Source: an uncultured Prevotellaceae bacterium (lineage in GTDB: Bacteria; Bacteroidota; Bacteroidia; Bacteroidales; Bacteroidaceae). Taken from it: a DNA stretch of 59,654 bases. The DNA lies in assembly GCA_900316445.1 (NCBI GenBank), contig ONCZ01000038.1, positions 1-59,654 on the forward strand. The letters are read 5' to 3'. Below the pieces are notes generated by a model that made no database searches, was not told where the DNA came from, and saw nothing but the letters and a program-made list of their open reading frames with translations. Made by a program: the position numbers and the translations under genes. Below, piece by piece: positions 1 to 59,654 of the stretch (positions are counted from its first letter, which is position 1; the number at the start of each line of letters is the position of its first letter).

Positions 1-43
1 GGCTGTCTGTAATTCCATATTTGCATATCTTTTAAAATGAATA

Positions 44-76
44 TGCAAAGGTACTGACTTTTCAAATACGAGTCAA
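44..76 (-). promoter_or_regulatory. Candidate Bacteroidetes promoter reading leftward out of the window
   Basis: On the minus strand a -7 box TACCTTTG (53 to 46) is preceded by TTG (76 to 74) with 20 bases between, which matches the Bacteroidetes TTTG-N19-21-TAnnTTTG promoter form. It would drive a gene to the left of base 44, outside the window. Confidence 0.45.
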
Positions 77-99
77 GGCGTCACAGCGGATACGCTTAC

Positions 100-216
100 A
101 ACCGAGGGAGGGATGAAGGGAGGGATATGGGAGAGATGACGGGAGGAATCAAGGGAGGGATGAAATTGCAATTTTCCTTTGTTTAAAGGCTTTTCGAGCG
201 AAGGACGGGAGGGATG
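100..216. repeat. Purine-rich GGGAGGGATGAA imperfect repeats
   Basis: The plus strand carries several imperfect copies of GGGAGGGATGA (about 104-115, 117-126, 153-163, 207-217), mixed with GGGAGAGATGACGGGAGG. The G-runs could allow quadruplex folding in DNA or RNA; that is inference. The opposite strand has a 64-codon open frame (73-267), but its protein is low-complexity Pro/Ser/His and I do not support it as a gene. Nothing else coding is visible in 1-440. Confidence 0.6.
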
Positions 217-298
217 AAGACTTTTTTTGAAAATTCTATCATTTTTATCAGAAATCGTCAAGCACATCTAAAATCGTTTGACCTAATCTGCTTGATGA

Positions 299-335
299 TT
301 CCCACTTTGGGAATGGAATGTTCCCACACTGGGAA
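299..335. promoter_or_regulatory. Two palindromes TTCCCAnnnTGGGAA, possible operator
   Basis: Two 15-base palindromes, TTCCCACTTTGGGAA (299-313) and TTCCCACACTGGGAA (321-335), have centres 22 bases apart, about two helical turns. A third half-site TTGGGAA lies at 351-357. Such phased twin palindromes are typical of dimeric repressor sites. They lie 60-90 bases upstream of the promoter at 392-423, in front of the KilA-N remnant. Function is inferred. Confidence 0.5.
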
Positions 336-391
336 CTAAGCATTACCTTCTTGGGAATAAATACTTTTCCTATGAAATAATAGCCGAAACG

Positions 392-423
392 TTTGGCAGA
401 ATGGAAATTAAACACTATCTTTG
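392..423 (+). promoter_or_regulatory. Promoter of the KilA-N remnant
   Basis: TTTG (392-395), 20 bases, TATCTTTG (416-423): a full match to the Bacteroidetes sigma-ABfr consensus. The ATG at 443 follows 20 bases downstream. It may also supply transcription of the PL9 gene at 700, for which I see no closer promoter. Confidence 0.65.
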
Positions 424-442
424 CACTCATAAACTATAAATA

Positions 443-679
443 ATGAATATGTCAAAAAGAAATATGATAACGGTCAGAGATGTGAACATCCGAACGATAC
501 AGAAAGATGGTGTTGATTATATCAGTCTTACTGACTTCGCAAAGCAGAAAAACATCATTGATCCCAATGGTGTTATAGCAAGATTATGTGACTATCAACG
601 AACTGATCTGTCTCGCTAATATGGAATAACTTTTCACCGAAAAGACAGCAGGCTGTTCTGCGGGAGGTACATTATTAGT
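443..679 (+). pseudogene. Decayed KilA-N domain protein gene
   Basis: The intact frame 443-619 encodes 58 residues beginning MNMSKRNMITVRDVNI and containing VDYISLTDFAKQKN, which resembles the start of Bacteroidetes KilA-N (phage-type DNA-binding) proteins. After about codon 50 the frame leaves the family, but the +1 frame reads ATINELICLANME, like the motif these proteins carry near their C-terminus, and a further frame at 619-679 reads KRQQAVLREVHY, like the last helix. I infer a large internal deletion plus frame changes in a gene that was normally some 250-300 residues. The promoter is still in place. A functional 58-residue peptide cannot be excluded. Family call from memory of motifs, moderate certainty. 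Confidence 0.55.
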
Positions 680-699
680 AACTCAAACTATAAACAATT

Positions 700-3600
700 A
701 TGAAAAAATATCTACTATCCTTTTTTGCAATGGCTTTAATAGCCATAAGTGCAAAAGCTCAGATAGTTGCAGAGATCGACTGGACATCTATGTCTGCCTA
801 TTATAATGACATGTGGTATTCCGACGAATGCAAAGTAACTGTTACTAAGGGGCAGGGGCTGGTCATTGAGTCTACTCCTGCTGACGGTGCTAATTACTGG
901 GAGCCTCAGGTTCCAATGATTGGTCATATTCCTGCAATCACTAAGGGTGGGCAGTATCAGGTGAAGTTTACTGTTGACGCTCCTGCTTCTGGTGAGATTC
1001 GTCTCGACTTCTGCAGTTGGGATGGAACAGGTGCAACAGTGTCCAAGATCATTGAGATTACTGCTGGTGAAGCTGAATATATTGTCAACTTCAACTATTA
1101 TCCCACAGAGTGCGTTGACGCCATGATCTTTTACCAGTGTGGTAAAATCCCAGGAAGGCATATAATCAAGAATGTGCAGGTTCTTAGTAAGAACCAAATG
1201 AACCTGAACCCCACGGTATATTATGCATCGCCAACAGGCACCGATGCTGAGGGCACATCGAAATCTGCACCAGGCAATCTTTTCGAGATGACCTGGAAAC
1301 TCAAGGCTGGTGACGAACTGATTCTACTTGATGGTCAGTATGATTTGTCAGAAACTTGGTGGATTAATTTGAAAGGCACACCAACAGCCCACATCATCAT
1401 CCATGCTGATGAGAACGCGACACCTATATTGGATTTCCGTAATCAGTCTGATGGCCTTGGCGTTGGACTGCAGGGTGAATATACGCACTTGAAAGGCATC
1501 ACCATTCGTTATGCAGCACATATTGGTATTTGGAATTTTGGATCATATAATATCCTTGAATGTCTTGACGTTTATGGTAATTACGACACAGGCATCCAAA
1601 ACGTTGATGGGGGCCATAATATGATTATTAACTGCGACTCACATGATAACTTCGACTATAAACATCTGTTGGATGATGGTTCACTCGACTATGGTGGCAA
1701 TGCAGACGGCTTTGCAGACAAGTGGGGTAAGGAACCTTATTCCAGTAACGTCTATATTGGTTGTCGTGCTTGGAACAACTCCGATGATGGATTTGATTTT
1801 TGGGAACGTATATCGGGGGAAAAGCCAACTGTGGTTATTAATTGCATCTCCTATCATAACGGACCTGAGACCTACGACATGACAAAACATCCACGCCTTG
1901 CACTCGATAAGGAGTGGCTCAACAAGTGTGGTGAAACATTATCGGCCTATAAGAATTATGGTAACGGAAATGGCTTTAAGCTTGGCGGTTATGGTACAAT
2001 ACACAATGTTGAACTCTATCGCTGTCAGGCAGTGGGAAATCGCAACAATGGCTTTGACCAGAATGATAATGCAGGCAAAATGAAAGTCATCAATTGCATG
2101 GCATATCAAAACGGTTACAATTATGGTTTTTACCGTTCAAATCCATTTTCACTCGATATCCATAATTGCATCAGTCTTGAGCCTACAGGCCATCCTAACA
2201 ATCATTTTTGGACGGGAGAACCAAATAATGTCACCCAGTCACATAATTCTTGGAATGACGGTTTCTCAGTCTCTGCCTCAGATTTTGAGAATCTTGATGT
2301 GAAGAATCTCATCATAGCGCCCCGCAATGCCGATGGTTCGCTACCAGAAACACAATTGTTCCATCTGAAACCAACAGCCACTCACTTAATTGATGAGGGA
2401 ATCATCTACCCAGCCTCTATTTTCGAAGGTGATGAGATTGCTAATTTTGTGGATTTCAAAGGAGCAGCCCCAGATCTTGGTTGTTATGAATACGAGGGAA
2501 CCGATGTAAGCAACAATGAACAAGAGCTATCACTATTAAAAGTGAGTTATGATGGTCTTAACGAATTCCCCTATCTCGGACTCTTTTATGATGAGGGTAC
2601 GGGTGCAAAACTTGAGATGGTCCCTGACGGTGTTGCCATCACCAACCCTCGACGGCAAGACAATCATTGGGATACCCAGTCACAAGTTACCGATGACTGC
2701 TTGACACTAGAGAAAGGTCATAGCTACATTGTCCGTTTGACCCTAAAGGCTCCTTCTGACGGTACATATCAGGTACAGTTAGGAAATTGGAATACAGGAA
2801 CATGTGCCCAATATGCAGTTTCTGTTACAGCCAGAAATGAATGGCAGATAATCGATGTTGAGTTCCCAAATTTCGACGGATTCGTAGATGGTGATGGTTG
2901 CGTCGTATTCCTGAATGGTTGGGTTGTGGGTACCACTATCCTCAAAAAGATAGAGATTCTTGAACTCAAAAGGCCTATTATTACTGCCAAGAACATAACA
3001 ATGACTTACGGCAGTGAGATACCAGAGCTGACATGTTATGCCCAATGGATTACTGGCGAATTGGGTGGTACACCAAAACTCTCGACAACAGTTACAAAAA
3101 CATCGCCTGTTGGAACATATCCAATTAAAATAGAAAAGGGTACGATAACAAATGAAGATGTCAGTTTCGTAGATGGCACGCTGACCATTACCCAGGCTCC
3201 ACTGACTGTAAGCGTACAGGATGTGATCATCAGTCGTGGGGAAGCAATTCCATCATTCACTCTGATTTATGATGGCTTTCGCAACAATGACACAGAGGAA
3301 ACAGCCTTTACAAAGAAACCAACAGCGAAAACTTATGCTCAGAGTGACTCACCTGCAGGTGTTTACGACATTTATTTGAACGGTGGTGAAGCGCCCAATT
3401 ATGCACTAACCTATTACCCTAACAAGCTAACTATCCTTTCAGCTTCTGGAGATAAGTGGCGTGACCTGAATTTCAAGCGGCAGATAACCCATCCGCAGCC
3501 AATGACGGGATTGGTTTTACGACCATATAAAGCTGAAGAGCTACATAATACTTATGGACAAAGCATACAATTGGAGTATGATTATTATCTGCCATGCGAT

Positions 3601-4848
3601 ATTGTTAAAGGTTGTAAGGAGGACGGAACCATTATCTACGATTGGAGTTCTTTCGATGCTGCTCTCAACGATGTGGCAAGCCGTGGGCATCAATTGGTTC
3701 CACGTTTCCGTTACGTGTGGCCAGGATCAGGCCCTACTACTGTACCTGATTATATCAAACAGTTACCAGACTATCATGAGACTTATTCTGATGTTGATGG
3801 TGAAGGCCCTACTTTTTATCCAGACTGGAGCAATGCAGAACTTCAGCGCTTTACGCTACAATTCTATACTGACTTTTTCAAGCGATATGCCCACGATCCT
3901 CGATTGGCATTTATACAAATTGGTTTTGGCCACTGGGCGGAATATCACATATATCCGACGCCTGTTGAATACGGCAAAAACTTTCCTTCATTAGAATACC
4001 AAAAGAAATTCCTTATCCACTTGAGTGAAGTATCCGATGGAATGCCTTGGCTTGTTTCCAAAAATGCAGGTGACAATTCTCCTATACCTGATGATGACGA
4101 ATTGTTGGCACTTCGTTTTGGCCTGTTCGAAGATTCCTTTATGGGAGAATTCTTCCTAAATGGCGGATACAAGGTGGCGTGGAACGGCTTGGGAGGCGAA
4201 ACCCGTTGGCAAATTGGTGCCGTTGGAGGAGAAATAGGGCCTAGCTACGAGGAGTGTTATAATTTCCTAAATCCAGAAGGCTTATATGGGCACTTCTACG
4301 AAGAATTTGCTTCTAAATACCATGTCACATTTATGGGAGGCAATTGTGCACCAGATAATCCCAATGGAACACCAGAACGAATCAAGCAAGTATCAATGGC
4401 CACAGGCTATCGGTTCGTTGTGAAGAAATGTGCTACTGATGGCAAAAGCACTCTGCTGCTTGTGAGCAACGAAGGCATTGCCCCCATCTATCGTGATGCC
4501 TATTTTGCCATTGGCGATGTCCGTTCAAAAACATCATTAAAAGGATTGTTGCCAAATGAAGAAAGATGGATAGAAATTGCAGCGGTACCACATTCAGATG
4601 GAGAAGATATAAAGATTGTCAGTGACCATATTCTTCCACAACAAGAAATTGAATTTGAAGTCAAGATTGAGGGTGATGCGAATGGCGATGGTCTAGTAAA
4701 TGCTGCAGACATTGTAGAGGTGGTAAATGCTATTAATGGCAAGGAATCTGCCAACTTCAAACATAGCAATGCGGATATGAATAAGAATGGAATTATTGAT
4801 AAAACGGACATCGACATGATTGTAATATGTATCTTTGCAACAGATTAA
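700..4848 (+). CDS. Secreted multi-modular PL9 pectate lyase with DUF4832-like and dockerin-like modules
   Basis: 1382 residues. Order seen: signal peptide (1-21, cleavage after AKA); carbohydrate-binding-like beta-sandwich (about 22-165); right-handed beta-helix (about 172-580); second beta-sandwich (about 600-755); two MBG-type Ig-like repeats (about 757-915); a module like DUF4874/DUF4832 glycosidase-like proteins (917 to about 1300); type I dockerin-like EF-hand pair (1325-1382, GDANGDGLVNAADI and ADMNKNGIIDKTDI). The helix has the PL9 signature: NADGFADK (334-341), RAWNNSDDGFDFW (356-368) with the calcium-binding Asp cluster, and GNGNGFKLGG (421-430), in which K427 is the likely catalytic lysine by analogy with Erwinia Pel9. 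Predicted to cleave polygalacturonan or a related uronan at the cell surface or outside. Base composition is more AT-rich than the next gene. The GH51 gene follows 13 bases downstream, suggesting an operon for pectin and arabinan side chains. The PL9 call is firm; the role of the DUF4832 module is unknown. Confidence 0.8.
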   Translation: MKKYLLSFFAMALIAISAKAQIVAEIDWTSMSAYYNDMWYSDECKVTVTKGQGLVIESTPADGANYWEPQVPMIGHIPAITKGGQYQVKFTVDAPASGEIRLDFCSWDGTGATVSKIIEITAGEAEYIVNFNYYPTECVDAMIFYQCGKIPGRHIIKNVQVLSKNQMNLNPTVYYASPTGTDAEGTSKSAPGNLFEMTWKLKAGDELILLDGQYDLSETWWINLKGTPTAHIIIHADENATPILDFRNQSDGLGVGLQGEYTHLKGITIRYAAHIGIWNFGSYNILECLDVYGNYDTGIQNVDGGHNMIINCDSHDNFDYKHLLDDGSLDYGGNADGFADKWGKEPYSSNVYIGCRAWNNSDDGFDFWERISGEKPTVVINCISYHNGPETYDMTKHPRLALDKEWLNKCGETLSAYKNYGNGNGFKLGGYGTIHNVELYRCQAVGNRNNGFDQNDNAGKMKVINCMAYQNGYNYGFYRSNPFSLDIHNCISLEPTGHPNNHFWTGEPNNVTQSHNSWNDGFSVSASDFENLDVKNLIIAPRNADGSLPETQLFHLKPTATHLIDEGIIYPASIFEGDEIANFVDFKGAAPDLGCYEYEGTDVSNNEQELSLLKVSYDGLNEFPYLGLFYDEGTGAKLEMVPDGVAITNPRRQDNHWDTQSQVTDDCLTLEKGHSYIVRLTLKAPSDGTYQVQLGNWNTGTCAQYAVSVTARNEWQIIDVEFPNFDGFVDGDGCVVFLNGWVVGTTILKKIEILELKRPIITAKNITMTYGSEIPELTCYAQWITGELGGTPKLSTTVTKTSPVGTYPIKIEKGTITNEDVSFVDGTLTITQAPLTVSVQDVIISRGEAIPSFTLIYDGFRNNDTEETAFTKKPTAKTYAQSDSPAGVYDIYLNGGEAPNYALTYYPNKLTILSASGDKWRDLNFKRQITHPQPMTGLVLRPYKAEELHNTYGQSIQLEYDYYLPCDIVKGCKEDGTIIYDWSSFDAALNDVASRGHQLVPRFRYVWPGSGPTTVPDYIKQLPDYHETYSDVDGEGPTFYPDWSNAELQRFTLQFYTDFFKRYAHDPRLAFIQIGFGHWAEYHIYPTPVEYGKNFPSLEYQKKFLIHLSEVSDGMPWLVSKNAGDNSPIPDDDELLALRFGLFEDSFMGEFFLNGGYKVAWNGLGGETRWQIGAVGGEIGPSYEECYNFLNPEGLYGHFYEEFASKYHVTFMGGNCAPDNPNGTPERIKQVSMATGYRFVVKKCATDGKSTLLLVSNEGIAPIYRDAYFAIGDVRSKTSLKGLLPNEERWIEIAAVPHSDGEDIKIVSDHILPQQEIEFEVKIEGDANGDGLVNAADIVEVVNAINGKESANFKHSNADMNKNGIIDKTDIDMIVICIFATD

Positions 4849-4861
4849 AAAACTAACAAGT

Positions 4862-7408
4862 ATGAAAAGATATCTTTTGTTGGCAGTATTGGCGATTGGA
4901 ACGATTGCCCAGGCCCAGAATAATTATGAGATTACAGTTGAGAGCAAACAGCCCTCAGGAATCATTGACGAGATGCTTTATGGACAACTCTTTGAGCATA
5001 TCTATTTCAGTGCCAACAATGGTGTCTGGCAGGAACTGATACAGGAACGTTCCTTCGAGCCGGAGCAGTATCCGGGCATCCATCCGCGTGATGGCTATTT
5101 CGACGGATGGTTCATGGACGACGACTTGGTGCTACATTCACCTACCCGTTACGAGCAGCCACTCAAGATTGACAGCATAGACACCTGTGACTTTGACCTG
5201 ACCATGGACGTGAACTGGCGTTCATACAAATTAGCCAGACGCGCTTGGAGCGGGGGACTGATGGACATTCGTTTCGCTTTCCGCAACAAGGCTGACGGAG
5301 CGGCCTATTACCTGCGTATCCACGACCCCTACTATGAGAGCCGTCCCTTCAACCCCGGGCAGACTCAGGCACAGATAGAAGCAGCAAAGGAGGCTGAAGC
5401 ACGTACAAGACTCCAGCAGAGCACCACAGCCGATTTCTCAATCTGCACCATGGAAGAGCGCGAGATGCCTGGCTTCGGAGGGCGCACCCGTCGCATGAAT
5501 ACATTGGTACCAAAGATATCAGCCCCAGCCACGAAAGAGCAAATTGACGAAAACCAACTGTGGCACAAACTGCGTGTGGAGAGCCGTGGTAGCAAGGTGA
5601 CGGTGTTCTGGGACGGCAAGCAGGTACTGAACTACGACGGTCTGGAGAAAACCAATCGCAATTTCCTGACCTTCTGGGTCAACTATACCGAGGCCACCTA
5701 CCGCAACATCAAACTGACAGCAACTGACGGCAAGGTGCTCTTTGAGGGCATTCCTGGCGACGTTCAGATACCAGCCGTGGCACAGCAGTGGACTGCCTTC
5801 GGCGATGGCGGCAAGTATCGTCTGGTCAAGGACGATGCCGTGAACATGCGCTATTCGCAGGAGATTACAGCCAAGGCGGAGGCAGGCATCTTCCAAGGGC
5901 CGCAGAACATCATCTCTGGTGAAAAATATGTTGGTTCCATCTATGCCAAGGGTAATGGTGAACTCATTGTAGGACTGCGCAATGCGAATGGTCAGTTCGT
6001 GGCTCGGAAATCATTGGGCAAGGTAGGCAAGGAATGGAAGAAATATGCGTTTACGCTCGAACCACAGACCAACTGCGACGGCGATTTTGCCATCGTCGTG
6101 AAGGACGGTACGGTTCAGGTTGACATGGCGACCATGACCACTCAGACAGGTATTAATCTGGGTGGATTCCGTCCTGACATCCTGCAAGCAGTCAAGGAAC
6201 TGCACCCCACTTGTCTGCGTTGGCCAGGCGGTGGATACGTGGCACAGTACGACTGGAAATGGGGCATCGGCCCACAGGAGAAACGTGAGCGCTGGGCACA
6301 CTGGATGTGGATGGACTATGACCAGAACTGTTTCGGCACTGATGAATTCATACGCTTCTGTCGTGAGGTCAACAGCGAGCCAATCATCGTAGTGAGCGTC
6401 AAGTTCGAACGCCCTGCCGAAGAATACGACAGCATTCTTCAGGATGCCCTCCACTGGCTGCGCTACTGCAATGCCCCCGCCACCGACGAATGGGGTGCAA
6501 AGCGTGCTGCCAACGGGCATCCGGAACCTTACAATGTGAAATACTGGGAGATAGACAATGAGATGTGGGAGATGGGCATCGACCGCTATGAGAAGTGTGT
6601 GCGCGATTTCAGTACCGAGATGCGCAAGATAGACCCGTCCATCAAGATCATCGCCTGTGGCGGATTCCGGGAGGACGAGCAGTTCATTCAGCGTAGCGGA
6701 CAATATTTCGACTACCTGAGCCTGCACCACTATGAGCAGCAGGGTGGATATGCAACTGGTCCAGTACGTCTGGGACAGCAGTATGACCGCTATGCGCAGA
6801 TGATTGCCGATGGGCCTAATCCGAATATCAAACTGTTCATTTCCGAGTGGAACCTGAATAGCATCGACTGGCGCACAGGTCTGTTTGCTGGTGGATTCCT
6901 CAATATGTGCGAAGCCCGCGACGTGGTGGCGATGGGGGCTGCGGCACTGTTCATACGCCGTACCGATGCTCCAGACTGGAACAATGCCTTCATCAATTTC
7001 GACTATAAGGATATGTTCAAGGCACCGAACTGTCAGGTGACCGAACTCTGGTACGATCATTTCTCGAAGTACCGTCTAGCTTTCAGTGGTGAGACAGGCA
7101 ACCTGAGTGTGAGCACCACTATGGCAGAAAATGGTTCCGGAGTGATTGTGAAGGTGGTGAACCCCACAGAAGAGCCTGCCACCTTACGTATCAAAGGCGA
7201 TTGGACGGGCGTGAAGGATGCTGCATTCGAGTATTACGCCCCAGGTTCACTGACCGTGGCCAACAGCATGGAGAACAAGCATGCCGTTGCTCTCCAAAAA
7301 GCTACCCCTAAGACCGATGGCAATGATGTCGTGCTCTCCGTTCCCGCCCTCTCTGCAGGCGTGCTGACAATCAGTACTCAAACGACGAGCCGCCAAGGAA
7401 CTCCCTAA
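4862..7408 (+). CDS. Secreted GH51 alpha-L-arabinofuranosidase
   Basis: 848 residues from ATG 4862, which gives a clean signal peptide (MKRYLLLAVLAIGTIAQAQ); a start at 4835 would overlap the preceding gene and only add nine residues in front of it. GH51 enzymes hydrolyse terminal alpha-L-arabinofuranosyl residues from arabinan, arabinoxylan and pectin. The acid/base is E567 in WEIDNEMW (562-569) and the nucleophile E662 in ISEWN (660-664), the usual spacing. The family N-terminal strand SGIIDEMLYGQLFEHI is present, with an extra beta-sandwich module around residues 90-300 inserted before the catalytic barrel, and a C-terminal beta domain (about 740-840). The last nine codons run through the 3' end of the convergent nucleoside kinase gene, a 38-base overlap, as if the original stop had been lost. 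Confidence 0.9.
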   Translation: MKRYLLLAVLAIGTIAQAQNNYEITVESKQPSGIIDEMLYGQLFEHIYFSANNGVWQELIQERSFEPEQYPGIHPRDGYFDGWFMDDDLVLHSPTRYEQPLKIDSIDTCDFDLTMDVNWRSYKLARRAWSGGLMDIRFAFRNKADGAAYYLRIHDPYYESRPFNPGQTQAQIEAAKEAEARTRLQQSTTADFSICTMEEREMPGFGGRTRRMNTLVPKISAPATKEQIDENQLWHKLRVESRGSKVTVFWDGKQVLNYDGLEKTNRNFLTFWVNYTEATYRNIKLTATDGKVLFEGIPGDVQIPAVAQQWTAFGDGGKYRLVKDDAVNMRYSQEITAKAEAGIFQGPQNIISGEKYVGSIYAKGNGELIVGLRNANGQFVARKSLGKVGKEWKKYAFTLEPQTNCDGDFAIVVKDGTVQVDMATMTTQTGINLGGFRPDILQAVKELHPTCLRWPGGGYVAQYDWKWGIGPQEKRERWAHWMWMDYDQNCFGTDEFIRFCREVNSEPIIVVSVKFERPAEEYDSILQDALHWLRYCNAPATDEWGAKRAANGHPEPYNVKYWEIDNEMWEMGIDRYEKCVRDFSTEMRKIDPSIKIIACGGFREDEQFIQRSGQYFDYLSLHHYEQQGGYATGPVRLGQQYDRYAQMIADGPNPNIKLFISEWNLNSIDWRTGLFAGGFLNMCEARDVVAMGAAALFIRRTDAPDWNNAFINFDYKDMFKAPNCQVTELWYDHFSKYRLAFSGETGNLSVSTTMAENGSGVIVKVVNPTEEPATLRIKGDWTGVKDAAFEYYAPGSLTVANSMENKHAVALQKATPKTDGNDVVLSVPALSAGVLTISTQTTSRQGTP

Positions 7409-9032
7409 GCAGGGATGTAGGCGGAATCTGCGTTTCGGGGATGGGTTTGATGTAACGCAGGAACTTCAGCAGACGGTAGGCCTCAGCATACTCCGGACAG
7501 TTCTCCGGGACCTGCTCTAACACGGGCTCCGCCTGATGCTTGATGACGGCCAGTTCGAAGAGCATGGCCGTGTTGAACATCGCATCAGCATTCTCCTGGA
7601 AGGGGAATATCCACTTGTTCTCGCCAGCACGGACGGACGGCCAGCGGCGGATGGTCTCACGAGCCGTGACAGCACGATACTTATGGTCGCGGATGATACG
7701 GCGCAGCAGACGGTTGTCGGTGGTGGGGATGTAGTTGTGGTTGTCGAGTAAGATGGTGGTCAGCGCTGAGGCATAGACACGGAAGATCTGTTCGTTGGGA
7801 ATCTGCGCTGTCAGTTCGGGGTTCAGGGCGTGGATGCCCTCCACGACCAGTATCTCCTTCTCCTTCAACTGTAATTTCTTGCCGCTCTTCTGACTGGAGC
7901 CTGTGGGGAAGTCGTAACGCGGCAGCTCCACCTCTTCGCCTCGGAAGAGGGCCGAGAGCTGTTCGTTCAGCAGCGGCAGGTTCAGGGCGTGCAGGTTCTC
8001 GAAGTCGTAGTCGCCCTTCTCGTCGCGCGGCGTCTTGTCGCGGTCGAGGAAATAGTCGTCGAGCGAGATGCCGACGGGTTTGATGCCGTTGACGGCAAGC
8101 TGCACAGAGAGGCGCTTGCAGGTGGTGGTCTTTCCGCTCGACGAGGGTCCGGCAATCAGCACCAGCTTAATCCCTTTCTTACGGGCTATCTCGTCGGCTA
8201 TCTGCGCAATCTTCTTCTCCTGCAGGGCCTCCGACACCTGAATCAACTGCGAGGAATGGCCCTTGCCGATGACATCATTCAGGTCGCCGATGGTGCGCAG
8301 CCCAACGATGTTCTGCCACTGATGATGCTCCTTGAAGATGCTGAACATCTTATCCTGATGGGTCATCTCTCCCAGTTCGTCGGGATGCTCACGGGAAGGC
8401 AGACGCAGCAGCAGGCCGTCGTAGTATTTCTCCAGTCCGAAGAGATACAGCTGCGAGGTGTTCGTCAGCAGCGAACCGTAGTAATAGTCCACATAGCCGT
8501 CGATATCATAATAGGTGGTATAGAGACTGCCGATGCTCTTCAGCAGCTTCACCTTCGAACGGTTATGCAGGCTGTCGAAGAGTTCGATGGCCTCCAGGGT
8601 GGTCGTCTCGTGCCGGTGGATGGGCATCGCGGCATCGATGATCTCCTGCATCCGGCGGCGGATGGCACCGGCATCGTCGAGGGTGACCGGACGGCCGATG
8701 TTCAGATTCACATAATAACCGTTGGATACAGGGATGTCGATGGCCACCTTACAGGGGTCGAAGAGTTCGTGTGCAGCCTTGCAGAGCACGAAGAAGAGCG
8801 TCCTGGTATAGGCCCTATTGCCGCTCGACGAGGTGACATCCAGAAATTCCACCTGCTTCTGCTTGTATATCCGGAAGTGCATGCCTTCCACCTTATTATT
8901 AACATGTGCCGAGATGGGGCCGTACTTCATCTGAAGTCCCGACTGCTGATACACTTCCACGAGGTTTGCGCCTAAGGGAACCTCCACCGTCTTGCCATTA
9001 TTAAGGACAAGGATCTTGACTGTCTTCTCCAT
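7371..9032 (-). CDS. TGS-domain nucleoside kinase, uridine kinase family
   Basis: 553 residues. The N-terminus (1-65) resembles a TGS domain and the stretch to about 240 resembles the second additional domain of threonyl-tRNA synthetase (HRHETTTLEAIELF). The C-terminal half is a P-loop kinase of the uridine kinase/phosphoribulokinase family: Walker A GPSSSGKTTT (about residues 294-303), SLDDYFLDRDKTP, LPRYDFPTG and VVEGIHALNP. It probably phosphorylates uridine or cytidine in the cytoplasm. This TGS-kinase fusion is usual in Bacteroidetes and length is normal. The conserved C-terminal TSLLREFLGGSSF is intact, so the overlap with the GH51 gene probably reflects a change in the GH51 gene. The start is only 16 bases from the stop of the secreted protein gene upstream, so the two may be co-transcribed. 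Confidence 0.88.
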   Translation of the reverse strand: MEKTVKILVLNNGKTVEVPLGANLVEVYQQSGLQMKYGPISAHVNNKVEGMHFRIYKQKQVEFLDVTSSSGNRAYTRTLFFVLCKAAHELFDPCKVAIDIPVSNGYYVNLNIGRPVTLDDAGAIRRRMQEIIDAAMPIHRHETTTLEAIELFDSLHNRSKVKLLKSIGSLYTTYYDIDGYVDYYYGSLLTNTSQLYLFGLEKYYDGLLLRLPSREHPDELGEMTHQDKMFSIFKEHHQWQNIVGLRTIGDLNDVIGKGHSSQLIQVSEALQEKKIAQIADEIARKKGIKLVLIAGPSSSGKTTTCKRLSVQLAVNGIKPVGISLDDYFLDRDKTPRDEKGDYDFENLHALNLPLLNEQLSALFRGEEVELPRYDFPTGSSQKSGKKLQLKEKEILVVEGIHALNPELTAQIPNEQIFRVYASALTTILLDNHNYIPTTDNRLLRRIIRDHKYRAVTARETIRRWPSVRAGENKWIFPFQENADAMFNTAMLFELAVIKHQAEPVLEQVPENCPEYAEAYRLLKFLRYIKPIPETQIPPTSLLREFLGGSSFEY

Positions 9033-9048
9033 ACCACGTATCTCTTCG

Positions 9049-10740
9049 TCAGTTCTGAGGCTTCATCTTCTTCGTGAAGACTTGCTCACCAGAATAAACC
9101 AGCCAACCGTGATCCTCAATTTCACGCAGTTTCAACGGGCCAACCAGATTGTCGTCGCCGCTGGACACCGCATACAGCTTGGCACACAACACGCCGTCTT
9201 CGGTGGTGTAGATATCCGACTGTTCCACTATTGTCACCTTATAAGGTGGCGCCGTAGGCGTGTATTTATTGTCGGGTGACGAACCTTCGAAATAGCTACG
9301 CAAGCCGTTGGATACGGGATAGCCGTTGGTGTCTTTTTCAAGGAGATTCTGCACGACATCCTGCATCACGACATTGCTCACTTTCAATATGTTGTTCTCA
9401 CCGACAGTAGCTGTATGGGTTCTCAGATAGTTGATCATATTCCAGGCATCGGAACTATTGTCCGTCATACGGTTCAAACAGCAGATGAAGAGCGCTGTCA
9501 CAAAATGGGGCGAATTGAAATACTCACGGTTGTTCACCTCCAGCGTCTTCAGTTCCTCGATGTTCCGAGGCAGGGCATTGAAGGAATAGGTGATGTACCT
9601 CTTGCCGTCAAGCTCTCTGGAGAAGCCTTCCGTGGAGACGGTGATGAACTGTATTGGCAAGTTATAGGCCCAGATCTTCTTGATGGCCAGGCTGCCGTCG
9701 GTCTTGGCGAGGGTGAACCTGGTGCGCTCCTTCGGGTCAGGACCTGTGCCTATATAGTAAAAGCATTCGTAATCAGGTTTGCTGCCGCTGAGGTTGTCAT
9801 CCGTTAAAGGCAGGGAGTACTTGAAGTCGAGGTAGTCGTAGGCAGGATTGAAAAAGGTGTAAGCAGGACCTTCTTTTGCCCATTTTGCCACCTCTAACAG
9901 ATTCTCCGTGAACTGCACGCGGAAATAAGGCACACTTCCCAGATCGGCTACCGGCTCTGGCTGCGGGATTATTCTTTCCGGCTCGGGCTCAATTGTAATA
10001 GGCTCAGGAACAACTACCACTGGATTATTAGGAAGTGGTCTGACCGGCGGGGTTATTGTTCCAGGCAATGGCTCTATTGGCCAAATCTCAACCTGACGGT
10101 CGTCCGGAGCAGGATCCCGTGGGGTTTCAGGCTCTTCCGGAATGATAGTTCCTGGTACTGGTTCATCCTGGCCTACAGTCCCCTGATCGTCATCCTGTTT
10201 TATCGTTCCCGGTACATCATCTGGAACTGATGTTCCAGGTACATCGTCCGAGACCGACTTCTGCAGGCCTGTCAACGACAAACCTCTCACACCGACTTTA
10301 GGTGCTTTAGCGATATTCACGGCAGCCACCAAGTCTACCACATCCACCTTGCCGTCGCCATTGATGTCGGCTCGGACAAGATCAAAGTTATCAGACTTAG
10401 AGCCAAGGATATAAGCGGCAATCTCTTTGACATCGTCACCATCGACAATGCCGTTACCACTTGCATCACCGTTGACGACAACGAGACTGTTTTTCTCGAA
10501 GGTCACATTCAAAACACCTGATGCGCCTTGTCCTTGATGAGCAATGACTTCAAATGCTTCCTTTTCATTCACATTGGCCAGTTTCTTCACGCGGGACATC
10601 TCAATATATTGTCCCTTGTCAGTCTTTAGCCACCATACTTGCTTGTTAGCATTTTGGGCCTGCAGGCCACATGGCATTGCCAGCAACCCTATCAGGATCG
10701 CTGCAAGCACTCTTTGATGTTTCTTTTCAATTGTTCTCAT
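9049..10740 (-). CDS. Secreted protein with dockerin-like EF hands and Pro-rich PGT repeats
   Basis: 563 residues, not recognised as a named family. Signal peptide about 1-28 (ends GLQAQ). A dockerin-like pair of calcium loops lies near the N-terminus, not the usual C-terminus: GDASGNGIVDGDDV (about 91-104) and ADINGDGKVDVVDL. Residues about 160-275 are an acidic, proline-rich linker with repeats of the form DDVPGT, DEPVPGT, PLPGT. The rest (about 280-563) is an unrecognised globular region with a few aromatic-rich beta segments. No cohesin is visible in the window, so the EF hands may simply bind calcium or act in surface assembly. Canonical promoter upstream (10777-10808). The nucleoside kinase gene follows 16 bases downstream. 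Confidence 0.75.
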   Translation of the reverse strand: MRTIEKKHQRVLAAILIGLLAMPCGLQAQNANKQVWWLKTDKGQYIEMSRVKKLANVNEKEAFEVIAHQGQGASGVLNVTFEKNSLVVVNGDASGNGIVDGDDVKEIAAYILGSKSDNFDLVRADINGDGKVDVVDLVAAVNIAKAPKVGVRGLSLTGLQKSVSDDVPGTSVPDDVPGTIKQDDDQGTVGQDEPVPGTIIPEEPETPRDPAPDDRQVEIWPIEPLPGTITPPVRPLPNNPVVVVPEPITIEPEPERIIPQPEPVADLGSVPYFRVQFTENLLEVAKWAKEGPAYTFFNPAYDYLDFKYSLPLTDDNLSGSKPDYECFYYIGTGPDPKERTRFTLAKTDGSLAIKKIWAYNLPIQFITVSTEGFSRELDGKRYITYSFNALPRNIEELKTLEVNNREYFNSPHFVTALFICCLNRMTDNSSDAWNMINYLRTHTATVGENNILKVSNVVMQDVVQNLLEKDTNGYPVSNGLRSYFEGSSPDNKYTPTAPPYKVTIVEQSDIYTTEDGVLCAKLYAVSSGDDNLVGPLKLREIEDHGWLVYSGEQVFTKKMKPQN

Positions 10741-10776
10741 GTCTTATTAATTAGTAATATTATTCAAATTGAAGGA

Positions 10777-10808
10777 CAAATATAGGAATAAAAATTGAAA
10801 ATCCCAAA
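10777..10808 (-). promoter_or_regulatory. Promoter of the secreted EF-hand protein
   Basis: On the minus strand TTTG (10808-10805), 20 bases, TATATTTG (10784-10777): exact Bacteroidetes consensus spacing. The ATG lies 36 bases downstream. Confidence 0.65.
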
Positions 10809-10861
10809 CTCCCCAATAAAGAATTAGTGTTTATTAACGTTTATTATCCTGCAAAGAATAA

Positions 10862-10889
10862 TTGTTTTCAAATAATTATTGTAACTTTG
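10862..10889 (+). promoter_or_regulatory. Promoter of the Na/Pi symporter gene
   Basis: TTG (10862-10864), 17 bases, TAACTTTG (10882-10889). It precedes the ATG at 10942 by about 50 bases. The leader between contains the tandem words AAATAGTAAATAGTAAAT and CGTAAATTGTAAAT. Confidence 0.5.
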
Positions 10890-10941
10890 TAGCCGAAATA
10901 GCAAATAGTAAATAGTAAATCCGTAAATTGTAAATCTCAAG

Positions 10942-12672
10942 ATGCTCGTAATTTTCAAACTCCTTGGTTCCCTCGCCTTGCTGATGTTCGGTATGAAGTC
11001 GATGAGTGAGGCGCTCCAGAAGATGGCCGGACCGCAGTTGCGTCACGTCCTCGGAGCAATGACCACCAACCGCTTTACGGGAATGTTGACAGGTATGCTG
11101 GTGACGGCATCCGTCCAGTCTTCAACCGCTACTACGGTGATGACCGTTTCGTTCGTCAATGCGGGCCTGCTCACGCTGGCCCAGGCCATCTCGGTCATCA
11201 TGGGAGCGAACATCGGTACCACCCTCACGGCGTGGATCATGTCGGCAGGTATGTCGTTTGACATCACCAGCGCCGTCTATCCCGCCTTCTTCATCGGCAT
11301 CATCCTCATCTACCTGAAGAGATACCGCTATATCGGCGACTTCCTCTTCGGTCTGTCGTTCCTGCTCTTGGGACTGGGAACGCTCCGAATGACAGGAACG
11401 GAGATGAATCTCGGCGAGAACGAGACGTTGCTTAACTTCTTCGCTTCGTTCGATCCCACATCGTTCCTCACCACGCTGATCTTCCTGCTGTTGGGAGGCA
11501 TCATGACCTTCTGCGTGCAGTCGTCGGCAGCGGTGATGGCCATCACGATGATCCTCTGCTCCAGCGGCGCCCTGCCTATCTATCAGGGTATCGCCTTAGT
11601 GATGGGTGAGAACATCGGTACGACGGTCACCTCTAACTTAGCAGCCCTCTCGGCCAATACCCAGGCCCGCCGTGCTGCCCTGTCGCACATGTTCTTCAAC
11701 TTCTTCGGCGTCTTCTGGATCCTGTTTGTGTTCCGTCCCTTCATCGATGCCGTCTGCGGACTCGTGGGCTATGATGTCACGATGGTCAAGGGGACAGTGG
11801 AGTCGAGTGTGTTCATGGCCAATGCCGCCAAACTGAGTTTCGTGCTGGCAGCCTTCCACACCTGCTTCAACGTGGCCAACACCTTCATCCTCATCTGGTT
11901 CATCCCCCAGATTGAGAGACTCGTCTGCTGGGTGATCAAGCCGAAGAACGTCGACGAGGAGGACGAGTTCCGCCTGCACTTCATCACCGCCGGCTTCATG
12001 AAGACCCCCGAGCTCTCCGTGCTCGAAGCCCAGAAGGAGATCCGTTCGTTCTCAGAGCGTATGCAGCGTATGTTCGGCATGGTGCAGGATCTGCTGAACC
12101 TATCCAGCAGCACCTCCAACAAGAAAGACTCGAAGGAAGGCGAGTTCAACAAGCTCTACTCCCGCATCGAGAAATACGAGAGCATCAGCGACAATATGGA
12201 ACTGGAGATTGCCAAATACCTCGAGAACGTCAGCGATGCCCACCTCTCCGACGACACGAAGGGTAAGATCCGCGCCATGCTGCGTGAGGTGAGTGAACTG
12301 GAGTCCATCGGCGATGCTTGCTACAACATGGCCCGCACCATCTCCCGTAAGTACAACGGCAAGCAGGATCACTTCAACGACAAGCAGTACAGCCACATCC
12401 ACCAGATGATGGGTCTGACAGACAACTCGCTCACGGAGATGAACAAACTGATGGGTGGCCGTAAGGAGGGCTACGACGTGAACCGCACCTTCAACATCGA
12501 GCACGAGATCAACAACTTCCGCAACCAGTTGAAGGCGCAGAACATCACCGACATCAACAACCACGAATATACCTATGCCGTCGGCACCATCTACATGGAC
12601 CTCATCAACGAATGTGAGAAACTGGGCGACTACGTGGTCAACGTCGTCGAGGCCCGCATGGGAATCAGATAA
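10942..12672 (+). CDS. Na/Pi cotransporter family protein with PhoU-like tail
   Basis: 576 residues. The N-terminal part (about 1-330) has about nine hydrophobic segments and the two inverted QSS repeats of the NptA/YjbB family: QSSTATTVMTVSFVNAG (59 onward) and QSSAAVMAITMILCSSG (about 193 onward). The C-terminal part (about 355-570) is a helical PhoU-like domain. It probably couples sodium flow to phosphate transport across the inner membrane; the PhoU domain may sense or regulate. Length and architecture are normal. It is a single gene with its own promoter, and a strong hairpin terminator follows at 12703-12739. Confidence 0.88.
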   Translation: MLVIFKLLGSLALLMFGMKSMSEALQKMAGPQLRHVLGAMTTNRFTGMLTGMLVTASVQSSTATTVMTVSFVNAGLLTLAQAISVIMGANIGTTLTAWIMSAGMSFDITSAVYPAFFIGIILIYLKRYRYIGDFLFGLSFLLLGLGTLRMTGTEMNLGENETLLNFFASFDPTSFLTTLIFLLLGGIMTFCVQSSAAVMAITMILCSSGALPIYQGIALVMGENIGTTVTSNLAALSANTQARRAALSHMFFNFFGVFWILFVFRPFIDAVCGLVGYDVTMVKGTVESSVFMANAAKLSFVLAAFHTCFNVANTFILIWFIPQIERLVCWVIKPKNVDEEDEFRLHFITAGFMKTPELSVLEAQKEIRSFSERMQRMFGMVQDLLNLSSSTSNKKDSKEGEFNKLYSRIEKYESISDNMELEIAKYLENVSDAHLSDDTKGKIRAMLREVSELESIGDACYNMARTISRKYNGKQDHFNDKQYSHIHQMMGLTDNSLTEMNKLMGGRKEGYDVNRTFNIEHEINNFRNQLKAQNITDINNHEYTYAVGTIYMDLINECEKLGDYVVNVVEARMGIR

Positions 12673-12702
12673 AGGTAAAAAGGTAAAAAAGTAAAAAGGT
12701 AA

Positions 12703-12739
12703 AAAAGTTCCCGAATCATTTGGCGGTTCGGGAACTTTT
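12703..12739. terminator. Bidirectional hairpin terminator whose loop holds the -33 box of the thiamine operon
   Basis: Perfect 13-base arms AAAAGTTCCCGAA (12703-12715) and TTCGGGAACTTTT (12727-12739) enclose an 11-base loop. The A-run before and T-run after let it end transcription in both directions. The loop contains TTTG (12719-12722), which is 20 bases before the -7 box TACCTTTG (12743-12750). Confidence 0.8.
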
Positions 12740-12750
12740 GTATACCTTTG
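12719..12750 (+). promoter_or_regulatory. Promoter of the thiamine operon
   Basis: TTTG (12719-12722), 20 bases, TACCTTTG (12743-12750). Transcription would start just before the TPP riboswitch. Confidence 0.75.
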
Positions 12751-12756
12751 CAGCCG

Positions 12757-12836
12757 ATTTCAAGGGGTGTCCGCGGTTGCGGGCTGAGATGATACCCTCT
12801 AACCTGATCCGGATCATACCGGCGTAGGGATGGAAC
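12757..12836 (+). ncRNA. TPP riboswitch (THI element)
   Basis: Both hallmark parts of the thiamine pyrophosphate aptamer are visible: GGGGTGTCC followed by GGGCTGAGATGATACCC (pyrimidine-sensor arm) and AACCTGATCCGGATCATACC with GGCGTAGGGA (pyrophosphate-sensor arm). It precedes a TonB receptor, a PnuT-like transporter and thiamine pyrophosphokinase, so it should lower thiamine uptake and conversion when TPP is plentiful. The expression platform is not clear: no T-run terminator is seen between 12836 and the ATG at 12899, so control of translation start is more likely. Confidence 0.93.
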
Positions 12837-12898
12837 ACAGGATTTATCAACAGTAGAATTCCCCCTTTACATTATTTATTAATTAAAGGTACAAAACA

Positions 12899-15116
12899 AT
12901 GAAAAGAAACAATGGATTACACGGATTTCACGGATCACTGAGAAATGCCGTAATCGTAGTTGCGCTGGTGAGCGCAGTAAACATGAATGCCCAGGACGAA
13001 CTAGACTCGCTCCTGGCGGTAGAACTGCAGGATGTACAGGTGGTATCGACGCGAGCATCGAAGAAAACCCCAGTGGCTTACACCGACATGGGGAAAGACG
13101 AAATCAAGGCCGTCAACTTCGGAAAGGATGTGCCCTACCTGCTATCGCTGACTCCCAGCATCACCATGACCTCGGATGCCGGCAACGGTATCGGCTATAC
13201 CTCACTCCGAGTGCGCGGAACGGATCCCAGCCGCATCAACATCACGGCCAACGGCATACCGATGAACGACGCAGAAAGCGCCCAACTCTATTGGGTGAAC
13301 ATGGGCGACTTCGCCAGCAGCGTGCAGTCGATACAGATCCAGCGCGGCGTGGGAACATCCACCAACGGCGCTGGCGCCTTCGGTGCTTCGGTGAACATGC
13401 AGACGGAGAATATCGGCACAGAGCCATACGTAGGCCTCGACCTCTCTGGAGGATCATATTATTCACATAAGGAAACCCTGCGCTTCGGCACAGGACTCAT
13501 CAAGGAGCACTGGGGACTGCAGGGCCGACTCTCGGACATCGGCTCAAAGGGCTATCTCGACCGTGCCTCGACGAAACTGAACTCCTACTTCCTGCAGGGC
13601 GGCTATTTCTCAGACAACACGGTTGTGAAACTGCTGACCTGGAACGGTATCGAGGAGACCTATCATGCCTGGAACTACACGTCGAAGTACGAGCAGAGCC
13701 TCTACGGCCGCACCTATAACTCCGGGCCATCTGAGTCTGAACATGACCGGGCACTACACCAAGGGCCAAGGCTACTACGAGGAATACAAGAACGGGCGCA
13801 AACTGATAGAGTATCTGCCTTATGGACCTTGGTTTGACGCTGAGGCTGGCGGCAACCCCAAACTGAAGAGCGACCTCATCCGCCAGAAGAAGATGGACAA
13901 TGACTTCTTTGCCGTTGTGGCCTCATTGGTCTACAACAACCGCGAGGGCATCGAGGCCACCGTCGGCGGTGGCTGGAACAAATACAGCGGCGACCACTTC
14001 GGACTGGTGAAATGGGTGAAAAACGTCCCGCAGGGGTTAGAACTGCTGCCCGACTTTGAATACTATCGCTGCGATGCTAAGAAGACTGACTGGAACTTCT
14101 ATGGCAAAATGAACTACGACTTCGCCCACGGCCTAAACGGCTTCCTCGACCTTCAGTACCGGCATATCGGCATTCAGATGCAAGATCCTGGCGACTGGTA
14201 CGGCGCCAATACCGATGGCAGATACGTGATCGACGATTCTTTCAACTTCTTCAACCCCAAGTTCGGCCTAAACTACGACATCACGCCCAACCACAAGGTC
14301 TATGCCTCGTATGCCATCGCCCACAAAGAGCCGACGCGCAACGACTATGAGGACAATCTCGACACGGAGCTGAAGGCCGAGCGCCTGAACGATCTCGAGG
14401 CTGGCTATAAGTTCCAGAGCGAGCACTTCTCGGCTGGAGTCAACATCTACTGGATGAGTTACAGGGATCAGTTTGTGCTGACGGGCGAGCTGAACAACAT
14501 CGGCGAGGCCATCGCCAAAAACGTCGGTAAGAGTTATCGCCTGGGCATCGAGCTGGAGGCAGCCTGGAAACCCGCAGACTGGTTCCGATGGGATGCCAAT
14601 GCCACGCTGTCGAAAAACCGTGCGAAGGACTGGGAGGTGACGCTGATGGACGGCTCCGTGGAGAGTCTCGGCGACACACCACTGTCGTTCTCGCCCGACT
14701 TCATCCTGAACAACATCCTGACCTTCAACTATCGCGGCATGAAGGCCAGCGTGCAGAGCCAGTACGTAGGCGACCAGTATCTGACGAACACAGGGCTCAA
14801 GAGCTATCAGACGCTCGACGACAACGGCAGGCCCATCGACGTAAGCATGATGCTCGACAGCCACTACACCACGAATATCGACCTCAGTTACACGTTCGCC
14901 CTGAAGCAGTTGGGCATCAAGGACCTGACCCTCGGTGTGAGCCTCTACAACATCTTCTCCGCCAAATACGACAATAACGGCTGGGCCGCGCCTGCCTTCA
15001 TCAAGGAGAACGGTCAGGTAAAGGCGACGGGCTGGGACACCTCAGACCAGTACGAGGCCGGCTTCGCCCCTTCGGCACCATTCAACGCGATGGCTCACCT
15101 GTCTGTCAGTTTTTAG
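12899..15116 (+). pseudogene. TonB-dependent receptor for thiamine, frameshifted
   Basis: Two frames together make one outer-membrane receptor. 12899-13837 gives the signal peptide, plug (SLRVRGTDPSRINITANGIPMNDAE, shown here only in part: RVRGTDPSRINI) and first barrel strands up to YGRTYNSG; the other frame, from about 13725 to 15116, resumes with HLSLNMTGHYTKGQGYYEEYKNG and runs to a normal C-terminal strand ending in F. Related receptors carry a further 30-50 residues between these two points, so I infer an internal deletion with loss of frame at about 13724-13730. Both sides show no other stop. Position after the TPP riboswitch identifies the substrate as thiamine or its phosphates. Either a real pseudogene or an assembly error. 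The signal-peptide coding contains the tandem word CACGGATTTCACGGAT. Confidence 0.85.
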
Positions 15117-15129
15117 AAATCAGTCATAT

Positions 15130-15729
15130 ATGATGACCTTCCTGGAAGCGCACTGGCTCGACATCTTCACCACGATACTCGGACTGATCTATATCTGGCT
15201 CGAGTATCGTGCCAGTATTGCACTCTGGTTCGTAGGTGTCATCATGCCGGCTATGGACGTTGTGCTCTATTGGGAGCACGGCCTCTACGGCGATGCCGGT
15301 ATGGCGTGCTACTACACGCTGGCGGCCCTCTACGGCTTCTATGTCTGGAAGTTCAAGAAGACCAAGAAGCTGAAACAGGAACTGCCCATCATCCACATGC
15401 CGAGAAGGAAGTACCTGCCCGCCACGCTGTGCTTCTTCCTGGCCTGGGGCGTCACCTATTATATATTAATAAGGTGGACGAACTCCACGGTGCCCGTACT
15501 CGACTCATTCACCAACGCCCTGTCGTTCATCGGCATGTGGGCCCTGGCCCGTAAGTATCTCGAGCAGTGGTTCTTCTGGATCGTGGTCGATGTCGTGTGC
15601 TGTATGCTCTATGTCCAGAAGGGCATCCCCTTCAAAGCCGGGCTCTACGGCCTGTATGTCGTCATCGCCGTCGCAGGCTATTACAAGTGGAAGAAGATGG
15701 CCAAAATCACTAAGTATGACCGAGTTTGA
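15130..15729 (+). CDS. pnuT: PnuC-family transporter, probably thiamine-specific PnuT
   Basis: 199 residues with seven hydrophobic segments and the PnuC fold features (LEYRASIALWFVGV, LYGFYVWKF). PnuC-family proteins are facilitators that rely on intracellular phosphorylation to trap the vitamin. Here the gene lies 13 bases after the thiamine TonB receptor and overlaps the thiamine pyrophosphokinase gene by 14 bases, all under a TPP riboswitch; that context makes thiamine the likely substrate in place of nicotinamide riboside. The inner-membrane step would follow TonB receptor uptake. Confidence 0.85.
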   Translation: MMTFLEAHWLDIFTTILGLIYIWLEYRASIALWFVGVIMPAMDVVLYWEHGLYGDAGMACYYTLAALYGFYVWKFKKTKKLKQELPIIHMPRRKYLPATLCFFLAWGVTYYILIRWTNSTVPVLDSFTNALSFIGMWALARKYLEQWFFWIVVDVVCCMLYVQKGIPFKAGLYGLYVVIAVAGYYKWKKMAKITKYDRV

Positions 15730-16324
15730 TGCCGTCATCCTGGCCAATGGAGCGTTCCCTACGGCTGAAGAGCCTCTGCGACTGCTGCGAGAAGCACCCT
15801 ACGTCGTCTGTTGCGACGGTGCTGCCCGCCACTGGCCCCAGTGCGATGCCATCGTGGGCGACGGCGACTCCGTGCCTGAAGAACTGAGAAGCCGTCTGAT
15901 ACAGATCGACGAGCAGGAAGACAACGACCTGACGAAAGCTACCCGCTACTGTCTGTCGAGGGGTATGCGACGGATTGCCTATCTGGGTGCAACAGGGCTG
16001 CGCGAGGACCATACCCTCGGCAATATCTCGCTGATGGCCCGCTATGCACAGGAGTTCGGCGTAGAGCCCCTGCTGGCTACGGACTACGGCTGGCTGGTAG
16101 TGGCCGAGGGCCAAAGGCTGTTTGAATCATTTCCAGGCCAGCAGGTCAGCATCTTCAACCTCGACTGCCAGTCCCTCGCCTCTGAGGGCCTCCGCTGGCA
16201 GTCATACCCTTACACCCAGTTGTGGCAAGGCACGCTGAACGAAGCCACGGGCGTCACCTTCATGCTTCAAGGCGACGGTCGCTATATCGTCTATCGCACT
16301 TATTATCACAAAAGCAGAGAATAA
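15716..16324 (+). CDS. Thiamine pyrophosphokinase
   Basis: 202 residues from ATG 15716 (MTEFDAVILANG). The open frame extends upstream to 15590, but that part is an out-of-frame reading of pnuT. It transfers pyrophosphate from ATP to thiamine, making TPP. Family motifs: CCDGAARHW, DAIVGDGDS, DNDLTKA and GATGLREDHTLGN, with the Asp residues that bind magnesium and ATP. The start overlaps the pnuT stop by 14 bases, suggesting coupled translation; kinase and transporter act together to trap thiamine in the cytoplasm. Downstream are a 17-base inverted repeat and two hairpin-plus-T-run structures. Confidence 0.88.
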   Translation: MTEFDAVILANGAFPTAEEPLRLLREAPYVVCCDGAARHWPQCDAIVGDGDSVPEELRSRLIQIDEQEDNDLTKATRYCLSRGMRRIAYLGATGLREDHTLGNISLMARYAQEFGVEPLLATDYGWLVVAEGQRLFESFPGQQVSIFNLDCQSLASEGLRWQSYPYTQLWQGTLNEATGVTFMLQGDGRYIVYRTYYHKSRE

Positions 16325-16340
16325 TCTTTACAATAGACCT

Positions 16341-16400
16341 CTCAAAACTCGCGTATTATCCAGGAAACGGACAATGGGCTTCAAATACGCGAGTTTTGAG
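16341..16400. repeat. 17-base perfect inverted repeat after the thiamine operon
   Basis: CTCAAAACTCGCGTATT (16341-16357) and its exact complement (16384-16400) enclose 26 bases. It begins 17 bases after the kinase stop. It could fold as an RNA stem protecting or ending the operon transcript, but has no T-run. Confidence 0.7.
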
Positions 16401-16454
16401 CCGTTTCGTAATCGCCTGACAGCGAGGTAGTTATGGTTTTCAGGCTCAAATCCA

Positions 16455-16497
16455 AGCCTCAAAAGGGCCTGTTTTTGCCTCAAAAAGGCTCTTTTTT
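16455..16497 (+). terminator. Tandem terminator-like hairpins of the thiamine operon
   Basis: Two near-copies of GCCTCAAAA(A)GG followed by T-runs: the first at 16456-16475 and the second, GCCTCAAAAAGGC then TCTTTTTT, at 16477-16497. Each forms a short stem with a U-tract. Confidence 0.6.
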
Positions 16498-16529
16498 GCT
16501 AAATCAGAGTGGGAGAAACCAGGGATTTT

Positions 16530-16596
16530 ACCCAGACTAAAGTCCGACTTTACCCTAACTAAAGTCCGACTTTAGTCTAAGGAAACTCCGGGAAAG
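16530..16596 (-). repeat. 22-base-period tandem repeat, locus A (three units)
   Basis: Read on the minus strand, three 22-base units start AGTTTCCTTAGACTAAAGTC, ACTTTAGTTAGGGTAAAGTC and ACTTTAGTCTGGGTAAAATC. They match in period and core (ACTTTCCTTAGnnTAAA) the three units at 32618-32683 on the plus strand. Both loci lie in the noncoding DNA upstream of a serpin gene. See findings. Confidence 0.7.
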
Positions 16597-16702
16597 GCCA
16601 GAGACGACCCGAAATGGGCAGATTTTGGGCTTCCGCTTTTCTAGAATGAGAATTTTCAGAAGCACTTTTTTAGGCAAGTTTTCTTGACAAGGTATTTCTT
16701 TC

Positions 16703-16735
16703 TCCCCCTGAGTAGGGGGAGCTAGAGGGGGTCTG
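16703..16735 (+). repeat. GC-rich palindromic element, copy 1
   Basis: CCCCCTGAGTAGGGGG stem followed by AGCTAGAGGGGGTCTG. Member of a six-copy family in this window (others at 16796, 26892, 28841, 30931, 55113). It faces copy 2, and the two enclose the 39-base element at 16736. Confidence 0.75.
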
Positions 16736-16774
16736 CGCTCGGCTTTGCCGCTTGCTACCGAAGGGACGCAAGAA
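16736..16774 (+). repeat. 39-base dispersed element, copy 1
   Basis: Begins CGCTCGGCTTTGCCGCTTGC and ends AGGGACGCAAGAA. It is identical except for one base to 32821-32859. Both copies lie upstream of a serpin gene. A small CGGC-TTT-GCCG hairpin is inside. Confidence 0.8.
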
Positions 16775-16795
16775 CCGCTTCATATCTCCCTTGTT

Positions 16796-16830
16796 CAGAC
16801 CACCCCTCACCCCTCCTAACTCAGGAGGGG
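16796..16830 (-). repeat. GC-rich palindromic element, copy 2
   Basis: Minus-strand reading CCCCTCCTGAGTTAGGAGGG followed by GTGAGGGGTGGTCTG. Inverted relative to copy 1. Confidence 0.8.
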
Positions 16831-16896
16831 AAAAGGTTGCAACCGAGGTTTTTGCTAAACTTTGTTAAATATTCACCCAAATCATGCAAGATTTAA

Positions 16897-16904
16897 TACC
16901 TTTG
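16897..16904 (+). promoter_or_regulatory. -7 box of serpin gene 1
   Basis: TACCTTTG at 16897-16904, 38 bases before the ATG at 16943. No good -33 box is seen at the usual distance. Confidence 0.45.
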
Positions 16905-16942
16905 TATCTTATATAAGTAGAGACTAAATTTGTTTTAAGCTT

Positions 16943-18826
16943 ATGAAAAGGTATATATTGTTGCTGACGTTGTCAGTTTGTGTAGCAGCCGCTCAGGCAG
17001 CGGCACCCAAGCGTCCTATGCTGGAGCAAGGTAAAAGGTGGTACTACATCTATCACTATGTGGCGGAAGGAGGACACGGTCCAGAATTCACCCAACCTCC
17101 ATACATAACGGAATGGATGGTCTGGTACACGCTTAAAGGCGACACCGCTATCGGCGGACGTGAATATATGAAGATGTATAGGTACGACGAATACTTTGGC
17201 AAGGAAACGTACTATGGTGCCTACCGAGAGGACGGAAAAGGGAGGGTGTATCTTTATGGTCCAAATAACAAGGAGGAATACAAGGTGTTTGACCTTGAAT
17301 GGGCCGACTTCGAGTATCATCCTGACAACATCATCATAGAGACCATCAAGTCGAATGGCAAGCTTTTCAACCGTTACCGCTATCAAAGCCGCCGCCCTGA
17401 GGGAGACACCTATGATGTTTATTGCAGCATAGAAGGTGTGGGCTATAAGGACCGTGGAATCATCCACCTCCCATGGGATATACCTGACTGCCCAGAAGAT
17501 TACGAGGAACTGCACGCTGTCAGCTGCAAGGACTTCTCTTTTTCGGCATCAGACTTCAACGCACCCAAGGAGATCGAGCTGGCGGAGGGCGAGCAGGAAC
17601 TGATTAACAGCAACAACGACTTCGCGTTTAACCTCTTCCGCAAGGCGCGAGGCGACAAGAGCAAGATACTTTCGCCCCTGAGCATCACCTTTGCCTTGGG
17701 TATGCTCAACAATGGAGCCGATGGAGAGACCTTGAAACAAATCAATCAGACGCTCGGCTTCGGCGACGCTGGGGCAGACGCCATCAATGTCTTCTGCCAG
17801 AAGATGCTGAAGGAGTCAAACACGCTCGACGAGAAGACCAAAGCCATGATTGCCAACACCATCTTTGTGAACGAAGGCTTTGGCTATCGTCTGCAGGAAG
17901 GTTTCATCGACAAAGCCAATACTTTCTATGACGCCCAGCCCCAGAACCGCGACTTTGCAGACGGTGAGACGATGGACGTCATCAACCAATGGGCCAGCGA
18001 CCACACGATGGGCATGATTCCCGAGGTGCTCAAAGAAGACTCTTTCAATCCCGATGCAGTCAGTTATCTGCTGAATGCCCTCTATTTCAAAGGCATCTGG
18101 AGCAGTCCCTTCAAAAAGGAGGCGACTCAAGATGAGCCGTTTGGCGGAGGCGATGAAGTGCCGATGATGCACAATTTCAAAGAAGGATCACTCTATGCAG
18201 AGAACGACCTCTATCAGGCGGTCCGTCTGCCTTACGGCAATGGGGCTTACAGGATGGACGTCTTCCTGCCGCGTGAGGACAAGACCGTCGGTGAGGTGCT
18301 TGAAACACTTAACGGCAACAACTGGCAGCCGGAATACGAAAATACGGACGTGGATCTGAAACTGCCTCGCTTTGAGACAGATACCAATCAAGATCTGGTG
18401 GGGGTGATGGCTGGCTTAGGTATGCCTAAAGCATTCTCTATCGATGCTGAATTCCCCTATTTCTGCAACGGCGATCCTTATATCAGCCAGATGTTCCAGG
18501 TGGCTAAGATCAAACTCGACGAGGAAGGAACTGAGGCAGCAGCCGTCACCGTCATAGAAATGACAGAGTCCATCCCCCAGCGAGCTGATTTCCATGCTAA
18601 CCGTCCGTTCCTCTACATCATCAGCGAACAGTCCACAGGCGTCATCTTCTTCATCGGCCAATATACGGGAGGTGTGACGGCTGACATCAGAACCGGCATC
18701 GTCGGCACGAAGGCAGAGCCCAAGACGGGCGCTAACAACCTGATTTATAACCTCTCAGGCCAGCGGATGAGCCGGGAACCCGCCCGAGGTCTTTATATCA
18801 AGAACGGTAAGGTTATGATCAAATAA
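16943..18826 (+). CDS. Secreted serpin with N-terminal accessory module (serpin 1)
   Basis: 627 residues. Signal peptide about 1-19 (ends AQAAA). Residues about 25-205 form a module (PMLEQGKRWYY, LKGDTAIGGREYMKMY, YYGAYREDGKGRVYL, IEGVGY) that also appears in serpin 2 and, more loosely, in the proteins at 37088 and 38487. The serpin domain spans about 220-580, with the shutter and breach motifs (NSNNDFAFNLFRKA, KILSPLSITFALGMLNNGA, FHANRPFLYII). The reactive-centre hinge EEGTEAAAVTVIEM begins at E527 and fits the inhibitory consensus of small residues at P12-P9; the scissile bond should lie about residues 540-546 (TESIP). It should trap serine or cysteine proteases outside the cell. The C-terminal 27 residues (NLSGQRMSREPARGLYIKNG) are a tail common in Prevotella secreted proteins. 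A terminator follows at 18854. Confidence 0.88.
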   Translation: MKRYILLLTLSVCVAAAQAAAPKRPMLEQGKRWYYIYHYVAEGGHGPEFTQPPYITEWMVWYTLKGDTAIGGREYMKMYRYDEYFGKETYYGAYREDGKGRVYLYGPNNKEEYKVFDLEWADFEYHPDNIIIETIKSNGKLFNRYRYQSRRPEGDTYDVYCSIEGVGYKDRGIIHLPWDIPDCPEDYEELHAVSCKDFSFSASDFNAPKEIELAEGEQELINSNNDFAFNLFRKARGDKSKILSPLSITFALGMLNNGADGETLKQINQTLGFGDAGADAINVFCQKMLKESNTLDEKTKAMIANTIFVNEGFGYRLQEGFIDKANTFYDAQPQNRDFADGETMDVINQWASDHTMGMIPEVLKEDSFNPDAVSYLLNALYFKGIWSSPFKKEATQDEPFGGGDEVPMMHNFKEGSLYAENDLYQAVRLPYGNGAYRMDVFLPREDKTVGEVLETLNGNNWQPEYENTDVDLKLPRFETDTNQDLVGVMAGLGMPKAFSIDAEFPYFCNGDPYISQMFQVAKIKLDEEGTEAAAVTVIEMTESIPQRADFHANRPFLYIISEQSTGVIFFIGQYTGGVTADIRTGIVGTKAEPKTGANNLIYNLSGQRMSREPARGLYIKNGKVMIK

Positions 18827-18853
18827 TTCCCCATGATTGGACACATGTTTGAT

Positions 18854-18893
18854 ATGTCGGAGTGGCAAAAAAGTCGCTCCGACATCTGTTTTT
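18854..18893 (+). terminator. Terminator of serpin gene 1
   Basis: ATGTCGGAG (18854-18862) pairs with CTCCGACAT (18877-18885), followed by CTGTTTTTAATTT. Confidence 0.75.
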
Positions 18894-18947
18894 AATTTCT
18901 TTAACCTAAAAAGAATTGTGTGCGTGCAAAAAATTGCTAAATGGCAC

Positions 18948-18977
18948 TTGCCTTTTCGTATTTTCTTTGTACCTTTG
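18948..18977 (+). promoter_or_regulatory. Promoter of pckA
   Basis: TTG (18948-18950), 19 bases, TACCTTTG (18970-18977); the ATG is 50 bases downstream. Confidence 0.65.
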
Positions 18978-19027
18978 CACCGCATTTTTGAAAATAGTAA
19001 CAACTTAATATTAAAACAGTTAGTAAT

Positions 19028-20641
19028 ATGGCAAAGTTAGATTTGACACAGTATGGCATCACCGGTTCAACCGTGATTGCTCACAATCCGTCGTATGAGT
19101 ACCTCTATGAAGAGGAGACAAAGGCAGGCCTCGAGGGTTTCGACAAGGGCGTAAACACCGAGCTCAATGCCGTTAACGTGATGACTGGTATCTATACCGG
19201 CCGCTCGCCTAAGGACAAGTACATCGTGAAGGATGCACAGAGCGAGGACAAGGTATGGTGGACTTCTGAGGAATACAAGAACGACAACCACCCCATGAGC
19301 GAAGAGGTCTGGGCCAAGGTGAAGGAGATCGCCATCAAGGAGCTTTGCAATAAGAACCTGTATGTGATGGACGCTTTCTGCGGTGCCAACGAGGCTACCC
19401 GTCTGCGTGTCCGTTTCATCGTCGAGGTAGCCTGGCAGGCTCACTTCGTGAAGAACATGTTCATCCAGCCCACCGCTGAGGAACTGGAGAGCTTCGAGCC
19501 TAACTTCGTGATCTACAACGCCTCTAAGGCTAAGGTTGAGAACTACAAGGAGCTGGGTCTGAACTCAGAGACCTGTGTGGCCTTCAACACCTCTACCCGC
19601 GAGCAGTGCATCATCAACACCTGGTACGGTGGTGAGATGAAGAAGGGTATGTTCTCCATGATGAACTACTATCTGCCCCTGCAGGGTATCGCTTCTATGC
19701 ACTGCTCTGCCAACACCGATATGGAGGGTAAGAACACCGCTATCTTCTTCGGTCTCTCCGGTACTGGTAAGACCACGCTGTCAACCGATCCGAAGCGTCT
19801 GCTCATCGGTGACGACGAGCACGGCTGGGACGACGAGGGCGTGTTCAACTTCGAGGGCGGCTGCTATGCCAAGGTGATCAACCTCGACAAGGAGAGCGAG
19901 CCCGACATCTACAACGCTATCCGTCGCGACGCTCTGCTCGAGAACGTCACTGTCGACGAGACTGGTAAGATCGACTTCGCTGACAAGAGCGTGACTGAGA
20001 ACACCCGTGTCTCTTATCCTATCAACCACATCGAGAAGATTGCCCAGAAGGTGAACAAGAAGAGCGCCGGTCCCGAGGCCAAGAACGTCATCTTCCTCTC
20101 TGCCGATGCCTTCGGCGTGCTGCCTCCCGTATCTATCCTGACTCCGGAGCAGACGAAGTACTACTTCCTCTCTGGTTTCACAGCTAAGCTGGCTGGTACA
20201 GAGCGCGGTATCACAGAGCCCACCCCCACCTTCTCTGCTTGCTTCGGCCAGGCATTCCTCGAGCTGCACCCCACCAAGTATGCTGAGGAGCTCGTGAAGC
20301 GCATGGAGAAGAGCGGTGCCAAGGCTTATCTGGTGAACACCGGTTGGAACGGTACGGGCAAGCGTATCTCTATCAAGGATACCCGTGGTATCATCGACGC
20401 TATCCTCGGTGGTGACATCCTGAACGCTCCTACCAAAAAGATTCCTTACTTCGACTTCGAGGTTCCCACACAGCTCAACGGCGTGGCTTGGGGTATCCTC
20501 GATCCTCGCGACACCTATCAGAACCGCGACGAGTGGGAAGAGAAGGCTAAGGATCTTGCTGGCCGCTTCATCAAGAACTTCAAGAAGTACGAGGGCAACG
20601 AGGCTGGTAAGGCACTGGTCGCTGCAGGTCCGAAACTCTAA
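19028..20641 (+). CDS. pckA: Phosphoenolpyruvate carboxykinase (ATP)
   Basis: 537 residues, full family length. It interconverts oxaloacetate plus ATP with PEP plus CO2 plus ADP. In Bacteroidetes this step often runs toward oxaloacetate and succinate during sugar fermentation. Motifs: [12 protein letters not shown], the kinase-1 P-loop [14 protein letters not shown], the metal-binding [11 protein letters not shown], and the adenine-site region [17 protein letters not shown]. Codons are strongly biased (GAG, AAG, CTC, GGT), as in a highly expressed gene. Monocistronic, with its own promoter and a strong terminator at 20684. Confidence 0.97.
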
Positions 20642-20647
20642 GACCAC

Positions 20648-20671
20648 GAATTTCACGAATTTCACGAATTC
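20648..20671. repeat. Tandem word TTTCACGAA
   Basis: Three near-copies of the 9-base word CACGAATTT directly after the pckA stop. A second array with the word AATCCGTA/AATCCGTAA lies at 20729-20752 beyond the terminator. Part of the short-word pattern described in the findings. Confidence 0.6.
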
Positions 20672-20683
20672 AAATATTGGTTA

Positions 20684-20714
20684 AGAGGATTGCGATTTCG
20701 CAGTCCTCTTTTTT
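20684..20714 (+). terminator. Terminator of pckA
   Basis: GAGGATTGCG and CGCAGTCCTC pair around ATTT, followed by TTTTTTA. A strong intrinsic terminator form. Confidence 0.85.
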
Positions 20715-20822
20715 ATGTTCAAAATCCGTATAATCCGTAAAATCCGTAGGTTATATATATTAATAATCCGTTAATATAGCCAAATTATGACATATTTTCT
20801 TTAATTATAAGGTGAAAATGGC

Positions 20823-20851
20823 TTGTTTTTGCGGAATTGTGAGTAACTTTG
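20823..20851 (+). promoter_or_regulatory. Promoter of the envelope-assembly operon
   Basis: TTG (20823-20825), 18 bases, TAACTTTG (20844-20851). The first gene starts at 20888. Confidence 0.55.
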
Positions 20852-20887
20852 CAGCCGAATTGTGAGTAAACTGTATATCAGACAAGA

Positions 20888-22027
20888 ATGAACAAGCATA
20901 TTTCTGCACTCTTCGCCTTGATCGTGGGGGCGCTGATGATGACGTCGTGCCTCAAGTCAAACGACTCAAGTGAGATTGTTTACAATAACGACACAGCCAT
21001 CACAGCCTTCAGCCTGGCAGCCGTGAACCGCTATATCCATACCACTTCCAAGAGTGGTGCGGATTCTGTCTATAAGAGCGTCTACACCTATCCCGTCTCG
21101 TTTAGCATCGACCAATACAATCAGACGATCTACAACACAGACTCGCTCTATGCCGACTGTGACCTGAAGCACGTGCTGATCAGTGTGTCCACCAAGAACA
21201 GCGGCGTCGCCGTCATCAAGAGTCTGACGAGCGACACGCTGACGACCATTCTCTCGACAGACTCCCTCGACTTCACACAACCCCGTGAGGTGCGCGTCTA
21301 TTCGCAGGACGGCAAATCCTACCGCGCCTATAAGGTCACGATGAACAAGCATCAGGTGGCCACCGATCAGATCCTGTGGGAGAAGATGCCGGCAGACAGC
21401 TATCCCGTAGATACCGAGAAGGAGAAGTGGGAGCAGATCATAGAAGACAAAGGACTGGCCGTGTTCATCGGTGCCGGTACGAAGGAGGCATACGCCTACG
21501 ATATGGACGGACAGCTGGTGGTGAGCAAGGACGAGGGTGCCACTTGGGAACCCGACACGCTCGACGACAGCACCACGCTCCTGCCGAGACAGAGCATCGC
21601 CTTCGTGTCCTATCCCTTCGAAGCCAACAAGGACACTGACTATCAGTTGCTCGCCGGCGTCATCGAAGGAGAGGATATTGTCAGCGTCGTCTGGCGCAAG
21701 GTGGCAGAATATGCTGAAGGCAGCCAACCCGGGAAATGGTGCTTCGTGCCCGTTGAGGTGTTCAACCGCTACTCCCTCCCGGCTCCGGATAATAAAGACC
21801 TCAACCTCGTGTATTTCCACAAGAAGGTGCTGGCCATCAGCAGCGACTGGATCCGCGTCAGCATCGACGGCGGTATCACGTGGAAGGACTACGGCAAAAT
21901 GCCGCTTCCTGACGACAACCTGACGGCGGTGGAAGCCTGCACAGACGCCGAGGGTGCCCTCTGGATCAAGGAACTGAATACGGACAACGTATGGCGAGGA
22001 ATACTCGTGGAAGAGTGGAGTGAGTAG
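20888..22027 (+). CDS. DUF6242-type lipoprotein
   Basis: 379 residues. Lipoprotein signal peptide with lipobox MMTSC, so the mature protein starts at the cysteine near residue 21. Residues about 35-150 form a beta-sandwich-like region; 150-379 look like a beta-propeller-type repeat region (VSKDEGATWEPDT, VSIDGGITWKDYG are Asp-box-like). This matches my memory of the Bacteroidetes DUF6242 family; no biochemical role is known to me. First gene of a run of eight plus-strand genes that includes uppS, bamA and skp paralogues, which suggests an envelope role. The stop is 2 bases before the next start. Confidence 0.75.
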   Translation: MNKHISALFALIVGALMMTSCLKSNDSSEIVYNNDTAITAFSLAAVNRYIHTTSKSGADSVYKSVYTYPVSFSIDQYNQTIYNTDSLYADCDLKHVLISVSTKNSGVAVIKSLTSDTLTTILSTDSLDFTQPREVRVYSQDGKSYRAYKVTMNKHQVATDQILWEKMPADSYPVDTEKEKWEQIIEDKGLAVFIGAGTKEAYAYDMDGQLVVSKDEGATWEPDTLDDSTTLLPRQSIAFVSYPFEANKDTDYQLLAGVIEGEDIVSVVWRKVAEYAEGSQPGKWCFVPVEVFNRYSLPAPDNKDLNLVYFHKKVLAISSDWIRVSIDGGITWKDYGKMPLPDDNLTAVEACTDAEGALWIKELNTDNVWRGILVEEWSE

Positions 22028-22029
22028 TG

Positions 22030-22746
22030 ATGAGTGAAAGATATAGGATGAAAGAGAATGTGATTTGGGGACGGAGGATTCTGCCACTACTGATCACTTT
22101 TCACTTATCACTTTTCACTGCCGCCGCACAGGACGAGCCGGAGTACAAGATGGAGGCAGGAGCAGGCATCGGACTGGTGGCCTACACGGGCGACTTCAAC
22201 GGCAACCTGCTGAAAGGTATGCAGCCCTGGGGCACGCTGATAGGGAAATACCACCTGAGCCCGCGCTCAGCCATAGGCTTCAACCTGGGAATGGGAAAGA
22301 TCAAAGGCTCCAGCAGCAAGGCGGACACCTGGTACCCGATAGAAGAACCGTATGAGTTCGACAACACGCTCACGGAAGGCATCTTCAGGTATGAGTACAA
22401 TTTCTGGGCCTACGGAACAGGACAGGAATACCGGGGCGCGAAGCGACTGGCGCCGTTTGTGACCATCGGCCTGGGACTGGTACACCACAGTGGAGAAAAC
22501 AGCGGCATCACGATGAGCCTGCCCATCGGTGCCGGCGTCAAATATAAGATCGGGCAGCGACTGAACCTCATCGCAGAGTGGGTATTCAGGCTCACACCCT
22601 GTGACGAGCTCGACGGGAGGAAAGACCTCTACGGCATCAAGAGCAGCGGACTCTTCAAGAACACCGACTGCTACAGCGTGCTGCAACTGGCACTCACCTA
22701 CGACATCTGGATGAAGTGCAAAACGTGTCACAACGATAGAGACTGA
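22030..22746 (+). CDS. DUF6089-type outer-membrane beta-barrel protein
   Basis: 238 residues from ATG 22030; a GTG at 22027 overlaps the previous stop, and ATG 22048 would give the shortest signal peptide (MKENVIWGRRILPLL to TAAAQ). After cleavage the protein is a small predicted beta-barrel with alternating strands (MEAGAGIGLVAYTGDF, PFVTIGLGLVHHS, VLQLALTYDIW). In Bacteroidetes this family sits beside uppS and bamA, as here; its role is not established. The signal-peptide codons at 22096-22120 are CACTTTTCACTTATCACTTT, complementary to the start region (see findings). Confidence 0.75.
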   Translation: MSERYRMKENVIWGRRILPLLITFHLSLFTAAAQDEPEYKMEAGAGIGLVAYTGDFNGNLLKGMQPWGTLIGKYHLSPRSAIGFNLGMGKIKGSSSKADTWYPIEEPYEFDNTLTEGIFRYEYNFWAYGTGQEYRGAKRLAPFVTIGLGLVHHSGENSGITMSLPIGAGVKYKIGQRLNLIAEWVFRLTPCDELDGRKDLYGIKSSGLFKNTDCYSVLQLALTYDIWMKCKTCHNDRD

Positions 22747-22774
22747 AGAAGATTGAAAATTGAAAATTGAAGAT
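22747..22774. repeat. Tandem word GATTGAAAATTGAAAATTGA
   Basis: Three to four copies of a 9-base word between the DUF6089 gene and uppS. Example of the short-word junction repeats. Confidence 0.6.
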
Positions 22775-22782
22775 TTAGAGAT

Positions 22783-23532
22783 ATGAGCGAGCAATTGGAC
22801 ATGAACCGCATCCCTCAGCACATTGCCATCATCATGGACGGCAACGGCCGCTGGGCTACTGAGCGAGACCTGGATCGTACGTTTGGACACAAGGCAGGAC
22901 TCGACACTGTGAAGAGAATCACTGCAGAGTGTTCACGCCTAGGTGTGAAATACCTCACACTCTATACTTTCTCCACAGAGAACTGGAAACGGCCCGCATA
23001 CGAGATAGAAGCACTGATGGGACTCGTGCTCAACTTTTTGGAGATGGAACTCTTCAGCGACAATAATGTCAAGTTCAAAATGGTCGGTGACCTGAGGAGT
23101 CTGCCTGAGAGCGTCCAGAAGAAAATCCACTACATGGAAGACCTCACATCGAAATACGACGGCATGACGCTGGTAGTGGCACTAAGCTATTCCTCCAGAC
23201 TGGAGCTGACCAATGTCACACAAGAGATTGCGCAGGAGGTAGTGGACGGCAAACTTAAGATAGAAGACATCACCGAGGACAAGATTAACGATTATCTTTG
23301 GACAAACTTCATGCCTGATCCAGACCTTCTGATCCGTACTGGCGGTGAACTCCGCATCTCCAACTATCTGCTCTGGCAGATTGCCTACTCTGAGCTGTAT
23401 TTCTGCGACACCTATTGGCCAGACTTCATGGAGGAAGACCTCTACAAGGCTATTGCCGACTACCAGAACCGTCAGCGCCGTTTCGGCAAGACCGAGGCAC
23501 AGATAGAAGCGGAGGAAGAGGTGAAAAAGTGA
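22783..23532 (+). CDS. uppS: Undecaprenyl diphosphate synthase (isoprenyl transferase)
   Basis: 249 residues. It adds eight cis-isoprene units to farnesyl diphosphate, making the lipid carrier for peptidoglycan and surface glycans. Motifs: HIAIIMDGNGRWA (about 8-20), with the catalytic Asp; GHKAGLDTVKRI; TLYTFSTENWKRP; and PDLLIRTGGELRISNYLLWQIAYSELYF. Length is typical. It lies in the envelope operon directly before bamA, linking carrier-lipid supply with outer-membrane assembly genes. The final codons run into a GTGAAAAAGTGAAAAAGTGA array. Confidence 0.96.
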   Translation: MSEQLDMNRIPQHIAIIMDGNGRWATERDLDRTFGHKAGLDTVKRITAECSRLGVKYLTLYTFSTENWKRPAYEIEALMGLVLNFLEMELFSDNNVKFKMVGDLRSLPESVQKKIHYMEDLTSKYDGMTLVVALSYSSRLELTNVTQEIAQEVVDGKLKIEDITEDKINDYLWTNFMPDPDLLIRTGGELRISNYLLWQIAYSELYFCDTYWPDFMEEDLYKAIADYQNRQRRFGKTEAQIEAEEEVKK

Positions 23533-23650
23533 AAAAGTGAAAAGGTGAATCAAATAATGAAGATATATAATATAATAAGGTATAAGGCCAAAGGGGTATG
23601 GATGAAAGCGCTACTGCTTTCACTCTTTCACCTTTTCACCTTTTCACCTT
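23519..23650. repeat. Complementary short-word arrays around the bamA start
   Basis: GTGAAAAAGTGAAAAAGTGA and following bases (23519-23549) lie before the start; CTTTCACTCTTTCACCTTTT and following bases (23617-23650) lie in the signal-peptide codons. The two are near-exact reverse complements over about 30 bases, so an mRNA stem of about 28 pairs could enclose both candidate start codons (23557, 23602). Confidence 0.75.
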
Positions 23651-26271
23651 TAACGGCTCAGGACAAGATCGTCAACCCCGACATCTCCTATGCCGGTATG
23701 CCCCGCAACTGTGAGATCGGAGGCATCGCCGTCGAGGGTGTCGAAGGCTATGAGGACTATGTGCTGGCAGGACTCTCCGGACTCAGTGTCGGACAGATGA
23801 TTGATGTGCCCGGCTCCCAGATCACCGAGGCCGTGAAGCGCTACTGGCGCAATGGACTCTTCTCGAAGGTAAGCATCACCGCCGACTCCATCGTGGGCAG
23901 CAAGATCTACCTCTGTATCCACCTCGGCATGCGTCCCCGTATCAGCGGCATCAACTACCACGGCCTCAAGAAGGCGGAACGTGAGGATATGGAGACGAAG
24001 CTGGGCATGATGCGCGGCGGACAGCTGACACCGAACATGATCGACCGTGCGAAGATTCTGGCAAAGAAATATTTCGACGAGAAAGGTTACAAGAACGCCG
24101 AGATCGACATCGTGCAGCGCGACGACCCCGAGAAGCAGAATCAGGTGATCCTCGACGTCAATATCGACAAGAAGGCGAAGATGAAGGTTCACAAGCTCAT
24201 CTTCGACGGCAACGAGAAGCTGAAGGACAGCAAGATCAAAGGCTCGCTCTTCAGTAAAGGCGCCTTCGGAAAGATCCACGAGGCCGGCAAGTTCACGAAC
24301 ATATTCAAGTCGAAGAAGTTCACCGACGAGCGCTACCGTGAGGCCAAGCAGGCCCTGCTCGACAAATACAACGAGCTCGGCTTCCGCGATGCCACCATTC
24401 TGGAAGACTCCGTCTCGAACTACGACGACAAGCACGTAGATGTCTATGTGAAGATCGACGAAGGCGACAAATACTTCATCCGCAACATCACCTGGGTGGG
24501 CAACACCGTCGTGACGACAGACTACCTCAATGCCGTGCTCGAGATGAAGAAGGGCGACGTCTATAACCAGAAGCATATTAACAAGCGACTGAAGGAAGAT
24601 GAGGATGCTGCCGGTAACTGGTACTACAACAACGGTTACGTGTTCTCGAACATCGATCCCGTAGAGGTGAATATCGTCGGCGACTCCATCGACCTCGAGA
24701 TGCGCGTCACAGAAGGTCCGCAGGCCCATCTGAACCACGTCCGCATCTACGGTAACGACCGGCTATATGAAGAGGTGGTGCGCCGTGAACTCCATACGAA
24801 ACCCGGCGACCTGTTCAACAAGGAAGCCATCACCCGTTCCATCCGCGATATCGCCTCTATGGGTTTCTTCGATCCTGAGAAGGTGACGCCCGACATCCAG
24901 CCCAACGGTGAAGACGGAACGGTGGACATCAACTGGATGCTCGAACAGAAGAGCAACGACCAGCTGGAATTCTCACTGGGTTGGGGACAGACGGGTATCA
25001 TCGGTAAGATCGGTATCAAGTTCAACAACTTCTCCATCCGTAACCTCTTCGGCAAGAACAAGCTCCATCGCGGCATCCTGCCCTACGGCGACGGTGAGCA
25101 GCTGGGATTCAGCTTCCAGACCAACGGTTCATACTACAGCTCGCTGAGCGCGAACTACGGCACGAACTGGTTCGGCGGCAAGCGTCCTAACAGCCTCAAC
25201 TTCGGCGTGTTCTACTCCAAGCAGTCGGATATCTCCAGCTACTACCGCAACAACGCGTTCTACAACAACTACGCGCTCTACAACTCCGGTTACGGTATGT
25301 ACAACACGGGTTACTACAACTACGATTCGATGCTCGACGATGACAAGACGATGACCGTCTTCGGTGCCTCCGTAGGATGGGGTAAGCGTCTGCGCTGGCC
25401 TGACGACTTCTTCCAGCTGTCGCTCTCACTGGGCTACACCCGTTATATGCTGCGCGACTGGAGCTACTTCTATATCCACAACGGTAACTGTAATAACATC
25501 AACCTGGGTGTGACGCTGTCACGTGTCTCTACCGACAACCAGCTGTTCCCGCGCAGAGGTTCCGAGATGATTGCCTCCGTCACCGCTACTCCACCCTGGT
25601 CGCTCTTCGACAACAAGGACTATGCGCATCTGGCCAAGAACAGCAACTCGGCCACCTATGAGGCAGAGCTGCAGGATGTCTATCGCTGGATCGAGTACCA
25701 CAAGTGGAAGTTCAAGCTGCGTTCGTTCACGGCCCTCACCGGCGGTCAGAAGTGCTTCGTGCTGATGACACGTGCGGAATTTGGACTGTTAGGCAGCTAC
25801 AATGATAACAAGCGCTCACCGTTCGAGACCTTCTACGTCGGTGGTGACGGTATGAGCGGCTACTCTTACGGCTACTCCGAGGAGACTATCGGACTGCGCG
25901 GCTACGAGAACGGTTCAATCTCTTACTCCTCTGCCTACGAGGAAATGATGAACGGCCGCAGCATCTCGTCATACAACTCTTACGCCTACGACCGCTTCAC
26001 GCTCGAGCTCCGCTATCCGTTTATGCTAGGCAACACCACCATCTACGGCCTCGGCTTCCTCGAGGGCGGTAATGCCTGGGCGAAGGCTAAGGACTTCAAC
26101 CCCTTCAAGATGAAGCGCTCTGCCGGTCTCGGTGTGCGTATCTTCCTCCCGATGGTGGGTCTGATGGGTATCGACTGGGCCTACGGCTTCGACGAGGTCT
26201 ATACCAACCAGGCCGGTGCCACGAAGAAAGGCGGAAGCAACTTCCACTTCATCCTCGGACAAGAATTCTAA
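23557..26271 (+). CDS. bamA: Outer-membrane protein assembly factor BamA
   Basis: 904 residues from ATG 23557. GTG 23545 is an upstream option, and ATG 23602 (MKALLLSLFHLFTFSPLTAQ) gives the best signal peptide and may be the true start. It inserts beta-barrel proteins into the outer membrane. Five POTRA-like domains occupy about 30-440 (ISGINYHGLKKAEREDM, GDKYFIRNITWVGN, AHLNHVRIYGNDRLYEEVV) and the C-terminal half is the 16-strand barrel ending HFILGQEF. A Tyr/Asn/Ser-rich stretch (about residues 560-600, YYRNNAFYNNYALYNSGYGM) is a probable extracellular loop and looks lineage-specific. The gene is followed by three Skp paralogues, its usual chaperone partners. Confidence 0.95.
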   Translation: MKIYNIIRYKAKGVWMKALLLSLFHLFTFSPLTAQDKIVNPDISYAGMPRNCEIGGIAVEGVEGYEDYVLAGLSGLSVGQMIDVPGSQITEAVKRYWRNGLFSKVSITADSIVGSKIYLCIHLGMRPRISGINYHGLKKAEREDMETKLGMMRGGQLTPNMIDRAKILAKKYFDEKGYKNAEIDIVQRDDPEKQNQVILDVNIDKKAKMKVHKLIFDGNEKLKDSKIKGSLFSKGAFGKIHEAGKFTNIFKSKKFTDERYREAKQALLDKYNELGFRDATILEDSVSNYDDKHVDVYVKIDEGDKYFIRNITWVGNTVVTTDYLNAVLEMKKGDVYNQKHINKRLKEDEDAAGNWYYNNGYVFSNIDPVEVNIVGDSIDLEMRVTEGPQAHLNHVRIYGNDRLYEEVVRRELHTKPGDLFNKEAITRSIRDIASMGFFDPEKVTPDIQPNGEDGTVDINWMLEQKSNDQLEFSLGWGQTGIIGKIGIKFNNFSIRNLFGKNKLHRGILPYGDGEQLGFSFQTNGSYYSSLSANYGTNWFGGKRPNSLNFGVFYSKQSDISSYYRNNAFYNNYALYNSGYGMYNTGYYNYDSMLDDDKTMTVFGASVGWGKRLRWPDDFFQLSLSLGYTRYMLRDWSYFYIHNGNCNNINLGVTLSRVSTDNQLFPRRGSEMIASVTATPPWSLFDNKDYAHLAKNSNSATYEAELQDVYRWIEYHKWKFKLRSFTALTGGQKCFVLMTRAEFGLLGSYNDNKRSPFETFYVGGDGMSGYSYGYSEETIGLRGYENGSISYSSAYEEMMNGRSISSYNSYAYDRFTLELRYPFMLGNTTIYGLGFLEGGNAWAKAKDFNPFKMKRSAGLGVRIFLPMVGLMGIDWAYGFDEVYTNQAGATKKGGSNFHFILGQEF

Positions 26272-26285
26272 GCGGTCTGCGGCCT

Positions 26286-26410
26286 GAATGATGAATGATG
26301 AATGATAAATTAAAAATATGAGGAAATGAAAACGGTAATGAAACTATTTGCGAACAACAGACTAATGACGATGATAGCTTTATCATTTATCATTTGTCAT
26401 TTATCATTTA
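26286..26410. repeat. Complementary short-word arrays around the first skp start
   Basis: GAATGATGAATGATGAATGA and following bases (26286-26311) lie before the start; TTTATCATTTATCATTTGTC and following bases (26379-26410) encode the signal-peptide core. The arrays are reverse complements with few mismatches and enclose the start codon at 26326. Confidence 0.75.
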
Positions 26411-26880
26411 GCCCTGCAAGGGCGCAGAAGTTCGCGCTGGTGGATATGGAATATATCCTGAAGAACATCCCTGCCTATGAGCGTGCCAACGAGCAGCTGA
26501 ACCAGACCTCGAAGCAGTGGCAGGCAGAAGTCGATGCCCTCACCACCGAGGCTCAGACACTCTACAAGAACTACCAGAACGAGGTGGTCTTCCTCTCCAA
26601 GGAGCAGAAGAAGGCCAAGCAGGACGCCATCGTGGAGAAGGAGAAGGAGGCTGCCGACCTGAAGAAGAAATACTTCGGTCCCGAGGGAGAGCTCTTCAAG
26701 AAGCGCAACGCACTCATGTCACCCATCCAGGACGAGATCTACAACGCCATCAAGGACATCTCCGACACCCGTGGCTACCAGCTCGTGCTCGACCGTGCCA
26801 GCGACACCGGCATCATCTTCGGTTCCCCGAAGATCGACATCTCTTCCGAGGTGCTCTCAAAATTAGGATATTCCAATTAA
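26326..26880 (+). CDS. OmpH/Skp-family periplasmic chaperone, paralogue 1
   Basis: 184 residues; signal peptide ending SPARAQ (about residue 34). The mature part is a Skp-type beta core (KFALVDMEYILKNIPAYERA) with a long charged coiled coil (about 55-135, rich in Lys, Glu, Gln) and the returning strand GYQLVLDRASDTGIIF. Skp binds unfolded outer-membrane proteins in the periplasm and carries them to BamA, whose gene is just upstream. First of three tandem paralogues. A GC-rich palindromic element separates it from the second. Confidence 0.9.
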   Translation: MKTVMKLFANNRLMTMIALSFIICHLSFSPARAQKFALVDMEYILKNIPAYERANEQLNQTSKQWQAEVDALTTEAQTLYKNYQNEVVFLSKEQKKAKQDAIVEKEKEAADLKKKYFGPEGELFKKRNALMSPIQDEIYNAIKDISDTRGYQLVLDRASDTGIIFGSPKIDISSEVLSKLGYSN

Positions 26881-26891
26881 CCGCCTCAATT

Positions 26892-26926
26892 CCCCTCCTA
26901 AGTTAGGAGGGGCTAGGGGTGGTCTG
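26892..26926 (+). repeat. GC-rich palindromic element, copy 3
   Basis: CCCCTCCTAAGTTAGGAGGG then GCTAGGGGTGGTCTG, placed 11 bases after the stop of skp paralogue 1. Its stem could slow or end transcription or protect the upstream message. Confidence 0.85.
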
Positions 26927-26975
26927 AACAATGGCTAATGATAATAAGCATATAATAATTTAACTGATAAGAAAA

Positions 26976-27482
26976 ATGAAAAAATTAATCGTTTGCGCTA
27001 TTTGCGCTATCTGCGGTTTCACCGCAGCCAATGCACAGGCCAAGTTCGGTCATGTGAACACTCAGGAGATCATTCAGGCTATGCCCGAATACGCCACAGC
27101 TAAGGCCGAGATCGACAAGCTGACATCTCAGTATGAAGCTGACCTCAAGGCTATGCAGGACGAGCTTCAGAAGAAGGCTGACGCTTTCGACAAGGAGCAG
27201 GCAACCCTTCCCGACAACATCAAGCAGCGCCGTCAGACCGAGCTGCAGGAGATGTACCAGAAGATCCAGCAGAGCTATCAGGACAACCAGCAGGCTCTCC
27301 AGAAGGCCTCTTCTGAGAAGATGCAGGCTATCACCGCCAAGGTGCTCGACGCCATCAAGGCCGTTGGCCAGGCAGGCGACTTCGTGATCATCAACGAGAT
27401 CAACGCCGGTATCCCCTACATCAGCACCACACTCTCTACCGATGTGACCGCTCAGGTGAAGACCAAGCTTGGTCTGAAGTAA
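26976..27482 (+). CDS. OmpH/Skp-family periplasmic chaperone, paralogue 2
   Basis: 168 residues. The signal peptide has the tandem codon word TTTGCGCTA (residues VCAICAICG) and ends ANAQ. Beta core KFGHVNTQEIIQAMPEYATA; coiled coil about 40-120 very rich in Gln, Lys and Glu; closing strand FVIINEINAGIPYIS. Same role as its neighbours. Codon use is strongly biased, suggesting this is the most highly expressed of the three. The stop is 1 base before the next ATG. Confidence 0.9.
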   Translation: MKKLIVCAICAICGFTAANAQAKFGHVNTQEIIQAMPEYATAKAEIDKLTSQYEADLKAMQDELQKKADAFDKEQATLPDNIKQRRQTELQEMYQKIQQSYQDNQQALQKASSEKMQAITAKVLDAIKAVGQAGDFVIINEINAGIPYISTTLSTDVTAQVKTKLGLK

Positions 27483-27483
27483 G

Positions 27484-27993
27484 ATGAAGCGATTAGCAAG
27501 CATCATATTATTCATAGGTGTTTTCCTGGGCATCTCTGCTCAGGAAAACACTTTCCGTTTCGGTTACCTCAGCTATGAGGGTGCTATCCAGTCGATGCCG
27601 GAATATGCGCTTGTGCAGCAGCAGATGAAGGAGCTACAGGAGCAGTATCAGGCAGAGACACTGCGCGTGGAAGACGAGTTCAACCGCAAGTACGAGGATT
27701 TCCTCGACGGTCAGCGTGATTTCCCCCGCACCATCCTCCAGAAGCGCCAGACGGAGCTGCAGGAGCTGATGGAGAAGAACATCCAGTTTAAGGAGCAAGG
27801 CCGTCAGGAGCTGGCCGATGCCGAGCGCGAGGCGATGGCACCGCTCCGCATCCGTCTGATCGAACTGCTGAGTACGATAGGACGGGAGAAAGGCTTTGCC
27901 TTCATCTACGACACAGACACGAAGGCGCTGCCCTTCCTGAACATCGACTTCGGCGAAGACATCAACCAACTTGTACAGGATGCTCTCAAGTAG
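27484..27993 (+). CDS. OmpH/Skp-family periplasmic chaperone, paralogue 3
   Basis: 169 residues, signal peptide ending GISAQ. FRFGYLSYEGAIQSMPEYAL is the Skp core strand and helix; the coiled coil contains RDFPRTILQKRQTELQELM, alike to paralogue 2 (NIKQRRQTELQEMY), so the two arose by duplication. Closing segment GFAFIYDTDTKALPFLN. Its 3' end overlaps murI by 14 bases, so the murI start lies within this gene. Confidence 0.88.
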   Translation: MKRLASIILFIGVFLGISAQENTFRFGYLSYEGAIQSMPEYALVQQQMKELQEQYQAETLRVEDEFNRKYEDFLDGQRDFPRTILQKRQTELQELMEKNIQFKEQGRQELADAEREAMAPLRIRLIELLSTIGREKGFAFIYDTDTKALPFLNIDFGEDINQLVQDALK

Positions 27994-28813
27994 TGCCGGC
28001 CCCATTGGCGTCTTCGACAGCGGCTATGGCGGTCTCACGATTCTGAATAGCATCCGCCAGCAGCTTCCCCAATACGATTATCTCTATCTGGGCGATAATG
28101 CCCGTGCGCCCTACGGTCCGAGGAGTTTCGACGTGGTGTATGAGTTTACGCGCCAGGCGGTGTTAAGGCTTTTCGAGATGGGCTGTCATCTCGTGATCTT
28201 AGGTTGTAATACGGCATCAGCCAAGGCCCTGCGCTCCATCCAGCAGAATGACCTGCCCCAGTGGGATCCTGAGCGCCGTGTGCTGGGCGTGATACGTCCG
28301 ACGGCAGAAGTGATAGGCGAGCTGACAAAATCGCGCCACGTGGGCGTTTTAGCGACCGAGGGCACCATCAAAAGCGAGAGTTATAACCTCGAGATCCAGA
28401 AGTTGCATCCTGACGTGAAAGTGAGCGGTGTGGCGTGTCCGTTCTGGGTGCCGCTGGTGGAGTATAATGAGGCGGACTCTCCGGGAGCGGACTATTTCGT
28501 GAAGAAACGCATAGACCAGATTATGGCGAAGGATCCGGAGATAGATGCCATTATCCTGGGGTGTACGCATTATCCGCTGCTGATGCCGAAGATATTGAAG
28601 TATCTGCCGGAGGGGGTAAAGATTGTTTCGCAGGGGGAGTACGTGGCCAGCAGTTTGAAGGCGTATTTGGAAAGACATATAGAAATAGAACGGAAGTGCG
28701 CCAAGCAGGGTTCTGTAAATTATCTGACGACGGAGAATCCTGAGAAGTTTAAGGAATCGGCACAGATATTTCTGAAAGAGGAGATTCAAGTAAAGAATAT
28801 TACGTTAGGGTGA
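27980..28813 (+). CDS. murI: Glutamate racemase
   Basis: 277 residues from ATG 27980 (MLSSSAGPIGVFDSGYGGLT). A TTG at 27971 would add three residues. It converts L- to D-glutamate for peptidoglycan. Catalytic cysteines lie in LGCNTASAKAL (about residue 79) and ILGCTHYPLL (about 196), and the N-terminal GVFDSGYGG substrate loop is intact. Last gene of the envelope operon, translationally coupled to the third skp paralogue. Downstream are palindromic element copy 4 and a bidirectional terminator shared with convergent gyrB. Confidence 0.95.
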   Translation: MLSSSAGPIGVFDSGYGGLTILNSIRQQLPQYDYLYLGDNARAPYGPRSFDVVYEFTRQAVLRLFEMGCHLVILGCNTASAKALRSIQQNDLPQWDPERRVLGVIRPTAEVIGELTKSRHVGVLATEGTIKSESYNLEIQKLHPDVKVSGVACPFWVPLVEYNEADSPGADYFVKKRIDQIMAKDPEIDAIILGCTHYPLLMPKILKYLPEGVKIVSQGEYVASSLKAYLERHIEIERKCAKQGSVNYLTTENPEKFKESAQIFLKEEIQVKNITLG

Positions 28814-28840
28814 GGCAGAGAGGCGGAGCTTGAGGCGGAT

Positions 28841-28874
28841 CAGACCACCCCTAACCCCTCCTACTCAGGAGGGG
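28841..28874 (-). repeat. GC-rich palindromic element, copy 4
   Basis: Minus-strand reading CCCCTCCTGAGTAGGAGGGG then TTAGGGGTGGTCTG, continuing ATCCGCC as does the copy in ftsL. It lies between murI and gyrB. Confidence 0.85.
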
Positions 28875-28887
28875 AAGCTGCGCACAG

Positions 28888-28919
28888 AAAAGGGCGACAC
28901 GAGTGATGTCGCCCCTTTT
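28888..28919. terminator. Bidirectional terminator between murI and gyrB
   Basis: AAAAGGGCGACA pairs with TGTCGCCCCTTTT (one bulge) around a short loop. A-run and T-run on the two sides fit termination of both convergent genes. Confidence 0.75.
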
Positions 28920-28939
28920 AGTGTGGTAGTGTGGGGAGA

Positions 28940-30916
28940 TTACGCGTCGATGTTGGCGTAGGTGGCGTTCTTCTCGATGAACTCACGGCGGGGCTCGACA
29001 TCGTCACCCATGAGCATAGAGAAGATCTCGTCAGCCTCGGCAGCATTCTCGATGCTCACCTGCTTCAACAGACGGTTCTCGGGATTCATGGTCGTCTCCC
29101 ACAGCTGCTCGGGGTTCATCTCACCCAGACCTTTGTAGCGCTGGGTGTGGAGGCCCTTGTCGTCGCCGTTGCCTGCCACATACTTGTCGATGAAGGCCTG
29201 GCGCTGCTGCTCGGTGTAGCAATATTCCGACACCTTCTTATAGGTACACTTGTAGAGCGGCGGTGTAGCGATGTAGAGGTGTCCGCCCTGGATCACCTGC
29301 GGCATGAAGCGGTAGAAGAGCGTCATGATCAGCGTGTCGATGTGCGAGCCATCGACGTCGGCATCGGTCATGATGATGATCTTGTTGTAACGCAGCTTGT
29401 CGATGTTTGCCTCACGGTCTCCTTCGCCCTCGACGCCGAAGCGGACGCCGATGGACTGGATGATGTTCATCACCGACTCCGACTCGAACACGCGATGCCA
29501 CTGTACCTTCTCGACATTCAGGATCTTACCACGAAGCGGCAGGATGGCCTGGAAGTGACGGTCACGACCAGACTTGGCAGAACCACCGGCGGAATCACCC
29601 TCGACGAGGAAGATCTCACACTGCTGGGGATCCTTGTTGGAGCAGTCGGCGAGCTTGCCGGGCAGTCCGCCACCCGTCATCGGGTTCTTACGCTGCACGC
29701 TCTCACGGGCCTTGCGGGCGGCTATACGGGCGGTAGCAGCGAGCACCACCTTGTCGCAGATCATCTTGGCCTCCTTCGGATGCTCCTCCAGATAGTTGGC
29801 GAGGGCCTCACCCACGGCCTGCTGTACGGCACCGGCGACCTCAGAGTTGCCGAGCTTCGTCTTCGTCTGTCCCTCGAACTGCGGCTCGGCGACCTTGATG
29901 CTAATCACTGCTGTAAGGCCTTCGCGGAAGTCTTCGGGTGCAATCTCGATCTTCGCCTTTTCGATCTGCTTGGAGATCTGCGGGTCGCTGTCGGCATATT
30001 TCTTTAAGGTACGCGTGAGAGCCGCACGGAAGCCGGCCAGATGGGTACCACCCTCAATGGTGTTGATATTATTTACATAGGAATGGATGTTTTCCGAGTA
30101 GTCGGTGTTGTACATCACGGCCACCTCGATGGGGATGCCCTGCTTCTCGGTCTTCAGGTAGATGACATCATCGACGAGGTGCGTACGGTGACGGTCCACA
30201 TAGCGCACGAACTCCTTCAGTCCGTCCTTGGCGTGGAACACCTCGGGCTCACGCAGCTTGCCGTCCTCATCGGGACGCAGGTCGGTGAGTGTGATGGTGA
30301 TACCGGCATTCAGATAGGCCAGCTCACGCATACGACGGGCGATGATGTCGTATTTATATTCCGTCGTGGTGAAGATGGAGCCGTCGGGCCAGAACTGCTG
30401 GCGCGTACCAGTCTTGTCGGTATCACCCACAATCTTCACGTCGTAGAGAGGCTTACCCTTCTCGTATTCCTGCTGGTAGATGTGGCCGTTGCGGAACACC
30501 TGCGACAGCATGTGGGTACTCAGGGCGTTCACACAGCTGACACCCACACCGTGGAGACCACCGGAGACCTTATAGGAGCCCTTGTCGAACTTACCACCGG
30601 CATGCAGCACGGTCATCACGACCTCGAGGGCGCTCTTGTGCATCTTCTCGTGTTCATCTACAGGGATACCACGACCGTTATCGAGCACCGTGATCGAGTT
30701 GTCCTCGTTGATGGTGACCTCGATATGGGTACAGTAGCCGGCCATCGCCTCGTCGATAGAGTTGTCGACGGTTTCGTTGACCAGATGGTGCAATCCCTTT
30801 TCACTGATATCGCCGATATACATGGCGGGGCGCTTACGGACGGCCTCAAGGCCCTCAAGCACCTGAATGTTACTCGCGGAATAATTTTCTTCTTGAATCG
30901 GTTGTTCTTCTGTCAT
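28940..30916 (-). CDS. gyrB: DNA gyrase subunit B
   Basis: 658 residues from the ATG at 30916 (MTEEQPIQEENYSASNIQVLEG). The frame stays open to 31000, but the -7 promoter box lies at 30990-30997 and the extra codons are a reading of a palindromic repeat, so the downstream ATG is right. With GyrA it introduces negative supercoils at ATP cost. GHKL ATPase motifs: VDNSIDEAMAGY, VLDNGRGIPV, GGLHGVGVSCVNAL. Toprim motifs: VEGDSAGGSAKSGRD, MTDADVDGSHI. C-terminal QRYKGLGEMNPEQLWETTM. Length is normal for the short Bacteroidetes form. Confidence 0.97.
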   Translation of the reverse strand: MTEEQPIQEENYSASNIQVLEGLEAVRKRPAMYIGDISEKGLHHLVNETVDNSIDEAMAGYCTHIEVTINEDNSITVLDNGRGIPVDEHEKMHKSALEVVMTVLHAGGKFDKGSYKVSGGLHGVGVSCVNALSTHMLSQVFRNGHIYQQEYEKGKPLYDVKIVGDTDKTGTRQQFWPDGSIFTTTEYKYDIIARRMRELAYLNAGITITLTDLRPDEDGKLREPEVFHAKDGLKEFVRYVDRHRTHLVDDVIYLKTEKQGIPIEVAVMYNTDYSENIHSYVNNINTIEGGTHLAGFRAALTRTLKKYADSDPQISKQIEKAKIEIAPEDFREGLTAVISIKVAEPQFEGQTKTKLGNSEVAGAVQQAVGEALANYLEEHPKEAKMICDKVVLAATARIAARKARESVQRKNPMTGGGLPGKLADCSNKDPQQCEIFLVEGDSAGGSAKSGRDRHFQAILPLRGKILNVEKVQWHRVFESESVMNIIQSIGVRFGVEGEGDREANIDKLRYNKIIIMTDADVDGSHIDTLIMTLFYRFMPQVIQGGHLYIATPPLYKCTYKKVSEYCYTEQQRQAFIDKYVAGNGDDKGLHTQRYKGLGEMNPEQLWETTMNPENRLLKQVSIENAAEADEIFSMLMGDDVEPRREFIEKNATYANIDA

Positions 30917-30930
30917 TTTTTCTTCTTTTT

Positions 30931-30962
30931 GACCCCCTCTTAACTCCCCCTTCAAAGGGGGA
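30931..30962 (-). repeat. GC-rich palindromic element, copy 5, in the gyrB leader
   Basis: Minus-strand reading TCCCCCTTTGAAGGGGGA followed by GTTAAGAGGGGGTC, closest to copy 1. It lies between the gyrB promoter and the start codon, so the transcript leader carries a strong stem about 15 bases upstream of the ATG. Confidence 0.7.
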
Positions 30963-30989
30963 GAAGTCAGGGGGGATGGATTTTGCGTG

Positions 30990-30997
30990 CAAAGGTA
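30990..30997 (-). promoter_or_regulatory. -7 box of gyrB
   Basis: Minus-strand TACCTTTG (30997-30990), 74 bases before the ATG. The -33 region has no clear TTG. Confidence 0.5.
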
Positions 30998-31040
30998 CAA
31001 AAAATAATTCAGATAAACATAGTTTATCTGCTAAAAAAAC

Positions 31041-31074
31041 ACAAAAAAGAAACCGCAACCCTTTCGGATTGCGG
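31041..31074 (-). terminator. Terminator of rpsT
   Basis: On the minus strand CCGCAA (31074-31069) pairs with TTGCGG (31058-31053), then TTTCTTTTTTG. It follows the rpsT stop by about 20 bases. Confidence 0.8.
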
Positions 31075-31096
31075 CGCTCATCTATACAACGATAAA

Positions 31097-31348
31097 TTAA
31101 AGCTTGTTGATGTGCTGTGCGAGGCTCGACTTGAGGTTGGCTGCCTTGTTCTTGTGGATGATGTTCGTCTTGGCGAGCTTGTCAAGCATCTTCTGCACCT
31201 TCGGATACAGGGCTGTTGCTTCTTCCTTGTCGGTCATAGCACGCAGTTTGCGCACAGCGTTACGCATTGTCTTTGCGTAATAGCGGTTGTGAAGCGCCTT
31301 CTTTTTGTCCTGGCGGATTCTCTTCACAGATGATTTGTGGTTTGCCAT
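31097..31348 (-). CDS. rpsT: 30S ribosomal protein S20
   Basis: 83 residues, [20 protein letters not shown], the standard S20 start, with high Lys/Arg content and three helices that bind the 5' domain of 16S rRNA. Length fits the family. It lies downstream of the tRNA-Glu-like sequence on the same strand; the 138 bases between hold GC-rich hairpins that may be an S20 leader structure. Confidence 0.97.
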
Positions 31349-31399
31349 TTTTTAATGTTTAATTATAAATGTTACTAAAGCTTGTGGGTCTTACGTCAC

Positions 31400-31470
31400 T
31401 ACAACCGCCCTGGGCAGCCCTTTCGGGCTTCCGCCACCTTATCCCGACACGTCGGTAGCACTTGGCTGTG
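31400..31470 (-). other. GC-rich structured leader candidate upstream of rpsT
   Basis: Stem AGCCC-GAAA-GGGCT with a GNRA tetraloop (31429-31416 on the minus strand), CCGAC-GT-GTCGG (31455-31444), and CTGCCCAGGGCGG, all within 70 bases between the tRNA-Glu-like sequence and rpsT. It could be a leader used for S20 autoregulation or a tRNA-spacer processing structure; I do not recognise a known RNA family. Confidence 0.35.
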
Positions 31471-31486
31471 CAGATGACGGATTTAA

Positions 31487-31560
31487 TGTAGTCCCTAGGA
31501 GAGTCGAACTCCTCTTTAGAGAATGAAAATCTCTCGTCCTAACCGATAGACGCGGGTGCA
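31487..31560 (-). tRNA. tRNA-Glu (TTC) with defective acceptor stem, probable tRNA pseudogene
   Basis: Minus strand: D arm GTCTATCGGTTAGGAC, anticodon arm AGAGA-TTTTCAT-TCTCT with anticodon TTC (Glu), T arm AGGAG-TTCGACT-CTCCT, then AGGGACT and ACA. The 3' acceptor strand AGGGACT requires about AGTCCCT before the D arm, but the sequence there is TTTGCACCCGC, which pairs at only two or three positions. The -7 promoter box TACCTTTG runs almost straight into the D arm, as if about nine bases had been deleted. All other arms are intact. Likely nonfunctional unless a 5' strand is supplied in some other way. Confidence 0.75.
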
Positions 31561-31574
31561 AAGGTACTACTATT

Positions 31575-31620
31575 TTTTGAACTTTGAACTTTGAACTTTA
31601 AACTTTATGATTACTTTTAA
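31575..31620. repeat. Tandem word TTTGAACTTTGAACTTTATGATTACTTT, copy 1 of 4
   Basis: TTGAACTTTGAACTTTGAAC then TTTAAACTTTATGATTACTT. The same word order, ending in TTTATGATTACTTT or close to it, recurs at 42228, 43740 and 44549 between minus-strand genes. A different array (AATGTTCAATGTTTAATG) follows at 31645-31682 before recO. Confidence 0.7.
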
Positions 31621-31684
31621 GGATTATTAACCTTTCTGCGCTAAAAATGTTCAATGTTTAATGTTCAATGTTCAATGTTTATTG

Positions 31685-31692
31685 TACCTTTG
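31685..31692 (+). promoter_or_regulatory. -7 box of recO, implies a near-leaderless message
   Basis: TACCTTTG at 31685-31692; the recO ATG is at 31700. Transcription usually begins about 5-7 bases after this box, so little or no leader is expected. No clear -33 TTG is present. Confidence 0.5.
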
Positions 31693-31699
31693 CAGTCGT

Positions 31700-32422
31700 A
31701 TGTTGACGAAGACTCAGGCTATAGTCCTCCATTCCATCAAGTACGGGGAGACGAGAATGATCGTGGATATGTTCACCAAGGCGCACGGACGACTGTCGTT
31801 CATGGTGAACATCCCGAAGTCGTCGAAGGCGCGTGTGAAAAAACAGCTCTTCCAGCCGTTGACGATTCTGGAGGCGGAGGTAGATGTCCGACCGAAGGCC
31901 CAGTTGCAGAAGCTGCACGACGTGCGCCTCGCATCGCCTTTTACCACCATTCCTTTCCATCCCCACAAACTTGCCATCTCGCTCTTCGTGGCCGAGTTCC
32001 TCTATTACGCCCTAAGATCCGAACAGCGTAACGAGCCGCTCTACGACTATATCTCGAGCAGCATCCAATGGCTCGACAGTCAGACGGACCGCTTTGCCAA
32101 CTTCCACCTCGTATTCCTGATGCGCCTCAGCCGCTTCTTAGGCTTCTACCCCAACCTCGACGATTACCTGCCGGGCGACTATTTCGACCTCCGCGAGAGT
32201 ATTTTCTGTGCCACACCCCCACTCCATCGCGACGTGCTCCACCCAGCCGAGGCAGAGAAGCTCCAATTGATGATGCGTATGGACTATCCCACCATGCATC
32301 TCTTCCGCCTCTCTCACCTCGACCGTGACCGTCTGCTCGAAGTAGCCGTCATCTACTACCGTCTGCACCTCCCCAATTTCCCCGAGCTTAAATCATTAGC
32401 CGTTCTGCAACAGCTGTTCTGA
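31700..32422 (+). CDS. recO: DNA repair protein RecO
   Basis: 240 residues from ATG 31700 (MLTKTQAIVLHSIKYGETRMIV). The frame extends 13 codons upstream, but those codons are the AATGTTCAATG array and the promoter box. RecO loads RecA with RecR at single-stranded gaps. The N-terminal OB fold contains TKTQAIVLHSIKYGE and LSFMVNIPKSSKA; the C-terminal part is helical. The zinc-binding cysteines found in some RecO proteins are not evident, as is usual in Bacteroidetes. Length is typical. Monocistronic. Confidence 0.9.
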   Translation: MLTKTQAIVLHSIKYGETRMIVDMFTKAHGRLSFMVNIPKSSKARVKKQLFQPLTILEAEVDVRPKAQLQKLHDVRLASPFTTIPFHPHKLAISLFVAEFLYYALRSEQRNEPLYDYISSSIQWLDSQTDRFANFHLVFLMRLSRFLGFYPNLDDYLPGDYFDLRESIFCATPPLHRDVLHPAEAEKLQLMMRMDYPTMHLFRLSHLDRDRLLEVAVIYYRLHLPNFPELKSLAVLQQLF

Positions 32423-32617
32423 TTTTAATTTTATAATTTTATAATGGATCGCAAGAATTTTCTCAGAAAATCCCCCAAATTTTACTAACCACGCTTGTTG
32501 TCAAGAGCATGAAGACAGATTTATATGTGTAACCTATGCGAGTCGTAATTATTAAATATGTTTACAAAATCTCTATTCACTCTCTTTTCTCGGTGAAACA
32601 AGGCAGTAAACTGGGAC

Positions 32618-32683
32618 TTTCCTTAGGGTAAACCTCCAGTTTCCTTAGCCTAAACCATCACTTTCCTTAGTCCAAAATCCGAG
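32618..32683 (+). repeat. 22-base-period tandem repeat, locus B (three units)
   Basis: Units begin ACTTTCCTTAGGGTAAACCT, AGTTTCCTTAGCCTAAACCA and ACTTTCCTTAGTCCAAAATC, each 22 bases. Same family as 16530-16596 but opposite orientation relative to the following serpin gene. Confidence 0.75.
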
Positions 32684-32776
32684 TCTTCATAAATTACTGA
32701 TTGTCAGGCATATACAAAATCTACAAAAATTAATATGGTGGTTGCGAAAAATGTTGACACAAACAGATTTGTTTCC

Positions 32777-33235
32777 GTTACAGTTACAGTTGTTACAGTT
32801 TAAAATCTGACAATTATGACCGCTCGGCTTTGCCGCTTGCTACCGCAGGGACGCAAGAAATGACAGTTATGTTTTTAGCATCCCAAACCAGCAGTCATTA
32901 CACATTACATTGCAATGATCCAAATTTTTAAAAACATGAGAAATAGTAACTTAATAATTATTATATATTATAATATATAATAATTTATAATATATATAAG
33001 TACTTATGTAACTTTTTCAATTGATGTCGTACAATCTCAAAATTGATTTGATTACAAAGTAATGTAATGTTCTTACTTGGACATGTGGATTTCGTGTGGG
33101 CCAGTGAATCCTAAGCGCAAAATTTGGAACTGTCATTTGTCATAATTGTCATTTTTCTAATTTCTTCAGCTTGAACACATCAATCACAGCCCAAAGATAA
33201 TCCCAAAATTAACTGTAACAACTGTAACTGTAACG
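32777..33235. repeat. Nested inverted repeats around an AT palindrome
   Basis: Outer arms of 24 bases, 32777-32800 (starts GTTACAGTTACAG) and 33212-33235, are perfect reverse complements. Inner arms TGACAATTATGAC (32808-32820) and GTCATAATTGTCA (33139-33151) are also exact. Near the centre is a perfect 30-base AT palindrome (32956-32985). The 39-base dispersed element copy 2 is inside. No open frame of note is present. In all, 32423-33508 contains no gene that I can support. Confidence 0.75.
32821..32859 (+). repeat. 39-base dispersed element, copy 2
   Basis: One mismatch against 16736-16774, same orientation relative to the downstream serpin gene. Confidence 0.8.
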
Positions 33236-33508
33236 CCCAAACCACTATCCCATAACAAGTACACACAGTGCCAGGAGCGTTGCGTTATTTTCAGAAGTCG
33301 CCGGCATGTGAATGTCGGCGGCTTCCATTTTATACCGCGCAATGGGGACTGTCCTTGCTGTGATGTATGTTCCAGATTAAGCAGAAAGAAAATAAAAGGC
33401 AATAATCCTTAAAAAGTAATAAATTCTTCGGATTTTTTGCAAGGTTTTGCTTCTTCGTTAGTTGTATATATAGACAAGGTGTAATTTCACATTTAAAGTA
33501 AAACGTAT

Positions 33509-35407
33509 ATGAATAAGAAAAACGTATTATGGTTTTGTGTTGTGCTGACGTTGTCAGCTTGTGTTGCAGCCGCCCAGGCAGCGGCACCCAAACGCCCCAT
33601 GCTGGAGCAAGGTAAAACGTGGACTTACGTTTATCACCATTTCGAGGATGGAGAAACACCTGATCCCGATGGTGTTTACGGAGATCTTGAGATGTTCTTT
33701 TCGTGGTATACCCTCAGGGGCGACACCATCATCGACGGACTCCAATATATGAAAATGTACAGAAATGATGAGATTCGCGATAAGGAATCATATTATGCCG
33801 CCTATCGGGAGGACGAGGAAGGACGGGTATATATGGAAAGAAATCAAAAAGTCATAAAACTTATAGACTTCTGCACACCAGTTGAAGACGTTGGAACTCC
33901 ATTACCCACCATTTATCCAGGCACTGCCATTCAAGAAACGATAAAGGCAAACGGTAAGCTTTTCACTCGCTATCGCTATACAGATTATGATGCCGTTGGC
34001 GTAGAGGGAGTAGGCTATAAGAGGCATGGATTGATAACCAACGCTTTCGAACCGATCCTACCATGTATTTGCGATTACGAGGAGCTATACGAGGTCAGTT
34101 GCAAGGACTTCAACTTCTCGGCATCTGACTTTGATGCCCCCAAGGAGATCGAGCTGGCGGAGGGTGAGCAGGAACTGATCAACAGCAACAACGACTTCGC
34201 CTTTAACCTCTTCCGCAAAGCGCGGGGCGACAAGAGCAAGATACTTTCGCCTCTGAGCATTACCTTTGCCTTGGGCATGCTCAACAACGGAGCCGACGGA
34301 CAGACCTTGCAGGAAATCAATCAGACGCTCGGCTTCGGCGAGGCTGGGGCTGATGCCATCAATGCCTTCTGCCAGAAGATGCTGAAGGAGTCTAACACGC
34401 TCGATGAGAAGACCAAGGCCCTGATTGCCAACACCATCTTCGTGAACGAAGGCTGCGGCTACCGTCTGCAGGAGGGTTTCGTGGATAAGGTGAACACCTA
34501 TTACGACGCCCAGCCCCAGAACCGCGACTTCGCAGACGGCGAGACGGTGGACGTCATCAACCAATGGGCCAACGACCACACCGAGGGGATGATTCCCAAA
34601 GTGCTTGATGAAACAACATTCAACCCTTCCGCCGTCAGCTATCTCCTCAATGCCCTCTATTTCAGAGGTATCTGGAGCAGCCCCTTCAAAAAGGAGGACA
34701 CCAAAAACGAACCCTTTGGTGGAGGCGACGAAGTGCCTATGATGCGTAAAGATGATGCAGAAATACTCTATGCAGAGAACGACCTTTATCAGGCCGTCCG
34801 CCTGCTTTACGGCAATGGTGCCTACAGGATGGACATCTTCCTGCCTCATGAGGACAAGACCGTCGGCGAGGTGCTTGAATCCCTGAACGGCAGCAACTGG
34901 CAACCGAAATATGAGTCTAAAAGTGTGGATCTGAAACTGCCTCGCTTTGAGACAGATTCCAACCAGGATCTTGTGGGGGTGATGGCAGACTTAGGTATGC
35001 CTAAAGCCTTCTCTATCGATGCAGAGTTCCCCTTTTTCTGCAATGTACCAGGTTACATCGGCAACATGTTCCAAGTAGCTAAGATCAAGCTCGACGAAGT
35101 GGGCACAAAGGCAGCAGCCGTCACCGTCATAGAATGGGCAGGAGCCGCTATGCCAGAAGAGCCGAAGCAGTTCAACGCCAACCGTCCCTTCCTTTACATC
35201 ATCAGCGAACAATCTACAGGCGCCATCTTCTTCATCGGCCAATATACGGGCGGTGTAACTGCTGACATCAGAACCGGCATCGTCGCCACAAAGGCAGAGC
35301 CCAAATCAGCTGCCAACAACCAGATTTATAACCTTGCTGGTCAGAAAATCAACGCTTCTTACAAGGGCATCGTCATCCAAAACGGCAAGAAGTATATTAT
35401 TAAATAA
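33509..35407 (+). CDS. Secreted serpin with N-terminal accessory module (serpin 2)
   Basis: 632 residues, paralogue of serpin 1. Signal peptide MNKKNVLWFCVVLTLSACVA to AQAAA; the leader codons resemble those of the next genes. N-terminal module about 25-205 (PMLEQGKTWTYVYHHFE, LRGDTIIDGLQYMKMY, YYAAYREDEEGRVYM, VEGVGYKRHGL). Serpin domain about 222-585, nearly identical to serpin 1 over long stretches of DNA. The reactive-centre loop differs: DEVGTKAAAVTVIEWAGAAM starts at about D529, with Val at P16 where serpin 1 has Glu, and AGAAMPEE around the predicted scissile bond. Target proteases should therefore differ. C-terminal tail NLAGQKINASYKGIVIQNGK. Probably inhibits external proteases. Confidence 0.88.
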   Translation: MNKKNVLWFCVVLTLSACVAAAQAAAPKRPMLEQGKTWTYVYHHFEDGETPDPDGVYGDLEMFFSWYTLRGDTIIDGLQYMKMYRNDEIRDKESYYAAYREDEEGRVYMERNQKVIKLIDFCTPVEDVGTPLPTIYPGTAIQETIKANGKLFTRYRYTDYDAVGVEGVGYKRHGLITNAFEPILPCICDYEELYEVSCKDFNFSASDFDAPKEIELAEGEQELINSNNDFAFNLFRKARGDKSKILSPLSITFALGMLNNGADGQTLQEINQTLGFGEAGADAINAFCQKMLKESNTLDEKTKALIANTIFVNEGCGYRLQEGFVDKVNTYYDAQPQNRDFADGETVDVINQWANDHTEGMIPKVLDETTFNPSAVSYLLNALYFRGIWSSPFKKEDTKNEPFGGGDEVPMMRKDDAEILYAENDLYQAVRLLYGNGAYRMDIFLPHEDKTVGEVLESLNGSNWQPKYESKSVDLKLPRFETDSNQDLVGVMADLGMPKAFSIDAEFPFFCNVPGYIGNMFQVAKIKLDEVGTKAAAVTVIEWAGAAMPEEPKQFNANRPFLYIISEQSTGAIFFIGQYTGGVTADIRTGIVATKAEPKSAANNQIYNLAGQKINASYKGIVIQNGKKYIIK

Positions 35408-35417
35408 GGTGAAGGTT

Positions 35418-37079
35418 ATGAAGAAGAACAACGTATTATGTCTTTGTGTTGTGCTGATGCTGGCTGTTGGTGCAAATGCCCAGACAGTGTCGGATACGCA
35501 GAACAGCGGTTGTTTGTCGCATACTCGAGGAGCTGAGGACGAACAGGTGCCAACGATAGTCTTGAAAAAAGAAGGTAACATATTATCAGTAGAAGTGCAG
35601 AATTTTATCAGTAACTGTGCTACATCCGACTTTGTTGTGAATTCCAGCATAGATGAAGGCGGCGACTGTGATCCTTGGACTTTGACTATTAATGTAATCC
35701 CAGTGTTAGGTGAATTATTGGCAGATTGCGTCTGCCCATTCAACGTGACTTCCACGATACGTGACATTGAACGAAACCACTTTTACTTGGATTGTTGGTG
35801 GTATCAAGGCTACGTTGAACTAAAAGATGGGGAACCGTTGGTGCTGGAGGACGTTAGGGAAGATGTCACCATCGGCGGCGTGAATTACTCTTTACGTAAG
35901 GCCCTACATCATGCTATGCTGAAAAAGAGTGAATGGGAAAGAGAATTGCATATCCCTTTTGAGGTGAATTATGAAGGTCAGACATACTCTGTGATAAGCA
36001 TTGACAAAGATGCGTTCAGGGATAACACAACCTTGACCAAGGTGACTATTCCACATACAATCAAGAATTTGGGTTTTGACGCAGCGTATGGTTTCTATAT
36101 GAATCCATTCATCGGATGTACGGCGTTGGAATCGATAGAAGTGGATGAGGTCAACCCTGTTGTATGTTCTATCGAAGGCGTGTTGTTTAACAAAGAGAAG
36201 ACGAAACTCTTATGTTTTCCTGCCGCTGCCAATTGCACTTCCTACACGGTGCCTGAAGGAGTTACTTGGATAGAGGGCTGTGCTTTCATGAATAATAGAA
36301 ATCTTGTGAATGTCACCCTGCCTGACGGGGTAGCAACATTGGGAAGTTCCGCTTTCTATGGGTGTGAAAGTTTAGAAGAGGTGAAACTGTCAAATAGCCT
36401 CCAAGGGCTGGGAAGTTGGACTTTTGGAAATTGCAGGCATCTGAAGTCGGTAACGATTCCTGAGGGTGTAACCTTTCTTGGCGCTAGTTTGTTTTCAGGC
36501 TGTACCAACCTTACTTCTGTGACGATGCCTGAGAGTATTACATCGATAGATTATGCTGTTTTCGAGAACTGCACGTCACTGAAAAGCATTACGCTTTCGC
36601 CGAATCTGGATCAAATCGAACACAAACTGTTTCTCAATTGTAATAGCTTAACAGAAATTCAAATACCTAAAGGTGTAACCTGGGTCAGATCTAATGCTTT
36701 TCAAGACTGTACGTCCTTAAAAACAGTGGATTTGCCAGAAAGCGTCTATGGTTTAGGTGATTTCCTATTTTCAGGATGTCAGTTGGAGTCATTATATATC
36801 AGAGGAGTCATCGATTTTAGTTTTTCTAACCACTACTACTTATTTGACGGTATGGGTACACAAACAAATGTCTATGTGCTACCAACAGAAGTTGAAAAGT
36901 TTAGGACCATCTATAATGGCCCTATCTATCCATTATCAGAACAGGCAAATGGTATTTTCGATATTAGCAATCCTTCTATCAACACGTCTGATTTCTTTGA
37001 CTTGCAAGGCCGTCGTCTTAAGTATCCTTCTGCCAAGGGGGTATATATCCAGAATGGCAGAAAACAGATTAAGCATTAA
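35418..37079 (+). CDS. BspA-like leucine-rich repeat surface protein
   Basis: 553 residues from ATG 35418 (MKKNNVLCLCVVLMLAVGANAQ); 28 upstream codons of the open frame belong to the serpin 3' end. The region 25-185 is unrecognised. About 190-500 contains LRR_5 (BspA/TpLRR) units of about 23 residues, such as FYGCESLEEVKLSNSLQGLG and FSGCTNLTSVTMPESITSI. The tail LQGRRLKYPSAKGVYIQNGR matches the C-terminal tails of neighbouring secreted proteins. BspA-like proteins in oral and gut Bacteroidetes bind host proteins or other bacteria; that role is inference here. It starts 10 bases after the serpin 2 stop in a shared GGTGAAGGTTATGAA junction. Confidence 0.85.
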   Translation: MKKNNVLCLCVVLMLAVGANAQTVSDTQNSGCLSHTRGAEDEQVPTIVLKKEGNILSVEVQNFISNCATSDFVVNSSIDEGGDCDPWTLTINVIPVLGELLADCVCPFNVTSTIRDIERNHFYLDCWWYQGYVELKDGEPLVLEDVREDVTIGGVNYSLRKALHHAMLKKSEWERELHIPFEVNYEGQTYSVISIDKDAFRDNTTLTKVTIPHTIKNLGFDAAYGFYMNPFIGCTALESIEVDEVNPVVCSIEGVLFNKEKTKLLCFPAAANCTSYTVPEGVTWIEGCAFMNNRNLVNVTLPDGVATLGSSAFYGCESLEEVKLSNSLQGLGSWTFGNCRHLKSVTIPEGVTFLGASLFSGCTNLTSVTMPESITSIDYAVFENCTSLKSITLSPNLDQIEHKLFLNCNSLTEIQIPKGVTWVRSNAFQDCTSLKTVDLPESVYGLGDFLFSGCQLESLYIRGVIDFSFSNHYYLFDGMGTQTNVYVLPTEVEKFRTIYNGPIYPLSEQANGIFDISNPSINTSDFFDLQGRRLKYPSAKGVYIQNGRKQIKH

Positions 37080-37087
37080 TTGATATA

Positions 37088-38014
37088 ATGATAACGTATA
37101 CGAAGAAACTCTTATCCTTATTTGTGATGGCCATACTGGCTGTTGGTGCGAATGCTAATGAATATTTCCCCGAAGGAACAAAATGGACGGAAATAAGGCT
37201 GGATACCCTGAAGTACGACAATTGGTATTCGCAGGTTGGCGATGAATGGGTGCCGAACTTTGAGACGATAGAGTACTATGTGCAAGGAGATTTACCAGAC
37301 AGGGATTGGGTTTACAAGAAAGTTTACACAAGCGGCCCTGAATGGACAGACTCTCTTACGCTTCTGATACGGGAAGATGAACAAGAGGCATACGAAGATC
37401 ATAATTGTGTCTGGGTTTCAGTTATAACTTACGACTATGATGGATATTCTTTTGTGTTTTGGCCAGGAGAGGCATACCAGTTTGATTGGAGCGTTGGAAA
37501 AGGACTTTATTATGAGGATATTACTTTGTCAAATACGACAAGTCTTGTGCGTCCTCGTTTTTACTATGGTATCATAGACGAAATAAAGGAAGAGTACTTC
37601 GGAGGTGTAAGACCGCTGAAATATGTGGATTTGGATGGCAAAGCACCAGAGAATGATTCAGGCCCCATAAGGAATGCTAATACGAATGGCGGTCGCATTA
37701 TTCAAGGAATAGGCATAACGGAATGGAATGACGGAGAATGCCTATTGGGCCCACCAGACCCGTATTCTGCTTTATCATTTGATAATAATCTATATTCTGA
37801 GCGCCACTATCGTTCCATGCTCGTTCATTTTGAACGTAACGGGGAGGTGCTTTATGATGTCTGGCCAGAAAAAGGGGGAACGGACATTAAGTCCATAAGC
37901 ACAGCAAAGACATCAATTGATAATACTCTCTACGACCTTAAAGGCAGCAAGTTGCAACAAACGCCACAGAAAAGAGTTTATATCCAAAATGGCAAGAAAT
38001 ATATTATTAAATAA
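37088..38014 (+). CDS. Secreted protein related to the serpin N-terminal module
   Basis: 308 residues, no named family. Signal peptide ending GANA (about residue 23). EGTKWTEIRLDTLKY, YYVQGDLPDRDWVYKKVY, LLIREDEQEAYE, then IIQGIGITEWNDGECLLGP follow the same order of landmarks as the N-terminal module of both serpins (GKxW, GDTxI, YxKMY, REDxxxRVY, xEGVGY). C-terminal tail LYDLKGSKLQQTPQKRVYIQ then NGKKYIIK, as in serpin 2. I infer a common ancestral surface module. Role unknown. Starts 8 bases after the BspA-like gene. Confidence 0.65.
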   Translation: MITYTKKLLSLFVMAILAVGANANEYFPEGTKWTEIRLDTLKYDNWYSQVGDEWVPNFETIEYYVQGDLPDRDWVYKKVYTSGPEWTDSLTLLIREDEQEAYEDHNCVWVSVITYDYDGYSFVFWPGEAYQFDWSVGKGLYYEDITLSNTTSLVRPRFYYGIIDEIKEEYFGGVRPLKYVDLDGKAPENDSGPIRNANTNGGRIIQGIGITEWNDGECLLGPPDPYSALSFDNNLYSERHYRSMLVHFERNGEVLYDVWPEKGGTDIKSISTAKTSIDNTLYDLKGSKLQQTPQKRVYIQNGKKYIIK

Positions 38015-38025
38015 AGGTGAAGGTT

Positions 38026-38451
38026 ATGAAAAAGAAAAACGTATTATGGATCTTTGCTCTGCTGATGCTGGCCTTTGGCATGAGCAGCTGCAGTAGCGAT
38101 GACGACACCTCATTCTCTCTTTGGGGAACGTGGTCAGTCGTCGGATACGGTAATGATCAGGATTTCCATACGGGTGACAATATTGTCAATACCACCAAAC
38201 TGACATTCTACTCAGATGGTACTTTTGATGGTAATATCTTCCCGAATAAAGTCTCTGGGAAATATAATTATAATGAAAACAACTTTTCCTTTACAGAAAT
38301 ATTTGGAACTAAGTTAGGAGCCGTAGATCCAGATCTCGACCATATTAGCGATTATATAAGGGAAAGTAAATCATACAAGATATTGTCTGGCTCTGAACTC
38401 AGATTGTATTACGATGCCGAGAATTATGTCAAATTTGTCAAGGTCAACTGA
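38026..38451 (+). CDS. Small lipoprotein, lipocalin-like
   Basis: 141 residues from ATG 38026 (MKKKNVLWIFALLMLAFGMS); GTG 38017 is an upstream option. Lipobox GMSSC, then SSDDD. The mature 115 residues read like a small lipocalin-type beta barrel: LWGTWSVVGYGND, KLTFYSDGTFDGNIF, GKYNYNENNFSFTEI, SELRLYYDAENYVKFVKV, similar in kind to Bacteroidetes lipocalin-like lipoproteins. Function unknown. Its leader is almost the same as that of the frameshifted gene at 39268 and its upstream junction is almost the same as that before the BspA-like gene. Confidence 0.7.
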   Translation: MKKKNVLWIFALLMLAFGMSSCSSDDDTSFSLWGTWSVVGYGNDQDFHTGDNIVNTTKLTFYSDGTFDGNIFPNKVSGKYNYNENNFSFTEIFGTKLGAVDPDLDHISDYIRESKSYKILSGSELRLYYDAENYVKFVKVN

Positions 38452-38486
38452 TGGGTATTGATGTGAAACATTAAAAATCAAACGAT

Positions 38487-39239
38487 ATGAATAAGAATAA
38501 AGTATTATTGTTTTGTGTTGTGCTGATGACGACTATCGTCATTCTTTGGAATGCAATAGCGCTTACGTCGTGTTCCAACGAAGATAATTCTGTCATTCCT
38601 GTTATTCCTGATGACACGCCAGTTGTTCAGGAATGGAACCACGACCATGAATATGTCCCGTTCGTAGAAGAAGGGAAGGTTTGGAATTGTTGCTCAGTTT
38701 CACCCGAAACAGATATTTATGAGACTATAGATTGTATTTTTACCATGAGTGGGGATACACTGATAGGCGAGAAAAATTACAAGAAGGTGTTCTGTCAACA
38801 CGAAAAGTACTATGGTGACAACGAACAGCATTATTATTGTGCTGTCAGAGAAGAAGCATACCGCGTGTTTGCTGTTGAGGCTGAGACAAACGTTGAAAAA
38901 CCTCTATATGATTTCAGCCAGCCCCAAGAGATGCTTTTATTATCATACGATGATCATGAGTTTGCGAGGATGTCAGGAACTCGACTAATGTATTGGCCAT
39001 CAAAACAGTTGATTTTTATGCTATATGGCACCTCAGGAGCGGAGATAGATTATTATTATGGTTATGGCGATTGGGTAGAAGGAGTTGGCCTTTTTAGCGG
39101 CAATCCTTTTGCTGGTGGATTAAATAGCAACAAAGCTGATTCTTTATTCGGTTATCCAATTGTTCTAATTTCGTGTACGAAGGATGAGAAATGCTATTAT
39201 ATGATGGATTGGTTGGCACAAGCTACAGCCAGACCATGA
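38487..39239 (+). CDS. Lipoprotein related to the serpin N-terminal module
   Basis: 250 residues. Lipobox ALTSC (about residues 26-30). The mature part has FVEEGKVWNCCSV, FTMSGDTLIGEKNYKKVFCQ, YYCAVREEAYRVFAV, LYDF and WVEGVGLFSGN, the same landmark order as residues 25-205 of the two serpins, here as a stand-alone outer-membrane or periplasmic lipoprotein. Function unknown; the module is frequent in Prevotella secreted proteins as I recall. More AT-rich than the core genes around the island. Confidence 0.65.
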   Translation: MNKNKVLLFCVVLMTTIVILWNAIALTSCSNEDNSVIPVIPDDTPVVQEWNHDHEYVPFVEEGKVWNCCSVSPETDIYETIDCIFTMSGDTLIGEKNYKKVFCQHEKYYGDNEQHYYCAVREEAYRVFAVEAETNVEKPLYDFSQPQEMLLLSYDDHEFARMSGTRLMYWPSKQLIFMLYGTSGAEIDYYYGYGDWVEGVGLFSGNPFAGGLNSNKADSLFGYPIVLISCTKDEKCYYMMDWLAQATARP

Positions 39240-39267
39240 ATAGTTTAAGATGAAAACTTATAAGGAT

Positions 39268-40001
39268 ATGAAGAAGAACAACGTATTATGGGTTTGCGCT
39301 CTGCTGATGCTGGCCTTCGGCATGGGCAGCTGCAGTAGTGATGATGACCGTATTATGGGAACGGTCCAAACGCAAGCTTCGATGCCCGATGAAGAGGATG
39401 AAAACAAAAACGAAGAGAATGTTTCGACAGTGAGGGCTGCCGATGAGTTGTCGTTCTTCATGACGGAAGCGCTGTATGGCAACGACAAGCAAGGACGCCG
39501 GACATTCTTCAGCGCAGACCCTGAAGAGGAAAAGTGTCTCATGATCAACAGCGAGCAGGAGTTCCGTGAGGCCTATAAGGGCGACAAAGAGCTGCCTAAG
39601 GTGGACTTCAGCATGTACACGCTTGTGGTGGGCCGTTCGTGGGGTAACGATACATCCTATTTCTTTGATGACTTTGAGATGGTTGACAAAGGGGATTCCT
39701 ATCAGCTTGATTTGACGTTGAATCACAATGTGCCCGCATTAAAACGAACTATTGGACAGCTGGGAGCTACGCACTCTCATTTGTTGGCAAGGGAAAAGAG
39801 CCTGGTAGGGATTATGACTATGGCATGATCACACTAAGGGATGGAGCCGTGACATTGATTGGCGATCCGGAACCTCTGTCAGAACAGTTCTCGCGCATTT
39901 TCAAAGCCACCCAGTTCATCCTTTATGGTAACGAATATCTCTATCTCCGCATCTCTCCCAAGGAGTACTTCGCTTTCCGCCACGAAGCCCTGAAATTATA
40001 A
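39268..40001 (+). pseudogene. Frameshifted lipoprotein gene
   Basis: Starts MKKNNVLWVCALLMLAFGMG with lipobox GMGSC (ATG 39250 is an upstream option). One frame stays open to the TGA at 39826-39828. From about 39700 another frame is open to 39999-40001 and looks coding: NYWTAGSYALSFVGKGKE, DYDYGMITLRDGAVTLIGD, FILYGNEYLYLRISPKEYFA, ending HEALKL. The likely frame change lies between about 39700 and 39770. If joined, the product would be about 240 residues. No family recognised. Either a fresh pseudogene or an error in the sequence. Confidence 0.65.
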
Positions 40002-40059
40002 AACGAAATCGACATCATCCGTCGGAGCGACGGTACAACGAGGAAGGAGATTGTGAGAT

Positions 40060-40139
40060 AGGAGAGACGCCGCCGCCCTCAACGTCAAGCGCACCTCCGT
40101 CCGCAGCATGCGCTCAAAGATCAAAGGAAGGGAAAGGTA
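40060..40139 (+). pseudogene. Possible remnant of a helix-turn-helix C-terminus
   Basis: The frame reading AAALNVKRTSVRSMRSKIKG ends at a TAA at 40137-40139 and looks like the recognition helix and tail of Bacteroidetes LuxR- or Fis-like regulators. No start or further domain is found upstream. Weak evidence from similarity of pattern only. Confidence 0.25.
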
Positions 40140-40146
40140 AGAATGT

Positions 40147-40560
40147 TTACAATTCTACGCCACCTTTGCTGGGCGTACGGAACTGGAACGTTGTCTTTCC
40201 GTCCTTGTTGGTGATGAGGAAGTCACCAAAAACGATAACATCCATGCCAATGAGAACGTCGATGTCTTCGAAATCGCTCTCCATAACCTCAACGCTGGTC
40301 ACAAAGTCGCCCGTGGGAACAAGCACGTGGACAAGATAGACATTAGAACCTGTGGCACCGCCTATACCAGAGATTCCCCCCTGCTTGTAAGGCGGCAGAT
40401 TCAGTTGCTTAACGATGCGCGATGAAATGATAGTGGTGTCAGCACCCGTGTCCCAAATGGCTCGCTCGGTATGGAACTTGTGGCCGTCGCCAGAATAGAT
40501 GTCCAATGGGGTCACAATGTCCTCCACCAAGTAGGGGTATTCCTTCTTATACGTTGCCAT
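40147..40560 (-). CDS. Retropepsin-like aspartic protease domain protein
   Basis: 137 residues. AIWDTGADTTIISSRIVKQL (residues about 34-53) is the catalytic DTGA motif of retroviral-type (A2-like) aspartic proteases; ISGIGGATGSNVYLVHVLV is the flap region and VLIGMDVIVFGDF the second conserved hydrophobic-Gly element. The protein is just one such domain, so it would work as a homodimer with one Asp from each chain. No signal peptide, so cytoplasmic. Substrate unknown. It overlaps a 65-codon ORF upstream by 14 bases, as in a coupled two-gene unit. Confidence 0.8.
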   Translation of the reverse strand: MATYKKEYPYLVEDIVTPLDIYSGDGHKFHTERAIWDTGADTTIISSRIVKQLNLPPYKQGGISGIGGATGSNVYLVHVLVPTGDFVTSVEVMESDFEDIDVLIGMDVIVFGDFLITNKDGKTTFQFRTPSKGGVEL

Positions 40561-40744
40561 TGTTGTCCGTGGTCTTGACGACTTTGGTGAAAAACTCCTC
40601 CTTGCTCATTAGTACGGGCTTGACAGTCTTCTTCATACCCTTCGACAGACTCCTGACGTGGAGCGTCGAAGTGTGCGTCCTCTGTGTACAGGGCTTCTCA
40701 CGTTCGAGAAGCACGGCGCCGCTGTTGCTTACTAACTGCATCAT
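40547..40744 (-). CDS. 65-residue protein coupled to the retropepsin-like gene
   Basis: MMQLVSNSGAVLLEREKPCT to FTKVVKTTDNNGNV. No family recognised; basic central part (RSLSKGMKKTVKPVLMSKEE). It has a promoter-like box upstream (40771-40778) and overlaps the protease start by 14 bases, which argues that it is a real gene. It may be a partner, regulator or substrate of the protease; that is inference. Confidence 0.55.
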   Translation of the reverse strand: MMQLVSNSGAVLLEREKPCTQRTHTSTLHVRSLSKGMKKTVKPVLMSKEEFFTKVVKTTDNNGNV

Positions 40745-40770
40745 AACGTTATGAGTTTGAAATTTCGCTG

Positions 40771-40778
40771 CAAAGGTA
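40771..40778 (-). promoter_or_regulatory. -7 box of the retropepsin unit
   Basis: Minus-strand TACCTTTG (40778-40771), 27 bases before the ATG at 40744. No clear -33 TTG. Confidence 0.45.
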
Positions 40779-40834
40779 CAAATAGTTTTCTATAATTGTT
40801 CCCTTTTGCATCATCTTTTTATAATATTTATGCA

Positions 40835-40867
40835 AAAAATAGAAAAAGCCACCCTGCGAAGGTGGCT
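40835..40867 (-). terminator. Terminator of the dcw cluster
   Basis: Minus strand AGCCACC (40867-40861) pairs with GGTGGCT (40853-40847), followed by TTTTCTATTTTTTG. It lies about 25 bases after the ftsZ stop and ends the cluster. Confidence 0.85.
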
Positions 40868-40889
40868 CTGTTCTTTTGATGTATCTATA

Positions 40890-42221
40890 TTAGAACTTGA
40901 TGACGCCCTGGACGGGTTCTGAGGGCTCGACGGGTGGCAGATCATAGTCGACCATCGTATCTCCTCCTGCCTGGGAGTTGATGCTGTCGAGGATCTCACG
41001 GGTTCGCTTGTAGGTAGGCGTCTGCTCGACGGCGGAGATGACATCGTCGTTGTCGAGATCTTCGGGACGGAAGAGGTAGATGTTCGGACGGCGCTTGTAG
41101 CGCTTCGTGGCGCCCTCGCCGCCATAATAGCGGTTACGGCGGTCCTGACGCTCTGCGGCCTTCTCCTGCTCAGCGGCAATGCGGTTGATGTCTTCCTGGC
41201 TCTGTTTCTTCAGGTGGCTGCCCATGCCGTCGATGCTCTCGATGCCGAAGCCGGTGGCGAGGATGGTGACCTTCACCTTCTTGCCCAGCTCGATGTCGGT
41301 GGCGAGACCCCACTTGATCTCGAAGTCGTTGCCGAACTTCGCCATAAAGTCGTTCACGTCGTTCATCTCCTCCATCATCAGCGACTGCTGGCCGTCCTTG
41401 GAACCTGCAAACGAGATGCTGAGCAGGATCTTCTTCGAGTTGAAGATATCATTGTCGTTGAGCAGCGGCGAGTTGAGGGCGTCTTCGATAGCTTTCTTCA
41501 CACGACCTTCGCCCTCACCGTAACCGGTGGACATGATGGCGACGCCTCCGTCTTTCAGAACGGTCTTCACGTCGTTGAAGTCGAGGTTGATGAGTCCATG
41601 TACGGTGATGATCTCTGCGATGCTCTTAGCGGCCACGGAAAGCGTGTCGTCGGCCTTGCCGAAGGCGTCGAGTACGGAGAGCTCGGGATAGATCTCACGC
41701 AGGCGCTCGTTGTTGATGACGAGCAGGGCATCGACGTGCTTCTGCATCTCCTCCACACCGTCGAGGGCCTGGTCGATCTTACGGTCGCCCTCAAAGCGGA
41801 AGGGGATAGTGACGATACCGACGGTGAGGATGCCCAGTTCCTTCGAGACGCGGGCGATGACGGGTGCTGCACCTGTGCCGGTGCCGCCGCCCATACCGGC
41901 GGTGATGAATGCCATACGGGTGCCGTCGGAAAGCATAGCGCGGATGTCCTCGATGCTCTCTTCGGCGGCCAGGCGGGCCTTCTCGGGCTTGTTGCCTGCG
42001 CCGAGGCCTTCCTTACCTAACTGCAGATGGACGGGTACAGGCGAGTCGTTGAGCGCCTGGTTGTCTGTGTTGCAGAGTACGAACGTAACATCGTGGATGC
42101 CTTCACGATACATGTGGTTGACGGCGTTTCCACCTCCGCCACCGACACCAATCACCTTGATGATACTGTGTTCCTTCTCGGGTGCTCCGAAATCCAGAAT
42201 CTGAATATTATTGTCTGACAT
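40890..42221 (-). CDS. ftsZ: Cell division protein FtsZ
   Basis: 443 residues. Tubulin-like GTPase that forms the division ring. N-terminal GTP-binding GVGGGGGNAVNHM, the tubulin signature GGGTGTGAAPVIARV (about 107), and the T7 synergy loop region NLDFNDVKTVLKDGG. The C-terminal linker (about 335-430) is rich in Arg, Gln and Glu and contains ERQDRRNRYYGG. The conserved tail TPTYKRTREILDSINSQ is probably the partner-binding peptide. Last gene of the dcw cluster, separated from ftsA by a TTTGAAC word array. Confidence 0.97.
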   Translation of the reverse strand: MSDNNIQILDFGAPEKEHSIIKVIGVGGGGGNAVNHMYREGIHDVTFVLCNTDNQALNDSPVPVHLQLGKEGLGAGNKPEKARLAAEESIEDIRAMLSDGTRMAFITAGMGGGTGTGAAPVIARVSKELGILTVGIVTIPFRFEGDRKIDQALDGVEEMQKHVDALLVINNERLREIYPELSVLDAFGKADDTLSVAAKSIAEIITVHGLINLDFNDVKTVLKDGGVAIMSTGYGEGEGRVKKAIEDALNSPLLNDNDIFNSKKILLSISFAGSKDGQQSLMMEEMNDVNDFMAKFGNDFEIKWGLATDIELGKKVKVTILATGFGIESIDGMGSHLKKQSQEDINRIAAEQEKAAERQDRRNRYYGGEGATKRYKRRPNIYLFRPEDLDNDDVISAVEQTPTYKRTREILDSINSQAGGDTMVDYDLPPVEPSEPVQGVIKF

Positions 42222-42227
42222 ATTTTC

Positions 42228-42268
42228 TTTGAACTTTGAACGTTGAACTTTGAACTTTATGATTACTT
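42228..42268. repeat. Tandem word TTTGAAC array, copy 2 of 4
   Basis: CTTTGAACTTTGAACGTTGA and ACTTTGAACTTTATGATTAC fill the ftsA-ftsZ junction. Confidence 0.75.
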
Positions 42269-42278
42269 CAGAGGGTGA

Positions 42279-43736
42279 TTATTCTTCCTCAATCATAGAC
42301 TTACCGAATTTCAGGATGCCACGCTTGGCCTTGTTCCAAATGCTGTTGGCCTTCTTCTCGGCAGCGATACGCTCGCGCTCGGCAGCTTCTTCTGCCTGAC
42401 GCTGACGCTCTTCCTCTTCCTGCTGACGACGTTTCTCCTCGTCGGCAGCCTTCTTCTCGCTCTCGGTGCGGATGACACCCTGCGGAATCTCTGTGGCCTG
42501 ACGGGGCTGACGGGGATCGGCAACAGCTGCTGAAGGATCCTTCTCCTTGCGTGTGCTGAAGAGGTCGCCATGAGGATCGACACCCTCGCCGGCACAGTTG
42601 ATGTCGCCCTTGGCCAGCAGACCGAGTACGGTGTTCATCATGCCGTTGTGTGACTTAATGTCGTCGTTGCCGGAGAGGATGGTCTGTGTGACGAACTTAG
42701 CCACGCGGATCTTCTCAACGTGGGTGTGGTTGGTGAAGGCGCGCTCGATGTTCTTCATATTCGAGCCGCCACCAGTGAGGATGATGCCGCCCAGCAGCTT
42801 GTCGTAGAACTCTGACGGCACCTGGAACCACACGTTCTCGACGATCTCCTCGAGGCGGCCTTCGACAATCTCGATGAACTTACGGCTCTCTATCTGACGC
42901 TCAGTGTCGATGGAGTATTTCAGGTCGTTGTCGATATCGTTGTTGTCGGTGAAGGCCGAAGCGTATTTCAGCTTCATACGCTCGGCATCGCTCTCCTCCA
43001 TCTGCAGGGTGGCGATGTCCTTGGTGATGTTGTTGCCTCCGAGGGGGATGACGGCAAGGTGGCGCAGGATGTTCTTCGAATAGACGGAGACGGTGGTGGT
43101 GTCGGCGCCGAGGTCAACGAGCACACAGCCCGAACGCTTCTCTGCCTCGGTGAGCACGCTGTCGGCGAGGGCCAGCGGGGCGAGGTACATCTCTGCCACG
43201 CGGATGCCGGCGGTCTCGAAGCACTTGTTCAGGTTCTTGTAGAAAGCCTTGCGCTCGAGGATGTTGAGGAAATTGCCTTCGAGATGGGTGGCCTGGATGC
43301 CCACAGGGTCGAGCTGCAACTGCGAGCCCACCTTGTATTCCTGTACGGCTGCATCGAGGATCTCCTGGTCCTGATAGGTCATGTTACGGTTTGCATCCAT
43401 CAGCTCGATGACCATATCCTGAGTGACGATGGTCTCGCTGGGCAGGTCTTTGGCGATGATGTTCCGGACACCACGGATGGACTGTCCGCCCACACCGACG
43501 TACACCTGCGTGATTTCAGTCTTGAGTTGGTTTTCCAGCTTCTTGATGATGCTGGTAAGGCATTGGGCGGTCTTGTCGATGTTGTAGACCACACCCTTTC
43601 TGATGAAAGAGGACGAGCTCTCCTTCACAACGGCCAGTACGTTGATGCTGCCGTCGAGGTTCTTCTGTCCAGCGATACCGGTCATCTTGGATGATCCGAG
43701 TTCGATTGCTACGATAAATTCCTTTGCTGCCACCAT
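42279..43736 (-). CDS. ftsA: Cell division protein FtsA
   Basis: 485 residues, actin/Hsp70-fold ATPase that tethers FtsZ to the membrane. FIVAIELGSSKMTGIAG is the phosphate-1 region, VLVDLGADTTTVSVY the phosphate-2 region and GGIILTGGGSNMKNI the adenosine region. The tail is longer than in E. coli: a highly charged segment (about 410-460, Glu/Arg/Gln/Ala repeats such as RRQQEEEERQRQAEEAAERE) ends in the amphipathic helix NKAKRGILKFGKSMIEEE, the membrane-targeting sequence. Confidence 0.96.
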   Translation of the reverse strand: MVAAKEFIVAIELGSSKMTGIAGQKNLDGSINVLAVVKESSSSFIRKGVVYNIDKTAQCLTSIIKKLENQLKTEITQVYVGVGGQSIRGVRNIIAKDLPSETIVTQDMVIELMDANRNMTYQDQEILDAAVQEYKVGSQLQLDPVGIQATHLEGNFLNILERKAFYKNLNKCFETAGIRVAEMYLAPLALADSVLTEAEKRSGCVLVDLGADTTTVSVYSKNILRHLAVIPLGGNNITKDIATLQMEESDAERMKLKYASAFTDNNDIDNDLKYSIDTERQIESRKFIEIVEGRLEEIVENVWFQVPSEFYDKLLGGIILTGGGSNMKNIERAFTNHTHVEKIRVAKFVTQTILSGNDDIKSHNGMMNTVLGLLAKGDINCAGEGVDPHGDLFSTRKEKDPSAAVADPRQPRQATEIPQGVIRTESEKKAADEEKRRQQEEEERQRQAEEAAERERIAAEKKANSIWNKAKRGILKFGKSMIEEE

Positions 43737-43739
43737 ATA

Positions 43740-43795
43740 TAATAAACTTTGAACTTTAAACTTTGATCTTTGAACTTTATGATTTCTTTTTACCT
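43740..43795. repeat. Tandem word TTTGAAC array, copy 3 of 4
   Basis: AAACTTTGAACTTTAAACTT then TGATCTTTGAACTTTATGAT in the ftsQ-ftsA junction. Confidence 0.75.
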
Positions 43796-43797
43796 TT

Positions 43798-44547
43798 TCA
43801 CTTTTTCACCTTTTTACAGATGATCTGATTGTCGAATTCGACGTTGATGTATGAGTATTTGTTCCAGCCAGCCTTGTTGAGACCGTAGAGATAGAACTTA
43901 CGCATACGTTCCAGTTTCTTCGCCACACCCACGGGAGAACCGATGAAGATAATATGATCGCCCACACGAGGCACGAGCTCCATCGTCAGGTCGGGCAAGA
44001 CATTGATCTGCACTATCTGGTTCTGCCAGAACTTGTCCTGCATAATGCAATTGGCCACACGGCTCAGATGCGACTGGGCATACTTACGGCTGATGTTGCC
44101 CGTGGCGATGATGAGGTCGTTGACAAAACGGTTCTCGGGCATCACGCTGGCGTGGGAGTCGATGTAGTAGCACTCACCGTTGTCGGCCATCACCTTGACG
44201 ACGGGCACACGCTGGCGCACCTGGATGCAGACCTCGCCGCTCTGCGTCTTATAGACCTCCGCCTTCTCGACGAACGGGCTCTTCAGAAGTGTCTCCTCAA
44301 TCTTCCGAGAGCTGATGTCGTGCATAGGCTGCGAAAGAGGCCAGACCTTCTCCTGCCGTAGCATCTTGCTGATCTCATCGGCCGTCAGGAAGCCGTCCAC
44401 GATGTTGTGCTCGATATCGGTCTTCACCTCCGTGCAGTGAGAGGCAGTCACATCGGGTTTATTGAACGACGTGACGGCCAGCACCAGATAGGCGGCGATG
44501 ACGATGTCGCAGAGGACAATGAGGGACTTCTTCCAGTTGATGGACAT
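43798..44547 (-). CDS. ftsQ: Cell division protein FtsQ
   Basis: 249 residues, bitopic membrane protein of the divisome. One membrane segment near the N-terminus (SLIVLCDIVIAAYLVLAVTS, about 9-28), a POTRA-type domain (about 45-120, ISKMLRQEKVWPLSQPM, KSPFVEKAEVYKTQSG) and a beta domain with IIFIGSPVGVAKKLERMRKF. Gene order between murC and ftsA supports the call; sequence likeness to proteobacterial FtsQ is low, as normal for the phylum. Confidence 0.88.
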   Translation of the reverse strand: MSINWKKSLIVLCDIVIAAYLVLAVTSFNKPDVTASHCTEVKTDIEHNIVDGFLTADEISKMLRQEKVWPLSQPMHDISSRKIEETLLKSPFVEKAEVYKTQSGEVCIQVRQRVPVVKVMADNGECYYIDSHASVMPENRFVNDLIIATGNISRKYAQSHLSRVANCIMQDKFWQNQIVQINVLPDLTMELVPRVGDHIIFIGSPVGVAKKLERMRKFYLYGLNKAGWNKYSYINVEFDNQIICKKVKK

Positions 44548-44548
44548 T

Positions 44549-44602
44549 GAGACTTTGAACTTTGAACTTTAAATTTTAAACTTTGAGCTTTATGATTACT
44601 TT
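44549..44602. repeat. Tandem word TTTGAAC array, copy 4 of 4
   Basis: ACTTTGAACTTTGAACTTTA then AATTTTAAACTTTGAGCTTT and ATGATTACTTT in the murC-ftsQ junction; the array begins within the last codons of murC. Confidence 0.75.
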
Positions 44603-45972
44603 ATTTTACTCTTCAGGAGTTTGGTGATTTGGGGGACGAGGTTGTCGAGGTCGCCGGCACCGAGGATGACGAGCACCTCAAACTTGTGCGTCTTGACGTA
44701 GTCGAGCACCTGATCCTTCTGGATCATCTCTTTCTTCACACCCTCCTTGAGGTTGTCGTAGATGAGCTGCGAGGTGACGCCCTCGATGGGCAGTTCACGG
44801 GCAGGATAGATCTCCGTGAGGATGACCTCATCCAACTGACTCAGCGCCTCAGCGAAATCCTTGTAGAAGTCGCGGGTACGGGTGTATAGGTGCGGCTGGA
44901 AGATGGCGGTGATGTGCTTATCCTTATACAGTTCACGGATGCTCTTCGCACTCTGGTAGATCTCCTTCGGGTGGTGGGCATAGTCGCTGAGGAACACCAG
45001 CCGCTCGCTCTTGATCTTGAAGTCGAAACGACGATCGACACCGCCGTAGGTCTTCATACCGTACTTCAGCTCGTCGGCCGTACAGCCGTTCAGCTGTGCC
45101 ATCGCCATCGCGGCAATGCCATTCTCGATATTGATGGGGATGGGCTGTCCGAGTTCCACATCCTTCACGCACTCGATGGGTGAGACGAAGTCGAAGGTGA
45201 TGCCGCCGTTGACGATACGGATGTTCTCTGCGTGGAAGTCACCCTCACTGAGCGAGTAATCATAGCGACGGACACCTGGCTGCAGGTTCTCCTTCATCTC
45301 CAGATCGCGATGGATGATCAGCGCACCACCGGGCTGGATGAGCTCCGAATAATGGCGGAAACTCTCGAGATAAGCCTCCTTCGTGCCGTAGATGTCGAGA
45401 TGATCGGGGTCGGTGCTGGTGATAACACTCATCCAGGGGCGGAGCCAGTGGAACGAACGGTCGAACTCATCAGCCTCGATGACGACATAGTCGCTGTCGG
45501 AGAGGATATAGTTCGTACCGTAGTTCTTCGAGATGCCGCCGAGGAAGGCGTTGCAGTCGAGATGGCCCTGATGCATAATATGGGCGCACATCGTCGAGGT
45601 GGTCGTCTTACCGTGAGTACCAGCGACGCAGAGACCCTTATGCGACTGTGTGAGAGTGCCGAGCACCTGTGCCCGCTTCTGAATCTCGAAGCCGTTCTCC
45701 TGGAAGTAACAGAGTTCCTTGTGGCTCGACGGGATAGCGGGGGTATAGATGATGAGACTGGTCTTCGGCTGTTTACAGGCGAAGGGGATCTCATCGACGT
45801 TCTCTTCATAATGCATCAGCACGCCTTCCTTCTCTAAATGGCGCGTGAGGTCGGAGGGTGTCTTGTCGTATCCCGCCACCACGAGTCCCTTTTTGAGGAA
45901 GTAGCGGGCGATGGCACTCATTCCGATGCCGCCAGCACCAATGAAGTAGACTGCTTTGATATCCTGAATCAT
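44596..45972 (-). CDS. murC: UDP-N-acetylmuramate--L-alanine ligase
   Basis: 458 residues. Cytoplasmic ATP-dependent ligase adding the first amino acid of the peptidoglycan stem. N-terminal Rossmann segment YFIGAGGIGMSAIARYF, ATP loop VAGTHGKTTTSTM (about 117), central YVVIEADEFDRSFHWL and STDPDHLDIYG, C-terminal HHPKEIYQSAKSIRELY and FQPHLYTRTRDFYKDFAEAL. All Mur-ligase landmarks are present. Confidence 0.96.
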   Translation of the reverse strand: MIQDIKAVYFIGAGGIGMSAIARYFLKKGLVVAGYDKTPSDLTRHLEKEGVLMHYEENVDEIPFACKQPKTSLIIYTPAIPSSHKELCYFQENGFEIQKRAQVLGTLTQSHKGLCVAGTHGKTTTSTMCAHIMHQGHLDCNAFLGGISKNYGTNYILSDSDYVVIEADEFDRSFHWLRPWMSVITSTDPDHLDIYGTKEAYLESFRHYSELIQPGGALIIHRDLEMKENLQPGVRRYDYSLSEGDFHAENIRIVNGGITFDFVSPIECVKDVELGQPIPINIENGIAAMAMAQLNGCTADELKYGMKTYGGVDRRFDFKIKSERLVFLSDYAHHPKEIYQSAKSIRELYKDKHITAIFQPHLYTRTRDFYKDFAEALSQLDEVILTEIYPARELPIEGVTSQLIYDNLKEGVKKEMIQKDQVLDYVKTHKFEVLVILGAGDLDNLVPQITKLLKSKIK

Positions 45973-45973
45973 T

Positions 45974-46008
45974 TTTATTTACGATTTAAGAATTTACGAT
46001 TTACAATT
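45974..46008. repeat. Tandem word TTTACGATTTA at the murG-murC junction
   Basis: TTTACGATTTAAGAATTTAC then GATTTACAATTTAG; the array enters the last murG codons. Confidence 0.6.
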
Positions 46009-47110
46009 TAGCTAATTTGATGACCTCCCGGGCGATGATCTCTGCGGAGTCGGGCAGAGCGAGTTTCTTCACGTTCTCACTCAGCACCTTCAGGCGAGCT
46101 TCGTCCACCACAGTCCTGACAGCGAGTTCGAGCAGGATGGCGGGAGCCTCTGCGTCCTTCACATAGAGGGCGGCTTCCTTGTCGGCGAGGGCGAGGGCAT
46201 TCTTCGTCTGATGATCCTCAGCCACATTGGGACTGGGCACGAGGATGACAGGCTTACCAATGAGGCAGAACTCGGAGATGCTGCTGGCACCAGCGCGACT
46301 GATGACGAGATCGGCAGCCCGATAGGCGGTGCCCATATCGGCGATGAAATCCGTCACTTTCAGGTTCGGAATAATCTCACCCTTCAGGCGCTCGGCAATC
46401 TCGGCACTATAATACTTACCCGTCTGCCAGAAGAATTGGACGTCGGTGGACTTCACGAGATCGAGATGCTGCAGCACGCTCTCGTTGATGGTGCGGGCGC
46501 CTAAGCTGCCACCCACCAGCAGGATAATCTTCTTCGTGGGGTCGAAACCGAGCTGTCGAGCAGCCTCCTCACGGGAGAGTTTCGTGTCGAGCAGGTTCTG
46601 GCGCACGGGATTACCCGTCAGAATAATCTTGTCGGCGGGGAAGAAGCGTTCCATTCCTTCATAAGCCACACAGATCTTCGAAGCCTTAGCCGCCAGCTGC
46701 TTGTTAGCAAGACCGGCATAGCTATTCTGCTCCTGAATAAGTGTAGGGATGCCCAGACTGTTGGCAGCACCGAGGGCGGCACTGCTGGCATAGCCTCCTA
46801 CGCCCACAGCCACATCGGGCTTGAACTCGCGCAGGATCTTCTTGGCGAGCCACTTGCTCTTCAGATAGTCGAAGGCGACACCGATGTTTGCAGGTTTCCA
46901 CAACGGACGGAAGAAGCCGCGGATGGGCAGACCTTCAATCTCGTAGCCTGCTGCCGGCACACGCTGCATCTCCATACGACCCATGGCACCGATGAACAGG
47001 ATGGATGCATCAGGACACAAATCCATGATGGCATTGGCAATGGATATGGCGGGAAAAATATGACCGCCAGTACCGCCTCCACTGATGATGACTCTTAACG
47101 CTTTGCTCAT
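46001..47110 (-). CDS. murG: Lipid II synthase, UDP-GlcNAc transferase MurG
   Basis: 369 residues. Peripheral membrane glycosyltransferase adding GlcNAc to lipid I. N-terminal GGGTGGHIFPAISIANA, VGVGGYASSAALGAA, IQEQNSYAGLANK, LVGGSLGARTINE and the C-terminal donor-site SRAGASSISEFCLIGKPVIL. A candidate internal promoter sits just upstream (47162-47169). Confidence 0.96.
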   Translation of the reverse strand: MSKALRVIISGGGTGGHIFPAISIANAIMDLCPDASILFIGAMGRMEMQRVPAAGYEIEGLPIRGFFRPLWKPANIGVAFDYLKSKWLAKKILREFKPDVAVGVGGYASSAALGAANSLGIPTLIQEQNSYAGLANKQLAAKASKICVAYEGMERFFPADKIILTGNPVRQNLLDTKLSREEAARQLGFDPTKKIILLVGGSLGARTINESVLQHLDLVKSTDVQFFWQTGKYYSAEIAERLKGEIIPNLKVTDFIADMGTAYRAADLVISRAGASSISEFCLIGKPVILVPSPNVAEDHQTKNALALADKEAALYVKDAEAPAILLELAVRTVVDEARLKVLSENVKKLALPDSAEIIAREVIKLAKL

Positions 47111-47150
47111 ACTCCTTACTCCTTTACTCCTTCTCTCCTTACTCTTTTAT
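47110..47150. repeat. Tandem word CTCCTTTACTCCTTA at the ftsW-murG junction
   Basis: ACTCCTTACTCCTTTACTCC then TTCTCTCCTTACTCTTTTA directly before the murG start. Confidence 0.6.
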
Positions 47151-47161
47151 TAATTTGCGTG

Positions 47162-47169
47162 CAAAATTA
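47162..47169 (-). promoter_or_regulatory. Candidate internal promoter before murG
   Basis: Minus-strand TAATTTTG (47169-47162) fits TAnnTTTG and lies 52 bases before the murG ATG, just after the ftsW stop. The -33 box is not clear. Confidence 0.35.
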
Positions 47170-47173
47170 CAAA

Positions 47174-48424
47174 TTATATTTCGTTTAACGACATTTTATC
47201 GCCCTTTTTTTTCGCAGAACGGCTAACACTTAATATAGCACCGATATACACACAGTTGATGATGGTCGAAGTACCGCCTCTGGAGATGAGTGGCAACGGC
47301 TGTCCCGTCACCGGAGCGATGCCCACAGCCACCATCATATTGAACGAAGCCTGAATGACCAGCATCAGCGCCAGTCCGAGCACGAGGAAGGCGGGGAAGT
47401 TGTTGTCGCAGCGGCTGGCAATACGGGCAGCACGAAAGAGCAGCACGATATACAGCAGCACGACGAAGCCTGCACCGATAATTCCTAACTCCTCGATGAT
47501 GATGACGAAGATGAAGTCACTGAAAGCCTGCGGCAGGAAGTCGCGCTCGATGGACTGTCCGGGGCCCTTGCCGATGATGTTGCTGTTCACGATGGCGATG
47601 TTCGCATGTGCCACCTGCGCATCTTTGTCGAGGTCGTAGTCCTGCGGAGCCACGTATTTCGAGTTGAGCTTCTTGTCGATACGGTTCTTCCACGTAGCGA
47701 AGCGGTGCAGGGGACCTTTCTTCGTACTCTTCTCTGTCTTGCCGTTGGCGACGCTCTCCGTCTGTGTCTCTGCTGCCTCGTCGTTAGACTCCATGCTGCC
47801 GGCCATATAGACCAGTCCGATGAACAGCACGATGACCAATGCCCCACCGGCCATCATCTTTCCTAACTGCACAAACGGCACACGACCGATGAACATCATC
47901 AGGAAGATGACCACCATAATGAGTGCCGCCGTAGAGAGGTTCTCCAGACCGATGAGGATGATGAAGGGGATGACGACGATGAGGATGAACTTAAAAGCCC
48001 GTTTGTCGGCACCATCCTCCCGCTGCATCGCACTGAGAATCTGTGCCGTCACGAGCACCAGCGTACCCTTCGCGATCTCCGAGGGTTGGAACTTCAGTCC
48101 GAAGAGACTGATCCAGCGTCCGGCGTCGTTCGTCTTCTCACCGAAGAACAACACCCACAACAGCATAATCACCGAGATGATGAGCAGCGCAGGCGTCACG
48201 AGCTTGAAGAAACGGCACGGGATGTTCAGGACGAAGATGGCCGCCGCCACACCCATGATGATCTTCCCCGAGTGGCCGAGGATGGGCGACAGATAGTTCT
48301 GGCTCTTGTACGTCAGTGAGCTCGAAGCGGAGAACACCTCGACGACACTGATAAGGCACAGGAAGAGCAGCACCATCCAGATGACCTTATCACCCTTAAA
48401 CAGATTCCCTATCTTGTAATTCAT
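47174..48424 (-). CDS. ftsW: SEDS-family lipid II polymerase/flippase FtsW
   Basis: 416 residues with about ten membrane segments. SEDS glycosyltransferase working with the FtsI transpeptidase at the septum. Landmarks: DAGRWISLFGLKFQPSEIAK, KGPGQSIERDFLPQAFSDFI, TGQPLPLISRGGTSTIINCV. A hydrophilic loop (about 200-260, rich in Glu, Lys and Thr) with TKKGPLHRFATWKNRIDKKL is longer than in E. coli. The start overlaps the murD stop by 4 bases. Confidence 0.95.
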   Translation of the reverse strand: MNYKIGNLFKGDKVIWMVLLFLCLISVVEVFSASSSLTYKSQNYLSPILGHSGKIIMGVAAAIFVLNIPCRFFKLVTPALLIISVIMLLWVLFFGEKTNDAGRWISLFGLKFQPSEIAKGTLVLVTAQILSAMQREDGADKRAFKFILIVVIPFIILIGLENLSTAALIMVVIFLMMFIGRVPFVQLGKMMAGGALVIVLFIGLVYMAGSMESNDEAAETQTESVANGKTEKSTKKGPLHRFATWKNRIDKKLNSKYVAPQDYDLDKDAQVAHANIAIVNSNIIGKGPGQSIERDFLPQAFSDFIFVIIIEELGIIGAGFVVLLYIVLLFRAARIASRCDNNFPAFLVLGLALMLVIQASFNMMVAVGIAPVTGQPLPLISRGGTSTIINCVYIGAILSVSRSAKKKGDKMSLNEI

Positions 48425-49752
48425 AAGTTCCTGACTAACTCTTTAAATTGTTCGCCGCGATCCTCCATATTCTTGAAGAGGTCGAAGGAGGCGCAGCAGG
48501 GACTGAGCAGCACGGTCTCACCGGGACTGGCCAGCTCGTAGCAGGCGGCCACACAGTCTTTCATCGAGTGGGTGTCGCGAACAGGGATGCCCAGACCGTC
48601 GAAGTTGTCGTGCAGCTTCTGATTGTCGGCACCAAGATACACGATTCCCGAACACTTCTCCTTCACCAGCGGCTTGATGGGGTCGTAGTCGTTGCCCTTG
48701 TCCTTACCGCCGATGATGAGCACCACCTTCGTCTTCATCGCCTCCAGCGCATACCAGCAGGCATCGACATTGGTGGCCTTCGAGTCGTTGATATACTGTA
48801 CACCGCGCACATTGCACACCTTCTCCAGACGATGTTCCACACCGGGGAAATCGCTCAGACTTTTGCGGATCTCCTCTTTTTTGATACCGGCAACATCTGA
48901 GGCGATACCGGCAGCGAGGGAGTTGTAGATATTATGACGCCCGGTCAGACTCAGGCTCTCCTGTTCCATATTGAACGGCTCAGGTTTTTCAATCTTATAC
49001 TGACCTTCCTCGATATAGCCGATGACGCCCTTCTCCTTCAGATCCGAGAACGGATACTGAATGGCCTTGATGTCGTACTTCGCCAGTTCCCTCTTGATGA
49101 TGGGGTCGTCGGCCCAGTAGATGAAGGCATCCTGCGGCGTCTGGTTCTGGATGATACGCATCTTCGCATCGACGTAGTTCTGCATCTTGAAGTCGTAACG
49201 GTCCAGATGGTCGGGTGTGATATTCAGCAGGATGGCGATATTGGCCCGGAAGTCGTACATATTGTCCAGCTGGAAGGAGCTGAGCTCGATGATATAATAC
49301 TCGTGCGGATCCTCAGCCACCTGCAACGCCAACGAGTTACCGATATTGCCTGCAAGACCGGCATCGTAGCCCGCCTCCTTGAAGATATGGTAGATCAGCG
49401 AGGTGGTGGTGGTCTTACCGTTAGAACCCGTGATGCAGATCATCTTCGAATTCGTATAACGGCCAGCGAACTCAATCTCACTGATGATATGGATGCCTTT
49501 CTCCTTCACCTTCACGATCATCGGGGCCGTATCGGGGATGCCCGGACTCTTGATGATCTCATCGGCATTCAGGATCTTGGCCTCCGTATGCTGTCCTTCC
49601 TCCCACTCGATGTGGCGGTCGTCGAGCATCTTCTTATACTTATCGGCAATCTTCGACATATCTGACACAAACACATCGAATCCCTCTTTCTTCGCGAGGA
49701 CGGCAGCTCCAGCACCGCTCTCTCCTGCTCCTAAAATGACTATTCTCTTCAT
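48421..49752 (-). CDS. murD: UDP-N-acetylmuramoyl-L-alanine--D-glutamate ligase
   Basis: 443 residues from ATG 49752 (MKRIVILGAGESGAGAAVLA); the frame stays open to an ATG at 49761. It adds D-glutamate, supplied by MurI encoded at 27980, to the stem peptide. ATP loop ICITGSNGKTTTTSLIYHI (about 107), ELSSFQLDNM, NITPDHLDRYDF, VQYINDSKATNVDACWYAL and LLSPCCASFDLFKNMEDRGE are all present. Confidence 0.96.
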   Translation of the reverse strand: MKRIVILGAGESGAGAAVLAKKEGFDVFVSDMSKIADKYKKMLDDRHIEWEEGQHTEAKILNADEIIKSPGIPDTAPMIVKVKEKGIHIISEIEFAGRYTNSKMICITGSNGKTTTTSLIYHIFKEAGYDAGLAGNIGNSLALQVAEDPHEYYIIELSSFQLDNMYDFRANIAILLNITPDHLDRYDFKMQNYVDAKMRIIQNQTPQDAFIYWADDPIIKRELAKYDIKAIQYPFSDLKEKGVIGYIEEGQYKIEKPEPFNMEQESLSLTGRHNIYNSLAAGIASDVAGIKKEEIRKSLSDFPGVEHRLEKVCNVRGVQYINDSKATNVDACWYALEAMKTKVVLIIGGKDKGNDYDPIKPLVKEKCSGIVYLGADNQKLHDNFDGLGIPVRDTHSMKDCVAACYELASPGETVLLSPCCASFDLFKNMEDRGEQFKELVRNL

Positions 49753-49756
49753 AATG

Positions 49757-49785
49757 TTCAATCTTCAATATTCAATCTTTAACGC
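49757..49785. repeat. Tandem word TTCAATCTTCAATA at the mraY-murD junction
   Basis: GTTCAATCTTCAATATTCAA then TCTTT before the murD start. Confidence 0.55.
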
Positions 49786-51077
49786 ATCTTAAGCGTTATT
49801 ATCGTCAGTGCCGCCAGGATAATGGACGTGATCCAGAAGCGGATGGTGATCTTCGACTCGTGGAAAGGACGGTTGGGCCAGCCTTTCAGGATATAACGGC
49901 TGGTGGCGTCGAGCTGTGAGTCGAGTTTACGGAAGTTATCGTGAATCGGCGTCGCACGGAACACACGCACCCTCCTGCCCTTCTTCTTCTGAATCTTAAA
50001 CCACTGTGTCTGGATGATCACACTCAGGCTCTCAACGAAGAAGATACCGCAGAGGATGGGCAGCAACAGCTCCTTGTGGATGATGACGGCACAGACACCG
50101 ATGATACCGCCGATGGTGAGCGAACCCGTATCACCCATAAATACCTGGGCGGGGAAGGCGTTATACCACAAGAAACCGACCATCGCACCGATGAAGGCAC
50201 AAAGGAACACCACCAACTCCTCGGAGTGCGGGATGTACATAATGTCGAAATATGAGGCATAGCCGATGTGCGACGACACATAGGCCAGAACACCCAGCGC
50301 CACACCGATGATAGCGGAGTTACCCGCACACATACCGTCCATACCGTCGTTGAGGTTCGCACCGTTGGAGACACCCGTCACTACGAAGATGGTCATCAGC
50401 ACGAACAGCACCCAGCCTGCAGCTACCTTGTTGTCACCCAGAAAACTCATCACGTTGGAATAGTTCAGGTTGTGGTTCTTCACAAAGGGGATCGTCGTCT
50501 GCAGACTCTTCACCGCCTCCTTCTTATGCTTCACCACTGTTTCAATCGTCTCCGTGTGAACAGTCTTTGTCATTGTAATCTGCGGCTCGCTCAACGTCTC
50601 GCGCACAACGGCATCAGGACTCAGCCACAACGTCAGACCGACAATGAAACCGATACTCACCTGTCCAACGATCTTATACTTACCTTTCAGTCCCTCCTTG
50701 TTACGACGGAAAATCTTGATATAGTCGTCGAGAAATCCCAGGAAACCTAACCAGAGGGTGGTGACGACCATCAGGATGATATAGATGTTTCGGATACGGC
50801 AGAGCAGCAACACCGGCACGAGGATGCTGACGATGATGATGATGCCGCCCATCGTGGGCACACCCTTCTTCTCTACGCCGAAGGGATCAATACTCGGATC
50901 GCGCTCCGTCTCGAAGATCTTCCGGCGCTTCATCCACTTGATGAACCTCTCACCGAACCACGCGGAGATCAGCAGCGCCAGAATCAGCGTCAGCAGAGCA
51001 CGGAACGAGATATAGCTCCACATATGTGAGCCCGGAATATCAAACTGCTCTAAGAACCTAAAGAAATAGTAAAGCAT
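49779..51077 (-). CDS. mraY: Phospho-N-acetylmuramoyl-pentapeptide transferase
   Basis: 432 residues with about ten membrane segments. It makes lipid I from UDP-MurNAc-pentapeptide and undecaprenyl phosphate. Motifs: KKGVPTMGGIIII, FLGFLDDYIKIFRRNKEGLK, GANLNDGMDGMCAGN, AFPAQVFMGDTGSLTIGG and the C-terminal RATPIHDNFRKL. An insert of about 50 residues (about 160-215, ETIETVVKHKKEAVKSLQTT) relative to E. coli MraY is a soluble loop common in Bacteroidetes. Confidence 0.96.
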   Translation of the reverse strand: MLYYFFRFLEQFDIPGSHMWSYISFRALLTLILALLISAWFGERFIKWMKRRKIFETERDPSIDPFGVEKKGVPTMGGIIIIVSILVPVLLLCRIRNIYIILMVVTTLWLGFLGFLDDYIKIFRRNKEGLKGKYKIVGQVSIGFIVGLTLWLSPDAVVRETLSEPQITMTKTVHTETIETVVKHKKEAVKSLQTTIPFVKNHNLNYSNVMSFLGDNKVAAGWVLFVLMTIFVVTGVSNGANLNDGMDGMCAGNSAIIGVALGVLAYVSSHIGYASYFDIMYIPHSEELVVFLCAFIGAMVGFLWYNAFPAQVFMGDTGSLTIGGIIGVCAVIIHKELLLPILCGIFFVESLSVIIQTQWFKIQKKKGRRVRVFRATPIHDNFRKLDSQLDATSRYILKGWPNRPFHESKITIRFWITSIILAALTIITLKMR

Positions 51078-51078
51078 A

Positions 51079-51118
51079 TTATTTACGATTAAATTCTCTA
51101 ATTCTCAAATTCTTGATA
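51079..51118. repeat. Tandem word AATTCTC at the murE-mraY junction
   Basis: TTTACGATTAAATTCTCTAA then TTCTCAAATTCTTG, one more example of a junction word array. Confidence 0.5.
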
Positions 51119-51121
51119 AAA

Positions 51122-52579
51122 CTATTTCGTGATCCCGAAGATCTCGCGGACCACTTCCTTATCGTCGAAATGGTGCTTCACACCCTGAATCTCCTGATAG
51201 TCCTCGTGGCCTTTACCCGCAATGAGGATCACATCGCCCTTCTCAGCCATCATACAGGCCGTCCGGATGGCCTCACGACGGTCTACGATGCTGATGACCT
51301 TCTTCATCTGACGGGCATCGAGTCCTTCGAGCATATCGTTGATGATGTCCTGCGGCTCCTCGAAACGGGGATTGTCAGACGTGATGATCACACGGTCACT
51401 CAGTTTCACCGCCTCCTGAGCCATCAGCGGACGCTTACCCTTGTCGCGGTTACCGCCTGCACCACAGACGGTGATCACCTTACCCTTGCCGTTGAGCACC
51501 TCGTGGATGGCATTGAGCACATTCTCCAAGGCATCGGGGGTATGGGCATAATCGACGATGGCGGTATAGCCCTCAGGCGAATGGATAGGTTCCAGACGAC
51601 CGCTCACACTTTTCAATGTGCTAAGGATGAGCAGCACGTCTTCGGGCTTCTTGCCCAGCATCACCGCCGCACCATAGACGGCGAGCAGATTGCTCACATT
51701 GAACTTTCCAATGAACTGTACGCCCACCTCCTTGCCGTTGATGTCGAGATACATACCTTCGAAGTGACACTCGATGAGCTTCGCCTTGAAGTCCGCCATA
51801 CTGCGGGTGGAATAGGTCTTCACCTGAGCCTCACAGTTCTGCACCATAAACAGACCGTTCTTATCGTCGGCATTGGTGATGGCGAAGGCATCTTTCCCGA
51901 GACCGTCGAAGAAGGCTTTCTTCGCATCGCGATAGTTCTCGAAGGTGCCGTGATAGTCCAGATGGTCACGCGTCAGGTTCGTAAAGAGACCGCCTGCGAA
52001 GTGCAGTCCTCCGATACGCTTCTGGGCGATGGCGTGACTGCTGCACTCCATAAAGGCATACTCACAGCCGGCATCCACCATCCGGGCCAGGAGTTTGTTC
52101 AGCTCGATGGGATCGGGCGTCGTATGGTCTGCGGCGATGGCCTCGTCCTCGATATAGTTGCAGACGGTGGAGAGGAGGCCGCACTTATGTCCGAACTTGC
52201 GGAACATATTATATAATAAGGTGGCGATAGTCGTCTTGCCGTTGGTTCCGGTGACACCCACGAGCTTCAGTTTTTCCGAGGGGGTGCCATAGAACTGCGT
52301 AGCCACCTCGCCGACGCAGTCTTCCGTCGATTCCACAGCGATGTAGGTGATGCCGGGTTCCCGCTTGTTGGGGAAATACTCGCACAAGACAGCCACCGCC
52401 CCTTGCTCGATGGCTTTGGGAATGAACTTGTGGCCGTCGGTCTGAGTACCTGGGATGGCCACGAACAGATGTCCTGCCTCAATACGGCGGGAGTCGATGT
52501 TTACGCCCGTAATCTCGATGTCATCGTCACCGAGCATATTGAGCACTTCTACATTCTTCAGCAGTTCCTTCAGTTTCAT
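51122..52579 (-). CDS. murE: UDP-N-acetylmuramoyl-tripeptide synthetase, meso-diaminopimelate-adding
   Basis: 485 residues. ATP loop [19 protein letters not shown] (about 110), the carbamylated-lysine region, and DNPRFEEP near residue 405. The DNPR motif marks meso-diaminopimelate specificity, so this organism's stem peptide should carry DAP, as expected of Gram-negatives. murF, which often follows murE in other phyla, is not present; mraY comes next. Confidence 0.96.
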
Positions 52580-52592
52580 ATCGCTTAAATAT

Positions 52593-54707
52593 TTAATTCA
52601 TCACTAAATCACAAACCATTCCCTGTTTGACGGCGGTGCCGGCAAAGATACTCTGCGACTTCACCTTACCGCGACCTCTCACGCGGGCCTTCACACCTCG
52701 GCTCTCCAACTGATACACAGCATCGCGGGCACCCATACCAACGAGGTTCGGTACAATATTACGCGCCGTCTTCGGGGCAGCAGTCCGCTGGCCTTTCACG
52801 CCGAGACTGTTCATCACATAGCCCGCAGCCTCTGTGTCGCCCGTCTTCACTTCAGGCGTGAAGCTGGAGTTCTCATCACGGGCATCATCGACGCTGAGTT
52901 TCAGGTGCTGCGCCATCACACCCTCGGAAATCTTATGGAACACCACACCGCTCATACCACCACCTGAAGCAGGCAGTCCTGACTTCTTGATACAGACGAT
53001 ACAAGTATAACGGGGATCATCTGCGGGGAAGTAACCGGCAAAGCTCAGCCAGTAACGTGTGGTGCCGGAGTGATAGCTGCCATACTGGTCGGCCACCTGT
53101 GCCGTTCCCGTCTTTCCGGCCACTTTGAAGCTCTTCGAACCAGCCTTACGGCCCAATCCCTGACTCACCACGTGCTCGAGGATCGTCTGCATCGTCTTGA
53201 TGGTCTGCGGCTTGGCGATGCGCTCCTTCAGCACCTCGGGCTCGAACTCCCGGATCACCTGTCCGTCCTTCACCAGCTGTTTCACGAAGCGGGGCTTCAT
53301 CATCTTACCGTTGTTGGCGATGGCGTTGTAGAACGATACCGTATTGATAGGCGCAATCTGCGTCTCGTAGCCGATACTCATCCAAGGCAGCGTGGTCTTA
53401 CTCCAGTATTTCGCACGGTCGGTGGTCTTCGTGTCCGGCATACGGATATACGGCGGCTGATAACCCACGAGAGGGATCTTCAGGTCTTCGTGGATACCGA
53501 TACGATAGAGTCCCTGCACATATTTGGTAGGATTGCTGCCGTAATACTTATCGATGAGGTAACTCACACCAATGTTCGAACTGACCTCGAGCGCACGGGG
53601 CACGCTGATGGTGCCATAGCCTCCGCGTCGCCAGTTGTGGTCTTTCATCGGACGTCCGTGCATCTCCATCACACCGCTACCAGTAGGGATGGTCATCGTG
53701 GTGTCGATCACTCCGTCGTCGAGGGCCACGAGGAACGAGGCGACCTTGAACACCGATCCCGGCTCACAACGGAAGCTGATGGCGCGGTTCACCATCTCGT
53801 AGTATTGTCCGTCGGCTCCTCTCTCCATATTCACGATGGCCTTGATGTCGCCCGTCTTCACCTCCATCAGGATGGCGACGCCCATCTCACCGCCGATCTC
53901 CTTCAGCTCGTCGATGACGGCGTGCTCCGCCAAGTCCTGCATCCCCACGTCGATGGTAGTCACAACATCGGCACCGTCGATGGGATTCAGCACGGGGATA
54001 TCCATATACTTGTTCAGCACCTTACGACGGTGCATCAGACCGTTGGTACCACGCAGGATGGAGTCGTAGGAGAGTTCGAGGCCGTACTTCGCGCTGTCCT
54101 TCGCACCGAACATATCGCCGATGGTGCGCTGTGCCAGCGAACCGAAAGGACGGCGACGGGCATTATTCTCCTCCCAGTGAAAGCCGCCCCTGTATTTCGG
54201 CAGCGAGAGGAACGGCAACGCCTTCACCTCGCAGAACGTGTTGTAGTCGATGCGTCGGGGCCAGATCGCCCAGTTGCGGGCACCCACACTACCGTTGCGC
54301 TGTACCTTCTGCTTGCCCTCCGTGAGATTGTGCTTGAACTCCTCTATCGAACGTGAGGGGAATATCTGGTGCAGACCTGCGCAGAGACTGTCGAGCTTCT
54401 CCACCCACAGCGAGTCGCGCTTCTTTACCCACGTCGTATCGTCGGCGCCGGCCTGGAAGTCGAGGTATATCTTGTATTCGGGGATGCTGCTGGCCATCAG
54501 CTGTCCGTCGCAGCTGAGGATGTTGCCGCGTCCGGGCTTCACGCTCACGCTGTCGCGCTTCAGTCTCGCAGCCACCTCCGACCAATACTGCTTCTTCGCC
54601 GTCATAATATAGAGGGCCTTGCCGATGACGGCAAACCCTATCAGTGTCATCACTATCGCGATGGCGAAATAGCGGGGCATTACTTTATCGTTCCTGAACT
54701 TACTCAT
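52593..54707 (-). CDS. ftsI: Septal transpeptidase FtsI (PBP3) with PASTA domain
   Basis: 704 residues. One N-terminal membrane segment (about 11-30), pedestal domain, and transpeptidase with SxxK in [13 protein letters not shown] (active Ser near 310), SSN in [13 protein letters not shown] and [12 protein letters not shown]. The C-terminal 60 residues ([20 protein letters not shown] onward) form one PASTA domain, usual for Bacteroidetes FtsI. It cross-links septal peptidoglycan together with FtsW. Start overlaps the ftsL stop by 8 bases. Confidence 0.95.
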
Positions 54708-55236
54708 CTATATAAATAATGTATGGTGGCTGGTCTGCGACGTGCAGCACACTGTCCTTGTTCTGTTTCAACGCTTCGAGTACTTTACTCTCACGGCACT
54801 TCTCCGTCAGGGTGCTGGAGCACGAGAGGGCCTTGTACTTCGCGTCGAGCACCTCCTTCTCCAGTTTGTCGATGGCTATCAGATCCTGCTGGCACTGGTA
54901 TCTGAACGCCACATAGACGATGGTGAAGACCACCATCAGCAAGAAGAGCCAGATCTGACGGCGCACCATATCGGCGGTCAGGAAGTCGCCACCGAGGATC
55001 GTACGGAGCGTCAGCGTCGGTGTCAGCTTGGGATCTTCCTCCTTCGCCTGCTCCTTGATCATCTGGATGGTCTTTTTCGTTTGCTCCTTAACATCCTCCA
55101 GAGCATCCTTTTCCCCTCCTGAGTAGGAGGGGCCAGGGGTGGTCTGATCCGCCTTAGACGAAGTGGTCTGATCCGCCTTCTCTTCTACGACCGCCTCCTG
55201 AATCTCCAATTCTATATCGTCTTTCTTCTTACCCAT
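54700..55236 (-). CDS. FtsL-like divisome protein with repeat-derived N-terminal extension
   Basis: 178 residues from ATG 55236 (MGKKKDDIELEIQ); a GTG at 55245 is also in frame. A single membrane segment (about 97-116, IWLFLLMVVFTIVYVAF) is followed by a short coiled coil (about 117-150). The position between rsmH and ftsI and this topology identify FtsL; the sequence itself is poorly conserved. Residues about 18-41 read ADQTTSSKADQTTPGPSYSG and are the translation of palindromic element copy 6, including a duplicated 17-base part (55139-55155 and 55163-55179). The cytoplasmic tail is thus partly made from a mobile or repetitive element. Confidence 0.82.
   Translation of the reverse strand: MGKKKDDIELEIQEAVVEEKADQTTSSKADQTTPGPSYSGGEKDALEDVKEQTKKTIQMIKEQAKEEDPKLTPTLTLRTILGGDFLTADMVRRQIWLFLLMVVFTIVYVAFRYQCQQDLIAIDKLEKEVLDAKYKALSCSSTLTEKCRESKVLEALKQNKDSVLHVADQPPYIIYIDE
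55113..55147 (+). repeat. GC-rich palindromic element, copy 6, inside ftsL
   Basis: CCCCTCCTGAGTAGGAGGGG then CCAGGGGTGGTCTG, continuing ATCCGCC as in copy 4. It lies wholly within coding sequence and keeps the frame. Confidence 0.88.
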
Positions 55237-55238
55237 CT

Positions 55239-55275
55239 CTTTCACCTTTTCACTTTTTCACCTTTTCACCTATTC
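55239..55275. repeat. Tandem word TTTCACCTTTTCAC at the ftsL-rsmH junction
   Basis: CTTTCACCTTTTCACTTTTT then CACCTTTTCACC spans the end of rsmH and the start of ftsL. The same word as at bamA. Confidence 0.65.
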
Positions 55276-56200
55276 TCAATTTCGCGCTTCTGCTCCTGGG
55301 GTTCCTTACCTGTTCCTCCTCATCCGGCACAATCACCTTCCCCCCGATCTGACGGAAGGGCGACTCGGTGCGCCCGAAGAAGTCCTGCTTCACCTTTCCC
55401 TCCACGTTGCCCGCCTTCATCATATTCTTCACCAGACGGTCTTCCAGCGAGTGATAGGTAATCACCGAGAGCCTGCCACCCTCGCAGATGAGGTCTCTGG
55501 CGCCATTGAGCATCTCCTTCAGGGCGTCCATCTCGTGGTTCACCTCAATGCGGAGTGCCTGGAACAGCTTCGCAGCATCCTTCTTCCATTGACCATTGAC
55601 CATTGAAGATTGATCATTGACCATTGACCATTGACCATTGATCATTGAAGACTGAAGCAGGTCGCTGGTGGTCTCAATACGCTTTTCAGCTCTCGCCTTC
55701 ACGATGGCGGAGGCTATCCGACGGGCATTTTTCAGTTCGCCGTAGATATAGAAAATGTCTGACAACTGCTCCTCACCGTATGTATTCACAATGTCTGCTG
55801 CCGTCTTCCCCGAGCGCTTGTTCATCCGCATGTCAAGAGGTGCGTCGAAACGGAACGAAAAGCCGCGTGTCTCGTCATCGAAGTGATGGCTCGACACACC
55901 AAGGTCGGCCAACAGCCCGTCAATCTCCTCGATGCCATAGTAGCGCATCCAGTTCTTCAGATACCTGAAATTACTTCTTACAAATGTGAAGCGCTCGTCG
56001 CTGACGATGTTCCGCTCTGCGTCCTCGTCCTGATCGAAGCTGTACAGACGCCCCCCAGCGCCCAGCCGGCTGAGGATCTCGCGGCTGTGTCCGCCGCCGC
56101 CGAAAGTCACATCTACGTAAACACCGTCGGGCTTGATCTCAAGCCCGTCGACGCTCTCCTTCAGGAGCACTGGTACGTGATATCCCTCAGCTGTAATCAT
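55250..56200 (-). CDS. rsmH: 16S rRNA m4C1402 methyltransferase RsmH (MraW)
   Basis: 316 residues from ATG 56200 (MITAEGYHVPVLLKESVDGL). The frame is open to an ATG at 56248, but those 16 codons are the ATAAACTGTAAACT array and would overlap mraZ. Motifs: YVDVTFGGGGHSREIL (SAM site), LLADLGVSSHHFDD, RGFSFRFDAPLDMRM and LSVITYHSLEDRLVKNMM. Residues about 183-205 (SSMINGQWSMVNDQ and SSMVNGQW) are the translation of a tandem CATTGAC array (55585-55652) and are not part of the family. The usual RsmH helices resume at KKDAAKLFQALRIEVN. Confidence 0.95.
   Translation of the reverse strand: MITAEGYHVPVLLKESVDGLEIKPDGVYVDVTFGGGGHSREILSRLGAGGRLYSFDQDEDAERNIVSDERFTFVRSNFRYLKNWMRYYGIEEIDGLLADLGVSSHHFDDETRGFSFRFDAPLDMRMNKRSGKTAADIVNTYGEEQLSDIFYIYGELKNARRIASAIVKARAEKRIETTSDLLQSSMINGQWSMVNDQSSMVNGQWKKDAAKLFQALRIEVNHEMDALKEMLNGARDLICEGGRLSVITYHSLEDRLVKNMMKAGNVEGKVKQDFFGRTESPFRQIGGKVIVPDEEEQVRNPRSRSAKLRIGEKVKK
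55585..55652. repeat. CATTGAC tandem array inside rsmH
   Basis: About nine copies of CATTGAC/CATTGAT/CATTGAAGA words across 68 bases in frame with rsmH. It lies in a linker of the helical domain where RsmH proteins vary in length. Confidence 0.85.
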
Positions 56201-56205
56201 CTGTA

Positions 56206-56238
56206 AACTGTAAACTATAAACTGTAAACTATAAACAA
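56206..56238. repeat. Tandem word AACTGTAAACTATA at the mraZ-rsmH junction
   Basis: GTAAACTGTAAACTATAAAC then TGTAAACTATAAAC, overlapping the mraZ stop. Similar words (CTATAAACTGTAACCGTAAA) recur at 57713-57736 between the two acyltransferase genes. Confidence 0.65.
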
Positions 56239-56684
56239 TCCCCTCCATTCATAATCTTCTCAAACTCCTCGCCGAACTCCTCGTCGCTCTTCAGCGTCTT
56301 CTGCAGATTCTGCGGCGACCAGATCTCGATGGTGTCGTCCATTCCGATAAACTGCAAGTCCTGCCCGATGCCTGCCGCCCGCTGGAGGCGCTTCGAGATC
56401 AGGAAACGGCCGTTGCCGTCGAGTGTGACGACCTCAGCCTCCGACACGAACTGGCGGAACATCTGCTGATGCACCGGCTTCCAGGGGCGCAACTGCTCCT
56501 TCAGCATATCGAGTCGTTCGTTCCAGACACTTTCGGGATAAAGCACGAGACACGACTGGAACACATCCTTCCTCAGCACAAGGTTTTCCTCGCCAGATGC
56601 AGAGAGCACCTTGCGGAAAACAGCCGGCAGGAAAGCCCTTCCCTTTGCGTCTGTCTTTGCTTCAACATTACCCAAAAAACGCAT
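56229..56684 (-). CDS. mraZ: Transcriptional regulator MraZ
   Basis: 151 residues, two SpoVT/AbrB-like half-domains with the paired motifs DAKGRAFLPAVFRK (about 12-25) and DGNGRFLISKRLQ (about 95-107). MraZ binds direct repeats upstream of its own gene and regulates the dcw cluster, of which it is the first gene here. Matching 10-base repeats lie at 56729-56758. Length fits. Confidence 0.94.
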   Translation of the reverse strand: MRFLGNVEAKTDAKGRAFLPAVFRKVLSASGEENLVLRKDVFQSCLVLYPESVWNERLDMLKEQLRPWKPVHQQMFRQFVSEAEVVTLDGNGRFLISKRLQRAAGIGQDLQFIGMDDTIEIWSPQNLQKTLKSDEEFGEEFEKIMNGGDCL

Positions 56685-56712
56685 AAACCTTATTATATAA
56701 TAGATTCGGTTA

Positions 56713-56720
56713 CAAAATTA
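56713..56720 (-). promoter_or_regulatory. -7 box of the dcw cluster
   Basis: Minus-strand TAATTTTG (56720-56713), 28 bases before the mraZ ATG. The region where a -33 box should be is filled by the MraZ repeats. Confidence 0.5.
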
Positions 56721-56728
56721 CACATTTT

Positions 56729-56758
56729 TCCCCACTTTAATCCACTTTCCCCCACTTT
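56729..56758 (-). promoter_or_regulatory. MraZ operator: three 10-base direct repeats
   Basis: Minus strand AAGTGGGGGA, AAGTGGATTA, AAGTGGGGAA in exact 10-base steps. Known MraZ boxes are GTGGG-type repeats at 10-base spacing upstream of mraZ. Placement over the -33 region would let MraZ repress its own promoter. Confidence 0.8.
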
Positions 56759-56840
56759 TTTTTGATTTTAACTTTATTTTAATGATTTCGGAGGGTTGCG
56801 CACACAAAATAAATTTAAATATTTCATTTTTTCTTCAATT

Positions 56841-56874
56841 TTTGCACACATTTAAAAGAAATGTGCTATTTTTG
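56841..56874 (+). promoter_or_regulatory. Promoter of the glycine-lipid genes
   Basis: TTTG (56841-56844), 22 bases, TATTTTTG (56867-56874); the ATG at 56900 follows. It diverges from the dcw promoter. Confidence 0.5.
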
Positions 56875-56899
56875 CAGACTGTTAGCGAAAAGTGTAGAA

Positions 56900-57724
56900 A
56901 TGGCAGACTTGACAAAAAAGACGATTGACATCGAAAAGATACTCAAATCGAAGATGGGTCCGAAGGCAAAGTTCGTGCCCGGATTCCTCGTCAGCTGGCT
57001 CAAGCGCATCGCCCATCAGGATCAGGTGAACGCCTTTCTCTGGGACAGCCGCGACAAAGTGGGCGTTGAATGGCTAGAAGAGTGCGTGCGCTATCTCGAC
57101 ATGACGCTCGAGATAGAGGGCAAGGAGAACCTGCCCGACCCCAACGACGGCCGCCTCTATACCTTCGTGAGCAACCATCCCCTCGGCGGTGAGGACGGTG
57201 TGGCCCTCGGCGCCATCATCGGGCGACACTATGACGGCCGCTTCCGCTACCTCGTCAACGACCTGCTCATGAACCTCCCGGGACTGGCTCCCGTCTGCAT
57301 CCCCATCAACAAGACCGGCGGACAGAGCCGCAACTTCCCCGTGATGGTCGAAGCCGGTTTCCAGAGCGACAACCACATGCTGATGTTCCCCGCAGGACTC
57401 TGCTCACGCAAGAAGGACGGCGTCATCAGCGACATCCCCTGGACGAAGACGTTCGTCTCGAAGAGCATCCAGTACCAGCGCGACGTGGTGCCCATCCACT
57501 TCAGTGGACAGAACTCCAACTTCTTCTACCGTCTGGCGAACTTCAGCGACCGTTTCCTGCCTTTCAACCTCGCCATGCTCTTCCTCGTCGACGAGATGTA
57601 CAAGAATGTCCACAAGACCTTCCGCGTAACCATCGGCAAGCCCATCCCCTGGCAGACGTTCGACAAATCGCGCACACCCAAAGAATGGGCCCAGTACGTC
57701 CGCTCAGAGGTCTATAAACTGTAA
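56900..57724 (+). CDS. glsA: PlsC-like O-acyltransferase, probable glycine-lipid synthase GlsA
   Basis: 274 residues from ATG 56900 (MADLTKKTIDIEKILKSKM); 13 upstream codons of the open frame include the -7 box. The acyltransferase motif is SNHPLGGEDGVALGAIIG, where His and Asp are separated by five residues in place of four; this form is usual in the Bacteroidetes OlsA/GlsA-type group as I recall. LMFPAGLCSRKKDG is the third block and IHFSGQNSNFFY the fourth. In Bacteroides thetaiotaomicron the GlsB/GlsA pair makes N-acyl-O-acyl glycine lipids; here GlsA would add the second acyl chain. It is followed 20 bases later by the GlsB-like gene. Confidence 0.82.
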   Translation: MADLTKKTIDIEKILKSKMGPKAKFVPGFLVSWLKRIAHQDQVNAFLWDSRDKVGVEWLEECVRYLDMTLEIEGKENLPDPNDGRLYTFVSNHPLGGEDGVALGAIIGRHYDGRFRYLVNDLLMNLPGLAPVCIPINKTGGQSRNFPVMVEAGFQSDNHMLMFPAGLCSRKKDGVISDIPWTKTFVSKSIQYQRDVVPIHFSGQNSNFFYRLANFSDRFLPFNLAMLFLVDEMYKNVHKTFRVTIGKPIPWQTFDKSRTPKEWAQYVRSEVYKL

Positions 57725-57744
57725 CCGTAAACTGTAACAAAGAT

Positions 57745-58752
57745 ATGGAACAACCAATTATCGCCCCCATCGACAAAGAAGTCCTCAAACAGGAGCTGAC
57801 CCCTGAGCGCCAGCTCCGCATGACCAACAAGAGCCACAACGAGATCTACATCATCACGGCCCACAACGCGCCGAACGTGATGAAAGAGATCGGACGTCTG
57901 CGCGAGATAGCCTTCCGCGAAGCGGGAGGCGGCACAGGCAAGGCGATGGACATCGACGAGTTCGACACCTGCGAGAACTGCTACAAACAGCTCATCGTGT
58001 GGAATCCCGAGGCCGAGGAGATCATCGGCGGCTACCGCTATCTCGAAGGCACCAAGTGGGAGATGGACGAGAAGGGCCAGCCCAAGCTCGCCACCAGCCA
58101 CATGTTCCATTTCTCAGAGAAGTTCCTCAAGGAGTATATGCCCTATACCATCGAACTCGGCCGTTCGTTCGTCTCGCTACCCTATCAGAGCTCCCGCATG
58201 GGTGCCAAGAGCCTCTTCGCCCTCGACAACCTCTGGGACGGACTCGGCGCACTCACCGTCATCATGCCCAACGTACGCTACTTCTTCGGCAAGTTCACCA
58301 TGTATCCCTCCTATATCCGTCGCGGGCGCGACATGATCCTCTACTTCCTCCACAAGCACTTCGCCGACAAGGAGAACCTCATCACCCCGATGAAACCGCT
58401 GGAGATTGAGGCAGACCCGAAGGAGCTCGAGGCGCTCTTCTGCGAGCCCGAATTCAAGGAAGACTACCGCATCCTCAACGCCGAGATCCGCAAGCTGGGC
58501 TACAACATCCCGCCGCTGGTGAACGCCTACATGAGCCTCTCGCCCACGATGAAGCTCTTCGGCACCGCCATCAACTACGGCTTCGGCGACGTTGAGGAGA
58601 CGGGCATCCTCATCGCCATCGAGGAGATCTTCGAGCAGAAGCGCGTCCGCCACATCGACTCTTTCATCAAGGAGCACCCCGAGGCCTTCAAGATCACCAG
58701 CGGCGCGAATAAGATCATCTATAAGGAGAAGTCGGCAAATACCGTCGACTGA
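57745..58752 (+). CDS. glsB: GNAT-type N-acyltransferase, probable glycine-lipid synthase GlsB
   Basis: 335 residues. OlsB/hemolysin-like acyltransferase of the GNAT fold: IGRLREIAFREAGGGTGKAMD, DTCENCYKQLIVW, EEIIGGYRYLEGT, TIELGRSFVSLPYQSSRMGA and FFGKFTMYPSYIRRGRDMIL. It should transfer an acyl chain (3-hydroxyacyl) from ACP to the amino group of glycine, the first step of glycine lipid synthesis; GlsA then completes the lipid. Gene pair and order support the role. Soluble or membrane-associated. The next gene is convergent with a gap of only 10 bases and no terminator between. Confidence 0.82.
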   Translation: MEQPIIAPIDKEVLKQELTPERQLRMTNKSHNEIYIITAHNAPNVMKEIGRLREIAFREAGGGTGKAMDIDEFDTCENCYKQLIVWNPEAEEIIGGYRYLEGTKWEMDEKGQPKLATSHMFHFSEKFLKEYMPYTIELGRSFVSLPYQSSRMGAKSLFALDNLWDGLGALTVIMPNVRYFFGKFTMYPSYIRRGRDMILYFLHKHFADKENLITPMKPLEIEADPKELEALFCEPEFKEDYRILNAEIRKLGYNIPPLVNAYMSLSPTMKLFGTAINYGFGDVEETGILIAIEEIFEQKRVRHIDSFIKEHPEAFKITSGANKIIYKEKSANTVD

Positions 58753-58762
58753 ATGACCACAT

Positions 58763-59654
58763 TCACTTCTTCGTGTAACGTCCAGCCTCCGCCTGAACGA
58801 TCAGGCCCTGTCTCTTCCAGTTCTTCAGCATCTGCTTCACGCTGTTATTCGTTACGCCGACACCTTTCGCGGCGATGCTCTGCTGCATGGCCTGGGCGAA
58901 GGTGAACTGCTGATCCAGCCGTTCATAGATCGAGTCGTTCTTACCGATGCGCAGACGGTCGCCGCCTCCGGCATAGTCTCGGCTGCTGACCGCATTCTCG
59001 ATACGTTCGCGGAAGAAGAAGAGGGCATTGTCCATCAGTGAGTCGGCGATTACGTCGTACGTCTCCAACATCTGCGCCGTCTGCGTCTTCACCAGCATCT
59101 CCTTCCAGAGCGCCGGCTTCTGCTTCAGCAGCGTCTCCGCACCGTTCAGCCCGTGCTTCTGGATCAGCTGTTCGCACACCTTGCAGAGCATCAGGCAGCA
59201 GGTCATCCGCTGTGCCGTCACACAGATGCGGAAGCGCTGGCGGGCTCTCGTCTTGTCGTCGTTCTTCATCGTCTCCATGCGGATCCTCTCCAGCCACTCC
59301 CTACCCTTGGCCTCCAGCTTCGGCAGCACCACCTCACCCTGCATCAGGGGCAGCAGATGGGCTATCTGCCCGATGCGCTCCGTCTGCCGTTCGGTCAGCA
59401 CGGGCGTCTTGTCCTCCAGCCGTGCATAGGTGTTGTCGGGTGTGCGGGCAACGGCGATACGGCTCTGGAATCCGTCGGTGTAGTTGCTCACCACGCGGTA
59501 AAGGGCATCCGGCGTCCCGCAGAGGGTGACGTTCCACAGCAGATGCTCGATATGCACCCTCACCGCATCGGCACTCTTCGCCTCACGATCGTACCTCGAA
59601 CCGTCATAGCTCTGACGCAGCATGACCGAGAAGTTACACATGTCCGACTTCCAC
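58763..59654 (-). CDS. DUF3987-type protein, partial (N-terminus outside the window)
   Basis: At least 296 residues; the frame runs off the right edge upstream of the Met at 59641 (WKSD precedes it). Segments LLWNVTLCGTPDALYRVVSN, GFQSRIAVARTPDNTYA and the C-terminal winged-helix-like VTNNSVKQMLKNWKRQGLIV resemble Bacteroidetes DUF3987 proteins, helicase/primase-like proteins often found in mobile elements, usually after a VirE-N domain. Role unknown. Convergent with glsB. Confidence 0.65.
   Translation of the reverse strand, partial: WKSDMCNFSVMLRQSYDGSRYDREAKSADAVRVHIEHLLWNVTLCGTPDALYRVVSNYTDGFQSRIAVARTPDNTYARLEDKTPVLTERQTERIGQIAHLLPLMQGEVVLPKLEAKGREWLERIRMETMKNDDKTRARQRFRICVTAQRMTCCLMLCKVCEQLIQKHGLNGAETLLKQKPALWKEMLVKTQTAQMLETYDVIADSLMDNALFFFRERIENAVSSRDYAGGGDRLRIGKNDSIYERLDQQFTFAQAMQQSIAAKGVGVTNNSVKQMLKNWKRQGLIVQAEAGRYTKK

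Follow-up and report, generated by a model that had tools for sequence, protein, structure and literature searches.

Inverted pairs of tandem-word arrays at the start regions of DUF6089, bamA and skp genes in an uncultured Prevotellaceae bacterium, and their possible origin by fold-back copying

The window, meaning the whole 59,654-nucleotide stretch of contig ONCZ01000038.1 analysed here, comes from a rumen Prevotella-like bacterium and carries inverted pairs of tandem-word arrays at three of three loci: a DUF6089 gene, bamA and the first skp/ompH gene, all with arms and loops on the + strand. The DUF6089 gene follows a DUF6242 gene (Pfam), whose stop codon (22025-22027) lies inside a purine-rich upstream arm (22015-22040) that holds the word TGATGAGTGAAAG (22028-22040). 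In the minimum-energy fold this arm pairs with the downstream arm (22098-22124, beginning TTTTCACTTATCACTTTTCACT), which codes for part of the signal-peptide core (LITFHLSLFTAAAQ); the word CTTTTCACTTATCA lies at 22097-22110 and a period-7 tandem array at 22094-22119. The loop (22041-22097) contains a candidate start, ATG 22048. At bamA, an 8-mer array, GTGAAAAA, forms the upstream arm (23517-23549; word GTGAAAAAGTGAAAAAGTGA at 23521-23540), inside which lies the uppS stop codon (23530-23532). The downstream arm (23617-23652) is an 8-mer array, TTTCACCT, with the word CTTTCACCTTTTCACC at 23625-23640, and codes for the BamA signal-peptide core LLLSLFHLFTFSPL. The start codon, ATG 23557, is in the loop (23550-23616). 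At the first skp gene, a 7-mer array of TGAATGA (26285-26311; word GATGAATGATGAATGATAAA at 26290-26309) starts 14 nt past the final base of the bamA gene. It is followed by a loop (26312-26378) with the start codon ATG 26326 and by a 7-mer array of TTTATCA (26379-26410; word TTTATCATTTATCATTTGTC at 26379-26398) coding for ALSFIICHLSF.

The six words quoted as complementary in the initial annotation were thus all located in the window sequence, and its description of one layout with a different word at each gene is borne out: the three genes have three words, each complementary to its own partner. Its proposal that a stem encloses the start codon holds for bamA and skp, where the ATG is inside the loop, and is uncertain for DUF6089, where GTG 22027 and ATG 22030 fall within the upstream arm and only ATG 22048 is in the loop. 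RNA folding of the three start regions, the check it had called for, gave z-scores of about -5 (DUF6089 -5.05; bamA -4.67 and -5.29, from two cuts; skp -5.31), with 0/200 dinucleotide shuffles equally stable and outer stems of 25, 29 and 32 pairs. When the full window was scanned, ungapped, for inverted repeats lying close together (score of at least 13), there were 3 hits, among them bamA (19) and skp (15); the direct control gave 3 hits and the reversed and complement controls none. DUF6089 is the weakest pair; it is absent from these hits and scores 12 in local alignment and 8 in the orthologue set. In an Rfam search of positions 20500-33400 a tRNA alone exceeded the gathering score. A known RNA element at the bamA hairpin was rejected, as two plant-type microRNA models fell far under the Rfam cut-offs.

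Such pairs are found well beyond these genes, and the inverted match of their arms exceeds chance in a genome sample, in swaps between species and within the genome, and in a polarity control across the genus. Across 1.41 Mb of this genome, 88/411 arrays had an inverted partner versus 9 with a direct and 2 with a reversed one. A separate count, at score 16, found an inverted partner for 23/83 arrays and no direct, reversed or complement one. A further count gave 38 inverted pairs, compared with 17 in direct orientation and none reversed or complement. Equal numbers in controls, an outcome that the initial annotation had named as adverse to it, did not occur. Across the genus, the AGTGAAN pair is present in 71/249 genomes and its opposite-polarity control in 0/249, its polarity being fixed. 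The order of the arms varies across a set of 53 pairs, with the purine-rich arm first in 31, the pyrimidine-rich arm first in 12 and a mixed composition in 10; polarity is thus not universal. An order-level pattern search for one exact word, which has little bearing on other words, gave a tally of 2/295, the places shown being the source genome and G369. By eye, a mini-hairpin seemed to recur where the pyrimidine-rich arm ends on its outer side; counting showed no enrichment, with 14/205 cases there, 15/205 at the other end and 6.9% of 4000 random 18-mers, and the feature was rejected.

The pairs are not specific to signal peptides, as they also occur mid-gene in unrelated genes, between genes, and flanking AT palindromes. 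For arrays of period 7-8, 5/16 at signal peptides were paired versus 24/116 intergenic arrays, which is not a clear excess. A noncoding element in the window has a left arm, CGTTACAGTTACAGTTGTTACAGTT (32776-32800), with a perfect 25-nt inverted match to its right arm, AACTGTAACAACTGTAACTGTAACG (33211-33235), and an AT-rich palindromic centre (32955-32986). Matching arms flank 9/10 such AT-palindrome centres versus 0.8 by swap (score 20); the similarity of loops among these centres was gauged by shuffling composition alone, a lenient standard for palindromes rich in AT. In-gene sites in a helicase and an RND pump carry repeat families that differ by species. A crude classifier, used for illustration only, sorted 29 loci into 13 core, 2 core plus start, 8 neither and 6 signal-peptide-like. 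Word families are dispersed, the TTTATCA pattern giving 59 hits versus 10 in the control and TTTCACC 173 versus 1. The families GGGGGTAC, GAAACGAAT and AATTTGCTACCGC have the look of dispersed units, insertion-like and with a partly conserved loop or core; many GGGGGTAC copies have a related core in common, and some lie within open frames.

Swapping arms between loci of the genome lowered the match. With a cut of 11 that was set after the scores had been seen, 9/23 signal-peptide arrays were matched versus 3.2 expected (permutation p 0.0004). The 23 arrays came from a crude signal-peptide rule and include five from the window, three of them the DUF6089, bamA and skp genes; leaving out the window genes, 6/18 were matched versus 2.9 expected (p 0.006).

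We compared bamA orthologues in a set with one genome per species, merging rows only where all 390 nt agreed, which reduced 110 rows to 103. One skp locus (L279) was left out as too short and 29/30 were kept. At a score of 12 the bamA arms matched in 37/103 species versus 6.9 expected by cross-species swap, and in 36/98 versus 6.9 after near-identical regions were collapsed. Arrays on both sides of the start, picked blind to complementarity, were present in 32/103 orthologues, and in these the matched arms scored 18.4 versus 8.8 when swapped between species (p <=5e-5), in a test that uses no word classes. The period was equal in both arms in 29/32 rows versus 16.3 expected by swap. The word class was equal in 31/32, a figure less independent than the class-free score test because the classes were defined after the arrays had been viewed; a single row of the 32 had two different classes, which indicates that mismatched intermediates are rare. 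A class was assigned to one arm only in 19/103 orthologues. The classes overlook some arrays, e.g. the L012 upstream array and the L033 downstream repeat. Orthologues without complementarity, the other adverse outcome named in the initial annotation, are numerous: 66/103 have no matched pair at score 12, and the stem is thus dispensable across the genus.

Mapped on a single BamA tree, the class of the matched word switches at least 15 times among 31 rows. In phylogenetically independent pairs, the GTAAAAAG word changed in the same direction by 7.7 to 0 (median p 0.008); the result for AGTGAAN, 6.2 to 1.4, was not significant (median p 0.125). Within the GTAAAAAG class there was no base-level compensation in 12 species, a sample of low power, with scores of 18.3 matched versus 18.6 swapped and duplex energies of -39.3 versus -38.6 kcal/mol (p 0.17). 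The absence of compensation is expected if copying events match the arms and decay follows. The bamA loop is native-looking, being alignable in species without arrays, and its motif AATAAGG was found forward in 42/103 orthologues, reversed in 0 and not found in 61. An inverton, i.e. invertible DNA, was therefore rejected. The loop at the RND site is not native.

That words which differ between species usually change alike in both arms suggests copying at the DNA level, not a switch built for the purpose of export. Our preferred reading, held with moderate confidence, is that the three window pairs are members of a genome-wide fold-back class that is rewritten by template switching and slippage. 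The layout of this class is two inverted arms of ~20-35 nt, each with ~3-4 tandem words of 7-9 nt, around a loop. Template-switch mutations, or quasi-palindrome homogenisation, are described as producing nearby reverse-complement copies and perfect stems in a single event, and as re-matching existing stems (Monttinen and Loytynoja 2022, PMC8794818). Two signs of such events are seen here, as the arms are reverse complements of nearby sequence beyond chance and switch together with the spacer kept (31/32 rows of one class, at least 15 changes). We infer a copying step, its direction and slippage as follows. Single-stranded DNA at the site would fold back on itself, and the nascent strand would jump template across the stem, copying one arm into the other. 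Slippage inside the stem would create and alter the tandem word, and a new word in one arm would soon be followed by replacement of the other arm with its reverse complement, the loop being retained. If one arm is overwritten from the other, words would switch in concert and the loop would stay unchanged. Purine-rich arms may be tolerated in the A-rich leader between genes, and the pyrimidine-rich complement would be retained at the starts of exported-protein genes because it codes for a passable hydrophobic core of the signal peptide. That all three window proteins are exported can thus follow from composition, since, of the two strands, the pyrimidine-rich one alone codes for a hydrophobic stretch. 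The RNA stem would be incidental, with a possible contribution to coupling with the gene upstream. Of the two meanings offered in the initial annotation, the footprint of inverted copying is the one favoured by the concerted word switching, the native-looking bamA loop and the noncoding and mid-gene pairs.

The other meaning, translational control of export, is possible but unneeded. It would take the form of an mRNA stem that masks the purine-rich leader, with ribosomes finishing the upstream gene opening the arm, so that synthesis of the exported protein tracks upstream translation. The start-region folds are consistent with this. A same-strand frame of at least 150 codons ends upstream in 16/16 paired signal-peptide genes examined, with its stop codon between -13 and +15 nt relative to where the arm begins in 14/16 and inside the arm at two of the three window loci; among unpaired signal-peptide arrays, 11/15 have such a frame within 260 nt. 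However, a short intergenic gap would put the arm near a stop regardless. Pairing at signal peptides is not clearly above that of intergenic arrays, pairs occur mid-gene, single arms and the 66/103 unmatched bamA orthologues exist, and compensation within the word class is absent (n=12, low power); we therefore consider such a gate unlikely. It is highly improbable that the matches are incidental to a small genome-specific dictionary of words, inserted independently and kept in leaders when A-rich and in signal peptides when T-rich. Composition constraints could set polarity at gene starts, and two genomes (G040 and G062) have an identical repeat in bamA and skp, but the match is lost in within-genome swaps with or without the window genes, the three window genes each match their own partner with three different words, and noncoding pairs are free of such a constraint. 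Both arms could also have moved jointly if the entire uppS-bamA junction passed from one species to another.

A further alternative, which we regard as unlikely, is that the pair or a single arm is a REPIN-, MITE- or foldback-like non-autonomous element, moved by a trans-acting enzyme, whose gene-start insertions are kept for the signal peptide. REPINs are grouped with the inverted dimers of REP repeats, and the foldback transposons of Drosophila, eukaryotic and much larger, have inverted repeats of short tandem subrepeats as here. Mobility would account for the dispersed word families (TTTATCA, TTTCACC, AGTGAAN), for the related cores of GGGGGTAC copies, for the families that differ by species in the helicase and RND pump genes, and for an inverted pair of 11-mer arrays that adjoins the genome's Y1 transposase gene. 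Against it, the bamA loop looks native, the loops of TTTATCA pairs seem by eye unrelated to one another, and the sole Y1 transposase hit (PF01797) sits within its own 36-nt inverted ends rather than within word arrays. For movement as a MITE or foldback unit the loops are mixed, native at bamA, non-native at the RND site and partly conserved in some families. Mobilisation of the arrays by a RAYT is unsupported, as the ends of the single PF01797 hit in the source genome are unrelated to the window words and a cognate RAYT flanked by window repeats was not found. Local slippage and fold-back copying, our preferred reading, leave identical words at many loci unexplained, so some process also spreads arrays between loci. 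Quite unlikely, in our view, is a dedicated array-writing activity in these Prevotella-like bacteria that would write a short tandem word next to a loop and the reverse complement of that word across from it, changing the word from one event to the next, the host harvesting the pyrimidine-rich products as signal-peptide cores.

Several described systems share part of this layout. Template switching was studied in RNA genes (PMC8794818), whereas the copied unit here would be a tandem array with words of 7-9 nt, swapped for other words time and again at numerous sites, coding as well as noncoding. The coding palindromes of Nematomorpha mitochondria are likewise inverted repeats within protein-coding genes, but with arms of up to 284 bp that both code for conserved protein regions (PMC6649704); here, a leader arm is joined to a signal-peptide arm, or both arms lie in variable loops. 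For REP repeats and their RAYT transposases the described arrangement is likewise an inverted dimer, with 20-100 bp between the copies, usually intergenic but in some cases within genes (PMC3733652). Unlike these, the word arrays vary gene by gene, and the bamA and skp arms, four in all, carry no GTAG or CGTC tag; a single GTAG is present in the DUF6089 upstream arm. Outside the window, the AGTGAAG family has GTAG within GCGGTAGC. The BrickBuilt MITE of Porphyromonas gingivalis also joins Bacteroidales tandem repeats with small inverted ends, but it is described as a 23-nt repeat, always intergenic, with the tandem part between the ends (PMC4596501), whereas here the tandem parts are the inverted arms. 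The TAACTGA heptamer arrays of Beggiatoaceae, cyanobacteria and some Bacteroidetes are also 7-mer arrays near start codons with a suggested translational role, formed by direct repeats of a single fixed word (PMC4679880), unlike the inverted, varied words here. The Prevotella repeat PINSR, described as 188 bp without terminal inverted repeats (PMC4755523), is different. A literature search, mostly outside subscription papers, found no account from Bacteroidales of tandem-word arrays paired in inverted orientation, which is weak evidence of novelty.

Under fold-back copying, the origin of a protein part would be tied to a process of mutation. Should one arm be an inverted copy of the other, a single event could turn a noncoding leader array into a signal-peptide core together with an mRNA stem of ~30 bp. 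The bamA locus, with at least 15 class changes in 31 species that have a matched pair, would then be a natural record for the rate, direction and enzymes of copying. Striking RNA stems at gene starts, moreover, need not mean regulation. Outside the window, the AGTGAAG family has GTAG within GCGGTAGC.

Within a 4.04 Mb draft genome the window makes up contig C90, and in the region studied the DUF6242, DUF6089, uppS, bamA and two skp/OmpH genes are all co-directional. The words quoted in the initial annotation were found at their positions, and its observation that arrays upstream of DUF6089, bamA and the first skp are complementary to arrays at the signal-peptide codons holds as a whole. All three start regions give folds with a z of about -5, in each case a stability reached by 0 of 200 shuffles. 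In a whole-window scan, bamA and skp account for two of three inverted repeats, alongside three direct, no reversed and no complement repeats. Of the three, the DUF6089 pair is weakest, and the upstream arm may contain the start codon of this gene. Elsewhere in the window, CTCAAAACTCGCGTATT (16341-16400) forms a perfect inverted repeat of 17 nt around a 26-nt loop and is not a word array. Arrays of the 9-mers CACGAATTT (20645-20670) and AAAATCCGT (20723-20748), 3' of a gene ending at 20641, resemble a decayed inverted pair of the type formed by intergenic 9-mers.

Two homologue searches yielded 110 bamA loci (30 and 80) with 103 distinct 5' regions. The best BamA relatives in named genomes are 67-95% identical (80 loci kept); most belong to uncultured Prevotella/Prevotellaceae, whose sample names often point to the rumen, and to Xylanibacter ruminicola. 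Matched arms were observed in 37 of the 103 regions at score 12 and in 18 at score 20, versus 6.9 and 1.1 when partners were swapped between species; after near-identical regions were collapsed, 36 of the remaining 98 were matched versus 6.9. Direct and reversed controls gave none among the 103 regions at score 14. The pairs exceed these controls; in 66 of the 103 orthologues no matched pair reaches score 12. Arrays on both sides occur in 32 regions (17.8 expected). In these regions, selected on tandem structure alone, the mean score is 18.4 for matched arms and 8.8 for arms swapped between species (p at most 5e-5); both arms have the same period in 29 (16.3 expected).

The words of the bamA arms include GTGAAAAA, GTAAAAAG, AGTGAAN, AATGAAG, AGTGATA, AAATGAT and AATGTAC. 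When words are grouped into classes, matched pairs switch class at least 15 times across 31 rows on one BamA tree. Two different classes on the arms were seen in one of 32 rows; a class was assigned on one arm only in 19 regions and on neither in 52. An independent-pairs test favours matching for the GTAAAAAG class (7.7 to 0, median p 0.008) and is not significant for the AGTGAAN class (6.2 to 1.4, p 0.125). The loop of paired species is similar to that of array-less species, and its motif AATAAGG is present forward in 42/103 regions and reversed in none. In one species, at locus L033, a non-tandem 37-nt CCCCTCC-type repeat occupies both arm positions in place of a tandem word, which argues that the inverted layout, rather than the tandem word, is the constant. 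In the genome of this locus (G062; L033 and L281), the GC-rich repeat encodes the signal-peptide regions of BamA and Skp, and an inverted copy lies upstream of each start.

Among skp orthologues, 4 of 29 are paired at score 12 versus 0.1 by swap, and among DUF6089 orthologues 2 of 30 versus 0.21, so most examined relatives carry no pair at these genes. Where one is present, it is usually built from another word. In its own orthologue set, the window's DUF6089 pair scores just 8. Within the window's genome, the skp-word pattern matches 59 times versus 10 for its reversed control. Reading this list by hand gave 16 arrays forming eight pairs, seven outside the window and the window's own. All eight lie by eye at a gene 5' end with the purine-rich arm first, the pyrimidine-rich arm encoding a signal-peptide-like core. 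An in-frame ATG lies inside the loop in seven; in the pair on contig C80 the nearest ATG is in the upstream arm. Four skp-word signal peptides among those read (on C31, C65 and two on C120) have no close upstream match. A crude rule for pyrimidine-rich arrays coding likely signal-peptide cores retrieved 23 in 1.466 Mb including the window, which supplies five, three of them at DUF6089, bamA and skp. At score 11, 9 of the 23 have a matching upstream partner, versus an expectation of 3.2 from exchanging arrays and upstream regions between genes of the genome (permutation p 0.0004); partner scores are bimodal (11-27 and 4-8). With the window removed, 6 of 18 have a partner (2.9 expected, p 0.006).

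Pairing extends well beyond start codons. In 611 kb of the genome sampled irrespective of arrays, a search within 200 bp at score 16 found inverted partners for 23 of 83 arrays, versus 0.67 with swapped flanks and no direct, reversed or complement partners; inverted repeats of any kind number 38 there, versus 17 direct ones and no reversed or complement ones. Over 1.41 Mb at score 14, 88 of 411 arrays (208 canonical words) have a partner, versus 9 direct and 2 reversed. These form 53 distinct pairs, whose median arm length is 29 nt at period 7, 23 nt at period 8 and 21 nt at period 9. Paired arrays comprise 5/17 at signal peptides, 14/136 within genes, 4/45 at gene edges and 65/213 in intergenic sequence. 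For periods 7-8 alone, the rates are 5/16 at signal peptides and 24/116 in intergenic sequence; pairing is therefore no property of signal peptides. A helicase gene carries a GGGGGTAC pair in one variable loop, which in 24 relatives holds other repeats or none. In an RND pump gene, an AGTGAAG pair encloses a non-native loop; among 19 relatives, some carry a single arm (L240, L244), L251 has a CCCCTCC pair, and others show different arrays or a plain loop. A sample of 1.466 Mb also contains 10 AT-rich palindromic centres, 9 of them flanked by matching inverted arms at score 20, versus 0.8 by swap. One, noncoding, has 25-nt perfectly matched arms of the word GTTACA (window 32776-33235). Most copies differ from one another in their words, although a few share related ones (ATGACA in two copies, AGTCAT in two). 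The central portions of five copies give better alignments than composition shuffles do, a lenient control for AT-rich palindromes. Exact AGTGAAN pairs were found in 71 of 249 genus genomes, with 1 to 48 matches each, overlapping registers being counted separately; read backwards, which for these words equals opposite polarity, the pattern was found in none of the 249. An order-level search for one exact word gave 2/295.

One cause is needed for four facts: the arms match locally, the choice of word is free, the same layout is seen with or without a start codon, and both arms switch with few intermediates. The likeliest, to which we give about an even chance, is fold-back template switching with slippage, because it would yield local matching, a free word, a start-independent layout and joint switching. 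Template switching is a well-established kind of mutation that both creates stems and restores the match between their arms (PMC8794818). From the observed matching, switching and contexts we infer the copying and slippage steps: a fold-back switch would copy one arm into the other, after which the arms should match and then decay. For the GTAAAAAG class, same-species arms match no better than cross-species arms (18.3 versus 18.6; 12 species, low power), which fits word-level copying; nothing in this comparison points to upkeep of single base pairs. Word sharing across loci is unexplained by fold-back copying, so dispersal of arrays must be added, perhaps by element-like units. A dedicated array-writing activity in these bacteria seems rather unlikely.

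Of the two meanings offered by the initial annotation, inverted copying is thus favoured as the cause, and translational control is retained as a possible later use. Upstream of all 16 paired signal-peptide genes examined in this genome (nine from the crude-rule set and seven skp-word pairs), an open frame of 150 codons or more ends on the same strand. Relative to the start of the arm, its stop is at -13 to +15 nt in 14 genes, and at +61 and +97 in the other two. Ribosomes terminating near the arm would open it, which makes coupling to upstream translation plausible. However, the genes are separated by a short gap, which would place the arm near a stop anyway, 11 of 15 unpaired arrays likewise have such an upstream frame, and the bamA orthologues without a matched pair also speak against regulation.

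Several further elements were observed. A dispersed GGGGGTAC family, with a core like CGAGAATAC...GTAATCTCG, has some copies in frame in genes (family copies at L055:18216-18301, L069:3167-3244 and most of loci L139-L156) and resembles Rickettsia palindromic elements. A well-conserved palindromic intergenic element of ~100-113 bp starts with GAAACGAAT (L069:18741-18853, L060:11126-11228, L073:19571-19669, L304:2036-2130 and L312:5051-5153). Finally, the sole Y1 transposase hit of the genome, at locus L237, lies between 36-nt inverted ends with GGGGTCAGGCACC (1077-1112 and 1974-2009); just outside them, 11-mer arrays (AATGACATA) form an inverted pair (2093-2394).
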